From contig CM073323.1 of the NCBI GenBank assembly GCA_037043015.1, positions 25,138,758-25,202,757 of the forward strand: a DNA stretch of 64,000 bases. Direction: 5' to 3'. The notes under the pieces are model-generated. The model saw only the letters and a list, made by a program, of their open reading frames with translations. It searched no databases and was not told where the DNA came from. Below are positions 1 through 64,000 of the stretch, in pieces. This DNA comes from Bryum argenteum (Eukaryota; Streptophyta; Bryopsida; Bryales; Bryaceae). How positions within the stretch are numbered: the stretch's first letter is position 1; each line of letters starts with the position of its first letter. Both the position numbers and the translations under genes were made by a program.

Positions 1-640
1 AAGATATATGTGATCTCTTTTGATAACCTATGTCGAGACTTACATTTTGAAACATGATTATCTAAATATCATACCGAAATATAACAAAATGTTTCAAAGT
101 TTTACAAAGAAACTGTGAGACGTTATGAAATTTTTGAAACTTAATAAAATGTTTCTATTCGTTTATGAAATTGGTCCATATGCACCAAATATACCCTTGA
201 TATTTTCCTCGATAATAAACAAAGAGCTAATGAAAGACTCATTGATTCCTAAGTACGTCTACATCAATAGAGTCATCATGAATTGTTAGCAACAGCTCTC
301 AATTATGGAACGTTGTCATCAATAAATTTTCTAACCTAGAAAGAATTTATAACTTTTTAGTCACGTCCGAATACGTTCTCTTTACTCTTTACGTGACAAT
401 AAGTTGTGCCGTGGAGTTCCAACGTTGTCAGTGAAGTGTGTACGACTGAAACCACAACCTCAAAACTACAATTTCGAGACAATATTTTCAAATATATCAA
501 TTTTGCACATTTAAGAACATATAGAAAGTTTGATTAAAGCTTGCGCTATAATTGAATAGATTAGGCTAACATAAAAACATACACCTTCTATTCCATTTAT
601 TTTTAGTCTAAAATGTTCTTGTGGCTTTTGAGTCTGAAGT
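1..640. other. AT-rich stretch without a recognised gene
   Basis: No open frame of useful length, RNA gene or repeat structure was recognised. A few scattered AACGTT-containing words resemble those in the spacer at 5,490-6,430, but nothing firm can be built on them. Confidence 0.4.
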
Positions 641-649
641 CATACACAT

Positions 650-1290
650 TGAAATACTGCGATTGACAAACATGGATTCCTAATTTGCAGTAGCTTCAGG
701 ATGATGTGATTTCGAAAAGCAGTTAGGGACTTAGGGTGAGATATACAGCCTCTTCCACCGCTTCATGCTTCAAACCCAGATTCCACTGCTTCCGTGTTCT
801 GAACTTCTCCTTCTGCTATATGCTTTTAAAGAGCACAAGTCATCGACCATAGACACAGCCTCTCGAGAAAGAGACAATATCTTCTAGCATAATGTAGGTC
901 GATTTTAATGTTCAATCTGTTCGACTTCATAAAAAAATTCCAATGCGTTGAATTGCCTGACAATTCCCACAATTCCCATAGATGCATTGTCATTCATTAG
1001 TTTCGCAGACCTTCAGTGCCATAGTTTTAGAGATGCAGTTTCAGGTCTTACACCAGAGGTATGTGATCAAAGTCTGGTTTGAATGCTAACCGATCTTCTA
1101 TCTAGAACATTGTCAACCCAAACAGTCTAAGCATGGATAGATTCCAGCTAGATTTGAAAGACTCGTGTAGCTTTCATGGTGCATTAGCTATCTTATCCAT
1201 CGCTTAGGTTAGTTGGTAACCCTAAGCTGACATTTGGATAAGAATTCACATCGACAAGGTACAATGAACACCCTATTCGTTCAATAGGCT
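650..1290 (+). pseudogene. Relic of the leader region of the 8,342 kinase gene
   Basis: Several blocks match the region upstream of and around the start of the intact kinase gene at 8,342. The block at about 880-970 (containing CTAGCATAATGTAGGTC) matches about 8,205-8,290. The block at about 1,005-1,140 matches about 7,985-8,120. The block at about 1,145-1,260 matches about 7,800-7,915. The order is rearranged relative to the intact copy, and no kinase-domain coding sequence is present. I read it as a scrambled, dead partial duplicate. Alignment by eye only. Confidence 0.6.
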
Positions 1291-1706
1291 CAATCCCCGT
1301 TATATTTGGCCGCACACTATTCAAATAAATAAAGTAAAGTGAAACATAAGAGGGGTTTCAAATACTATGAGTATGGAAAATAGTAATAATTTTAATTGCT
1401 AAATGTGATGGTTGTGTGACATGGCGATTATATGTTGAAAATTGACCCAAGCTTGACGCTGAGATTAATACATTCTATTATATATCACTGCGGACTCGTT
1501 CGGTTCTTTGTCAATGAGATTGGCTCAATTTTGACGCTGAGAAATAACAAAAACCAAGATATAGTGTAATTTATTTTTATATTAGTAATAGAATTACGTA
1601 TCTAAGGTTTATTAAATCTTTAATTACGTATTTAAGGTTTTCTAAACTTTTTATAATTCTTGAAATCCTTTCAGATTTTTTTACCTGAGAAAAACCCGTG
1701 GACACC

Positions 1707-3425
1707 ATGGAAAACAAAAGGAAAGGGGAAGAACAACCTCGTGTTGAATGCGAGATTTGCAAATGCAAACCAATGTCTTTAAGCATTACGCACATAGCAC
1801 GTCACACTGCAAGTGAGAAACACATAAGGTTTCTTGAGCTTGTGGAGAAGTACGTCATCCTCGCAAGTTGAGAAATTCATAGGGTCGAAAGTAATACGGT
1901 TACTTACACTTGTACGACATGTAATCTCGTAATGCCGCTGAGTTTCAAGAGCATAGCTAATCACTACAAGGTGCAACATAATATCTCCAAGCCGAAGCTT
2001 TTGAGGTTTCCACATTGGAGTTTTCTAAGGTATTTTCAATGTTTTGCATATTTATTCAATATTTTTTGATATATTATATTTTATCAATAATTTAAGTGTC
2101 TTTATTTTTACAGGTCTATAGGCGACAGAAATACTATACGGATCCTTCTAAATATAAATTCAATGAGGAAAAGAAGAATTTTGATTTAGTAGATGAATCT
2201 ATGTTGGTTGTACTGGCGATAAATTCTGTTGCGCTTTTCCGCACCGATCTCATCCATCCGGATAAAATCTCATCTCTCTACAAAATGACATCGGTTTTAG
2301 AGATGTACGGCAAGATTGTAACTCGAGGAAAGCGGATTAGAAGAACAAAAATGGTCATGTTTGGCATGTACTATAATGCCACTTGCGGTTGGTGAGATTA
2401 CAAAACATTTCCAACTTTCTTTATTTTGATTTAAATGAATCTGATTTTTATTAAAACTTCATTAAATGTTTGTTCTTTCTACAGGTTTGTTCAAGAGTAT
2501 TGAAAGTTGGCTTACTTATCCGAGGTATTCATACGGAGAATGTGTGGATATTTTCACACCATATTTCTGGAGGCTATGAGGGATTTTGAAGATATTTTGG
2601 TGAATGAAGGTTTACATGGAGCCAATGACCAATTTGGTGGCACTCCATTTACTGCGTTTGCAATTACAAAAGACTACAATTGCCTTCCCCATAATGACTT
2701 TAACGATTATGGATATGACATCATTGTATGGTTGCACCCTAGTGTTTGCTCTTTCAAATATTTCTTGAACTTTTCTATTATATTTATTTGAATTACTTTG
2801 GTTAATTTATAATTGTCCCAATATTCAAATCAATTCTTATGTATTTTGCATTACATGCTGTTTTAAAAACTTTCTTTTCAAAAAAAAAAATTTGCAGGTG
2901 GAGATGTAGAGGTGGAGGACATGCCTTTATTTTGTCTCCCTCAGTATAAAATCCAATGTGTGGATATTAATGGAGCTACAACATTTCATTGCACTTCTTC
3001 TTTCAAAGCGCTAGGAGTTCCTCGAATGACATTCATAGAGAAACATGACTACACTGCAGGATTGAAGAGGGCCTTGCAAGATCCAACTAGCAATGTTGGG
3101 CAACGCAACATAAGTGTCATGGATAAATATTTCTCCATCCGAGTCAGTTATATTTTATATTATACTTATTGAGATTATAAATATTTTATTCTATTCTATT
3201 ATTGTGTTGTTTTACTGAAATGGTTTTTGCTGTTTTTTTTTCTAACATTTTCATATTATTCAATTTTTTATCCTTTGCAGGACAATTACAAAGACAATAG
3301 ACTAGCTAGTAGCTACTCTGTTTATGTGATTGGTTTAGGATTGTTGGTTAATATTTCCTACACTTGGAGATTTAGGAATTATTTGTATTTTGTTTTATAT
3401 TTTGAGTTTCTTTTTATTTAATATT
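1707..3425 (+). pseudogene. Decayed gene: two C2H2 zinc fingers plus a 2-oxoglutarate/Fe(II) oxygenase-like fold
   Basis: The exon-like pieces, read in order, are about 1,707-2,030, 2,114-2,391, 2,485-2,733, 2,898-3,141 and 3,282-3,420, most bounded by AG and GT. The first piece starts at ATG 1,707 and encodes two zinc-finger-like motifs, CEIC...H and CTTC with HYKVQH. Later pieces encode a conserved-looking domain. It contains PHNDFND (an H-x-D), then IIVWLHPSGD, then FHCTSS about 45 residues after the first His, then an Arg 12 residues beyond (GVPRM). That spacing is the metal- and 2OG-binding layout (HxD...H...R) of double-stranded beta-helix dioxygenases; a TET/JBP-like or prolyl-hydroxylase-like member is possible. 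In-frame TGA codons near 1,869 and 2,500, plus an unclear first intron phase, argue that it is broken. The family assignment is inference from motif spacing only. Confidence 0.45.
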
Positions 3426-4204
3426 TACAATTGTGCCAAAATGACTTCATTTTTTGACAATTCTGCCTATATGACTTCTTCTTTTTTATATTATCCCCAA
3501 AACGTTCCCATTTCACGTATATCTCTTCATGTTTTTCTCATTGTCTCACCCCAAAATTGTGCCATTTTACCGGAATATTGCCATTTTAACGAAATTGAGG
3601 CTATAAATTCTCAACATGGTTGTTTTTGTACTCTAAGAACTACATTCAAAGCATACAATAGCAACTGCAATCCTCCAAAATAGTACAAGTTTGCATATGA
3701 TGTTTTTAAATATACAAAATGGGTAAAAATTATAATATTTGAAGAACCTTCTTCTAGTTGTGTTAATAAGTAATAATGAGCTTACAATCGTACTGACGAG
3801 CCTCTTATGGTGTTGATAAGCTGCTCGTAATACTTCAGAAATTAAGTAAATTATTGCCGCTTATAGCACACAATTTCACAGGTTGTTGATATGGAATGTA
3901 CAATACTGAAACACAACTTAAACACCCCACCCAACATAATAACGACCAAGACAAAACCATTTTACAAGATATAGCAACACTGATACAACAAAGAATACAA
4001 CCTACATCATTATGTAAAGTACAAGCCCACACAAATATAGATAGCAACAAAAAAATTAACAACTAGCCAAAGAGGGTAGAGAAAAAGATTTCGTCAACAA
4101 GCTGCACCACATGAATTTGCACATCTACACCATATTAATTTCAGAGGGGTGGTTGCATTCTATGATTGAAACCCTCGGTGAAGGCCTTGTAAGATCCCTT
4201 TGAA
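3426..4204. other. AT-rich spacer, no gene recognised
   Basis: Short imperfectly repeated phrases are seen near 3,430-3,600 (words such as ATGACTTC and TTGTGCCA). Frames open here look like chance: no motif and no splice-site framework. Confidence 0.4.
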
Positions 4205-4610
4205 AAAACAACAAAAGAATGTACAAAAAGAAATATATACTTGGTGTAAAGAATTATACGGTTATTGTAAAGAACTAATACAATAATTGTAAAGAACTAA
4301 TACATTAATTATAAAGAAATATGGTATATTTGTAAAGAATTATACAGTAAGTGTATAATACGATAATTGAAATATATAGTATATGTAAAGAAATACCAGT
4401 ATTTGTACAAGAATTTTTGTAAAGAAGTATTCAATACTTTTAAAGAAATGTACAATAAGTGTAAAGAAATATACACTTAGTGTGAAGAGTTATACTATTA
4501 TTGTAACGAATTATACGTAAGATGCAGGAAATCTACTTTTTGTAAAGAAATATATAATAAGATGCAGAAATATACCGTACTTGTACAGTAAATTTAAATA
4601 TATATAAAAA
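4205..4610. repeat. Degenerate tandem repeat built on TGTAAAGAA-TATAC words
   Basis: More than a dozen imperfect copies of a word close to TTGTAAAGAAATATAC follow one another at roughly 20-40 base intervals. The copies differ by point changes and indels, so this is an old AT-rich minisatellite. No coding potential is seen. Confidence 0.6.
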
Positions 4611-4789
4611 ATGTGTTAAGTATTTGTTAAATGGGAATATATATGAAGTATGTATTTAAGTCCTCTCAATGCATGTTGATTTTGATGTATTTATCTACAT
4701 GGCATTGTTTTTATTTGTGCTATATACACTATTTCAAGCGGCCAAAATAATAGGGATTGGCCAATTTAACGAATATGGCGTTAATGCCT

Positions 4790-5915
4790 CTGTCATGCTG
4801 CGACATGTTCGTACTGCACTGACAATTCCCACATTGCTTCTCCTGCAGAGTAGCTAGTCAATATTACGACTCAGGAAGGTGTAAACTACTGGCCGGTTAT
4901 GTTGAATGTATAGATGCATCAACATTCATCATTTCCCAAACCTTCAATGCCATAGTTGCAGTTTCAGGTCTTACACCAGAGGTGACCAAATTCTCGTTTG
5001 CATGCTAACAGATCTACTATGTGGAACATTGTCAAACTAAACAGTCAGTCTTTGCATGGATTGTTTGCGAAATGTTTTCCGAGTTAAGGTTGTTGCATGA
5101 ATGGTCTGCCCGCATGATGCTGAATCATCACGTAAAGCAAGATGTCGGCGGAAAGGAAGGGCTGGTTTGGCTCCAGTTCAGCTGGATTGTCGATGCAATA
5201 TATGAAGTTGGAGACATAGATACAACAAAAGAAGAGCAACTTACAGGAGCACAAGCTATCAACCATAGACACAAAGCCTCTTGAGAAACCAACGGAGAGA
5301 GCAACCTTATCCAATTACAGGAGCCCCATCCTCGATGCAAGTGTGAAGACGATTCATGTGTTCTCCCATCACTACGCATTGGAGAAAGCAGTGTTGGGCA
5401 AAGGTTCCACAACATCGGTTGTCACCTGCACCAACAAGCATGCAAGATGATCTCGAAAGAGAAATTGAGTCCACGCACTTCTAGAATTTGAGGGAGTTTG
5501 TAATGTTTTCTTTTTTAACGTTGTTCAAGTTAAACAACGTTGTGGAATTTTTTTGAAATTATTTTGAGCAATATTTTCAAGAAATTTATCAACGTTATCG
5601 GATCATCAAACAACATTTTTTATAATCTAATTTAAAATGCTGCTTATTTTCTTGAGAATGTTGCTTAAGCAAGTTCCAAATCATTGCTGAACATGAGCAA
5701 CGTTTATACAAAAGCAATGTTTGTAACGTTGTAACCCCCCACTTTTCTTGCTAGTTGCGAGAGAGGCACCACATCCTCAGTGAAGTCAAGATTCACACCT
5801 TTCTTTCCAGCCATCCTCAAGATGATCAATGTCTGGGAGGCTGATGAGTTCGTATACATAATCATGGAGCTTTGCAAAGGAGGAGACCTGCTCAAGTTGC
5901 TCCATCAACTGAATG
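4790..5915 (+). pseudogene. Truncated, frameshifted copy of the 8,342 protein kinase
   Basis: This is a near-parallel copy of about 7,915-8,850, covering the leader, the start codon (ATG 5,142, protein start MSAERKGWFG versus MSAKNKGWFG in the intact gene) and the N-lobe, up to the hinge and LLHQ. A one-base loss near 5,218 (ACATAGATAC versus ACATCAGATAC) puts a TAG in frame after about 25 codons. Coding similarity is interrupted at about 5,486-5,742 by unrelated sequence, then resumes with GAGAGGCACC and stops after the CTCAAGTTGCTCCATCA segment. The catalytic loop (HRD), DFG and C-lobe are missing. It cannot make an active kinase. Confidence 0.85.
5486..5742. other. About 255-bp insertion splitting the kinase pseudogene
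   Basis: The intact paralogue reads straight through this point, inside the codons for LSPRQRHR, so the extra block is an insertion, not an ancestral intron. The flanks are CACTTCTAG on the left and CACTTTTCTTGCTAG on the right, a loose direct repeat. The insert is AT-rich and contains several AACGTTG words. No transposase and no clean terminal inverted repeat were found. Confidence 0.5.
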
Positions 5916-6440
5916 TAAACAACTTAGGTCATAATGGATCTCATTGATAATTGGAATTTGCAATTTTGAATATTATCTCAAAAATATTATGAAATATAAT
6001 AAAACGTTAGAATAACCTATGAAAACATAACAAATTGTTACAAATATTTTGAAGCGTTACCAATTGCACATAATAAATTCTTTTATAAAATATTTGACAA
6101 CAAACAACAATTTGATAAAAAAAAAAAAATGCATTTTTAGTTATCTATACATCATGTTGATATTAAGTGTTATCATTACTAGGTCTTCAACTTGGGGTGT
6201 TTGCAACTTGATTTTTCCTAATGTTGCTTAAGTAAACAATGTTCTCGAATTGCTTTAGCAACGTTCTCATCAAATTAAGTTAACATTACAATTTCTACAA
6301 GCAATGTTCTCAATAAATTTAATATGTTTGAAGTTAAACGTTTGAATGTTACTGAAGGAAGTAAAAGCGTTGCTACATATGAAGTATAATTGTAAAGGAC
6401 GTTCCAAAGACAACGTTGAGAATGCGCTCCTTTACATTGT
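5916..6440. other. AT-rich spacer with recurring AACGTT words
   Basis: Repeated short words (CAACGTT, GCAATGTTCTC, TTGCTTAAG) continue from the insertion at 5,486. No long open frame with supporting motifs was recognised. Probably diverged copies of one small repeat. Confidence 0.35.
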
Positions 6441-8120
6441 AAGTTCTTGCCGCCAAACTAGAAAGACTCGTGTGATTTTGTATATAGAGCAGAATTTATC
6501 AGGTTAGTAACTGTTCTCAGACTTGCTTTTCAATCATGGAATCACATCTACTAACTGCGTTCACAACGTCACAGTTATGACAATTATCACATTGCTTTTC
6601 AGCTAGCTATCATGCTTCAAAAAATTGTCAAAGTCTGGTTTGATGTGTTGAAGGTGTAAGTACTTCACCACCGTTGGTTAATTTTCAAAACCTCAGATGC
6701 CTTAGTTTCAGAGATGGAGCTTCATGTTTTGTATGAAAGTTTTGTGATGGAATTCTGAATTGAAAAGTTATGAATATTCTTCCACAATTATGGTTTAAGT
6801 GCTAACCAGACTTCCTCCGTCTGGACTCCGGAATGCTTTCAATTCTAACGAAACTGCAGTTATGCGATTTACATGCACCTGGAGGGCGAAACAGGTGAGT
6901 TTTATCGACAGAGGAATTATTCTCTTCTTCCAATTGGGATAACGAGTGTGGGAATTTATGTCTTGTTTGTCACCAGATTCAAACCAAAGGTAATGTTTGA
7001 ACGCTAACAAATCTTCTTCTAGAACTGCATCTGTTCTTTCCAAAATTCTTCCCAGTACCTGGGTTGAACTCCTTGATCGAACATTCTTTCATGATACATT
7101 TTAGAAGGGAAATACAGGACTAAAAGTGATAAATGTTAATTAACTTCGGGAATACTGGACCCTACTTCCAAGGCATAGGATGAAGACAAATGGAACTAGA
7201 TCCCTTCCGATATCTAACAGAAAACATTCTATGTCGTTCTGGTATGAGGAAACCTTCGAAGACTGTCGAGACTGAAGTTATGAACATCATTGAAATACTA
7301 GATTAGCAGTCTTCATTTTCCCGAACTACACAGTGCGTTGATTTCGAAAAGTGAGCTGAAGGTAAGTCAACTGTGAGATGCACCACATATTCAACCTTGC
7401 ATCGTTCGTTCTGATAGCCTTCTTTTGTTCCGATAGCGACGCTGGAGCGAATTAGGTAATGCATTATGCGAGGCCAGTAATAGAGGCTTTCACAAGTTGT
7501 ACAAAAGGAGTCTAGAGCAAAAAGTTAAGGGGACTTCACAACTATAAAACCCTAGAGGCACTTGCAAGACAAGTGTGCTTTTAGACAGGCAAATTTCCCT
7601 TTTCAGAGTCAGGGAAACCAGTGTGAGACTTGGATGCTGAGACACTGAATTGCAGTCATTGGTCGTTACTTTTTGGAGCGATTGATGGTAAGTCGCTTAG
7701 GCCCAGTTTCTAGTCAGGGGCGTGATCAGCTACGCCTTTCAGGGAAGTGATTGACATTCGTAGAGATGTCTCCCAATTGTGCCAGTACTAGCTGTAGATT
7801 CCTGCTGGATTTGAAAGACCGGTGTAGCGTCATGTTGCATTAGCTATCTTGTCCATCCCTTAGGTTAGTTGGTAACCCTAAGCTGGCTTTTCGATCAGAA
7901 ATCACATCGACAGGGAATCCCTCTGTCGTGCTGCGACCTGTTCCTGCTGCTCTGACAATTCCCACATTCCTTCTCCTGCAGAGTAGCTAGTTTCAATGCC
8001 ATAGTTTCGGAGATGCAGTTTTTCATGTCTTACACTAGAGGTATGTGACCGAAGTCTCGTTTGAATGCCAACAGATCTTGTACCTAGAACATTGTCAAAC
8101 TAAACAGTCTTGGCGTGGAT
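6440..8120 (+). repeat. Duplicated leader sequence of the kinase gene in several partial copies
   Basis: Parts of the block repeat motifs found at 650-1,290, 4,790-5,060 and 7,800-8,120, for example CAGAGATGGAGCTTCATG, CATAGTTTCGGAGATGCAG and TTAGTTGGTAACCCTAAGC. The 7,800-8,290 part lies directly upstream of the intact kinase start and may contain its promoter and 5' UTR. Between the copies no separate gene is seen. Confidence 0.55.
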
Positions 8121-8341
8121 TGTTTGCTAGGTGTTGTCCGAATTACGTTTGTTGCGTGAATGTTTCTTCACATGGGATAACTCTAGGAGAGTCGGACCAG
8201 TATCGTCTAGCATAATGTAGGTCACTCGACTTTAAGGTTCAGTTCGATATCATCAAGAAAATACAATGCGTTGAATTGCTTGAATTGCCTCTCAGGTGTT
8301 ACAATCATCAGGACTGGTATTCTTTGACTGAAGAAAACAAG

Positions 8342-9959
8342 ATGTCGGCAAAAAACAAGGGCTGGTTTGGCTCCAGTTCAGGTGGATCGTCGATGCAATA
8401 TATGAAGCTGGAGACATCAGATACAGAAGAAGAGCAACAGGAGCACAAGTTGTCAACCATAGACACAGAGCCTCTCGAGAAACCAACAAGAGACGGAGCA
8501 GTAATCGATTACAGGAGCCCCATCCTGGATGCAACTGTGAAGAAGATTCAGGTGATCTCCGATCACTACGCATTGGAGCAAGCAGTGTTGGGCAAAGGTT
8601 CCTCAGCAATGGTTGTCACCTGCACCAACAAGCACACAGGAGAGCGACTAGCATGCAAGATGATCTCTAAGGAGAACTTGAGTCCGCGACAGAGGCACCG
8701 CATCCTTAATGAAGTCAAGATTCACACCTTTCTTTCCGGGCATCCCCACGTTGTCAAGCTGATCGATGTGTGCGAAGGTGATGAATTCGTGTACATGATC
8801 ATGGAGCTTTGCAAGGGAGGAAACCTGCTCGAGTTGCTCCATCAGGTGGTCACGGAAGATGGCATTCCCGAACCGAAAGCGGCTGAGATCATAGTTGCCT
8901 TAGCGGAAGTTCTGAGTTTCTGTCACAAGAATGGCATCGTGCACCGTGATATCAAGCCTGAGAACATCTTGCTTCATGATCACTATCCGCAGAATAAAAC
9001 CGCTACAATCAAACTGGCCGACTTTGGAAACGCGTTCCAGACGAGCTCAGGTACCTTCTATCAATCTCATAACAATGATGATCACTCAATTTCATTATGT
9101 TGTATTATAGTGTATCAGTAGTAAAAAAGTATGTTCGATGAGTGACATATCCACATTGAATCATAAACAATTTGTTTGATTTGGTTTAGTAACGTTTCAT
9201 TGAATCATTGTGGATAATCATAACATATAAACGATTTGTTCGATTTGGTTTACTTAGTAACGTTTCATTAAATCATTGTAGATAGTGATAACATATTGAT
9301 AACATATTGTGTGTGTAAAATGATATGCTAGTAATTTTGAGTACAAAAACTATGTTGTATGATACATTCACAAGGACTTAAGTTGTCCTAAGTGACTTGT
9401 ACAAGTGGTTTACACTTGTTTGAATTTGTGGATTAGTCATAGAATATGGTGATGTTGCATGAGATGATCTATGCTAAGAGTGTTGCGAGTGTGCAGATCA
9501 TGCAAGGACCCATTTCTTGGGTACAAATGGCTACATAGCGCCAGAAATGTTACGGAATGAGAACTACGGACCTGCTATTGACATATGGAGTGTGGGAGTG
9601 GTGCTTTGCAATCTACTCACGGGTCAGATGCCCTATTGGTTCCAAGATCACAAAAAACTTGTTGAAGGGAGAGCTACAGTCAATTTTGACAAGAATGAGA
9701 ATTGGAACGCAATATCCCTCTATGCCCGCTCTCTCATTCGCGGAATGTTGCACTTGGATCCTGCACAACGACTAAATGCTGATGAGATTCTTAGTAAGCT
9801 TTCTCCCACATGATTATAATTGATGATTTACTCCTCAATTGTCATTTATTTATTGATTTATTATTGGGACAAGGATTGTCAAAAGGTTGTGCTCCAACTA
9901 TTTTGCGTGCAGAACACATGAGTGTTCTTAATGGGCAAGTCCTACTATTTTTGTTTTAA
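8342..9959 (+). CDS. Serine/threonine protein kinase, CAMK/CDPK-like catalytic domain without EF hands
   Basis: Three exons (8,342-9,050; 9,497-9,793; 9,913-9,959) joined at GT-AG sites give about 350 residues. ATG 8,342 is chosen because the dead paralogue keeps it and the longer frame upstream has no ATG. A polar tail of about 75 residues precedes the kinase domain. Visible are the glycine loop (GKGSSAMV, about 84-91), the ATP lysine in LACK (about 106), the helix-C Glu in ILNEVKIH (about 124), HRDIKPENILL (about 201), DFG (about 227) and TNGYIAPEM in exon 2, so it should be active. There are no EF hands, signal peptide or membrane segment, so it is likely a soluble kinase close to plant CDPK-related or PEP-carboxylase-kinase-related proteins. 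The last exon is uncertain: a GC-AG intron after GGG would shift the end to about 10,063. Dead copies of the gene lie upstream. Confidence 0.85.
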
Positions 9960-10740
9960 AATTTCGAGATGTTTTTTGGAGTAATAGTATACACATATTT
10001 ATATTTTCTCCAATTGTAGGTGTTGTACACTAAAAAGCCCTCACACACAAAGAGAGGATTGTTGACTCATTGGTTTGGCAGTAAACAAGTTGCTTCAATA
10101 AGTTTAGTGTAATATAAGTTGAATTGGTTCAATAAGTTTAGTGTAGTATGAGTTAAATTCAATAACGGTATTATGACAAAAATTGTGCGTTTGATTTTGT
10201 CTCAGAACACGTGTGGATAATGCACACAAAGAAAAGGGAGAAATCGGCAAGACGTGGCATGATTTTCAAAAATCTACCCAATCTTGAGTATTTTCGGAAC
10301 TTAAAGCCCTTTCATTAAATAAATAATTTTTTAATACATGTTGAGATGGCGTTCTAAATAGGTGTAAGTAATGTGCTCTTAGTCCATAACCTCAGAATAG
10401 GCTCAAGAGATCGTGGGATTATAGAATTAAGATTCAATTGAAACAATTGACTTAATTGTATTCTTGAATATCTTGTCCTTTGGAAAGGTTTTGGGCCCAC
10501 AATTCTTTCAATAAAATCACTTTGTTTTAAGTTCATAGCTTCAAGCTTATTTTATACAAAGACTTAGTCCGATAGATTAAGTATCAAATTAAGTATTTGA
10601 CATGCATTGCTACAAACACATTATATGCTCTCTTTATATTCTATATTCAATGTACTCTATAACATACTAATTAAATTTTTGAGATATCAATGCAAGCTTC
10701 ATGAAGAAGGCTACAATAAATTTGATAATTAGTGTTGGAT
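9960..10740. other. AT-rich intergenic spacer
   Basis: Downstream of the kinase. A possible extra terminal exon ends near 10,063; beyond it no gene, RNA or element was recognised. Confidence 0.4.
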
Positions 10741-11112
10741 GATATTGATTTTGGGAAAATTCAGTTTAGCTCAAGTCGAGCTAAACTGTACGAGCAAATA
10801 GGGTACTTCAGTGAAATTGCGTAAAACAACCAATCGTCAAAACTTTAAAATGGCCATAACTTACTCAAATTTTGTCGAAATAGGGCATATGAGGTGTTTT
10901 TTGACATCTACAAAAAACATAGATGTCCAAAAACACCTCATATGCCCTATTTGGACACAATTTGAGTAAGTTATGGCCATTTTAAAGTTTGAACAATTAG
11001 TTGTTTTGGCTAGTTTCCGTGAAGTATCCAATATGAGGGTGTAGGTTAGCTCGACTCGAGCTAAACTGTCATTAAATTGGAAGATTGAAAATCTCCCAAA
11101 ATAACGAATATC
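10741..11112. repeat. Long fold-back element, about 370 bp, near-perfect inverted arms
   Basis: The two halves are reverse complements over nearly the whole length. The outer ends read GATATT...TTTTGGGA. Inside these are the palindromic block TTTAGCTCAAGTCGAGCTAAA and its mirror near 11,045-11,068. The centre has GACATCTAC paired with CATAGATGTC around a loop of about six A residues near 10,915. Such a structure would form a single long hairpin if transcribed. It resembles a fold-back MITE or an inverted duplication that can feed small-RNA pathways. No coding sequence. Confidence 0.85.
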
Positions 11113-12172
11113 GAGTTTTTAGATACTTGAGCCCATGCTTGAGCCCATACTTAAGCCCACCAATACTTGCATCACATAATAATATTGATATAACATTAAT
11201 GTAATGTTAATATTATGTTAATATAACAGCTTGTATTAATATTATATGCATCAATTAATTATGTAACATTAAATTTACACTTAATGAAAATTAGAGTTGG
11301 AAGGTAATTTCAAGGGACAACACTAAATATCAAATTTTAACTCATTTTAAGTTTGCAAGCAAAAATGGATACTACAATTCAAGCAAAATGAGGGAGTACC
11401 CATTGGTAAATGACATTTACAATAATTGCAAGTTGTTGTGTAATACACTAATAGGTGATTTTTTGCAAACACCCACACGTTACCATTGACCATATTTTCT
11501 TATGCCGCATATTAAAGTACAAGTTTAATTCAAGTCAACTGCATGTATTATTATACAAATTGAGATTGAACGTTATGAAATTGGAAAATGGAGGTTGATT
11601 AATTAAAGATGCAATGTTTTCTTTTCAAGAAATTATGTGTGCTGCTTTTATAATAATCTCATCGTACACTTGGATTCCAAGTGTATGATAAGATTACCCC
11701 CTAAATGCTAGTGCTATACAATGGTTTCTAAACAATCCTCTCCGAAATAAGTTGAATAATTCTTTTCAAAATTTGATCTTGAATAATCTAACCATAGGAT
11801 CTTGCCTAGAATCATCCAAGTATTCTACTCAATCTTGAGATATATTCATTCAAAGTTTCATAGTAAAAAAAAAATCTTTTTTCTTTTAATGGCAGATTAC
11901 CCAATTCTGCTTCACTCTCCGTTAGGGAATCATCATAAAAAGCAGCACAGTCACATGTTAACAATGTCAAGTTGTTCTTAACATCCATCCTTGCATATAT
12001 CAAAAACATACTCATTTCACGGAAGTAAGAAAAGAAAAGAAAAACATAACACTATATTATGATTCTATAATCAAAATACACTAACTATACAACTTACGTA
12101 ACTATTCATATACATTGAATCTTACATAGTCTTTTCATAAAAGTATTAATCTTAAAACCATCCATATTCTCC
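11113..12172. other. AT-rich spacer downstream of receptor kinase A
   Basis: No gene recognised. Near 11,775-11,805 there is a diverged copy of the internal motif (AACCATAGGATCTTG) found in the small elements at 33,484, 45,862 and 53,000. The 3' UTR of gene A probably lies at the right end. Confidence 0.4.
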
Positions 12173-15100
12173 CTATCGGCCTGAGGTTGTTGAAAGCTCA
12201 ATGGATGGAATGGATGATGAAGTGCAGCCGTCATCTTGTGTGTGTAATTGGTGATATTCATGTAAGGCAACTTGATCAATCTCTTTGTTGCCAATGAGCA
12301 TAGAGATTACGTCTGACATAGTAGGACGCCTTGAAGGTACATGATGTAAGCACAAGAGACCAATTTCCACCACCCTCCTGATTATGGCATCTTCGGAGGT
12401 TGTCACTTCTTGTAGAGATTTGTCTAGTAGGCTCATAATTTCATTCTCTTTGTGTAAATTTTGGGCCTGCAAATAAATTAGAAATAAAATAAATGTCACA
12501 ATAGAATAAGTTGATGCATATAGAGCTTATAACGAATCAAACCATAATGCTTCACTCTTTTTCATTGTGCACTTGCAAATAAGTTTATAACTATGTCTTC
12601 ATATGAGATTCATTTATTATTAATATTTTACAAATGGTAGCAACAAGTTATAATGAATATTGAAGGAGAATCCTTACCCAATAAGTCAAGCGCATTTGCT
12701 CCGGAGGTGCTTTGGCGTCCATGTTTGCCCTTCCACTTACAATCTCAAGTACTAGCACCCCAAAGCTGAACACATCAAGTTTGGTGGATACTTGACCATA
12801 AGTTAAATACTCTGGTGCAAAATAGCCCCTGAACAAAAAGCAAGTATGTTAGAATTTGATTTGTACAAGTTTTTCACAATAGTATTAGCCAAAACATGTA
12901 ATAATGAGATTGGGAAAGGAACCAATCTTACATTGTCCCTGCAATTGTTGATAAATTCACGTGTGTCTCCCCATCATCAAGCGATGGAACCAACAAGGCT
13001 AAACCAAAATCCGCTATTTTTGGGTTGAAATATTTATCAAGGAGGATGTTTTGGCTTTTAATGTCTCGATGAATAATAGTTGGTTTAATCTCTTCATGTA
13101 GATAGGCTAGACCTCGAGCAATTCCAAGAATGATATTGAAACGAGAACCCCAATCAAGATGGTCTTTGTTCGGACCTCTTTCCCACAAGGCAGTTGCGAG
13201 ATTATTGTTGTCAACAAGTTCGTAGACCAAGATTCGTTGATTTTCTTTTATACAACATCCCTTCAATTGCACCAAATTGCGATGCTTTATGTTTGAAATG
13301 ACTATTATTTCATTCAAAAAGTCTTGTATGTTAGACTCCTCTTTTACATTCAATAATTTCTTCACAGCAACTTTGCTTCCATCCGGAAGAACTCCCTACA
13401 ACATCACCACAATATATTAGACAAGAAATAAAATAATCTAGAATACATTCAAATGGCATATATATTGAATATACACTTAACTCTTACTTGATGTATTCTC
13501 AAGAATATTGCTTTAGTTACCTTATATAAAACACCAAAGCCTCCTTTACCCAACTCATTTCTAATATGAAAGTCTTCTGTTGCATTTTTGAGCTCCGTGT
13601 ATGAGTATAGGTTGGGCTTTACATCTTGCTTTTCCAACTCTATAATAGTCCAAAAGAAGCAATACATATTAGTGTGCAATAGATATCAAAACCCACATTT
13701 CAACAATTGCACTTCATATATTCGAAGTGTATGTAAGATAGAAGCACCAAATTCTGACCACGCATTCAACATCTCAAGTTGTCTAAATATACAAAAGTAA
13801 GGTGTAATGATGTGTTTCACTATTGAATTCCCATCACTATAGGACTTGTGTGTTTATACAGTATTGATATAGTAGAGGTAACTTGATTGTTAATTTTAGC
13901 TCACCCTTCACACAAGGAATGTACATAAGTCCTAACGTTCACTTGAAAAAATTTGAACAATTTTTTGGTATTATTCCAATAAAGTTCTTAATTTTGTTTC
14001 CAATACATGTGTTTTTCTACTTTTCCACAAATTCAAACAAATTTTCCTCTTGATTCCTTTAATATACATGCCAAAACTCTTCCACTTTGGTTATAGGTGC
14101 GTTTATCATAAACAACTTACCACTTAGGATTTCTTCCATAAGCGAGCTTTTCTTGTGCAACTTTCTGTAAACAAACAATGTTGCTAGAAACGCCAGCAAT
14201 GCAATTACGCCCATACAAACACCCACTATTATTGCAACCTTATTGGAATCTTTTGAAGCACCTGTATTCACACAAGGTACACAATTAGTAACTAAGGATA
14301 CACTTACCTATTCTAGGACACTGCAAGAATACATCTAATATCTTGAGAGTAGACCTGCAAAGATATTCGCACGAAAAAAGGGTTGTAAAAAGTATACATG
14401 CATACAAATATCATTGAGATGTACCTATAACATACCATTGATAATAAATATTAGACAAGTACAAGAATGTAAGGTACAGAAGATAGATAGATATGAACTC
14501 CGGTCCTCTTTCGAGGCCAGCGTGAATAGAGTGTCTATTTGTTTTGACAATGAGCTAGTGCCCACCGGACAAAGGACCATTGGTACTAGTAAGTTACATA
14601 ATTAAAGAAGATAAAGAACCTCCTTCGTTAAGTCTTTATTTTTTTTTCTAAGTAACTATGACCAAAATTCAACTAAATGTGCCATGATGATTTACATATA
14701 AAGACAATAGTAGTTTGAATCTTATACATCCTTGAGAGCAATATGGTACATGATAAGAGTTGGATATATTTACCTTCAAGAGGAGATGTTCTATTAAAAC
14801 GACATACCATCTGCATCATCGTATTTCTCTCTGCATTCTGACAAACTGGATTTCCACCCAAAAAGAGCAATTCCAACCTCGCAAGGTTTGACCGACTTAA
14901 GAGTGATGAATCGTCCGTAGATGGATTGAATGCAGTAATGTTGTTGTTTAGGAGTGAGATCAATCTTAGTGATGAATTTGAGGGGAAGACGTTGGGAAGA
15001 TCCAACGTTCCCGATAAGTTGTTGGAATCCAAATAGCTGCAAGAAGTACGCAATCAGCTCTAGGAATGGAACTCACGGAACAATATCAATGATCTTTAAC

Positions 15101-15347
15101 CCTTAAATGCCCGTAGGGTCTGAAACGTGCAACCCAAAATTGGATCACAACATCTTTTGGACTTGGGCCAAGTAAAAACGAATTAAAAAATATCATATGT
15201 TCAATTTATATGTGAAGATTGAGCTAATCATGACAAAGATAGTTGAGGAGAGTGGAGCATACATTTCTTGTAATCGAGGTAGTTTCAAGATTTGGCTTGG
15301 TAATCTTTCTATGCGATTGTTTTGCGCATATCTGCATGTAAAAAGAA

Positions 15348-15378
<31 letters not shown>

Positions 15379-17519
15379 AGTTGCTTCACGATTACAATCT
15401 TTCGAAAAAAAAGATAATCGTTAAAAATTAATGGCAAATTCAAACTTCTAACAATTCTTTACAAATATGAAAATTAACCAACTTACATGAATTCCAGAAG
15501 AAAAGCGTCCTTGCGTACAATAACATCAGAAAATTGGTTGTTGGAAATGTCTAGAGATTGAAGTATAGCGGACTCATTGTTACAAAATGGCCCTGTCAGA
15601 CGGTTGTTGCTGATATTTCTGTGCACAAATGCAAGTATCTGCTCAACCCCTACAGTTGAAATGAACCACAATCGACCACAAAAGATATGTTGTTTTTGCA
15701 AAAACTGAATTTTTGACTGAATACATATCAAGACTTCACTAGATACATGTATCAAGACCTGTATGGTGAAATCTGATAAAAATTGGTGAGTAGACTAATT
15801 AAACAATTATAAACAAGATATTTTGGTCCAATTCTTTGAGTCATTCTATACAATTAAATTATTCTTAAATTATCAAATTATTTAGTGAAGTAGCACTCAC
15901 AATGTAGTAAGCATATATTGTTTTGCATTTTGGCAGAATGGTGTTTGTCCTGTGAAAGAGTTATCGGACAAGTCTCTGCACAGCTCAAGAACAAGCAATC
16001 CATTTAGTAAATAAAAAATGTTAAGAGGTTGAGTTGTGAGTAATTATAATGAAGTATTCCACTTGGAAAATGAAACATGTGCACAGATTATTAAAATGAA
16101 GCAACAAAAACTAGACTCTTAAAACACATAGAAGGTAATAGTTCCATTTAGTAACTATTGAATATTATGCATGGTTCTGAACGTTCTGATTTTCTGTACA
16201 TGAGAGTGAGTCATGATGCAAATTCAATAAATTCATGTAACAAGTGGGAAAAGGGCAACTTTACTCACAATGTATCAAGTTGAACTATTCGTCCTGGAGA
16301 GTTTGAAAGTATTATGTTTCCCGAAAGATTACAACCACGGAAAGATCTGAAAAAACAAAGGAGAAGTAAAGAGTCTTGATGCAAATATACATGTGTATAA
16401 CAAATATTTTTGAGAAAATTGAGTTCCAAGAACAAACTACATCTTCTAATTCATAGGTGAGGTGACAAATGTTGTCCATTAGAAACAACCAATAGTAGTT
16501 GAAAAGTTGCACTTTTTCTCACATTGTTGTTATTTTTACAAGAGGAGATTCGATCAATATATAAAATTACAAAGGTTATGTAAACTGTGAATCTCGATGA
16601 ACGATGAATTGCTTACATTGATGTAAAGCCCTCAATAGCTCTGTTGAGTATATTAGTTGGAAGTGGTCCAAAAAGTTTACGCTGACCTGTAATTGATCTA
16701 CATGGAACCATGTAAAAGTTATATTGTTAGTACAAAAACATCAAAAGAACTCACATATCAAAAAACAACAATTTATTTGTCAGTGTAGTGTTTCAACAAA
16801 AAAGTAGTTGAGAACATAATATAAGTCAATTGTCCTTGTATACTTACAGTTGTTGAAGGTTGGTCAAATTCAAGATGGATGTTGGCATCTCACCAACAAT
16901 TTCCACTCCTCCATCATCCGGCCCAACAATCGCCCTACAACCAATAACCATACCTACTATAAATAGATCTAGCTTCTCGCTCAAAACTTCACTCACAATG
17001 TTTTCGAACTCCACATTTCTGATACAATTTCCATGTTCATGTTTATGAAGCTCCACATACTTACTAGAGCAACAATTAGTAAGGAAGTGGAATCTTACAT
17101 GGATGTTAGAGTGTACGTGTAGCTAGAAAGATTCAAGACGTGAACAAGTGTACTAGAACAAGTAATCCAATCTGCTGTAGATGAGGAAGGATCGCAGGGA
17201 TGAATTCGATTTGATGACCACGAGGGCATCAAAGCTGAAACATTGGTGCCTGAAGCGTTCCATGCTTTCAACATACCATATATCGCATCCGCTGTACAAA
17301 GCAAAAACATGATCAGATTCTATTCGGAGTTTCATTGAACATATAAAAATGAAACAGGTGATTTGCAGATCATTGTCAACCTTCGTAGGGCTGGTAATTT
17401 GGAGCTGTAAGCACGGTGGAAGAATTAGTCGGAGCTGGAGCGGGTGCCTGACAAGTCCCACCCATCGCATTCCATAGCACTGCCGAGACGATTGCAAAAA
17501 ATGCCCATGATTGACCCAT
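12173..17519 (-). CDS. LRR receptor-like serine/threonine kinase (paralogue A)
   Basis: Fourteen exons, from the start: 17,381-17,519; 17,099-17,291; 16,848-16,934; 16,617-16,697; 16,269-16,346; 15,901-15,975; 15,487-15,618; 15,263-15,331; 14,774-15,036; 14,121-14,261; 13,521-13,639; 12,932-13,395; 12,678-12,828; 12,173-12,466. They sum to 2,286 nt (761 residues). Order: signal peptide ([20 protein letters not shown]), Pro/Ala linker, N-terminal cap, several LRRs mostly one per short exon ([20 protein letters not shown]), a Cys pair before the membrane, a membrane helix near residues 380-405, then the kinase. The kinase has [10 protein letters not shown], the lysine in VAVKK (about 471), HRDIKSQN (about 568), DFGLA (about 588) and GYFAPEY. 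HRD with Arg marks an RD kinase. The kinase resembles plant RLK/Pelle LRR-VIII-like members. Location: plasma membrane. The ligand is unknown. It is the divergent twin of gene B at 21,839. Confidence 0.9.
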
Positions 17520-18368
17520 TTTTTACGATAGCCAAGCCCCAGCCTGTTCTTCACTGCAAACACATAACAATTAAAATCACTTCGAAGAGCGACCATATCT
17601 GCCACCAAGGCTGGAGGGAGAAAAACTCAGGAAGTCAGAATATGTAAAGAAATCTTATGATATGACCTCGATGTGACTACCTAATGAGGTAGTACAGGAA
17701 TCACTATGAAGATTAAAGCAACAACAAATGCACCCCACTTTGACTATTTATTGACCATTGAAACTTAAGTCTATTTTTCTCCTGGTACGATCGTCAACGG
17801 AGGATCTCGAATGAAGTGAACCCTGAGATGCTCCAGGGTCGTACAGTATACTAAGTAGGCGACTTTGAGGTTCAACGCCTATCCTAAAAACAGAATGGAA
17901 TCTTGACTTATCGACATGATCCACTCCGAACAGCATATTCAAATTTCACAGACATTGAAAGTCAATTTCAGAGATAGAGCGCACTCGAAGGGAACGTATG
18001 ACGGGTGAGGTCGAGGTCGAGGTCGCATGCTTCTTCGACAAAGTGCATGTGGTGCAGTTTGAAAGGCAAGCTGGTTTATTATATTTCGTCTTCGAAAGCT
18101 TCAGATTGGGAGTACTCACACGAAGAATTCAGGGGTGAGTACGTTCTACTTAGAACAGTGTGTTCGTGGAGGTAAATTTGATTCTCGCCACGCATTCCTT
18201 ATGACCTCACCAAGCCGACAGTGGCAAACCGAATTTACTCACTATTGGTGAATCTGATAAACGCAGGATTTGAGAACATAAATTTAAGCAAGATGTACCG
18301 AGTGGTCCTAATTTGATTAAAAGCGAATCGGTGTAACTTGCGAATCGTCGAAGTGCGTCTATCCAGGT
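17520..18368. other. Upstream region of receptor kinase A
   Basis: This is the gene A side of the shared 4.3 kb spacer between the two receptor kinases. It presumably holds gene A's promoter. No palindrome like that upstream of gene B was seen here. No separate gene was recognised up to the exon-like segments that begin at 18,369. Confidence 0.35.
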
Positions 18369-20480
18369 TCAGTCTGTCAATCTGAATCAGGAGCGAGAAC
18401 ATATGAAGAACTCGAACTAGGTTCGTGGTTGATGACACCGACTTACCTCAAGAAGCTGTTGAACGCTCGATCGGGATCACCACCATATCCAGAGTCCACA
18501 CCTTTCTTAGGCTGTAGCTTCCGAACTGCGCCGAAAAGACCATTGATACAATTTCTCAGACAAGCAAAGGTATGGACGAAATCATTTCTCAGACAAGCAA
18601 AGGTATGGACGATATCAAATGCACACACACATGATGAACACCTAAAAGCGGCAGAATTCGAGGTCATCAAAGACAGTATGTTTTGAAGCACAACTTCCTG
18701 CATCTCTGCATGTCGATCGCACTCAGCAAGGCGCTCGTTTACCTCTTTACGCACAAAGCGACAGCCAAAGCAAGCTTTTTCATCTCTATCAACTCGAATA
18801 AGACATCAAGTTTAGCTCGTCCTGTAAAATTAGTACCGTTTCAACACTGCAATTTTACAGTCGATCAAAAAAGGGGTAGCTGCAATAGCATCCACTAAAG
18901 GAGGAGATAATAACCAAGTACGTACGCACGTTCGTAGACTGTGACGTCTGCATTCGTCACCTACCATTTTGTCGCATTAGAGCTCTCGATGTTGTTGTTG
19001 AAAGCATCTTGTCAACGAATCCAGCATTGTCAAAGCGCGTGGCTGTAGCTTGTGGTTGGGAGTTTCTTAAGGCTTTTATCGCCTTTATTTGCTGTAGGTA
19101 CACTTCAGTCACCTCGGATAGGGATTTATATGGTACACTGCAGTGAAATCATTGCATGCTTACAAGGAACGCTCACTATCAGCTCTGCTTTCAGGCTAGT
19201 TTTCTTCTGTGACAGCTAAATCGATCAGCTTCCCATCGGGTGGGGTCAATCGAAAATGCCGAAAGTCGGACACCGATTCAGAGTGTGGGCTGGACCGATG
19301 AACAGTCGGCAACAACTTCGTAATTGCCTGACAGCCTGAGTCCAACTGCAACATCGGAGCATAGTGGCCCGGTGCGCATTGAATGCATTCGTCTCGATCA
19401 CGTCGTCTTAGTCCCCACTGTACAGTATCGGGTGCATGCGGAATCCCGACAGATGTTTGCAGATCGGAGTTATGTTCCTTGATTTCGGGGAACTACTGAA
19501 ACGCTTTTATTGGCAATCTTGTCAGGAGAATCGTTCAAAGTGAACAAGTCGTGCCATGCGAGTCGCAGAGTGCAAAGTCGTGGCACGCGGGTTGCTGTAT
19601 TTCTCCCTTACCAGCACTAGTAGAAAAGTGTACTGCATACACCACACGAGTGACGAATATATCCCAAAACACCACATAAGGTGTGCTACTTGATACAATG
19701 CATGGTGTATACCAAGGTTGTCTTATCAGACAAAATTCTTATTTATTTGTGAGACACAATTAAGATGAGATATACATTCAAGATGTCTTCAATGTATCAA
19801 ATGTACATCTCGTCTAAATTGTGTTTGACAAATGATTATGAATTTTGTCGGCAACACTCTTTTCTACTAGTGCAGGGTCTCTCGCATCCTCCAATCCCCA
19901 CCAACCAATGGGTTTTTCTCTTCGAAATCCTAACACTTTTAATTTCCCATTGGTAACTTTTGATGATTTTGACTTCAAATATGGAGTTTGCGGCCAAGAG
20001 GCATACCCGTGGGAATTTTAAACGTTTGGTATCATTTAACTCATATTCAAATGCCATCACACTATCAACCCTTAACCATTCTTGAAACCGGGAATGAGCT
20101 TTTGCAATTTTGTGTAGCCTAGATGCAGGAGTTAAAAGTAATAATGTTTCCTATGATTTTTATCAAGTGCTTCTTATACTCCAAAGTTTATGTTGTAAAA
20201 TTTACAAAACCACATTATTCTTATTTTCAAACCTTCACTTCAGGTAACATCAAGTCCCTAAAGAGCAGTTTTGTATCTGGAAAAGGCTAGACAAAACACT
20301 ATGGATACACCCATAGCGGAGTCTCACCTGTAATTATGGCCCTTGAGATGTGGTAAATACAGGCCACGACTTCAGCAAGTTCGGTACGGCTATCAGTCGG
20401 ATACTCTTCTAGCACAATGGCTCTTTCCAGGGCTCTTTCCGTACACGGAGTTCTGTGGTACCAACAACGTGGGAATCCAG
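18369..20480 (-). CDS. Exon-like segments of an unrecognised minus-strand gene
   Basis: Between the two receptor kinases, minus-strand segments look exonic. One ends at 20,328 in ACAG|GTGAG, open for about 30-50 codons (RTELAEVVACIYHISRA). Another around 18,745-18,822 starts after TTTTACAG and reads KLDVLFELIEMKKLALA to AAGAG|GTAAAC. A frame around 18,640-18,806 reads EVNERLAECDRHAEMQEV. A segment ending at 18,447 reads GYGGDPDRAFNSFLR with donor GAG|GTAAGT; the next acceptor (18,381) gives three more codons and a TGA at 18,369-18,371. I do not recognise the protein. It could be a small genuine gene, a decayed one, or chance. A CACTA MITE at 19,615 would lie in an intron. Confidence 0.3.
18551..18616. 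repeat. 33-bp unit repeated twice in tandem
   Basis: ATTTCTCAGACAAGCAAAGG and what follows occur twice with a period of 33 bases. On the minus strand this duplicates 11 codons (VHTFACLRN twice) without breaking the frame of the exon-like segment there. Confidence 0.75.
19615..19872. mobile_element. CACTA-type MITE, about 258 bp, with CAG target duplication
   Basis: The left end is CACTAGTAGAAAAGTG and the right end is the inverse CTTTTCTACTAGTG. Both are flanked by CAG, the 3-bp duplication expected of the CACTA (CMC/En-Spm) superfamily. The interior is itself strongly inverted: GACAAAATTC near 19,730 pairs with GAATTTTGTC near 19,840. There is no transposase, so it is non-autonomous. A related copy, lacking these exact ends, is at about 29,195-29,330, and a fragment at about 54,100-54,195. 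Confidence 0.85.
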
Positions 20481-21506
20481 CAATTGGCGGTCACCATGTG
20501 AACGATTCCGCCAATACTTCGAAAGAGATCAAAAAATCATGCAACAGCTACATCTAATGTCAATCCAGCACTATATCGGCCAGGCAGGTGAAACACTCGT
20601 GGGTCCCGAAAAACTCTATCTTCATAGCGAGGTCGACTGTCAATGGTGCTTTGCACTTTAACATCCGTTACCATTACCTCCTGGCAGTTGTCGACGGCAA
20701 CGTAGTTGCTACCTTCCCTACTCTCTAATTAGTTCGCATCACCGCAGGTTGCAGATTCTCCAACCTGACTTGCAGTTGCAGCGTTGTACGAGCTCGTTCT
20801 TCAGTTGGTTTTTTCGTTCTTCTTCTCTGAACCTCCACGTTTGCAGGTTTGGAGCTCTAGTCGACCGAGCGGTGAGGTTCGAACATCTGTGCTTGCGAAC
20901 AGATAGTCAAAGAAGGTACTGCGATCATCCTACTCACGACTGTAAGTCAATATCTCAGTAAACAGCGTCATATATGCGCGCCTTGAGGGAAATTCTGAAG
21001 CATTTGTGATGGAGTGGAGCAGGAGGTTGAACTATCCCCCCCACTTGTTTGAACTCCAAGACTCAAACAAGACTCCAACGACTCATTCAATGGCCTGCTT
21101 AGAACCAATTAAGATTACCTGCAGCTTGAATGCTGACAGACCCTCTAGAGCTTGTTTTTTTCAATCGATTTGAATAACGTCACAGACTGTAGATATGGCG
21201 TTGAGCGTCATAAGTGGATTAATGAAAGCGTAAATGTGGAGTTCGTTTGATACAAAGATTGTATTGAGACCTTCAACCGATTGCAACGGATTTTCTTTTC
21301 ATAATAGTTGTATCAAACTGTGTATGGCAGGTCATTTTTAATGAGTTTGTCCAAAATCCATAGCCAAGGATAACTTGCTCTGTGCTCCATCTGTTTCATA
21401 GAGCTACAAATTCAACAACGGAAGCGTGCAATAGGAAGAGGCGATAACTCTTTGCTTGACTAGGGGGATACACTAAAAGTTTGGAATATTTGGTTAAATG
21501 ACTAGT
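19873..21506. other. Spacer between the two receptor kinases
   Basis: Apart from the exon-like segment ending at 20,328, nothing firm was recognised. Composition is more balanced than in the AT-rich spacers. Frames open here lack motifs. Confidence 0.35.
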
Positions 21507-21736
21507 TATCGTCGGGTCGACGATAACCTTGACGTGTAACACTAACGCTGAATGTTGTCGATCGTAAGTATGAAATTTCTCAGCTGCCAATTCATAACTG
21601 GTAGATGAATGTTTTGTGGTTCTCTTGCTCTGTTTTGATGTTTTTACATTTGAGATTGATATCGTCGGGTCGACGATAACACTGGTCGTGTCATCCTTCG
21701 ATCGTGATCCGGTACAGGTATTGTCGACCCGACGAT
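21507..21736. promoter_or_regulatory. Three copies of a 17-bp near-perfect palindrome upstream of receptor kinase B
   Basis: ATCGTCGGGTCGACGAT lies at 21,508-21,524 and 21,661-21,677, and in the opposite orientation with one mismatch at 21,720-21,736. Each has 7-base arms around GGT or ACC. The last copy is about 100 bases before ATG 21,839, so the sites fall in the promoter or 5' UTR. This looks like a binding site for a dimeric protein, or for a CG-rich-core transcription factor. The factor is unknown. The minus-strand frame across this region is Ser/Thr-rich and probably not a gene. Confidence 0.55.
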
Positions 21737-21838
21737 GACTCTTAGATTGATATACTGAAGGGGATATACTGAAAGTTTGCGATACTGTGCAGGATGATGA
21801 AATAGAGGCAACCGACACGGATTGATGATCAATTCAAG

Positions 21839-24800
21839 ATGGAGCAGTTCTCGAAATTTGTGGCTTTCATTTTGATGTGGTTGACATGGAATGCAATCGG
21901 TGGTGCATGTCAATCGGCCCCAGCTCCAGCACCAATTTCTCCAGCTCCAGCTCCAATCTCTCCAGCTCCGGGACCTGTGGCTCCAGCACCACCTCCACCT
22001 CCACCAGACTACTACGAGCCTTTTGAGAGTAACTTGCTTCATCATACTCCTTGCCATCTGATTCTTTGATGCAATATCTGTAGACAGTCCTTTACTGCCG
22101 GTTCTTTAGAATGAGCTAACACATATCTGCATCTACCACCTTTTACCGTGGCCGGCATTCAGAATTTGTATTTCATCTACAATCTCGAGACTCTTGTGGA
22201 ATTTAGAACATAGCAAATCATCAGACAAGTAATATTAGATGTGTCAACAAGAAGTCATGTAAAGTAAGATTTGTTGCAACTTCTAAGGCACTTTCGCTAT
22301 AATGTGGAGTCCTAGTAGTTTTCCGGCCTACTGTCATTCATATTTACTTCTAGATTCACCATTTCTCCTTCCTTGACTTGTGCCATTAAAATTGAGCGTT
22401 CAACCAGTCTTCCAAGTTGGAATGACATTTTATTTGAAGGTTGCAATGTTCACTGAAAGCTGTAAATGTTGGTGACTGTGTGCAGAAGCTGCAGTGTACG
22501 ATATGTTGACAGCATGGAACAAAACAGGAACCAATGCATCAGCTCTAATGGCATCATGGCCCAACAATTTCACTCACCCTTGCATGATCACCCTGGAGCG
22601 AAAGTGGTACCTCTGCAGCAAGGACCAAGTCGCAATCGGAGACCTTACTGGCGTCGACCACAAGATCTACAACATGTCTGCACTTCAAATCTCCATGCCC
22701 TCGATCAATTTCGGCATACCAATATTACTAGTTCCAGGATGATTGAGTGCTTTGGGAGGGATCCTGTACGTTTATGAAGATGATTACCATCTGGATTGAG
22801 TTTGGACTCCGTTTGTGAGTGTGTTGTAGGAACTTGCTTTACGGGCGAAAACAAACAGGAGATGTGGAGCTTGTCGGTGGACTGCCTGAAGCCATTACAA
22901 AGCTTTCGAACCTCAAATATATGTAAGTTAGTACGGGGATGATTGAGTCATTTTGTTAGTCAGGCAGCATGAAATTGAGTTATTCTGTTCTTTTGCTCTC
23001 CGATTTACTCCATTGTTGGTGGGATGTAGTCGTATTGATGGTCATCCAAGGCTTACCGGACCACTTCCTGCTAATATGATCAAGGGCTTTCCATCGATGA
23101 CATCATTGTAAGTATTAGAAACTCTCTTTCTTGAGCCATGACATCAATGTTGGAATCATCTATTGTGAAGTTGCTTTATTTGAGTAACTATGAGAAGTTT
23201 ATACATTAGGGGAGTAGTATTACGTTGTTTTCAGTATGAATCCATGAGGGTCTTCATTACATTACGAAATGCAGTAGTTGTAAGCAAGTAAACTTTCGTA
23301 AAAATTACACATCTTGAGCTGATTCATTCGCATACACAAGAAATGAATCTGCCACCATCTTGTTCTCGTGTTCTCGGCGTTTTTTATATAAGCAATTAAG
23401 ATTTCGTACTTCGGAAGTACTGAATTCAAACTTTTTGCAGATCATTGACAAATAATAAACTCAATGGAACTGTCACAGCTCCACCAAACCCATTCTTTCA
23501 CATCGATGAACTGTAAGGGCTGCGAAACACTTCAATCTTTCATGAATTGGTTATATCTTTATATTAGGATGTTCTAGTGATTTAATATTTGCATTCCCCA
23601 ATATCCATGAATGTGCAGAGACTTGTCCGGTAATGCTTTCACTGGAACACCATTCTGCCAAGACAAAGCTTCAAACTTCACTGTGAAAAATCTGTAAGCA
23701 TTACACGCCGTTCTAATCTCAGTCAATTGATTTGATACTGCCACTCTGAAGAAACTGGAGTTTGTGTCACATCATGGAATGAGTGATTTTCAAAATAATT
23801 TATATATTATAAAAGGTGGCTTAGATTCTGAATAGGAGCCGCTAGGGTTTTGCTATGAATACTTGTTGATGACACATTTGGAGCAATCCAGAAGTACCTT
23901 ATCCGGGTTCCCCAACAAAATACGATGAGAAAACAAAAATGTAAATTGAGGGATATGTCAACAGTATAAAGATACTCAAAACCCTCGAAGTAGGTTTTCA
24001 AGTAACATAGTTGTAATCTTACTGAATTGAAAAGATTAAAATTCATTCCAGTACAGAATTTCTAAAAGAATCTAGATTTAGTTAAATATCGCATGTTGTT
24101 GGTTGGTTTCTAACTTCTGATTGTATGTGAGTGTAGGAATTTCAGTGTGAATCAGTTTTCGGGAACGTATTGTGGTGACGATTCAAGTCCAGATCTTGAA
24201 CTGCTGGATATCTCTTACAATCGATTCACTGATATCAACATATCCATTCTTGGGCAATCAGACAACATCTTCCCTCTAAAAATCATGTAAGTTAACCTTT
24301 TAAATGTATAGCATTTTTCAAATAACTTAAACAGTTTGTGAGGCTCATGGTTAAGTGATGAGGGTTTTTGAGCTCAAACTCTTGCGAATTTTTGTGAATT
24401 TTGTGAATTTTTCCATGTGCGTTTGTCAAGATGCCTGTCATTATGGTTTGACATCTAACTACATAGATGGGTAACCTCAAAGCCCTATTAGGAGGTGATT
24501 TGTTGTCTCGTTGGCACTAGTGACTAGGTAGAAGGGATATAGTGTTCACCTTAGAAGGGATTTCTATTACAACCCTATTCATAATAGGTTCAATAGAAAT
24601 AAGTATTGAAGATAGATTGAACAAGTACTCTATTCACGCCAAGCCTCAAAGTAAGCATTTCCATTTTCTTGATTGAAATTGCAAACAAATTCTACACAAG
24701 TATTCCATTCCAACAACCCTTAACAAGCATATGTTTTTCAAGTTCATGCATAGATTAGAGTTGTTCTCCAAGTTTGAACATAGAATGGGATTTTCATGTA

Positions 24801-27554
24801 TTTGTTATTCTGAGGGTTTTATGCATAAGAATGATGTGAGAAAGAGTTGACTTTTATATTTCATGGTTTGCAGATATGCACATAATAATAGTTTGGAGCG
24901 TTTTCCAGATAATCTACTCTATCTACCTCAACTAGAAGAAATGTATGTCTTCCATTTCGATTCGTCAATGTAATAGTATAGGGATATTTTGTTTTTCAAC
25001 TTACAGTGATTGATATCTAATGTATGTAAATGATTACTTGCAGCTACTTGGATAACAACAGTCTCTCAGGCGACTTAACTTTTCCTGAGGTCTCAATCAC
25101 AACTTCCTCATTAAGAATAATATCACTTCTACATAACAATATCACAAGTCTTACACCAAGTAAAAAGAGTCCTTCAGTTTTTGATGCAACGAGCCTACAA
25201 ATATCAGACTTGGTATTCTTGGGTGGGAATCCTATTTGTGAGGATTCTCGTAAAAGTGATTTATTGCGGACGGTGTGCCGATTCAATAAATCATCTCCAC
25301 TTGAAGGTAAATCTACTAAGCTTTAGATAGATTTTTTCCTACGAAGCAAAACATTCTCGATTTATAATTTAGGTGTTTATATAAAAAGCACAAGAGAATC
25401 CATATTAGGAATACAAAGGTTAATGACTTAAGTCAAGTGATCAATTTATGTACAAAAGTTACTAAATTATGTACTAAATAATTTAACCCTCGTGAACAAC
25501 CTATGTTTTATGATCAATTTACAATGACCCAAACTTGTTTGGTTTAAAACTATTTGAGTCATTGTAGACTAATCATATGATAGAGTTATCTTATCAATCT
25601 TCATTTCTATATGTATTAACTATATGATAGTCTAAACAATACGCTAATTTGATCATACACATTGCTCTATGTAACTATATTTAGAACATCCTTTTTGTTT
25701 GTTGATTTGTTTAATTGTAAATCTAGATCCATATAGGGGTTCAAGTAAGACGATTGAGATTATCAGCGCTTCCTTGGGTGGTGTTGCTTTTATGGCTTTG
25801 CTTGTCGCCTTATTTTTCTTCACAAAGTTGATGAAGAAAATTGCAATCATTCGGAAATTTCAAGATGGTAAGCAAAATTTTGATTTGACTTTGTTTAGCA
25901 ACATGTTAAGAATAAAGTTTACTTTAGATAAAGACTTAGTTTAACCGTTTTCTGCCCAAGAGGACCTCTAATAGCCATATCAATGTTCAGGCCTTCTTGT
26001 ACATTCTAGACGGTATTAGGGCCTTTCCGGTGATAAAGGGTTAATGAAAGTGATTACCAAATGGTGATTCTAATCATGTGTTTTTTTGGTCTATCAGAGT
26101 TGGAGAAGAAAGATATTAAACCCAATCTCTATTCCTACACTGAACTAAAGAATGCAACACAAGACTTTCATGCTACAAATGTATTGGGAAAAGGAGGCTT
26201 TGGTGTTGTATTTAAGGTACATCCACATTTCTAATCTATACCACAATTCATGTAATGTTTTGAGTAATATCATCCATTCTTTTCCTTTTTTGCTAATCTC
26301 TTATTCAAGTATGAATGTGGTGATGTGTATGTAGGGCATTCTCTTAGATAACAGCAAGGTAGCTGTGAAGCGACTACACCAAGCCCAAGAAAATCTTAAT
26401 GTTCAGAGTTTCCTGAATGAGATAATAGTCATATCAAAAATAAAGCATCGTAATTTGGTACAACTAAAAGGATGTTGCATCAAAGGAGATCAACAAATCT
26501 TGGTATATGAACTTGTTGAGGGTAAAAACCTTGCGGATTTTTTATGGGGGGACATTAGTGAAGACCATCTTGATTGGGGAACTCGATTCAATATCATCCT
26601 TGGAATTGCTCGAGGTCTGGCGTATCTTCACGAAGAGATTGACCCACCTATTATACATAGAGACATAAAAGCCCCGAACATCCTACTTGATAAGGATTTG
26701 AATCCCAAGATAGCTGACTTTGGATTGGCTCTATTATTCCCAGCACTTGATGATGGACAAACTCATGCAAACATATCTCGAATCGCTGGAACAATGTAAG
26801 TAGTCTTTCTAATCTTGCATTTGACATCAAGAAGAATCGCTGGAACAATGTAAGTAGTCTTTCTAATCTTGCATTTGACATCAAGAAGAATCGCTGGAAC
26901 AATGTAAGTAGTCTTTCTAATCTTGCATTTGACATCAAGAAGAACTCATTGAATTTGATTTCAATACTAATGGGTTAGATTTTTGCTTGTAGGGGCTATC
27001 TTTCACCCGAGTATGCAACTTTCGGTCAAGTATCTACCAGAGTTGACGTGTATAGTTTTGGAATTTTGGTACTTGAGATTGTAAGTGGAAGGAAAAACAT
27101 TGACAACAATATGCCTCGTGAACAATTTTGTTTGAGTCTCTGGGTAAGTTACCAATTCCAAAATCATAAACTGAAAATTTGCACTCACTACTATTGCTGA
27201 CATTTTATATATTGATAAAATCTAACCAAACTGTTATCTTATCTCTACCATGTGTAGGCCCAAAGATTGCATGCAAAAAATGAGACACTAGAGCTTCTAG
27301 ACAGGTCATTGCAAGATTCAACTACAGCCGAAAATGCAACAATCAAAAGAGTAGTGGAAATAGGGCTCTTGTGTTTGCACCACATAGCAGGAAGGCGTCC
27401 GAGCATGTCGAACATTGTTGCCATGTTGATAGGTAACAAAGAGATCGACCACGACGCCTTGTATGAGTACCACCAAACTAACATACCACCGGAGGATTCT
27501 ACGACATCGTCATCAGTTCCATCACTTGGATCTTGGACCTTATCAAATAGTTAG
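21839..27554 (+). CDS. LRR receptor-like serine/threonine kinase (paralogue B)
   Basis: Fourteen exons: 21,839-22,028; 22,486-22,675; 22,830-22,922; 23,030-23,107; 23,441-23,512; 23,619-23,693; 24,137-24,286; 24,874-24,942; 25,044-25,306; 25,727-25,867; 26,098-26,216; 26,335-26,795; 26,993-27,143; 27,258-27,554. Sum 2,349 nt (782 residues). Order: signal peptide ([17 protein letters not shown]), a Pro-rich linker with APAPISPAP repeats (possible glycosylation site), LRRs ([27 protein letters not shown]), a Cys-containing stub, a membrane helix near residues 404-426, then an RD kinase: [10 protein letters not shown], lysine in VAVKR (about 492), HRDIKAPN (about 588), DFGLA (about 608), GYLSPEY. 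Several exons (9, 10, 11, 13) have exactly gene A's length. Two oddities: the exon 2 donor is the weak GTCTGC, and the exon 12 donor is repeated three times. Plasma-membrane receptor, ligand unknown. Confidence 0.9.
26781..26942 (+). repeat. 54-bp tandem triplication spanning an exon end and its 5' splice site
   Basis: The unit starting AATCGCTGGAACAATGTAAG begins at 26,781, 26,835 and 26,889. The first copy contains the last 15 bases of exon 12 and the donor GTAAGT; the other two lie inside intron 12. Only use of the first donor keeps the frame, because reading on gives ATG TAA at once. Confidence 0.95.
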
Positions 27555-27590
27555 TGGATTCCCATGGCCATAGGTATAATCTACATATAG

Positions 27591-28212
27591 GGCAATGGTA
27601 AGCTTGGGGTATCACTTTTTGGACACACTAATTAGGTTACTTTTATTGAAAGCCTCCAAAGTATGTCTAATTTGTCCATTTCAATCTAGTATAAAGACCC
27701 TAAAATGGAAAATAAAATATCATGCACCTCAATGAAATCAAAGTATATATGCCTATAGAGTTTCTCTTAGATTTTTTATTTTTTTTGGATCCATTCATAG
27801 ATGTGAGAAAAAATGCTGAATTTTGGGATTTGCAGGCATTATAGTGCACAATGAATTATTATTTTTTAAATTAAATAAATTATTCTGTATTCTATACAAG
27901 AAGATGTAGGTCATATTCGAAAATTATATTAAAATAAAAATGGTTGATATTCCATTTGCTTGATTCTATGGATTTTGGGTTAGTGAGACACAACTTACTT
28001 TTTCAAGTAGAAAGTCAAATAAAATTACTTCAAAATATATTATTTAATTTCTAATTTTTTTTCTTGATACATTATAAGTATAGACAACTAAAACTACATT
28101 TAATGAAGTCTTAATGTATTACACTTTAAAAATGAATATGTTTGACACACTAGTATAGAGTGCAATTGTTCATGAGACATCCTATTTGGGTACGCCAAGC
28201 ATACCATCACCC
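27591..28212 (+). mobile_element. 622-bp inverted-repeat element, copy 1
   Basis: Nearly identical, in inverse orientation, to 41,764-42,386. The ends form an imperfect terminal repeat of about 24 bp (GGGCAATGGTAAGCTTGGGG versus the inverse of the right end, GGGTGATGGTATGCTTGGCG). No coding capacity. This copy shows no clear target duplication, unlike copy 2. It begins about 36 bp after the stop codon of receptor kinase B and so may supply part of its 3' UTR. Confidence 0.8.
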
Positions 28213-28314
28213 CATTATGACAAAAGTTGCATTAAAGTTGTGAGATCTTATATTGAGGTAATTGACAACCAAAATATTTCTTTCTAGAGAGGCTCTCATT
28301 TGTAGTATTTGAAG

Positions 28315-28346
<32 letters not shown>

Positions 28347-29194
28347 GTATAAAATATATCAAGCATGTTGCTTCTTGTGTACCATCTCTTGAAGTAACTA
28401 ACTTCACTGGTTTTTCCTCCGATAAAGTTTCGGGTGGGATAAAGAATAAGATGGAGGTAGAATTAACCATTATGTATGTTGGGAACTTTTACGCATGAAA
28501 ATCTCTAAAGTTTCGAGTTTCCAGCCGGGACTAATATCAGTCAACTTTGACCATTATAATGTTACAAATAAAGAAGAATCAAAGGTTCACATTTGTCATG
28601 TAAATAATATGTCAAGTTGAATTTGAGATCCTACTGTTGGGTTTTCTCAATAATGCTTAGATTTGAGTTTTTTTGGTTTTTTGTAGGAGGTCATTTTTTG
28701 TAATTGAGGGAGATATACGGGTTAAGGGGAAGATTGAGAAGAGTGAGAAAATACATCTATTGGAATTTTTTGAAGATTATTATGTTTCTTTCTTCTTCTT
28801 TTCTCAATATCTAGTTGAATATAATATTTGAAGGAGATAAATCAAGGCTTACCTTGCTCTCACAAATAGGTATCTTTTAAGCAATAATTGAGATGCATGT
28901 AAGTGATAAAGATAACGTGGTGTGTTTTAACACATAAAGTACCACTTAGAGAAGGAAAATTGTACATTACTGATTTGTTCTATAATCCAAATATTTTGAG
29001 GGGTGCACTCATTTAGCATTTTGTGTGGAATTGGATGGTGGAAAATTGTATAGAGCAAAAGTGTGCTTTGAGATAAAATAGTTCAAAAATCAAATTTTCT
29101 CTAAATATATAGTTGAATGAATGAAAAAAAGTCATTTATATCAAAGTTTATATTGGTATATAGGTTCAATCAAAAACATGTTTACACGAGTGTT
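28213..29194. other. AT-rich spacer with a poly-T run
   Basis: A run of about 28 T lies at 28,318-28,346. The frame read from it is an artefact rich in lysine codons. No gene recognised. Confidence 0.45.
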
Positions 29195-29330
29195 GCCTTA
29201 TCAGACAAAATTACTATCTATTTGTAAACACAATATGGATGAGATGTACATTTGATACATTGAAGACGTCTTGGATGTACATCTCATCTTAATTGTGTTT
29301 GACAAAGGAATAGGAATTTTGTTTGATACG
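29195..29330. mobile_element. Partial relative of the 19,615 CACTA MITE, inverse orientation
   Basis: It shares the internal blocks GTTGCCTTATCAGACAAAATT, GATGTACAT and AATTGTGTTTGACAAA with the element at 19,615, arranged in mirror order. Its ends match the inner inverted repeat (ACAACCTTGG) rather than the CACTAGTAG terminus, so the outer part is missing or diverged. Confidence 0.65.
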
Positions 29331-30157
29331 ACAACCTTGGTTTACTCAATGTAGAATATTTTAGAATTCCACTTTTGCAGTTGTGCTACAATATTTGAAT
29401 GTATGATGGTATGTATCGACAGTTTTATGATCAGAGAAAAATTAAGAAAAATCTCTAGAGCATGTCAATTGTGTAAATTGAGTTTTTAAACTTAACTTAT
29501 GAATGATAGAGGTAAATTTAAGTTACTCATACGTAGCATTTTCCATATTTTAAATACCATCAATCAAATATTGATAAATTTATAAACAAAAAGTGTCTCA
29601 AAACTACAATTTATAGTGAGTGGTGAATTGTAATCGAAAGCAAAACTTAAAGCTCAATATGAATGAAAAAGTAGTAGAAGCTTGATGAAAAGTAGTAAAA
29701 GGATCACAACAATGTTGGAGAACAAGGTAATGCCCAAGAGAGCCTTTTGCTTAAAATCACAAACAAATATTAGCTTCCATCAAGCCAACTTGCAAGGGGT
29801 CATTAATCATTTGCATCACACGACTCTCGAATTTAATTGTGACTACACATGTGGTAGTATACTCATAGGCCCTATATCATTTTTGTATATTTTGAAAAAT
29901 GGCTGGAGAGATAAATAGTAGTTCAAATTATGCATTGCTCAACAAAATAAAGTTGTAAGTATTTAATTCCAAAGAGCATTCCCAAATAGCTATACGACCT
30001 TCCACCTTTGCCACAAGCCCACACCCGCTAAAGGTAGCGCCTCTCCAAGCCCTCTTTCTTCTCAAGCTATCCACCCAACTCCCAACTCCCACTCAAACGT
30101 AGCGAATACTTCAATTAACTTAACTTTTGGAAATATTTAGCATGCCTTTTGAAAAAA

Positions 30158-30224
<67 letters not shown>

Positions 30225-30812
30225 AAAAAAACTTTTGACATAGTGTGGTAAAGGACAAAAATAAATAGGCGCATTCAACAAAGGTCTTAATAAATTTATA
30301 TAGAAGTACGGAAATAAATTGTTAATGTTAAATCATTGGAGGGAAAATGTGGGAAATTTTTTTTGAAGAAATGGTTTGGTAACTCACGATAAATACCAAC
30401 ATTCCATACAACTCTAAAAACTTGTATTTTCCTTTAAGATCCTTTAAGAGGGTAATTACACAATCAAAATCATATGAAAGGAAAGTCTCAAATTTCTTCA
30501 AAATTGACACAAGGATTCCAAAAATGTTTGTTGTGACTTGGGCACATAAAATATCAAAAAGATAAATTAATGATTATACGACTTATTTTTTATGAATCTC
30601 GGTAGGAGATGGGGTCTCGAGAGAAGAACGAGTATTTGCATAAAAGAGTCCTTGTTGATGACAACATCATTCTCAAAGTTGATCGTTATTGTTTAGAGCC
30701 AAGGTAGAGGCAAGGTATGCAGTCCTTATTATGCTTTTCATACTTTTTTAATAGAGTAAAATTGTCACTAAGTCTTTTTTTCATACTTTTGTTATAGAGT
30801 AAAAGTGCTACC
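29331..30812. other. Spacer and probable 5' leader of the first RRM gene
   Basis: No gene recognised to about 30,430. From about 30,430 to 30,720 the sequence is shared with 42,400-42,680, upstream of the second RRM gene. A conserved CAAGGTATG near 30,713 looks like the 5' splice site of an intron in the leader. The shared leader marks the left side of the duplicated block. Confidence 0.45.
30160..30220. repeat. (TA)n microsatellite followed by poly-A
   Basis: About 30 TA units end in a short A run. Simple sequence, likely length-variable. Confidence 0.95.
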
Positions 30813-33316
30813 ATGGCTGAGCAAGCCGCAAGCAAAGGAGAAGGCTTACTTGGTGCGGGGCCAAGCACTAGAGAAGGCTTACTTGGTGCGGGGCCAAGCA
30901 CTAGAGAAGGCTTACTTGGTGCGGGGCCAAGCAGAGGAGAAGGCTCACTCATCGAGGGGAAAGATGCTCTCTCTAAGAAGGTGTTTGTGAGAGCACTAGC
31001 ACGGAGGACAAACAATGATGTTCTTTATAGTCATTTTGAGCAATTTGGTGAAATAAAGGAAGCAGTGGTCATTAGAAACATCTACACCTCCAAGTCTCGA
31101 CGCTACGGCTTTGTAAGTAACTTTTACTCAACTTTGTGAAGAATTTTATGACCTCTGTGAATTGTTAAGAATATTATGCATGTTGAAAAGAAGATGTTAT
31201 ATTTTTAAGAGAGGAATAGGTGTTGTCTTGATGTTGGCCTTCTTAGAGCATTGTTTAGTTTTGTTTAGTTCACTCGTTCCCAAATTTTATTTTTCTTATT
31301 TTTCTTCGTATAGTGCACCCTAGAAAAGTTCTTAGGTCCACCATACCTCTAATATCAACTTATAAGACAAGCGATGTAGGATACACAACAAAAATTCAAA
31401 CACACAACCGGACTTGATAAAGATGGATTCAGGGCACACTAGAATTGCGTTTTGAAACAGGCATTCTAGTTATTACAGGCATTCTTTTCGAAACATAAGC
31501 TTGTTTGGGTTTCCTTAGCCTGTGGACGTCCAACCGATGCTCTTAAGTCTATGTGCTCTATACTTTAGACTTATGTTATTTTTGTTCTTTTGTTTTTTTT
31601 AAATTATATGGAGGAGCAAATTGTGTACTCTCTGTTCTAACAAAGGCAACTTGTTTTTTGCTTTGTAGGTGACTTTCAAGGATGCGGCTGCAGCACAACG
31701 CGCTTGTGAGAATACAAGACCATTTATAGATGGTACTCGGGTCCATTGCAAATTGGCACTTGAGGGTGTTGAGCGCCAAAATCATCATACTTGTAACGGT
31801 ACGATGAGTCGTTTTATTTATGATTATAAATATTACATTTCTATAGCTAAGCCATAAGCGGATGCTTTCAATCTTTGAAATCAAATGATGGTGGTTGGTT
31901 TTTCCATATGTCTCTACAGTTCGTGAGCACGGAATGCCTATTTTGGATAATCATGTATTGCCCCATCAAGCTGGAACGCCTACTTTGGGTGATCATGTAT
32001 TGCCCCATCAAACTAGTTTCCCTCAAGCCGGCTCTTCTCAAGGGAGCTCCTCTCAAGACAATTCGTCTAAAAAGAGTTTGCTTCAAACTCTTTTTTGTGA
32101 AGCTCGTTCACCTCATGGACACATGAACCATGGACCGCTTCGTATTGACCCCAACCCTGCAACATATTATCATGACGGGTTTGTTTCTCAACACCACACT
32201 ATTTTTTGAATGAACTCTTAAAGAGAAATTGTTGCAAATATGTTCATGCTTTTTTAACATATATGGGAAGTTTTAGATTTGGCGACATCCCTCCTAGTAA
32301 ATGTGTGCATTTTTTATTTTCTTGATCTTTCTTTTCAATACTTAAAGGACACATGAACACAACTTATTTTAAAGTAAGGTCATGTTATTGTACTAACCAT
32401 TACGATAGATAGATGATGAAAGAACAGGTTTACATTGCTCTTATCGATAGAAGATCATATTACTGTACTAGAAAGTTTGCATTTTAGAATACAATGTAAG
32501 ATAATGTAGTATACAACAACATAGTATCTAACAGTTTCATTGCTTTACAGAACTATGTCTCCTATAATATTCTCTAAATTAGGAATATAAATTATAAAGA
32601 AGATTGTTGATTTCACTAATCATACTTATTTATACTTTTGTTGAAATTGAATAATGGTATAGCAAACTTAGAATCATAACATCATCTTTATATTGAAAAA
32701 ATGATGTAACCAACACCCCAAACTAACAAATATGTTTGTATTGACAGGGTTCCACAACAGTATCTTCAACCCTACTTTCCTCAACCCTACATTCCGCCGC
32801 CCTGCATTCCTCCGCCCTACATTCCTCCGCCCCACTTTCCTCAGCTCTACTTTCCCTACCATTACCCTCAGGTACTTCAACGTTCTTTAAACTCTGTTTT
32901 GTATAGCATAGGGCATTGCTAATTTAGAAATAATATTCTACTAATACTTGTGATTTCATATTCAATACCATACATGAGTATATTGTTCATTTTATGGGTT
33001 CTTAGCATAACCATTTAGTTTGATTTCAAAGATAAGTATCTTTACGATTCAAATCCTCTAGGTCTAAAATAGAGTTGGGTATATAATAAATTTTAGAGAT
33101 TTTGAAGTCTAATTTACTTAGACTTGTGTTGGATTGCAGAGCAATGGTCTTGATGCACAAGAGGTTATTGGGGGGCCCTCTTCACCAAGAGGTATTACTG
33201 AGTACAGGCTATTTCTAAGTGGACCAGTACCAGTACCGGTTTATCCCCTGACACAGGCCATTATATTTCAAACGGCCAATGGTCCTGTTGCTGGAGAGAT
33301 AACGAAACTGCATTAA
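30813..33316 (+). CDS. Single-RRM RNA-binding protein with proline/tyrosine-rich C-terminus (copy 1)
   Basis: Five exons: 30,813-31,112; 31,669-31,798; 31,920-32,178; 32,748-32,871; 33,140-33,316, total 990 nt (329 residues). The start lies in a good context (ACCATGG) and is shared with copy 2. Residues 1-45 hold three GLLGAGPS repeats. One RRM follows at about 55-131: RNP2 as KVFVRAL and RNP1 as SRRYGFVTF, the latter split by the first intron. The later FKDAAAAQRACEN and PFIDGTRVHCKLA segments resemble plant ARP1-like and animal RBM24/38-like proteins, so single-stranded RNA binding in the nucleus or cytoplasm is likely. Exon 3 is Ser/Gln-rich with a duplicated DHVLPHQ-like segment; exon 4 is a run of PPPY/PPPHF units; exon 5 is a conserved tail. 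It belongs to a local family: an intact copy at 42,982, a dead one at 46,590. Confidence 0.88.
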
Positions 33317-33483
33317 AATTCTTTTTGTGTGAATATAGCAACCATTTTTTTTATGGTTAAGAGCATACTGATTAAAGTGTGAAGACAAAGTGTTTTCACA
33401 TTGTTCCAGACTAAATATACATGTATGTTGAATGACCATTTTATATACTTTACATACAGAATTTCAGAATTTGATTTCTGCTT

Positions 33484-34534
33484 TAACCCCTAAAAGCCCA
33501 AGGGGGTAGGAAGCTTGAACTTCACCCTAGAAAGAGCAAGACAATCAGCATTTTTTAAGGATTTTTGAAATTAGATCTGAACAAATCCAACCGTAGGATC
33601 TTGTAGGATAGTAGTATGGAAACCTTCACAAAAAAATTCAGAATTCTTGCCCGCACGGATTGGGAGATATATGCATTAGATGAAAAATATGCAAGTTTTG
33701 ATTTTTCGGGCAGCAGACTTTGAGCAATTATTACGACTTCATACAATGTTGAAAACGCAGCCTCTCTTGGAAATACATTGTCATGTGTAGTTCTATACCA
33801 TTTTCAAAAAAAAGTAGAATTTTAGGATGTATACTATTTTATAATGTGGCTTGCAATGGGCTGAGGTACACAAAATCTTGAAACATTGCAAAATTTCTCA
33901 AAAACTTTACACACCTTGGGGCACAGTGGAAAATAAAGGGTGCCGGATGGGCCCTTCACTACAGTTCCAAGAAAAGAAGAATAATTGTTATAAAACACAT
34001 TCAATAATAATAAAAAAAATAGCAAGTAGCATGTGAGGTGGCATGTGAGTTGTCGCATATGGCATCCACCCAAATCCTGTCTCACATAAGCAAGTCTCCC
34101 TCCCCTTTACCCATAAAAGCAATCCCCCTTCCCCCCTTATCCAATGCCCTTTTTAACATTTTGTAAGCATGTGAACAGTGGAGAGTGAGGGGAGGAATCA
34201 TGGGTGACCCTCAAACCCTTTCTGCCCCTCTGTCAAATTTCAAGATTTCCATTTTCAAGCTGTTGCCCAATCAATGGCCAAATTCACACTTGATTGGCTC
34301 TAGATGCTGCCCACAAGCTGCCCAAGTCCAAATCTTTGCCATGTTTGTGTTTGAAGCTTAGTAGAAAAAATTCTATGAATTCAAATGAGGTTTTGTAAAT
34401 TGGATGTAGTTCTCAACTCACCAAACTCCTAGTAAAAAAAAAAATACTTAGCAAAAAGTTACTTTTTTTACCCACTGGAGCCCCTCAAAAATCGGCATCG
34501 ACCAGAATATGGTCGATTGGGCTTTTAGGGGTTA
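33484..34534. mobile_element. TTAA-flanked MITE, about 1.05 kb (family 1)
   Basis: The ends are TTAACCCCTAAAAGCCCAA on the left and its inverse TTGGGCTTTTAGGGGTTAA on the right, a terminal repeat of about 15 bp inside TTAA. The paralogous block beyond copy 2 (45,690-45,725) lacks the element and keeps one TTAA with the same flank (ACATGTCTACCAATAT). No transposase frame is seen. The internal motif AATCCAACCGTAGGATCTTG near 33,585 recurs in the other members. Confidence 0.88.
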
Positions 34535-34899
34535 ATACATGTCTACCAATATCATCCCATATGCACCGTTGAAATGGCCAGTAGTCACATTGTATGGAGT
34601 TACGAGCGAATTATGGCCTTTTTAGGACTTCATGCTTTTGCTCAGTCTCATTACTTTATAGAAATATGCCTATTTAATATGGTGCAAACAAGGAATTTAA
34701 AATTCGAGAACAAAAGTTGTTATTTAAAAACGGCATTTTCACAATGAAGGAAATGAGCACCATTTAATATAAGGAAATAACAAATGATACATAAGACAAT
34801 AATCATCATTTATATAGGCATCACAACATACTTGTGTTGGAACTAAAGAATAATTTGGAAATGTTTTTATTCATACCTTTCTATATAGATAAAAAATAA

Positions 34900-35600
34900 T
34901 GTATGGAATGTTTTAAAGTATTGTGAATATTTGTGTATCGTATATAATTTCACAATATCCTTAACCCTACTTACTCTATGGTCACCCACCCTTGCGTACT
35001 TCAATGTGTTAAAGTGTTTCTATGGAAGTGAGATTTCATCATGTTTGATTTTAACTTAAACTTAAGTGGTTGATTACTGTATATAAGATTTGTATGATGT
35101 TCATTTGTTTGGTATTTAGCATAACTCCTTAGTTTAATTTTTAAGAATCGTTTAAATTAAGATACCCATAACTTGAATTCCAACATTAATGAATTTAATT
35201 TAATTTTCTCAATGTGTTTATGACTTTAAATGTTTTTCAGGATATTTTGATTCCATGAAGATTTAGAGGGATTAAAGTATAAACATGATTTTTACTTGAA
35301 TATGTGTTGGATTACAAAGTACAATTCAATGTCACAATGGATTTCATGCACAACATATTAGTGGAACACCCCCTTCCACCAAGTTAAGGCTACTGAAGTT
35401 CATTTTGTTTACCAAGATCCATTTTGTGATTTTTCAAGCTAATCAAGTCGAGCCTACTTTGAGTATAGGCGAATTATAAGGCAATTAATACGTAAAATTC
35501 CGATTAACCTTGTCTTACACACTCTATTATATTTCAAACGGTCAATGGTCCTATCAGGCACATTGGAGAACCAACAATTGTACGTTGATGTGAATATTAT
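34900..35600 (+). pseudogene. Relic of the 3' end of an RRM-gene copy
   Basis: Pieces match the last two exons of the RRM family. AATATCCTTAACCCTACTTACTCTATGG near 34,955 resembles exon 4. GTCACAATGGATTTCATGCACAACA near 35,330 and ATATTTCAAACGGTCAATGGTCC near 35,530 resemble exon 5. The relic also shares GAGTATAGGC with the third copy near 48,975. No intact frame. It is best read as what remains of a third repeat unit in this duplicated block. Confidence 0.6.
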
Positions 35601-36880
35601 AATTAAGTATATAGTTACATGCATAGGGATGATATCAGTGTTTAATGCATGGAAATAAATTATAGATCATGCTAGAGTTAGTATATATTTCAAGAGATAA
35701 CACTTAGATATATTTTATACAAATATTATGATATGATTTTAGCATTCAATTTTGTATACTATTGAGTGATTGATGTTAGCTAAAATTATGATAAGCTAAA
35801 ATCCAATCCAAGTTTAATATATGCTCAATCGTAGAAAGATCAAACATTACACTTGATTAGAATAACTCAAACACACATAGACAAGTTACTAAAACAATTT
35901 TGTAAGGCTCTCTTTTCAGGAGGTTAAAGAAGCACGGGGAAGCTTGATAGCGGAGTTCTTTGTTTGGAGAGACCAATTTGGTTGAAGTTTTGCAATTATG
36001 GTTGCATAGAAATAAGTTTGATAATAATCTAGAATCGAGTAACTATGCATATTCCTTCTTTACATTATAACAATTTTTTACATTTTAAATGAATATTTTC
36101 GATTGAATAATAATTGTTTTTTAAGTCAACAACCCAATATTGACAATCTCTATAGTCTTCTATTCTCCAAATATTCGGAGCACACTTACACACACAACAT
36201 TGTATACCTCTAACTTGAAATAACAATGTAATTTGAAGACACTTAATGCTCTCAAAACAATGGTTACAATTACTATGAATAATATTCACAAACATTCTTC
36301 AACACATTCAATGTTTATAATTCTAATTTTATATTTTATTATCACTAATTTATCATGAAGTATTAGTTATATAATTTACACTTGTTGTCAAAACAACAAT
36401 TGTTACAAACCTCTCAAGATACAAAACTCAACTCAAATGGATACACACTTCTTCTGAGTGTACTCCTGGATACACATTTCTCTCTATGTGTCCAAAGGAA
36501 AATGAACTTTCTTTTCCTATTTGTATTTCTCAAATTTTTTATTCCCATCTTTTCACTTCTTTTATGCCTTTTCATTTTCTTCCACTTCAAATAGTTTCTA
36601 TTTTAATCCTATTCAGCTCACATTCACACTTAAAGTAGAAAATGAAAAGTAAAACAAACTTTTACTCACATGAAAAGTCAAAAACATACTCAAAATAAAA
36701 AAATATGTGTTTGTGTCCCTCTTCTATGTGTTTGTGTCCCTCTTCTATGTGTTTGTGTCCTTGCGAATAACAATGAAAGGAAGAACACAAAAAGAACTTA
36801 GAACTCAAAACATTCACACTCAGAACTCTACTGATGATATCTATCTCTGAAAGAAGATCTCATCCTATCTATGTGCTCTA
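35601..36880. other. AT-rich spacer, partly shared with the second block
   Basis: About 35,700-35,910 aligns with 45,740-46,215 after removing the MITE in the latter. The rest has no recognised content apart from short repeats of GTGTTTGTGTCC near 36,705-36,760. Confidence 0.5.
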
Positions 36881-38110
36881 ATGCTCCACTGATCGCTTAA
36901 TCCGTGGCCGCAAGCTCGGATATGGTCCGTCGCTGAACCTGCAAGTAGCGCTGAAGGGGCGTCATCCTCAAGTTACCAAACTCATTTATCATGGTTGAGT
37001 GGGCACCAATGATAAAATAAGTCAAACATATAGTGTCCTTAAGTTTGTTCACCATAGGACACTGATACTGAAGCTTGAGTGAAAGCCAGAGCTCTGGATG
37101 ATTAAATGTATGGTCCTATCTAGCGTTACCTATGTCTACATCAATCCAAACAAAGTCCAAGCAATACTTTGCAAAAATCTTGCAAAATATGGCTAATCGG
37201 TAACAGACCGGGTCCTGACAATTTCGATGGTTAACCCAAAACTCTGTATATGCATCATAACACTCTTTAGGGGTTTGCTTCAATTTGGGAATCATGGGCC
37301 AATTGTAGTCAATGGAGATAAGAGTAGCATTTAGATTCCAGCGACTTTTTCTTTGGACAATCACAAAACTTCAAGTCATCTTTGATAGCTGGGGGTGGTG
37401 ATTGAGGCTAGTACTCAGAATCTTGTCTAAAAGCAATGTCAGCTGGTGTAATTTCCACTTGAACAGGACTGTCCATAGTCTCTTAGTATCCATGCAATGG
37501 CCTTGCACGTGGGTATGGGCTGCTCACTAGTGCGATCAAAAAACGCATCATACATGCCTTGACACTCACGCAAGATATTTGAATTATGGGGAAGAATGCC
37601 TTTCTGGACTATAGTTTATTGGAATTCCAGTCGCAGTTCAGCTATGGTCTGCTGCTCTGCCACGAGCTGTCATTGGGCCACCTTGACCTGCCTTCGGCTC
37701 ATCCGCAATTCATCCTTCACCTGCTGCATTTCTTTGGCGGCGTCTTGAACTCTAATCATATCCGCTCGTTGGTTGGCGGTCACTCTTTAGTTTGTTGTCC
37801 GTTAGCTAGCTCTGGAGCCTCGCAACCTCTCGGTGCGCTTCCTCAAGCTCTCGGAGCACTCCGTCTATAATTTGCTTCACTTCTAGGTTATGAAGCCTCT
37901 CCGCCAAGCTCGCCTCAAGCTAGACTATAGTATGTTGTTGAGCCCGACTTTGCTCTTAGGTTGTTGCCAATTCTTATTTCATTCGCCCCTAGTTCTCCTG
38001 CAGTTGGCCTTTAGCTTCAACGGCGGTCTTCTTTTCTTGTCTCACGTGTGCCACCTCCTTCCTCAGCTGGTTGATCATACTTCGGTTATTAGCTTTCTCT
38101 TTTGAAAGTT
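36880..38110 (-). pseudogene. Decayed coiled-coil ORF, probably retroelement gag-like
   Basis: Reading the minus strand from 38,110, the frame gives a heptad-like, charged stretch (AELSKEKANN, INQLRKEVAHVRQEKK, VLRELEEAHREVARL). It is broken every few dozen codons by TAG, TAA and one TGA. A further segment at 37,116-37,364 is open (KECYDAYTEFWVNHRN). Length and position next to a gypsy pol relic suggest an old gag-like protein of a mobile element, but I do not recognise a defined domain. Most of the stops differ from CAG, CAA or CGA by one C-to-T change. Confidence 0.45.
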
Positions 38111-38269
38111 CAGCCTCCCTCAAGTAACAAGATGGGTGCTCTTATTGCAAATATTCAAGCATCAATTTTGTTATTCAAGTACAACCAGGGAAGCACCGTC
38201 TAAATGCTCACCATTTATCATGAATGTCAAGTGAAATAAATATCGAAGCTATAAAAAATGAATTACTAG

Positions 38270-38490
38270 ATGCGCAATTATTCGAAGTGGATGGTGATTC
38301 CTTTTGAATATGCTGAAGTCATTCATTATTTGCAAAATGGAAGTATTCCAATAGAATATACTTCCAAACAACGAGACCGATTAATTTACAAGGCGGCTCC
38401 TTATACAATGATTGGAGAAGTTTTGTATAAGAAAGAGAAGGATGGCATTTTAAGGCGGTGTATAAATCTAAGTGAAATTCCATCAATCTT
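38270..38490 (+). mobile_element. Integrase N-terminal fragment of a Ty3/gypsy pol, inverted
   Basis: The plus strand reads YLQNGSIPIEYTSKQRDRL, then YKAAPYTMIGEVLYKKEKDG and ILRRCI, then SEIPSI. This is the stretch leading into the zinc-binding part of a gypsy integrase. It stops within about ten codons and joins sequence coding for reverse transcriptase on the other strand. The two frames face each other, so this is a rearrangement junction and not one element. Confidence 0.65.
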
Positions 38491-41400
38491 CTCAGGAGGT
38501 GTGTTAAATGTAGTGCAATGCCCGCATACTTGTAAATGTATCGTCTATAATAGCCAACATGGCCCAAAAAACTTTTAACTTCTGTAATGGTGTTTGGTGA
38601 TGGTAAATTAGGGATAATTGCTACCTTATCCGGGTCGGTTGCCATACCTTCTTTTGACACAATATGGCCAAGCAATTTTCCAAAAGGAACAATAAATTGT
38701 GACTTTGTCGCATATATGGATATACCATATTTGTTGGAAACATTTGAATAGCTGATCCGCGTGATCTTTCTTGAACCAAATACACAAAAGTCATCAAGGA
38801 AAATTTTCATGAATTTTCTTATATACTTTTGAAAGGCCGTAGTCATAGCTCTTTGAAATGAGGCTAATGCATAGCATAGCCCAAATGGCATTTTGTTATA
38901 TGTAAACGTGTCCTAATTTGCTGTAAAGGTTGTAAGTGCCCGATACTCCTTGGTAATTTGCACTTGATTATATCCATCAAGGGAAGAATACGTTTCATGC
39001 CCCCCCCACACTCTCCAACAAGGTATTTGTAAACGGTAATGGAAAATGGTCTTTCTTAGTCACCGCGTTAAATTTACGAAAGTCTTGGCGAATTCGGACT
39101 TTGCTGTTTTTCTTTAGTACTACTACTATCGGTGAAACTCATTCACCATAGGGAACTCGAAAAGTAAATTCACATTTTAATAATTTGTCTATCTCTTCTT
39201 TGACCATGAGTGAATATTTTGGATTCATTCGATATTGTCTTTGTCGGATAGGCTTCGTATTTTCTTAAAAAAAACTCGATATTTGTAGATTTCCAGTGGA
39301 AATCCTCTAAGATCTTTGTATGTCCATGCAAAGCTCTTTTTATTTTTCTTTGAAGAATTTAAGCCAAGTTGTAAATTCTTGTGAAGTTAATTCTTCATAT
39401 ACTTTTATTACTTGGGGTTCTTCTTTAGTTCCTAAATGCATATCTTATCAATTCAATATCAAATTTCCGAGTTGAGTAGGAATGTGATAAAATTCCATTG
39501 AAAACTCTTCAACTTCTTTAGAATCGGAAGAGGAATTAAATTCACTTACGGATTCACATTGTGTTTGTATACTAAACACATGTGAATTTTCTCAAGATAT
39601 TAATATAGTTTTATCAGAATCAGCATAGTGTAATATTTACTGATTCCTGTGTTTATATATTTTATTTTTCTCTGAGAGTTTTGAGATTGGTGTGTCAATC
39701 TCATAACCCAAAGAGTCTTCTATTTTAGAAATAAATTCACTTCCATTTGTTTGAGTTTCTCCTCTATAAATAGTAGGATACATAGGCAAAGTAATTTTTT
39801 GTTTGCCTTTGCCAATTGTAGTGGTACCTTTTCCCTAATCATCTTTTGATTTTGCCAAATATAGTCAAGGTCTTCCCGACAATATTGGGTTAAATAAAAT
39901 TGTATCGGTTATTTTAAATATAATGTAATCAATTTTTAACGACATGCCACTGATAATAGTTAATATTTGATTTAAGACTCCCAAGGGTTTTACTTGATTG
40001 TGGTCAACCATTCGCAACATGATAAGAGTTGGTACCATATTTGTTAATCCAATTTCATCCATAGTTTCCTTGCTCATGAGGTTAGCACTAGATCCTCCGT
40101 CAATTTGTATATTTTCAATAAATGATTCATCGATCATTACTTCCATACTCGGTGCTCCCAGATCTAAGGAAATATCATGCACTTCTACTTCTGTGATATG
40201 TTTGTGAATTAAGAAATGACTTAATTCACTCCGACACTTCGGAGATATGGTCAATAATTGGCAAAGTGTAATGTCTAGGTGTATATTGTCCAAGTTCTTT
40301 AAGAGGCTACAAGGTTCCAAACCTATACCTAGTCTTATCGTCCGGTTTTTTTTTTTGCTTATTTGCTCCAAACTATTTTGTATTTGTTTTAGCAAAAGTC
40401 ACTTTTGGAGGTAATAAATTTATAATGGGCAAAGTTTGAGGGAGTTCCAGTGGTAATTGTATTTGATTTGGTACGTCCTTTGGTAGAGGAAGAGGTGTTG
40501 AATTTGGTGCCACGACACTTGGTGGTATAGATCTGTCCTTGTTCCTCATCCGAATTTCGGATTTTGTTTTCAAAAGATTAGTTTCTGACAACTTCTTTAT
40601 ACTTCTTCTACCTACTCGATTAACAACTTTTTTGTATTATATGGTTGACCTCTATTGTGTCTTTTGGACCTCTCAAAGTTTTACTCTGCTTCCTTTCACC
40701 CAATCTCTTTCTAAAGGGGCAAATCTGGGTGCTGATGCCATGCATTCTTCTACGCGGTGGCTCGGTTGTTGACATCTTCACCATTGAGGAACATAACTTT
40801 CTTCTTTCCTTGTATTTGGGCACTCATTGGCATAATGGCCAAATTCACCACAACGATAACATATTAAGTGTTTGCCTTTTTGCGGTGGTCCATATCTATA
40901 TTTTTGTGGATTGGAAGGTAGTCTGTTCCAAACCAGTGGTTGATTATAAGTGTATTTCCACCTTGTTCTATTTTCACTTCGTTTATAGGACAGTCCCACG
41001 TTGGGTCGTGTGAATGGTTTTTTATTTGGATTATTAATCCATAGTCTATTGTCATTCACTTGATTTACATTCTTCCCATGAAGATGCCAGCATTGGTCTA
41101 CGGGATGTCTTCCTCAGTCTACAATGACCACACTTTGGTACTTGATTCAATGGTAAAGAGAATTCTTCCTTCCTACTCCATAGCATATACAATTTGCACA
41201 CCAAACATTAGATTTTACATCTGTTAGAATTGTTTTATTATTTGTATTAAAAGTCATATTAATTCTCAATTTCGTGAATTTTTTAGCTAAGTCCATTACC
41301 ATTTCTTCGGTTCTATTTATAGGTGGTGTGTTGGCTACCAATGTGGTTGTATTCACAAGAAGTGTTTCAACTGTTGGTCTCGTGCCATGTTGAGCCACAG

Positions 41401-41700
41401 CGGGTGTTATTCTTGATTGTAGTTTAATAGTGGGAATTGAAGGTGCATCTACATATGGTAAATAGTCTTCATCTACTCTTGCCTCTTCCCATAACTTAGC
41501 CGTGTTATAAGCCGTAGCCAAATCCACTGGTCTTCTCTCTTTCAAGAACATTTTTAATTTTGGTAAATACAATCTGCCAACAAATATACTTGTTAAAAAA
41601 TGTGTCCGGCATATTGTGGTTGGTCCACCTTGTCAAAAGGTCATCCATTCTTTCATAGAAGGAGTCCATCATGCTTTCTCCAAGTCCCATTTTTATATTT
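38490..41700 (-). mobile_element. Decayed Ty3/gypsy retrotransposon: gag, zinc knuckle, protease, reverse transcriptase
   Basis: In the order expected from 41,690 downward: gag (GLGESMMDSFYERMDDLL, then LATAYNTAKLWEEARVDEDY), a CCHC knuckle (CYRCGEFGHYANEC, about 40,925), an aspartic protease core (IDGGSSANLM, about 40,100, with Gly at the usual Ser/Thr position as in many plant gypsy elements), and reverse transcriptase (VRIRQDFRKFNAVTKKD about 39,090; MPFGL 38,891; FLDDF in place of the usual YxDD; LGHIVSKEG and KSFLGHVGYYRRYI). Several stops and frameshifts lie between and within the parts. RNase H, integrase and LTRs were not found in this orientation. Inactive relic, truncated at 38,490 where it meets an inverted integrase piece. 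Confidence 0.85.
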
Positions 41701-41763
41701 TTTTAGTAGTGATTTTCGGAGAGTAAATGTCCATAATTTGTCCATATGTCCATAATTAGTTAA

Positions 41764-42386
41764 GGGTGATGGTATGCTTGGCGTACCCAAATAGGATGTC
41801 TCATGAACAATTGCACTCTATACTAGTGTGTCAAACATATTCATTTTTAAAGTGTAATACATTAAGACTTCATTAAATGTAGTTTTAGTTGTCTATACTT
41901 ATAATGTATCAAGAAAAAAAATTAGAAATTAAATAATATATTTTGAAGTAATTTTATTTGACTTTCTACTTGAAAAAGTAAGTTGTGTCTCACTAACCCA
42001 AAATCCATAGAATCAAGCAAATGGAATATCAACCATTTTTATTTTAATATAATTTTCGAATATGACCTACATCTTCTTGTATAGAATACAGAATAATTTA
42101 TTTAATTTAAAAAATAATAATTCATTGTGCACTATAATGCCTGCAAATCCCAAAATTCAGCATTTTTTCTCACATCTATGAATGGATCCAAAAAAAATAA
42201 AAAATCTAAGAGAAACTCTATAGGCATATATAATTTGATTTCATTGAGGTGCATGATATTTTATTTTCCATTTTAGGGTCTTTATACTAGATTGAAATGG
42301 ACAAATTAGACATATTTTGGAGGCTTTCAATAAAAGTAACCTAATTAGTGTGTCCAAAAAGTGATACCCCAAGCTTACCATTGCCC
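41764..42386 (-). mobile_element. 622-bp inverted-repeat element, copy 2, TTAA target duplication
   Basis: Inverse of 27,591-28,212 with only a few mismatches noticed. The left flank is AGTTAA then GGGTGATGG; the right end is TTGCCC then TTAA. That is a TTAA duplication around ends that begin GGG and end CCC. It lies between the gypsy relic and the leader of the second RRM gene. Confidence 0.85.
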
Positions 42387-42981
42387 TTAAATATCCGTTA
42401 AAACATTTATTTGAAAGAAAACTTACACAATCAAAATCATTGGAAAGGAAAGTCTCAAAAGTCTCCAAAATTGACGCAAGGATTCTAAAAATGTTCCCTG
42501 TGACATGGGCACATGAAATATCAAAAGATAAATGAATGATTAAATGACTTTTTTATAAGTCTCGGCAGGAGATGAAGTCTTAAGAGAAGAACAAGTTGTT
42601 GCATAAAAGGGTCCTTGTTGTTGACAACATCATTCTCAAAGTCGATATCAGAGCCAAGGTAGAGGCAAGGTATGGGGTCCTTTTATGCTTTTCATGCTTT
42701 TTATACTTTTGTTATAGAGTAAAATTGTCACTAAGTTTGTTGTGCCTATTGAGAGCATTAAATCAAATATTGTAAAAGATGGTATCACAACTTCTTTTCA
42801 ATCCAAGATGGTGGTATAGTTTTTTGAACCAAAATTCTTGTTGATTTTAGCTTACATAATGAATTGTTGAAGTACAATCATGGATAATGTGTGTAGAAAC
42901 GAGATCGAAGTAGTAGATACATTGTTATTAGGGCAAGGCCTGAGTTCAAAAACATGCACGTTCGGAAAAGCTAGTGCTACC
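42387..42981. other. Leader region of the second RRM gene
   Basis: Aligns with about 30,430-30,812 upstream of copy 1 (for example AGGAAAGTCTCAAA and GCCAAGGTAGAGGCAAGGTATG). The block gains extra sequence near 42,740-42,970 that copy 1 lacks. The frame is open upstream of the ATG here, but the shared start argues for 42,982. Confidence 0.5.
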
Positions 42982-45523
42982 ATGGCTGAGCAAGCCCCAA
43001 GCAGACGAGAAGGCTTACTTGGTGCGGGGCCAAGCAGAAAAGGAGGCTCACTTGGTGCGGGGCCAGATGCTCCTTTCACAAAGGTGTTTGTGAGGGCACT
43101 AGCACGGAGGACAAACAATGATGTTCTTTATCGTCATTTTGAGCAATTCGGTGAAATAAAAGAAGTCGTGGTGATTAGAAACATCTACACCTCCAAGTCC
43201 CGACGCTACGGCTTTGTGAGTAACTTTTACTTAACTATGTGAAATTCTATGACTTGTGTGAATCGTAAGGAATGTTATGCAGGTTGAAAATATCAGTAGT
43301 TACATATTTAAGAGAAAAATAGGTGTTGTCTTGACGTTGGCATCCTTGAAGCATTGACTCCGACTAGGTGAATCACTTGCTCTCAATTCAACTTTTCTTA
43401 CTTTTCACCGTTGCTTTTTGGTATAGTGCACATTAAAAAAGTTCTTAGGTCAACCATACTTTCAATATATATGACAAGCAACGTAAGGATACAATACAAC
43501 AAGTCAAATACACAAACTGGATTTGAAAAAGATGGATTTAGAGCACATTAAGGTTGCATTTTGAAATGGGAAGTGATTGCATGCACTCTTAAGTTGGGGG
43601 TTACTATTGGCCCTCTTTTAGAAACCTCCGCTCTGTTAGGGTTTCCGTAGCTTGTGGCCGTCCAGGAAATTTCCGCTCTGTTAGGGTTTCTATAGCCTGT
43701 GGCCTTCTAGTGCTTTGTTACGGTAGGTGGTCTTACGTCTTGTGCTCCGTAGTCTAGATTTCTTTATCTTTTTATTTTTCTTTATATATATATATATATA
43801 GAGAGCTATGATCATATTAATCTTCTAGTATAGCCAATTGTAAAGATTTGTATTGTTTTCTGTAACCAAGGCAACTTGTCTTTTGCTTTGTAGGTGACTT
43901 TCAAGGATGCTGCTGCAGCAAAACGTGCTTGTGAGAATACAAGACCAGTTATAGATGGTACTCGGGTCCACTGCAAATTGGCACTTGAGGGTGTTGAGCG
44001 CCACAATCATCATACTCGTAACGGTATGATGAGTCCTTATATTTGTGAGTATAAATATTACATTTTTATAGCAAAGCCATAAGCGGTTGCTTTCAATCTT
44101 TAAAATCAAATGATGATGACTAGTTTCTCTATATATCTCTACAGTTCGCGAGCACGGAACGCCTACTTTGGGTGATCATGTATTGCCCCATCAAGTTAGT
44201 TTGCTTCAAGTCGGTTCTTCTCAAGGGAGCTCCTCCCAAGACGGTTCATCTAAACAGAGTTTGCCTAAAACTCTTTTTTCTGAAGTTGGTTCACCTGATG
44301 GTCACCTGAATCCTCGACCGCTTCGTATTGACCCCTACCCGGCAACGTATTATCATGACGGGTTTGTTTCTCAACACCACACTATTCTTTGAATGAATTG
44401 TTAAAGAGAAATTGTTGCAAATATGTTCATGCCTTTTTAACATATCTGGGAAGGCTTAGCATTGGCTAATTCCCTCCTAGTAAATGTGTGCAATTTTGTT
44501 TTTCTTGATCTTTCTTTTTGATGATAAAAGAACACATGAACACCACTTCATTTAAAGTAAGGTCATGTTATTGTATTAACCATTATGATAGAAAAAACAC
44601 GTTAACATTGCTCTTTTTGATAGAAGGTCATGTTACTGTGGTAGAAAGTTTGCATTTAAGAATACAAGGTAAGATCATGTAGTATATATATAGCAGCACA
44701 ATATCTAACAATTTCATTACTTTACAGAACTATGTCTACTGTAATATTGTGTGAATTAGGAATATAAACCTTTTAAGAAGATTGTTTGATTTTACTTATC
44801 ATACCAATCTATACTTGTGTTGAAATCGAATAATGGTATAGATAATTTACATTCAATATTTCATCTTTATATAAACAAAATGATGTAACTAATACTCCAA
44901 ACTAACATAGATGTTTGTATTCATGACAGGATTCCTCAACAACATCCTCAGCCCTACTTTCTTCAGCCCTACATTCCTCCGCCCCACTTTCCTCCGCCCC
45001 ACATTCCTCCGCCCTCCATTCCGTCGCCCTACATTCCTCAGCCCTATTTTCCCTACCAGCACCCTCAGGTACTTCAACGTTCTTTAAACTCTTTTCTGTA
45101 TAGCATAGGGCATTACTAATTTGGAAATAAGATGTTACTAATACTTCTGATTTCATAATCAATACTATACATGAGTATATTGCTTCTTTTAGTGGTTCTT
45201 AGCACAACCATTTAGTTAGATTTTAAAAATGATTATGTTTACGATTCAACATCTCTAAATCTAAAAAAGAGTTGGGTATAATAAATTTTAGACATTTTGA
45301 AGTGTAATTAACTTAGACGTGTGTTGGATTGCAGAGCCATGGTCCTGATGCACAAGAGGTCAATGGGGGACCCTCTTCACCAAGTTTTGGTACAAGAGTT
45401 ATTCTTGAGTGCAGGCTGATTCTAAGTGGACCAGTACCAGTACCAATTTATCCCCTCACAAGGGTTATTATGTTTCAAACGCCCAATGGTCTTGTAGCTG
45501 GAGAAATAATGGAACTGCATTGA
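42982..45523 (+). CDS. Single-RRM RNA-binding protein with proline/tyrosine-rich C-terminus (copy 2)
   Basis: Five exons: 42,982-43,215; 43,894-44,023; 44,145-44,361; 44,930-45,068; 45,335-45,523. Total 909 nt (302 residues), with the same intron positions as copy 1. The N-terminus carries two LGAGPS units instead of three. The RRM keeps KVFVRALARRTNNDVLY and RRYGFVTF, and VIDGTRVHCKLA replaces FIDGTRVHCKLA. Exon 3 is shorter because copy 1 duplicated the DHVLPHQ segment. Exon 4 has more PPPH/PPPY units (FPPPHIPPPS). Exon 5 gains SFGTRVILE. The frame is intact throughout, so it is likely functional; protein differences sit mainly in low-complexity parts. Role as for copy 1. Confidence 0.87.
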
Positions 45524-45861
45524 AATTATTTTGTGTGAATATTGCAACCATTATTTTTATGGTTAAGGGCATACTGATAATTAAGGTGTCTAATGTGTGA
45601 TGACAAATTGTCTTCACATAGGTCAAGACTAAATATACATGTATTTTGGAATGACTATTTTATATACTTTACATACAGAATTTTGAATATGATTTGAGCA
45701 TTTATTAACACATGTCTACCAATATTCAAGTTTTTGTATGTTGTCAATTGATTAAGGTTGGTTAAAGTCTATGATAAGTGTACAATTTTAGCATTCAAGT
45801 TGTATAATATTAAGTGATTGATGCTAGCTAAATTTTTGATTAGGTGAAAAACAATCCAAGT

Positions 45862-46136
45862 TTAACCCCTAAAGATCCTTGATTTAAAATTGCTTAAATT
45901 ATAGAAAATGACCTTTGCTTACTTGAGGCCAAAAAAGCTCAATCTAAGTATCAATTAGTATCCAACCGTAGGATCCTAAAGTGAACTTGCCTTATTACTT
46001 ACATGTGTAATTTGAACCATTGATTCTTTTTCATTTGTGAGATTGTAATGGTCAAAGTTGGTTGATTTCACTCCCTCCAAGAACCCAGAATAGTCATTTC
46101 CTCTTTCCTAGATCTTTAGGGGTTAAAATATGCTTA
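45862..46136. mobile_element. TTAA-flanked MITE, about 275 bp (family 1)
   Basis: The left end is TTAACCCCTAAAGATC and the right end is GATCTTTAGGGGTTAA. The corresponding place in the first block (near 35,815) is uninterrupted, reading CCAAGTTTAATATATGC with a single TTAA. This is an independent insertion with a preserved empty site. The internal motif ATCCAACCGTAGGATC is near 45,960. Confidence 0.88.
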
Positions 46137-47911
46137 GTCGTAGAAAATTGAACATTACAACTTGACTGGAATGACTCAAACACACTTAGACAAGTTACTA
46201 AAACACTTTACAGATTTGAAATTGTCTAACTTAATATTAATATCGACAAACCATAATAAACAGTTCTTTATTAGCTAGTGGCTTGATTTTGTTGAGATTT
46301 TTCCTCTTATCTTAAATCCTTCTATAGTAAGTATCCATGACAAAACAATCCATTCTTTATATAATGTAGTAAATTTCACATTCTTAAGTAAAATATAGTT
46401 GGAAATTTAAGAAAGATAAATCCAACAAATGGATTAAAAATTATAAAAAATGTAAGGATAGCAAATGATGTCACTATATGAAATATTTCAATCTTATGAG
46501 TCAAACTCAAAACATTATAGAATGTTTAAAAATCAAAATCATGAAGAAGTGAAAGTATTCACCTAGTTTATGGGTCTCGGAAGGTGATGGGTCTTGGGAA
46601 GTGAAGTGTCTCTTGTCGAATAAAATAGGAACTGTGGTCGACAACACTCTTTAGAAGTTGATTGCCCATCTATTTAGGCTAGGGTAAACCGAGTGTTTCC
46701 TCTCATATAATGTAGCATAATTTTATTTTATCTTTTCGATAATTTAGTATACAACATAATTTGTTAAAGTATAAACACTGAAGATTTGAAGAATAGCCTC
46801 AAAGAAATGTTCTAAGGATAATCACATCGAGAAGAGCAAGTGTTACTATGACTAAACAAGCTTGCAAACACAAAAAGGGGTTCATGTGGTGGAAGCCGGA
46901 GGATGCTCCTTCTACAAAGGTGTTTGTGAGAGGACTATCACGGGGAACAAATTATCTCACCTTTCAAGTTTGAGCGATTTGGTGACATAAAGTAAGTTGA
47001 GGTGTGGTTATGAGGGACATTTACACCTTTGAGTTAAGGCGGTGTGGTTTTGTGAGTACTTTGATACTCAACTATGTCAAGATTTCATTTATTGTGTGAA
47101 ATATTAAAAATGTCATGGTCTACTCCTAATATATTGGTAAGAGAGAAATTGAAACCAACAACCTTGACCTTTTTAGGCATCCATATTTTGCTTTTTATTT
47201 TTTATGCAAAAGGAATGTACATAGGAAGCTCTACCAATGAACTCTCAATGAAACCTATTCTAAAAATGTTTCTTGAAAGCAACTCTTATCTTGTTTTCTA
47301 GGTAACTTTCAAAGATGCACTTGCTGTTGAGCGAGGTGAGCGAGCTTATGAGAATGCAAGACCAGTTATCAATAGTATAGAAGCCCATTGCAAAATGGCT
47401 CTTTAGGGTGTTTAATTGCCAAAATCATCATACCCGCAACGATATAACTAACTATTGTACTTAAAATATAAGTATCATATTTTACGATAATTTAAGCAAA
47501 ATAATTACAACTCTATGCTTTAATCTGTATAGTTGAAAGTAACTATTAGATTTCTTGGACTTTGTCCTCATGGGCAAGGAAGACCTACTTCAGGTGATTA
47601 TGTATCGCCGCCCCAAGCTTGTATGCCTCAAGCTCGTTTACTTCGTAGTCGGCAAACCTTGCAACATGAATATGGCAGGTTCGTTTCTCAAGGTTCCAAT
47701 ATTGCTCCAATATTATTATCTTGACCTTGTAACGGCGAGGGACAATAATTTAATCATGATCTTAATGTGGTTATTTTTTACTGTTTCAAATTTATCTCCT
47801 ACATGCCAAAAGGAGCAAGGACTACCAGAATTAAAGGATTAAAATTGGTCTCACGGCATTAAAGGATTAAAATCAAATTGTTGCAAATGTGTTAAAACAA
47901 TCTTGCTTACT

Positions 47912-47913
<2 letters not shown>

Positions 47914-47968
<55 letters not shown>
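47914..47968. repeat. (TA)n microsatellite
   Basis: About 27 TA units inside the dead RRM copy, between the exon 3-like and exon 4-like parts. Confidence 0.95.
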
Positions 47969-47971
<3 letters not shown>

Positions 47972-48497
47972 GAAGTCATGTGTTTTGTACCTAATTTAAG
48001 GTAACTTTTTTAAATTCAAATGTGTGCTTTTTAACTTTGTTCTTTCTTCAAATAGTGAGAAGGTTGTATATATTCAAGATTTGGGCTTGGTAACTCTCAT
48101 TTTAATTTGAAATTTTTGTAAGCACATAAAGGTTGTGTCTAACTTGTTCAAAGTGACTTGAGTTGTCTAAATTAACGAGTTAAGTATATTTGTATTTCTC
48201 ACTACTTTTTGATACTTTAAATAATTTGTCTCACATAATATAGTTGTATTTAAAGCATAGAACAAGTAGTTATCACCATTTTATTTAACCAAGTCATGTT
48301 ATCTCTTGTTATTTCACAAAGATTTCACAAAGACTATGCTTGATTCAATATTGTGCAAATATAAAATTTAACTTGAGAAAGGGGGTAATTCACTCACAAA
48401 TGGCGTTCTAGGACTATAGTTATGAGCATCATTCTATATAAGCAAATGAATGAGAGAGATGAAATGTAAGATAATGATTATTGAAATAGGCTCTATC

Positions 48498-48502
<5 letters not shown>

Positions 48503-48575
<73 letters not shown>
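48503..48575. repeat. (TA)n microsatellite
   Basis: About 36 TA units, second expansion within the dead RRM copy. Confidence 0.95.
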
Positions 48576-48579
<4 letters not shown>

Positions 48580-49000
48580 TTTGAAGATTAGTTTGGTAGC
48601 TTGATATTCATGGTTTCTTTTTTACATACAATAATATGTCTTATATTACAACCCTATGTGGATGTTTGTGTATCCCATAGGATTTGACACTATCTTGAAC
48701 CCCACTTTCCCTACCGTTACCCTTAGGTACTTCAGTCTTTGTAAGAGGGTTCCTTCTCTAAGTTAAGGGATTACTACATTTTTTAACGTAAGCAAACGTT
48801 TGATACTTCCTATTATTAACAATTCAATAGTTTGAAGTGTACCACGTGCTAATTGTTTGAAACCTATACAATATTAGAATGAAAACCCTTTTACCAAGTC
48901 AAGGCTACAAGATACATCTTGCTCACCAAGCTCCGTTTTGTGATTTACCGAGTCCAAGAAACTACTTTGAGTATAGGCTAACTACAAGAAGTTCCTACTT

Positions 49001-50355
49001 AGTACCCTCAAACACTTACGGTAATATATAAAACTCGGTAATATATAAAACTTGTCTATGGTTCACTCAATAGAGATCTTCGAATTTAAACATTATAATC
49101 TCACTCATGATAACAAATTTGAATCTAAGATTTGAAGTACACATACATATACAATTAAGGTAGTAGAACTTACTATAGCATCCTCACAAATACATGGCAA
49201 TTGAATTTGTGCACCTTGCTTTGAAAGAGGGCAGTTTCCAAGGTGTATAAGAGTTTTGAGGCCTTTTGACATTAGGGGTTAAAAGGTCTAATAATTAATC
49301 AATGGAACTACTACAACGAGCATGCTATCTTAGAATATATTTTTGTGTAGAAGTACACTAAATTTGATAATTAGTGTTAGATACACTAATTTACATAAAC
49401 ATGTTATAAATTTTTACTGTTGTTCAATAATTTAACCCGCTATATTGGCCAAGATGGGGGTTCTTATATAGTATCAGAATCAATGCTCTTGGTAATTTTT
49501 TTAAAACAAAAGTAAAAACTTATAGCATTTTCAAATCTTATAATAATCTAACACTAACTATCAAATTTAGTGTAGTTGGTTCTTGTCAAAGCTTCATTTT
49601 CCCTTTTTGTTTTTAAATTCTCTACAAGAGTTTGAATGAAAACCACTATTTGTGGGTTCAATTTAAGTAACGTCAGAGCATATTCTAGCACACTACAACC
49701 AGTATTTGACAAAAAAATCATCCCACGAATGGGCGGTTGGAATGCTTAATTAAAAATCCCATATGGATAATGAAATTAAAGGTTTCCTGAATTAACACCT
49801 CCTTTCCATCATGAGTTCACGACTGTAGGACCTGCCACCAGGGGTATTAATGGTTGCGAAGATCATAAATAAGAAAATCAGTTTAATGCTATGTATTAAT
49901 GAAGAAGAAGAATTCCTACCTATTTAGAGGTGGGTGTGAATAGAGTGTTCGTTCGACGTATCCTTGGATGTACAGTATGCGGCGAGGTCATCACACCAAT
50001 GGCAACGAGATTACTAACCCCTCTCGGGGTGAACACTATGCTCGTTCCTACATGGTATTTCCCCACAAGGTTTTGAGGTCCAAGAATCCCTGAGCACCAT
50101 AGTTGATTGAGCACCACACGGGCATGGGGAATGGAATTCACAATTTGATAATGAAGAAGACTTTGAATCCAAAAACATCAGGGTTGCTTGAGACTTTTGG
50201 ACTAAGAAAGAGGTGCAGAAAGTTGGCTAAGCCGAGAAAGAAACCTTTGTACCTTGCATTAGAAGTAGACATTTTTGAGGGTTCTTGGCAGTTTTGAGGC
50301 CATTCGGCTCTAGAGGTGAAAGTCTTAAGAGTTTCAAAGTGAGTCATGCTTTGTA
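49001..50355. other. AT-rich spacer with element ends, no gene recognised
   Basis: Two similar pieces, 49,230-49,275 and 50,262-50,310 (both with AGTTTTGAGGCC), look like right ends of family 1 elements. The first ends in TTAGGGGTTAA. Their left ends were not found. No coding sequence. Confidence 0.4.
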
Positions 50356-51230
50356 TAACCCCTAAACGTCCCTAGTATCGAAAAACAACATTCTGGATGA
50401 AGGGCATAAAGTTTGAAGGGTCGTACCTTCCTCATTTCAACTCCTTTTTTGACAAAATTACTTCGGTTGAGTCACAAATCAAGTTTAATTTCTGTGATAA
50501 AAATGATAGACCCATACAACAAAGTATGAATGAATGACATACATTTCGGTGGAGGCAGTTCTTGTTTTTGAGTTTTCAAACATTTAGTATGTTTTACCAT
50601 TGCAAGCCATTTATGTGAAAACGAAATAGTTTCATGATTTTTTTTTTTTTACATAAGTGAGATATTTAGATGAATCCCAACAACTTTTTAGTTGGAAGTT
50701 TTTATCTTTATAACTTTGGTATTGGATTTTCTATGAAGTTTCTACAATGAATAAAGTGAAAAAATGGATGATTCTTGAGGAGCCATATCTCCTTCACTCT
50801 CACCGTTAGATTTTTTATTTTTTTTAGATGGATTCCAATCATACGTCTAAATTTAGTGGTAGAAAGCTTGACCGGGCAATCAAAGAAAATTTGAAGATAA
50901 GACATGAATTTGAGTGCAAGGGGTATAGTTTTAAACTATTTTTTCTTTATAATTTGATTAGCAGTTTTCACCATTGCACGGCTACTATTTCAGCCAAAAT
51001 ATTTTTTGATGAATTTTTTTGGTACAATAGAGTCTTTGAGGATAAAATAAATAACTTTCTAGTTGATCAGTTTTTGATTTCAAATCTCTCGTTGGTAGTA
51101 TTCTCACTTCAAAACGAAAATGATGATATTTTGCAGTTGGTTTTGCAAACTAGTATGTCACAATCTTGTAATCTATGAGGTCTCTTGAGTGAAGGTTTGG
51201 TCCACATGATTTACAATAAGTCTACTTAAA
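50356..51230. mobile_element. Truncated family 1 element, about 0.9 kb
   Basis: Starts TAACCCCTAAACGTCCC and aligns in inverse orientation with 54,690-55,549 (blocks AAAAATGGATGATT near 50,760 and ATCTATGAGG near 51,172). It loses similarity after about 51,230 without a matching right end. No frame with support. Confidence 0.65.
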
Positions 51231-51789
51231 GTTTGTATACTAAATTACAATTGCTTATTTATTTTCCACCTATGACAATTTTTTTTGAAAATGAGCTTTT
51301 AGCTAAACATACCCCAAGGACGTAAAGGAGATAAGTTCCACAATTTAACATCAAACCGAAAAATGTGAAGTTGAATCCAAACAACATTAATGATAAGAGG
51401 TGATACAATGAACCACAAAAAACATACCTCACTCTATCCAAAAGCAAAATTAAGAGAAACTACTTCAAAAGTCCTTCCTTTTCACTAAACATGGCCAAAA
51501 TTATATTCGGCACAATCATCATCCTCACAAGCCGCAAGAGACTTTTGCGAGATCTCGAGACTTTCTGTGCACGTAAACCGAGGACCCCTTCGAAGTCGTT
51601 CGCTACCCCTCCAAAGATACACTAGACTGTTCGTCAGAGCAGAATGTTCGGCACTAGACTGAAATCCGTTAAACCACATCTACTTCGACATGCATGCACA
51701 TTTCCATTGGAATCGAAGCTCCGAATGTACTTGGCAGTACTGACAGGAATTCTCCATCTTTCGGCAGCTTCTGAGCATGAGCACGCTCA
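51231..51789. other. Spacer and probable 3' region of the small secreted-protein gene
   Basis: The composition changes from AT-rich to balanced at about 51,480. A minus-strand frame of 64 codons at 51,485-51,679 has no motif and may be 3' UTR. Confidence 0.35.
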
Positions 51790-52065
51790 TCACGCTGACA
51801 TTGGTCCCGGAGAAGTATTTGGGTGCAACCAGACCACACTCGGGCCAAAGCTGGGAGCGTAAGACGGAGGAGATTCTGCCTCAGGGGAGTAGGCAGGAGC
51901 ATACTCAGGACCATGACCGTAGTCTACCGTAGGCGCTGGCCCTCGCATGTACGGCGCCGGAGCATGTCGATGCATATCCGGAGCTCGAGCAGGAATTTGT
52001 GCATCCACTTGCACAGACATCGACACTGCAACCAGCACAACAAGAGCGATCACGCACTTCGCCAT
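51790..52065 (-). CDS. Small secreted proline/alanine-rich protein, arabinogalactan-like
   Basis: Single exon, 91 residues. The start MAKCVIALVVLVAVSMSVQ is a clear signal peptide with likely cleavage after VDA. The mature part is rich in Pro, Ala, Ser and Tyr, with APAP, GPAP and SPEAESPP motifs of the kind hydroxylated and glycosylated in plant cell-wall proteins. There is no obvious C-terminal GPI-anchor hydrophobic tail, so it is probably soluble in the wall. The upstream edge is a 23-bp tandem repeat only five bases before the ATG. The family is uncertain; a small AGP or Pro-rich peptide is the best guess. Confidence 0.6.
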   Translation of the reverse strand: MAKCVIALVVLVAVSMSVQVDAQIPARAPDMHRHAPAPYMRGPAPTVDYGHGPEYAPAYSPEAESPPSYAPSFGPSVVWLHPNTSPGPMSA

Positions 52066-52069
52066 CGTC

Positions 52070-52207
52070 GATCAACTTCCCTCGACCAGATCGATCAACT
52101 TTCCTGAATCGAATCGATCAACTTTCCTGAATCGAATCGATCAACTTTCCTGAATCGAGTCGATCAACTTTCCTGAATCGAATCGATCAATATTCCTGGA
52201 TCAGATC
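52070..52207. repeat. 23-bp tandem repeat, six units, at the start of the secreted-protein gene
   Basis: GATCAACTTTCCTGAATCG units begin at 52,070, 52,093, 52,116, 52,139, 52,162 and 52,185, an exact period of 23. Outer units are diverged, inner ones nearly identical. Each unit junction contains the palindrome ATCGAT or a near version. The repeat lies in the promoter or 5' UTR of the minus-strand gene ending at 52,065. Confidence 0.95.
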
Positions 52208-52979
52208 GATAAACCTCCGATCCCCGTCAATAACACCCACTAAGTACAAACTCGATCAAGCTCTGTATCAAAGCTAAGACTGGCGATGGTACTATCGAGA
52301 ACCGATAGATAAGATTCAGGATGGTGATGGTTACATGATTTTCAAGCAGGACGCGGTTCGAATCTTCAATTAGGGTACACAATGTCAATCTGTTGACTCA
52401 GCGTTTTAAAAATGCACTTATGAAATGCTTGTATGCAGCACCTGTAGAGTACCCAATGTCAATGAGAATATGCTTCAACAGTAAACGTCGGCGCCAAAGT
52501 TACGGAGATCGTATGCATGTGGTGTAGAGTTCATTGGTACTAGTATTCACACGGTTGCAACAGTTTCAATCTCTGCCTGCCCCTGCACTGGTTGCAACAG
52601 TTCATTCTCTTCCCAGGCTAACTTAGCTGGCTGGCGTTGCAACTGTAATCAGCGAGGTCCTCGCATGGAAAAAGCCTGCCACCGATTCCGTGCACACCTT
52701 ATTTAGGATGGCGTCCGTCCCACTGCGATTACCTCGCAACTGCCTCTCTGTACCTCGCTTGCACTCCATCACTGACGGTAGCTGCCACCATTTCGGCCTC
52801 GAACCACGAGCCTATTACTCTCACATTCCATTATTGTCAACCGCTTTCATCACCCATCCATGTTTTCGATTATGCTTTTTGAATTGATTATCACGAAATT
52901 TCCTTGAGGCGACACATGTTTCTTAATGAAAAGAAAACTCCACAAAGTAACAGTGTTAGCCCCTAAAGGAGAAGCTCTG
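52208..52979. other. Spacer, probable upstream region of the secreted-protein gene
   Basis: Balanced base composition. The frame at 52,690-52,887 has no motif. A TAGCCCCTAAAGG near 52,958 looks like another family 1 element end. Confidence 0.35.
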
Positions 52980-53590
52980 TAGTGCACTTCCAGACGGTCA
53001 TATCTAAATCTGTGAACAATGCTTCTAAATTTGATTTTGAGAAATCCAACTGTAGGATCTTGTTATCTAATTATGTGAATAATTTTTTAAAATTTGATCT
53101 TGAGACATCCCACTGTAGGATCTTGTTACCTAAGGGGCACTTCACACTATGGCCGAAGGTGGAGAGGCCGTCACATTTTTTTCATAAAAATTCAAAAACT
53201 GACAAGATCTTGGCCGTTAGATCAAAAGGATGCCTTGGACAAGGGATAAAGTGATATGGGTTTGGACTTTGGGCTTGGCCTTTGGAGGCTTCATATTACG
53301 GCCGTCCAAGTTGAGAGGCCATGGGAGTTCATGGCCAAAGCTTTGGACTTTGGGCTTGGCCTTTGGAGGCTTCATACTATGCTAGGCCAAAGGCTCCAAT
53401 TACAATAGTTTATTGGTTATTTTCAGTAAATTCCTTTGGACTCTCAACAAAGTTTGGACTCTCAATTCCACGGCCTCTCGACTTGGACGGCCATAGTGTG
53501 AAGCGCCCCTAAATCAGTGAGCATTTTTTTGAAATTTGATTTTGAGAAATCCAACTATAGGATCTTGTTATCACTGTCTAATTAGTTTTC
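52980..53590. repeat. Three diverged copies of a roughly 60-bp unit with GTAGGATCTTGTTA, interrupted by a MITE
   Basis: Units centred near 53,050, 53,110 and 53,555 share the pattern AAATTTGATTTTGAGAAATCC followed by ACTGTAGGATCTTGTTA. The second and third are separated by the insertion at 53,134-53,509. The unit is also the internal part of the family 1 elements. Confidence 0.7.
53134..53509. mobile_element. 376-bp MITE with TAA target duplication (PIF/Harbinger-like)
   Basis: Left end GGGGCACTTCACACTATGG, right end the inverse of GGGGCGCTTCACACTATGG, with inverted similarity over about 40 bp (GGCCG...GAGAGGCCGT). TAA lies on both sides. A TAA duplication with GGG-rich ends is the pattern of Tourist-like, PIF/Harbinger-dependent elements. 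An internal segment with TTGGGCTTGGCCTTTGGAGG occurs twice in direct order. No transposase. Confidence 0.85.
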
Positions 53591-54572
53591 ACACCAGTTA
53601 TTATCAATTTCACAACATCGGATCAAAGTTTAGTATTTGCAATTACAACAAATTTTTCTTAACCCCTATATTTCCTTGTTGCGAAAAGGTCTAAGTCACA
53701 AAATTTTGAGATCTCAAAGTTCACTTGGCATTCTTCTCACATACCAAATTTGAACCGTTCATTCTTCATTTGGGGGATTATAAAGGTCAAAGTTGGTTAA
53801 GTTTTTCTCCTGCGGGAACCTTCAAAACTCAACCAAAGGCCCCAACCCCCTCCCTTCCAGTATTTGAAGCTTGAAAGCCGTAAACTTGTGTGTTTTTTTA
53901 TACATCTATGCATTACTAGATGAGAGGGGGTTTGGAGTATTTTGTTTGTAAATGTTGCTCAAATGAAGCAATGTCATGGCACTTGCTTTGACAACATTCT
54001 TAAGTTTAAGTTTATTAAATTATTGATAATGTTTATTGTGAATTTGGTAACATCTTCTACTTCCTAAATGTTGCTAGAACAAATATCATGAAGTTTTAAT
54101 TTTATAAATTGAAGATGTCTTACATGATTGTACATCTTATCTAAATTGTGTCTAAAAAATGATTAGGAATTTTATCTCATTAAACAACCCTTTATCCAAT
54201 TTGTGATAAAAGCATGGCATTTAATTTTTTTTTTTTTTTTTTTTTGCAAGGGTCTAGTTTTGAACTTTTTTTCATTTGTAAATTCTCGAGGAGTTAGTTT
54301 CACGATAGCAATGTTTTTTGTGTTTCAGAACATGGGTATTCTTGAAGTGAAAGTGAACAATTTTCTCATTGGAGAGTTTTCGATTGCTATTGCTATATTG
54401 CTATAAGTTTGTTCGTAGCTTTCCGACTCTATAGTAGAACTTATGGTAATTTGTAAGTTTATTGGTACCTACTAATACCTACTAATACCTTACAATCTTG
54501 CAATCTTTGAGGCCTCATGACACAACATTTGATCCACATGACGTACAACAATTTTATCACAAGATTGTACAG
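53591..54572. other. Spacer with fragments of both small-element families
   Basis: AACCCCTATATTTCC near 53,660 resembles a family 1 end. 54,100-54,195 (ACATCTTATCTAAATTGTGT, GGAATTTTATC) is a fragment of the CACTA MITE family. 54,290-54,550 resembles the inner part of the 50,356 element. A long T run lies at 54,227-54,245. No gene recognised. Confidence 0.5.
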
Positions 54573-55549
54573 TTAACCCCTAGTAAACGTCCCAGCCTAT
54601 GTTTAGCCAAAAATCACATTTTCAAAATAAGTGTCATAGATGAAAATGAATATAAGCTATTTAGATCTCAACCGTACAAACTTGTAATAGACTTGTTGTA
54701 GGTCATGTGGACCAAAATTTGAATCATGAGGGCCTTATAGATTGCAAGACCATAACATATTAGTGCGCAAAACAAGCTACAAAATTTCATCATTTTCACT
54801 TTAGAGTGGAAAATCTACTAACAAAGCTACTCCAATGAAAAAATCTCCAACTAGAAAGTTGTTCATCTTCATCTCAATAGTACCCCTCTGTAAAAAAATA
54901 ATCATCAAAATAATTACTTGGCTCAAAAAATACCCTTGCAATATTGAAAACTACCCAAAAATTTACAAAGGGAAAATAGTCCAAAACTAGTCCCTATGCA
55001 CTCAAATCTACGCCTTATCTACGAAACATCTTCGATTTGGTCAAGATTTGTACTACTGAGAGTAGACTCTAATTAGAATCTATCCAGAAAAATAAATTTG
55101 AAATCTAACTGTGGATGAAAATGATATAGTTGTTCAAAAATCATCCATTTTTTCACTTTTTTCATTGTGGAAACATCATTGAAAATGTAATACCAAAAGT
55201 ATTTGGATCAAAAATCTTCCAAGTAGAAGATTGTTATATTTCATCTAAAGACCATGTTCATGTAAAAAATTTCATCAAAAACTATTTTTGGTTTTGCATA
55301 ATTGGCTTGTAATGATAAAACATACCTAATATCTGAAAACCCAAAACCAAAAGCTGCCTTCACTAAAATGCATGCCATTAATTCATAGTTGATTGTATGG
55401 CTCTGAAAATTTTACCATACACACTAGACTTGATTTGGGACTCAACCCAAGTGATTTCATCCAAAACGGAGTTTGGATGTTCAAGGCCTTATGGCTCTTC
55501 AAAATTTCAAAATGTAGAAAAACGTCATTGGGGGACGTTTAGGGGTTAA
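54573..55549. mobile_element. TTAA-flanked MITE, about 0.98 kb (family 1)
   Basis: Left end TTAACCCCTAGTAAACGTCCC, right end GGGGACGTTTAGGGGTTAA. Inverse relative of the truncated copy at 50,356. No coding frame. With 33,484 and 45,862 it makes three members with both ends and TTAA on each side. Confidence 0.82.
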
Positions 55550-56640
55550 GATCCAAATAACATACCTTTGATTTCATCTATGACCCTTTTTTTTTAACGA
55601 ATTATGTTTCTAAAAAATAGGCCAAATGTACACGGGTCAAAGTAAATAATGAATCAAATGATCGAGCAATTATGACTTTAATTTTACGTAAGGTCAACCT
55701 TGCAATCATCATCTATCTAGATGCTCCCTTGCTAGACGATGAGGTTCCCTCAAATGCTCACAAACGACAGATAGATTACGATTTTGAAATACAAATCTCA
55801 CAAAATAGAATGGTATGATGCAGGCAACAACTAGATGAAGGGCGGAGTGGGGAGCATGATGCCCACCCTCTTGGCCTCTCTCACATTATTGCCCTATCGG
55901 ATGCATGAGAAGAAGGAAAAAGGTGATTGCCACTTGCACAGTTGGCGGTTGCCAATCTTCTCTATGTTCTCGCTGCTGTTCACAAATCATCCGCAGGCTT
56001 GAAAGCAGGAACTTCATCCCCATTTCCTGCGCCCCTCCATGTGCCTCCTCACCGAGACCATTCCTCCCGAATCCCGTTTTTGTCTCTCTCTTTCTTTCAA
56101 AACTTCCATCGTCGCATTCCCCGTTTTTGAACTCTCCACCCATTTCTCCATTCTCCTGTAGATCGAGCTAGTCGATCACCACTTGCTGCATTCGGGTCCC
56201 ATTGTGGACTGTGTGCGCACCAGATTCTTAAAACCCTACCTGATCGATCTGAGCAGGTCACTCCCAAGTATCAGCTAACTCGGTTCAATATTCTAGCTGT
56301 TACTACCTGTGGAGCTATCTAGATTCGGGAGTGTTTCGATCAATGTAGTCATTCTCTGCGGTTTTTGATCTTGTAGGGGTACGGGTTTATCGGATGTGGT
56401 GGAGGTTGGTTCGAGGTTTCATTATTCTGATGCTTCTTTTGTTGACAATGAGCGATATTTAAATTTTGGATGAGGTTGACTTTTTTTCGGTCATTGGTTA
56501 CGAAGAGATGTTTAGGTTCGTTCGACGAGGTTTGGAGGATTGATTTGGGAATTGTTTCGTGCTTACCAGTTTGAGCAAAGTAGACTTCCGAATTAGATGC
56601 CGATCATTATGGGCAGATAGTGACGTATTGATCGGCCACA
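55550..56640. promoter_or_regulatory. Upstream region and probable 5' UTR of the OVATE-like gene
   Basis: From about 55,860 the composition becomes C/T-rich (TCTCTCTCTTTC and CCTCC stretches), typical of a plant promoter or 5' UTR. Frames of 60-88 codons here carry no motif. A possible donor (CTTGTAGG) and later AG sites leave room for a leader intron. No TATA box could be assigned with confidence. Confidence 0.4.
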
Positions 56641-58379
56641 ATGTCAAGAGGATTGTTGCAACTGACATCAGAATGGGCTCCATCTGGTGAACGCGAGTTG
56701 TATCAATCTCCGTCTCATACAAGGACTAGTGAAGCGAGTCGGTCCTCGAAAGGATCGAAGCCCGACGACATGAATGGCGGCGGGGAGCCTCTGAATGACG
56801 ACCTCGGCACAATCGCAAAGAAGAAACGGGCGCCCAAGTTCCTAGTCAAGCAATTCGGAATGATCACGAAAGGTTCCACTGGCGCGAGTCCGCGACGGAA
56901 CTTAAAGCTTCTCGGAAAGGATTATGTAGTTGCAGTACCAGGGTCCGCACTACCCCCTTCCAGGGGTCTACCCAGCACGAGCGAGACGACCACCTCCGTA
57001 GATCCGGATCTGAATCTAGATAATGCTCCGGTCGAGCCTCTAAAGAAGCGTTACACGGCGAAGCCGCCCATCGAGTTCGTAACCGCTCCCGTAGATTACT
57101 CATTAGAGAAAGTGAGTGAAGAGCCACCTTTCGACTTCGTAACGGAGCGTCGAGGTTCATTGTCTCGAAGTCGGTCTTCGATAGTATTAAGGTCTCCCTC
57201 GGGATCCGAGAGATTGTCTTACACACCACGGTCCGAGAGATCCGTATTGTCAGTTCCGGAGACTGTGATTTCGAGCGCCGTAAACGAATACAGTGTTAAG
57301 TCAAGTGTCAAGTCAAGATCAAGAGCCACGAGCGTTTCCAGCTTGGTGGAGTGGTCCGGCGGATCCCTCGACAGGCACGGCGAGCTCAGTATTGCGGCCC
57401 TGTCGATTGGTGAAGGCCGAAACATCTCGCGGCGCACCGACATGACTAGTGCGCAATCACCTGCTCGATCCGAGGCTGCTCACGCCCCCGGCTACTGTCC
57501 AGGTAACCCTAACTCCTATCTGCAATCCACATTCCTTGCATCAGTCTCAATGAGTAACTCCTGGACCCACTTACAGATGATACGGATTCTGCAGTTTCAG
57601 TTCCTGTGATTAAGCAATTCCTGGACATACTTGCAGATGATACGGATTCTGGAGTCGAGATGTATCACGAAACAACATCGGCAAGTCCAGGCTCATACTC
57701 ACGACGCTCTTCACGTACCGCAACTGATGAGTGGATTTCCGAGCTCGAAGATTCAGACGGCGTTTCACACCAATACCGTCGGTCGAAGCATCGGGACAGA
57801 AACGAGCTTCGGTACTCATCGCGATCGCAACCTGGGTCAGGTCGGTACTCTCCTGCAGGTCAATATTCTCCGAGTGAGTTGCGGAAGCTCGCAAGCAAGC
57901 AGTTTCATGACCCATCTCCAAAGACGGGACACGACGATCATTACTACGATCATAGGAATCCTGGCAGTCGGAGGGACAAGAGCAGGCGAGATGATGAGCC
58001 TGCGAAGCCTAAGGTGAAGGTATTGCTTGGGAAGTATGGTCGCAGCAAGAAAGGACATCGTAAAGAGCTGGATGATATGGTTGCTTTGGACTCAATGACG
58101 CCGCAAGAAGCGATTGCTGTGTTTCATGAAGAAGTGGCCCGCATGATGCTTGAAGAAGGTGAAGAGTGTGTGGAGGCGAATGACGTTGAAGAGTTTCTGG
58201 ACGGGTACATGCGCTTGCGGTCGCCTTTCTATTCATCCATGGTGGACGAATTCTTCCGTGCTGTGTGTGTTGATTGTTACAAACGGCCTGTGGAGCTTCC
58301 TATCGATGTTCGATCCGCCTCGTTCTCGACCAGCTCCAAATCGTTGAGGTCAGACTCACCACTTACACACCCAGTGTGA
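56641..58379 (+). CDS. OVATE-like family protein with long basic, serine-rich N-terminus
   Basis: Two exons: 56,641-57,502 and 57,577 (or 57,637) to 58,379, giving 554 or 534 residues. The two acceptors are copies of each other, 60 bases apart and both in frame. The N-terminal three quarters is Ser/Arg/Lys-rich and predicted disordered, with KKKRAPKFLVK and SRSRSS clusters that could act as nuclear signals. The C-terminal about 100 residues contain SMTPQEAIAVFHEEVARMM, DVEEFLDGYMRLRSPFY and SSMVDEFFRAVCVDCYKRP. This matches the layout of the OVATE domain (Phe-x3-Val-x2-Met, acidic linker, Leu/Tyr helix, final Phe helix). Known OFPs are transcription repressors and partners of TON1-recruiting proteins shaping cell growth. 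The OVATE match is by eye and divergent; function is inferred. Confidence 0.65.
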
Positions 58380-60291
58380 TTTCCTCTTTGGTGACTCGAA
58401 ACTCTTCTATGAAAATCTATCACCTTCGGCCACTGATTAGAGCTTTGTTGCCAGATCCTCTATCATGCCGGAACGGGAACGGGGGCTATGACGATGAGCT
58501 TTTCTTGCATTAGGGTTCAGCCTGCTTCCTTCTAAGCCTGCTGCTCTACGTACTTTTTCAAGGAAGATAGTTTGAAGAAGTTGGCCATTCGAGTTTTGTG
58601 GTTAACCGAGCACAACATAAGACAGAGCAGCTGCATCTTTGACCCTTGAATGGAAATTGAGCCTATCAAAAGCCGAAGGTGGACATGGAGAGGATACTGT
58701 TATTGTCTCCTTCCTCTAAAGCCGTCCCACAGGTACGCGAAATTTGAGTCTCAGCCCTCGAGCATCCTTTCTTGAACTAGGTTGCAAGAGATCTCGATAA
58801 TCGGTTTATTCTAGGATTCGGGATCTGCTGTTCAAGAGAATGAAGTAGTTTATTGTGGTTGTGGCGCAGGCTCGTTTTTACCAGTCACTTGATTGGCCCT
58901 GAGCAAGCAATTGTAGCCATTTGTGTTACAGTATCTGGGGTTGATACTTCCGAAAGACGATTATGATCCTACATTCTTGAACTGAGAAGATAGAGGTATC
59001 TTGAACTGTACTATCTGCCAACTGAAAACAAGCGAAACATTTACACTGAATTCAGTGCTTCCAAAGTTAGTGTATTTTAGTTAGTGTTCGATCGTACACG
59101 GATCAGCTCTTGAGCATCTCACTTGTATATAGCAGCCAGAGGCAATTCATCCCTCTGCTGTGCATACTCGGAATCGAAATATCTATTTCTCAGACGAGAT
59201 TTATAGTCTAATAACAGAATTCTTTTGAGCATCATCCGCCTAAGTGACATTTCACTTCTTCGTTTCGGACGGAAGACAATTTCGGGCATGGAGAAGAATG
59301 GAACTGAGGCGGTTGGACATGTACTTGTTAGTGTACTCGCTCAATTATTCCTACAGTTGCATCAAACAAGCCACATGTGCAATGCTGTAGAGAGCATTGA
59401 TGGTGATGCGATGTTTCTTAGTATGATTGTTATCAGTTGCCGACATCTTGATTTTGGAGCATCCATTGCTCAGATTCTGGGTTTCTGAATTACAGGTTCT
59501 GCAGTAAAAGTGTATGGGTTAAGAGTTCTTACTGAGAGATGATGCCAAGCATTGAGGATAGAAAAATTGGATACGATCAAAAAGGCAGTGTAGTTTTCTA
59601 CAGTTGGTTTAAAAACTTGAAAATGGCCCATCTATGACATGCCTTGCAGACAAGGATTATGATCCTCATGTGATGGGCCTCTACAAGTCACTTGATATGC
59701 CTTATAATTGTGAATATGGTAACGTTGCCTTAAAAGAGAATACGACCGTAGCAGTGTCAACAATCATAGTTTAATCTGGAGGAGTCTCTGGACTCTAATG
59801 GCGGGAGTAAAAGATTCCAATATCTTATTGCAAATTGTCATATTGCAAATCTCAAACCTCCAGAACTGGCCGGTATACAAAAGTTCAATTGGGAGAAACG
59901 TTCTCGGACCTCAAACTATCATCTAACTGCTACAACCCTGAGTGATCAATCAATGTTACAAGATTATTAGCTACAAATTATGATACATATGGTAATGTCC
60001 ATTTTCTCGCCTTGCAATGGAGGCATATCTGCTCAACCCTAATCTATAATTTTGGTACATTATACACAAGAGTTACAAAGGTAAGGGTCGCTAGTACTAT
60101 ACCAAGCTTACCCATCCGCTCTTCAAAATCTGTAGAGAGTATCACTGATTCACTGCACATATCCGCAAAGTAAATGTCAGCAAAAAATTCCAAAAAAATT
60201 GAAGAACTGCGCCATATGCTGGAGAATGACTTGCCTACAAATTCAGTTACATAATTCGCAAGCAGAGAACGATTAAGCAATGAGCTATACC
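58380..60291. other. Intergenic region between two genes that converge
   Basis: Contains the 3' UTR of the OVATE-like gene on the left and probably that of the RING/WD40 gene on the right. The 87-codon frame at 59,225-59,488 has no ATG-proximal support or motif. Nothing else recognised. Confidence 0.45.
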
Positions 60292-63200
60292 TCAGTACAG
60301 AGCATACGTGACTGCTGATGCTTTTTTGTAGCTACCCGTAGATGCTTCACTTTCAAGTCGATGTTGCATGACTGTATACCTGGAAGTGCAGAATCGTTCC
60401 ACACTTGTTACAGCGGTGACGAAAGAATGAATGTAACCAGAAATCAATTGAGAAGCGATATCATTTTTGTCAATCTCTGTGTTCCTACTTATGGTGGACT
60501 CATGATCTTGGACAATATGTGGACTTGAAAAGTGATCAAAAGCTGAACTAGTTATTCCTGGTATATGTATGAGCCAGAGCCCAGGCAATGTGAATACCTG
60601 AATTTTTTGCGATGTACCAACGAAAAGCTTGTCGTGTTCAGAGAGGTGAAGTGCTGTTACTGCTGAATGGCTGTATTTCCTCTCGACTGGAATTGGACTG
60701 CTACTCAATAAGTCTTGAAGAGGCCATGCCTGAATTGGTCCACACAGCGTTTGTCAATTGTTCCGAGTTCATTTTCTGGAGAATTGACAGAGAGGTTTGA
60801 GCAATAGCAACTTGAAATTGGGTAAAGTACTATGTAGTTAAAGAAGAAAGACCTTCACAAAGCAGTCCCAGCTGCTACTGTAAAGCCAATTCTGACCAAT
60901 AGCCAGTGCCGAGACTACTCCTGTATGAGCTTTAACGGTGCCAACACAATCCTCCTCCTTCCAAATCTGCACCATCCGAGCTGAGGACTTAATATATCAT
61001 CATGACCCCAAGGATTCATTAGATAAAGCTGATGGCTATGCTCATCGCTGTAACAGGTAGGATGTGTTATGTAAAGATTAGAACATTCGCCCACCTGAAT
61101 GACACCAGAGTCATGACCTGAAAATAATAGGCCACTGGCAGGACATTTCGCAAGAGAACGTACTCCACCGGCACTTGATCCTCCCCCGAAACATGTCAAT
61201 AGACTGTGATCTGGACGCCACCATAATCTGATCGTGCCATCCCAGCTACCACTGAAAAGAAATTGCCCTTCAACCAACAATGCTGATACCATACCCTTGT
61301 GTCCCTCCATCGTCGCAACTTGCTTGAAGTCCTGTCAACGCACCAGCCAAAAACCGCTAAAATAACGACAATCTAATACTAAAGTCTACACTAAGACACC
61401 ATAACGAACACCATAACGAACACTTGGTTAGCCTTCAAGTCGCAAGTTGGGTGAAGTTAATTTCGCATGTTTCGATAAACTTCGTATGAGACTCTCCCTT
61501 TAAATGATTTATACGTTCAAAATCAGAATTGTTTTGATTTTGTAGTAAAAGTCATCCTTCCACTACACAGTAATGCTCTAAGAAATCAGTGCTGATAAAA
61601 TAGAACGGAAACGTACCGAGGTTGACCATGCCTTGATTGTCCTATCCCCGCTTCCACTGTACAGAAATCCGTCACTTGAGATAGCAAGTGAAGCTACTCC
61701 TGTATACCGCCAATCTTGATGCTCCTGCCAGACAGCCACTGGATTCGCTGAATTGTCTCTGGAGGCGACATTCCATGCGTAGAGGTAGCCCCTAAAGTCA
61801 CCACTTATGCAAAGCTCTGATGCTTCGTGTACTGCAAGCGCTGTGATCCTGTTTTCATGGCCTCTGAATGCTTGGACCATTCTGTAGTCCTGTTCAACAA
61901 GCATAAAAATCATTGACCTATTACAACATCCAGCTCTTCCACGAAATCAGACCATTACAAAACCACAAAGGGAATCTCAGCATTACTGAAGAAGTCTAGA
62001 CAACCGCCGTGAGGTCAACTTCAATAGAGGAGATACAGTAGAAGGCAACAGAGCAGAGCACTTACATTGAGAGACCAGAGACGCAGAGTCCTATCAAACG
62101 AAGCACTAATCAGGTAACTTCCTGCATAACCAAACAGTAAAATTTGGATATCAGATAAACCTAAACTCATATTTATAGACAACTCGAAAATTAGACAGCC
62201 ACAGAAAAAGTCTAGGTTAAGAAGATCGTCGTACCAAAAGCAGACAAGCATGACACTGTATCCATGTGGCCTTGGAGGGTCATCACTTCTGGGTCGTCAT
62301 CCCTGATATCAATCAACGCTCTTGACAAGCTTGGGGTGACCTCTACTACAGAAGCCTGAGGAACATGCGAAGCAATGAGATTAGCGGGTACATTCAGAAA
62401 CTTTAGCATCGATGGATCATGAGCAACAAAAATCTGTGCTGGTTGCCAGAAAAACCAGACAGAGCACATGATCTGACATGCTAGCAAATATGAACGGAAG
62501 ATTCTTCCGTTTCATGCTCGGTATCGGTATTGGAATACTCACTACATCTCTTGCTTCATCAGCCGTTTCTGGCTCAATTGAGCTTTCAGATTCCAAGATC
62601 TCCACGTTCAGCTTGTTGTCAGTCAAATGAGAAATCTCCAGTAGCTGCTCTTCAGCCAATTCCTTGAGCTTCCACCAGAATTCAACCACCCGTGCACTGC
62701 TACTTGAATCAGATACACTGCACTTGAGCAGCTGCTCCTTGAAACCGCCCTTGTCTAGATGCGAACTTCCTGAGAAAAGCTGCAATAAAAAATTTCCAAG
62801 TGACCGGATGTCCGCCTCTTGAGATACAGAATCACACCCGTCGTCGGGCAATTTTCCGACATGGAGTCGAAGGTGACCAAATGCATTCAAAGAGAAGCAA
62901 TTCACTTGAAGCATGCCCACCACCACCCCAGCGGCATGAACCTCCATTAGCAATTCGCAGAGCTCCAAACCTATCCTAACCCTAACTCTATCACACTGGC
63001 TGCCCCACTTGAATAGACTCCTTGCAAGCTTGATTCCTTCCACATGCGCTTTCGAAACGAGAAAGAGATTCCCCTCCTCGGACATCCACAGGCCAGCCAC
63101 CTCCGCAATGTAATTACAACGAACAGCAAGTAATTGCATCAATTTCATCCGAGTTTTCGATCTCATAGATTCCCAAGCCAAGCGGACTCGCTCCGTGTAC

Positions 63201-64000
63201 TTCACCTCCTTCCCCGTGTCGATCTTCGACAAATATTGCAAGCTCACCTCAAATTGCAATTTCTTGTCATGAAGCATCATATCGCCGTAAGCCATATCCT
63301 GCCAAGAGCATGTACACGCATCAATTTGGCTCGAATCTTAGAAGTTTTCCAAGTTAGGCGTTGATAGGCATACCGCGATCCACTGGTGTAGACTGAACTT
63401 TCGCTAAAGTCTACAATGCTTGAAGATGCAAGCGCTATACCAGTCTAGAAATAGCGCTTATATCTAGTTCTTAGCCCAAATCGGCCACCTCCAATTGCAA
63501 AAACTTGGAGTATAAGATCAAATAGAGTTTCCATGACAAGTGATCGGACTTCAATTCTCTGCTGGATTATTTCTTAACAAGCGCAAGTCTAATTTGGATT
63601 TCTTGTTCGTGCTAGGGTTTTCAAGCCAGTCGCTTCGGTGTTTTCTCTTGAATAAGATTGTACAAGCTCACCTCAAGCGAAAATTTCGTGTCACGATGCA
63701 TCGAGACTGCCGACTGCGGGAGGATCCAGACGACAGGGTCGCCATAGACGACCTCAGAGGAAACGGGACAAGGTAGAGTTTCATCGATCTTAGGGCTCAA
63801 GGTTTGAGAAGCAATTGGAGTTTTGAGAAGGCGCATGAGTTCAATGTTTTTCGGAAGGTCGAGGAATCCTCCTAACGGCAGTTTCGTGTGCTGCTTACAC
63901 TCTGGACATCGCACTAATCCGGTTCCGGCTCCCCTGCTACTACTATTGTCGTTGCTGCTACCCCAGTGTGATCGCAAATCCGCCACGCAGCTCTGGCAAA
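60292..64000 (-). CDS. RING-finger and WD40-repeat protein, probable E3 ubiquitin ligase (start cut by window edge)
   Basis: Exons on the minus strand: 63,672-64,000 (partial), 62,543-63,298, 62,235-62,433, 62,066-62,121, 61,617-61,889, 61,095-61,331, 60,853-60,966, 60,292-60,729; phases agree. The first exon gives the second half of a RING finger (CQSC ... CPECKQHTKLP). The middle exon has a kinase-like but apparently non-catalytic stretch (GLELCELLMEVHAAGVVVG, ADIRSLGNFLLQLFSG) without HRD or DFG. The remaining exons encode at least six WD40 repeats (GHMDTVSC, SASFDRTLRLWSL, GHENRITALAVHE, SGSGDRTIKAWS, GHKGMVSALL, SGSWDGTIRLWW, SSSWDCFVK). RING plus pseudokinase plus WD40 matches a conserved single-copy plant protein class of unclear function. 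The last exon may instead end at a donor near 60,614. Ubiquitin ligase activity is inferred from the RING. Confidence 0.82.

Follow-up and report, generated by a model that had tools for sequence, protein, structure and literature searches.

The two small elements described here, which lie in a pair of paralogous blocks within the window (the whole 64,000-nucleotide stretch of DNA that was analysed), are non-autonomous and belong to a large, varied population of piggyBac transposons in the genome of this plant, a reading to which we assign a probability of about 0.96. The transposon type is an established one; what is unusual is its host. The first-pass annotation had proposed piggyBac-type transposition at TTAA, and this is upheld by transposase-bearing relatives with related ends.

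Reciprocal insertions in two paralogous blocks

The reciprocal presence and absence of the two elements, first noticed from the sequence of the window, was confirmed: TTAA stands on both sides of each filled site, a single TTAA marks each empty one, and at both junctions the paralog matches the flanks on either side. The coordinates originally given were accurate to within one base, apart from a loose right edge at 46,136. The features of the window are:

33487..34531, + strand: element 1, a 1,045-bp non-autonomous piggyBac element with the TIR CCCCTAAAAGCCCA at both ends
33483..33486, unstranded: left TTAA target-site copy of element 1
34532..34535, unstranded: right TTAA target-site copy of element 1
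45705..45708, unstranded: empty element 1 site of the second block, with a single TTAA
45866..46122, + strand: element 2, a 257-bp piggyBac MITE with ends CCCCTAAAGATC(C/T)
45862..45865, unstranded: left TTAA target-site copy of element 2
46123..46126, unstranded: right TTAA target-site copy of element 2
35814..35817, unstranded: empty element 2 site of the first block, with a single TTAA
30456..35900, + strand, limits approximate: first paralogous block, with element 1 and without element 2
42423..46209, + strand, limits approximate: second paralogous block, with element 2 and without element 1
50355..55549, unstranded: probably a third, older relic of a piggyBac element, ~5.2 kb long, with CCCCTAAACGTCCC as termini, ATAA/TTAA at its flanks and no transposase match inside
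54560..55010, unstranded: empty counterpart of a 5.76-kb transposase-bearing insertion in locus L041 (1999..7756)

The last of these and the filled L041 locus form a third filled/empty pair, in which the transposase-bearing insertion is nested in another repeat and the empty counterpart of that repeat lies in the window.

In the longest aligned stretch between the two blocks, 225 of 1,784 bases differ (12.6%, or about 6–7% per lineage), and three shorter stretches of 306, 81 and 87 bases diverge by 12.1%, 13.6% and 19.5%, respectively. Given that element 1 differs from its family consensus by 0.38% (4 of 1,044 bases) against 12.6% between the paralogs, its age places the insertion into one paralog well after the blocks were duplicated. 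Element 2, which diverges by 7.8% from the consensus of its seven nearest sampled relatives, is about as old as the duplication, and either inserted soon afterwards or was cleanly excised from the other copy. The claim that the reciprocal sites prove insertion after duplication therefore stands for element 1, by age, and was overstated for element 2, for which such an order is not established because the ages overlap and piggyBac can excise without a scar. It is indeed possible, if somewhat unlikely, that element 2 predates the duplication and that its empty site records a clean excision. The 7.8% divergence overlaps the figure for each paralog lineage, and an excised piggyBac leaves behind its original TTAA with no footprint (excerpt of PMC8086355). 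Nothing found speaks directly against this history for element 2; age excludes a pre-duplication history for element 1 only.

Termini in the window and in the genome are far more frequent than expected. Within the window, TTAACCCCTAAA is matched 24 times with at most two mismatches, compared with 8.0 ± 2.8 in shuffled sequences, and 0 of 100 shuffles reached 24. Genome-wide, exact TTAACCCCTAAA ends number 14,192 and the reversed pattern 172. Because of this excess over both shuffles and the reversed pattern, the termini in the window are not due to chance, and this plant genome carries thousands of piggyBac ends.

Transposase-bearing relatives

From 775 candidate matches to the PF13843 (DDE_Tnp_1_7) profile, 116 were scored; all 116 lie over the curated cut-off and 93 are free of in-frame stops. 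They are spread over 11 contigs (C1 to C11), whereas 0 of 14 control genomes gave a match, a weak control as these genomes are probably prokaryotes. Scanning confirmed the domain in five of five proteins, and phmmer matched the solved Trichoplusia ni (T. ni) piggyBac structure 6x67 (E 2e-29) as well as piggyBat 9c0f (E 7.7e-24). Aspartates of the transposase align with D268, D346 and D447 of 6x67, which we take to be the catalytic DDD residues, and Asp occupies all three positions in 21 of 21 frames of at least 650 aa. This triad was scored by alignment, a simple residue pattern having missed or misplaced it in several frames. A C-terminal Cys-rich zinc domain, represented by a Cys/His pattern in a loose regular expression, was found in 22 of 32 frames; four of the 32 are loci already counted, which places the pattern in 19 of 28 distinct loci, and the same loose expression did not find it in the other nine. 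The genome carries many apparently intact transposase genes. A search for an autonomous relative with a DDD piggyBac transposase, suggested in the first pass, found long elements with PF13843 domains.

These long elements measure 5.8–6.6 kb, have TTAA flanks and related CCCCTAA ends, and enclose PF13843 domains (the 6.6-kb one read in part). Two of them, L039 and L040, are ~98% alike, have borders exactly at TTAA and share the TIR CCCCTAAAGATCCA; L039 (6.4 kb) contains an open 867-aa frame with the PF13843 domain, and the L040 frame is shorter, at 558 aa. Together with L041 and an element on contig C5, they are TTAA-bounded repeats with ends common to the small elements. No TTAA-bounded inverted ends were found within 1.5 kb of the transposase domains at 30 of 30 loci because the elements are longer, as the wider regions revealed; in one such wider region, L042, a clear pair of ends was not found. 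The TIRs are ~12–15 bp long and start with CCCCTAA. Superfamily TIRs are given as 12–19 bp with a CCYT motif (excerpt of PMC10175614); the length here falls in that range, and, as a point against the piggyBac reading, the fourth base is C where the motif has T.

The C5 element (C5:17,816,210-17,822,822; 6.6 kb) bears directly on the origin of element 1. Positions 1–672 of element 1 match one of its ends at 99% and positions 672–1,045 (374 bp) match the other at 98%. The 2.5 kb read from the middle of the C5 element contain the beginning of the transposase domain. Element 1 is an internal-deletion derivative of the C5 element, its two halves corresponding to the ends of a single element that bears a transposase. 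One L039 end agrees at 31 of 36 bases with a 260-bp MITE copy (L043). Element 2 agrees with the L039 ends at 13 of its first 14 bases, and with an L039 end at only 24 of 36 bases at best.

We envisage that transposase from the long elements, supplied in trans, would bind the shared ends CCCCTAA...TTAGGGG and cut the element out cleanly. Insertion would then be into TTAA, or rarely into ATAA/TTAT, CTAA/TTAG, CTAG or ATAT, with the 4 bp duplicated. As to present activity, the young copies may serve as an indirect pointer.

Four-base target duplications and competing readings

Tabulation of the flanking 4 bp over copies, which had been put forward as a check, gave 4-bp duplications with TTAA predominant among the rows listed. 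Among termini with CCCCTAAAGATCC and T as the first flank base, TTAA follows in 92 of the first 100 listed of 1,952; a further 134 termini have another first flank base. For paired ends starting with T, the figure is 88 of the first 100 of 411 rows. The 4-bp target duplication characteristic of the piggyBac superfamily was seen at both sides in 12 of 12 sampled copies of the 1,045-bp family, the window copy included (11 TTAA, 1 CTAA), in 16 of 20 copies sampled from 46 variant-site places, and, as matched TTAA flanks, in only 4 of 8 sampled copies of the older 257-bp family. The matched variants are CTAG/CTAG, ATAT/ATAT, CTAA/CTAA, ATAA/ATAA and TTAT/TTAT; 10 of the 16 matched copies have one flank in common, so that they represent seven independent sites. 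Flanks are unmatched in the other 4 of the 20. The listed ends at C3:3,610,244 (CTAG / CTGG read inward) and at C5:9,761,779 (GTAA / CTAA read inward) are likewise unmatched. A TA core is absent from 8 of the first 100 of the 134 rows with a non-T first base and from 6 of 15 in a further listing, and these we take as decayed or chance matches. Because the same 4-mer flanks both sides at seven independent non-TTAA sites, 2-bp and 3-bp duplications are excluded for the sampled copies.

For the sampled copies, this result disposes of the reading left open in the first-pass annotation, in which the elements are Tourist-like MITEs of the PIF/Harbinger type and the true duplication, TTA or TAA, is 3 bp long within a TTAA context. 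Plants commonly carry Harbinger MITEs, and TTA and TAA are both contained in the TTAA flanks. The Tourist duplication is indeed given as TAA/TTA (excerpt of PMC10004981). However, the matched variant flanks can be explained only by a duplication of 4 bp, neither triplet occurs in CTAG or ATAT, the symmetric CCCC...GGGG ends suit a 4-bp and not a 3-bp reading, and the transposase encoded in elements with related ends is of the PF13843 family. We consider PIF/Harbinger extremely improbable and reject it for the sampled copies, given duplications that are not 3 bp long and a piggyBac transposase. Tc1/mariner-like (Stowaway-type) elements, with ends ACCCCTAAA...TTTAGGGGT and a 2-bp TA duplication, could account for the TA that is invariant at the centre of the matched variant sites, and a TA reading is symmetric for the TTAA site alone; yet the outer bases are duplicated beside TA in the ATAA/ATAA, TTAT/TTAT, CTAA/CTAA and CTAG/CTAG copies, and the partner transposase is piggyBac-type. 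For the sampled copies this assignment was rejected on both counts, and we give it almost no credence.

Since piggyBac is best known from animals, we also asked whether the transposase genes might stem from contaminating DNA, or be one domesticated gene with no relation to the small elements. We found nothing in support of this. The matches occupy 11 contigs, the L039, L040, L041 and C5 elements are TTAA-bounded and share ends with the small elements, and one transposase-bearing element sits inside the repeat whose empty counterpart lies in this window. Moreover, the same assembly has 90 chlorophyll a/b-binding matches, genes that identify the host as a green plant. For one LHC protein, the top solved relatives behind 9vfj_2 are 7xqp_a and 8htu_U, both entries for Physcomitrium patens. 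The chance that contamination or domestication explains the transposases is negligible.

A plant host for piggyBac

Most records of piggyBac come from animals, with others from fungi and protists. In the first pass it was described as rare or undocumented in land plants, which is largely but not absolutely correct: a review includes piggyBac in the MITE superfamilies of angiosperms (excerpt of PMC10004981) and a fern genome table has 1,230 repeats labelled PiggyBac, at 0.00% of the genome (excerpt of PMC6890710). Plant cases are called 'occasional', with red algae named, in a 2025 paper (excerpt of PMC12732532). In titles and the beginnings of abstracts, from a search mostly outside subscription journals and hence a weak negative, we found no paper on a transposase-bearing piggyBac in a land plant. 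The string 'piggybac' occurs only as 'piggybacking' in an excerpt of one moss genome paper (PMC10619864), and 0 times in the main text of a 2026 moss genome review (PMC13120521).

We judge the chances about even that this land plant, probably a moss, is the first clear land-plant case of piggyBac elements that encode a transposase and form a large, multi-lineage population, active recently and perhaps to this day, with non-autonomous copies in the thousands. It would then also be a natural system, in a plant, for transposition at TTAA without scars. The 116 scored transposase domains and 14,192 exact termini in a plant alter the animal-centred picture of piggyBac, and raise the question of horizontal entry versus ancient retention. 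They may also put a plant-adapted transposase on offer, whose insertions should leave no scar. For plant MITEs at TTAA sites, the Tourist label should not be the default.

Short, high-copy inverted-repeat elements are a trait that the small elements share with plant Tourist (PIF/Harbinger) and Stowaway (Tc1/mariner), which differ in duplicating 3 bp and 2 bp, respectively, lengths ruled out for the copies sampled here. The catalytic domain and three catalytic Asp residues align with T. ni piggyBac (6x67/6x68), which also has TTAA duplication and C-rich inverted ends. Unlike that 2,472-bp element (excerpt of PMC10140906), those here are 5.8–6.5 kb long, or 6.6 kb in the one read in part, have 416–447 residues ahead of the Pfam domain (in the five scanned frames), start their ends with CCCCTAA and reside in a green plant. 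The match to piggyBat (9c0f) extends over query residues 425–895 and includes the C-terminal Cys-rich part, whereas its sequence is diverged, its ends are different and its host is Myotis lucifugus (excerpt of PMC8086355). In target choice, the plant elements resemble the Daphnia piggyBac elements Pokey and mPok, which use TTAT, ATAA and CTAA beside TTAA (88% TTAA), with Pokey also inserting at a single site in 28S genes (excerpt of PMC3849761, including Table 2).

Filled and empty sites in the window

Each of the two paralogous blocks carries an element at a site that is empty in the other, as the first-pass annotation had described; reading of the sequence and alignment of the joined flanks confirm both reciprocal empty sites:

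33,487-34,531: element 1, a 1,045-bp non-autonomous piggyBac element in the first block, with a TTAA copy on each side
45,705-45,708: empty site of element 1 in the second block, one TTAA, with sequence matching on both sides
45,866-46,122: element 2, a 257-bp piggyBac MITE in the second block, with a TTAA copy on each side
35,814-35,817: empty site of element 2 in the first block, one TTAA
50,355-55,549: probable older piggyBac relic, ends CCCCTAAACGTCCC, flanks ATAA/TTAA

In a third pair, the filled site is in the fetched region L041, where another repeat is interrupted by a TTAA-bounded element of 5.76 kb whose transposase frame (910 aa) is open; the window counterpart of this repeat, within 54,560-55,010, is free of the 5.76-kb insert and its single site reads TTAG. 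The relic has subterminal inverted repeats (50,699-50,796 with 55,116-55,213, 80%), and a search for a transposase match inside it found none. A tandem repeat with a 23-bp unit, TCGATCAACTTTCCTGAATCGAA, occupies 52,045-52,228. Two further stretches of the window, 28,000-28,212 and 41,764-41,976, lie 13.5 kb apart and form a perfect inverted repeat with arms of 213 bp or more; the arm at 28,000 may extend further, as the scan started there.

Both insertions had been placed after the duplication, a claim that the divergences bear out for element 1 but not for element 2. Against consensus sequences that are biased towards the window copies, being built from top-scoring copies (12 of 40 listed for the 1,045-bp family, 8 of 40 for the 257-bp family), element 1 differs from that of 11 others at 4 of 1,044 bases (0.38%) and element 2 from that of 7 close relatives at 20 of 257 (7.8%). 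The paralogous blocks differ at 225 of 1,784 positions (12.6%, K2P 0.139; shorter stretches 12.1%, 13.6% and 19.5%), which, set against 0.38%, shows that element 1 inserted long after the duplication. The divergence per lineage implied by the paralogs, 6-7%, is close to the 7.8% of element 2. Since piggyBac excision leaves one TTAA restored (PMC8086355), the empty site of element 2 does not fix its order relative to the duplication: it either arrived afterwards or was lost from one copy by excision.

Long elements and transposase frames

The end motif TTAACCCCTAAA is well above chance in the window, and across the 258.8-Mb genome its exact form occurs 7,028 + 7,164 times, while the reversed pattern has 90 + 82 matches. 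Candidates for the autonomous relatives looked for are long TTAA-bounded elements with piggyBac transposase frames, in L041 and in a further fetched region, L039. The latter is ~98% alike to L040 across some 6.4 kb, and the likeness ends exactly at TTAA. Of 14 bases compared in their terminal inverted repeat (TIR), CCCCTAAAGATCCA, 13 agree with element 2 in the window. When the comparison is extended to 36 bases of the L039 end, the window copy matches no more than 24, and L043, a MITE copy in better condition, matches 31. L039 has an open transposase frame of 867 aa; upstream of it in the same 6.4-kb element, another frame, of 378 aa (5,750-6,886, minus strand), is also open and could represent either a 5' exon or an additional gene.

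The link to a long element is closer for element 1. Copies of its TIR, CCCCTAAAAGCCCA, follow TTAA in 108 cases and a stretch whose first base is not T in 15, including pairs ~6.6 kb apart. In one, C5:17,816,210-17,822,822, one end corresponds to element 1 positions 1-672 (99%) and the opposite end to positions 672-1,045 (98%), and the middle (2.5 kb read) encodes the beginning of a piggyBac transposase domain, with 49-54% identity to others in the genome (best 14 matches). Because both ends match halves of element 1 and the domain starts between them, element 1 is this element with its middle removed, an internally deleted form. A further CCCCTAAAAGCCCA pair, C10:5,592,289-5,598,899, has CTAG on both sides.

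Among 775 candidates, 116 had scored matches to the piggyBac transposase domain (PF13843), all 116 over the curated cut-off and 93 without an internal stop (row count). None of 14 control genomes matched, a weak control, those genomes being probably prokaryotes. An 897-aa frame aligned with the solved T. ni piggyBac transposase (E 2e-29) and with piggyBat (E 7.7e-24), placing Asp residues at T. ni D268, D346 and D447 (numbering counted along the alignment), the catalytic residues of that enzyme. Every one of the 21 frames with 650 aa or more retains all three, and 20 of the 21 also retain a fourth (T. ni D450). Pfam placed the transposase domain in all five frames scanned, preceded by 416-447 unmatched residues, and a loose zinc-ligand pattern is present in 19 of 28 distinct loci. 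The piggyBac presence in this genome is unexpectedly large, and partly young.

Elsewhere, weak matches to PF00504 (chlorophyll a/b-binding) cluster at C5:8.16-8.41 Mb, C5:14.73-14.76 Mb and C2:25.06-25.09 Mb, resembling tandem arrays; they may encode proteins of the ELIP type, like those of desiccation-tolerant plants.

Length of the target-site duplication

At a TTAA site by itself, a 4-bp duplication is inseparable from the 3-bp TTA/TAA duplication of PIF/Harbinger, the alternative that the first-pass annotation had kept, or the 2-bp TA duplication of Tc1/mariner, so that copies at other sites become informative. When the flanking 4 bp were tabulated, TTAA predominated. Termini with CCCCTAAAGATCC have T as first flank base in 1,952 cases and another base in 134; TTAA was present in 92 of the first 100 listed of the 1,952, and in 88 of the first 100 of 411 rows of paired ends. 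Both ends intact with a non-T first base gave 49 rows, or 46 distinct places, of which 20, hand-picked, were fetched. Sixteen of these carry an identical 4-mer on both sides (ATAA or TTAT, CTAA, CTAG, ATAT). Ten of the 16 have identical flanks and are one insertion copied along with its surroundings, which leaves 7 independent cases. These ten MITE copies of 256-260 bp (L043, L044, L045, L048, L050, L051, L052, L055, L056 and L059) apparently go back to a single insertion at ATAA, multiplied within another repeat. At each of the remaining four places one flank is TTAA, and the opposite flank is TTAG (two places), TTAT or GTAT, the outcome to be expected if one member of an original TTAA pair had since mutated. 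Outside the 20, the listed ends are unmatched at C3:3,610,244 (CTAG and CTGG read inward) and C5:9,761,779 (GTAA and CTAA read inward).

By family, matched 4-mers flank all 12 fetched copies of the 1,045-bp element, the window's among them (11 TTAA, 1 CTAA); in the older 257-bp family, matched TTAA flanks four of eight fetched copies, and in the other four one flank or both have decayed. Because the non-TTAA cases match over 4 bp, duplications of 2 bp and 3 bp are excluded for the sampled copies, and with them the Tc1/mariner-type and Harbinger-type readings. The 4-bp duplications and the transposase-bearing relatives together support piggyBac-type transposition at TTAA, and the elements are firmly identified as a piggyBac population, a known element type in an unusual host, a green plant and probably a moss. 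Excision and integration would follow the steps of the piggyBac family.

Comparison with known piggyBac elements

Such elements had been held to be rare or undocumented in land plants, a view that stands for the most part. In the titles and abstract openings that made up our incomplete coverage of the literature, we found no description of a transposase-encoding piggyBac in a land plant; however, a review counts piggyBac among angiosperm MITE superfamilies (PMC10004981), and a fern table labels 1,230 repeats as piggyBac (PMC6890710). Other papers describe a wide distribution of piggyBac among animals, fungi and protists and occasional cases in plants, citing red algae for the latter (PMC12732532), or name plants among its hosts without detail (PMC10140906, PMC8086355). 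The variant sites of our copies show the spectrum reported for piggyBac: CTAA/TTAG and ATAA/TTAT with TA constant (Li et al., as cited in PMC6651600, whose own sites are in some cases without TA), and, for Pokey, TTAA 88.13%, TTAT 5.93%, ATAA 5.09% and CTAA 0.85% (PMC3849761).
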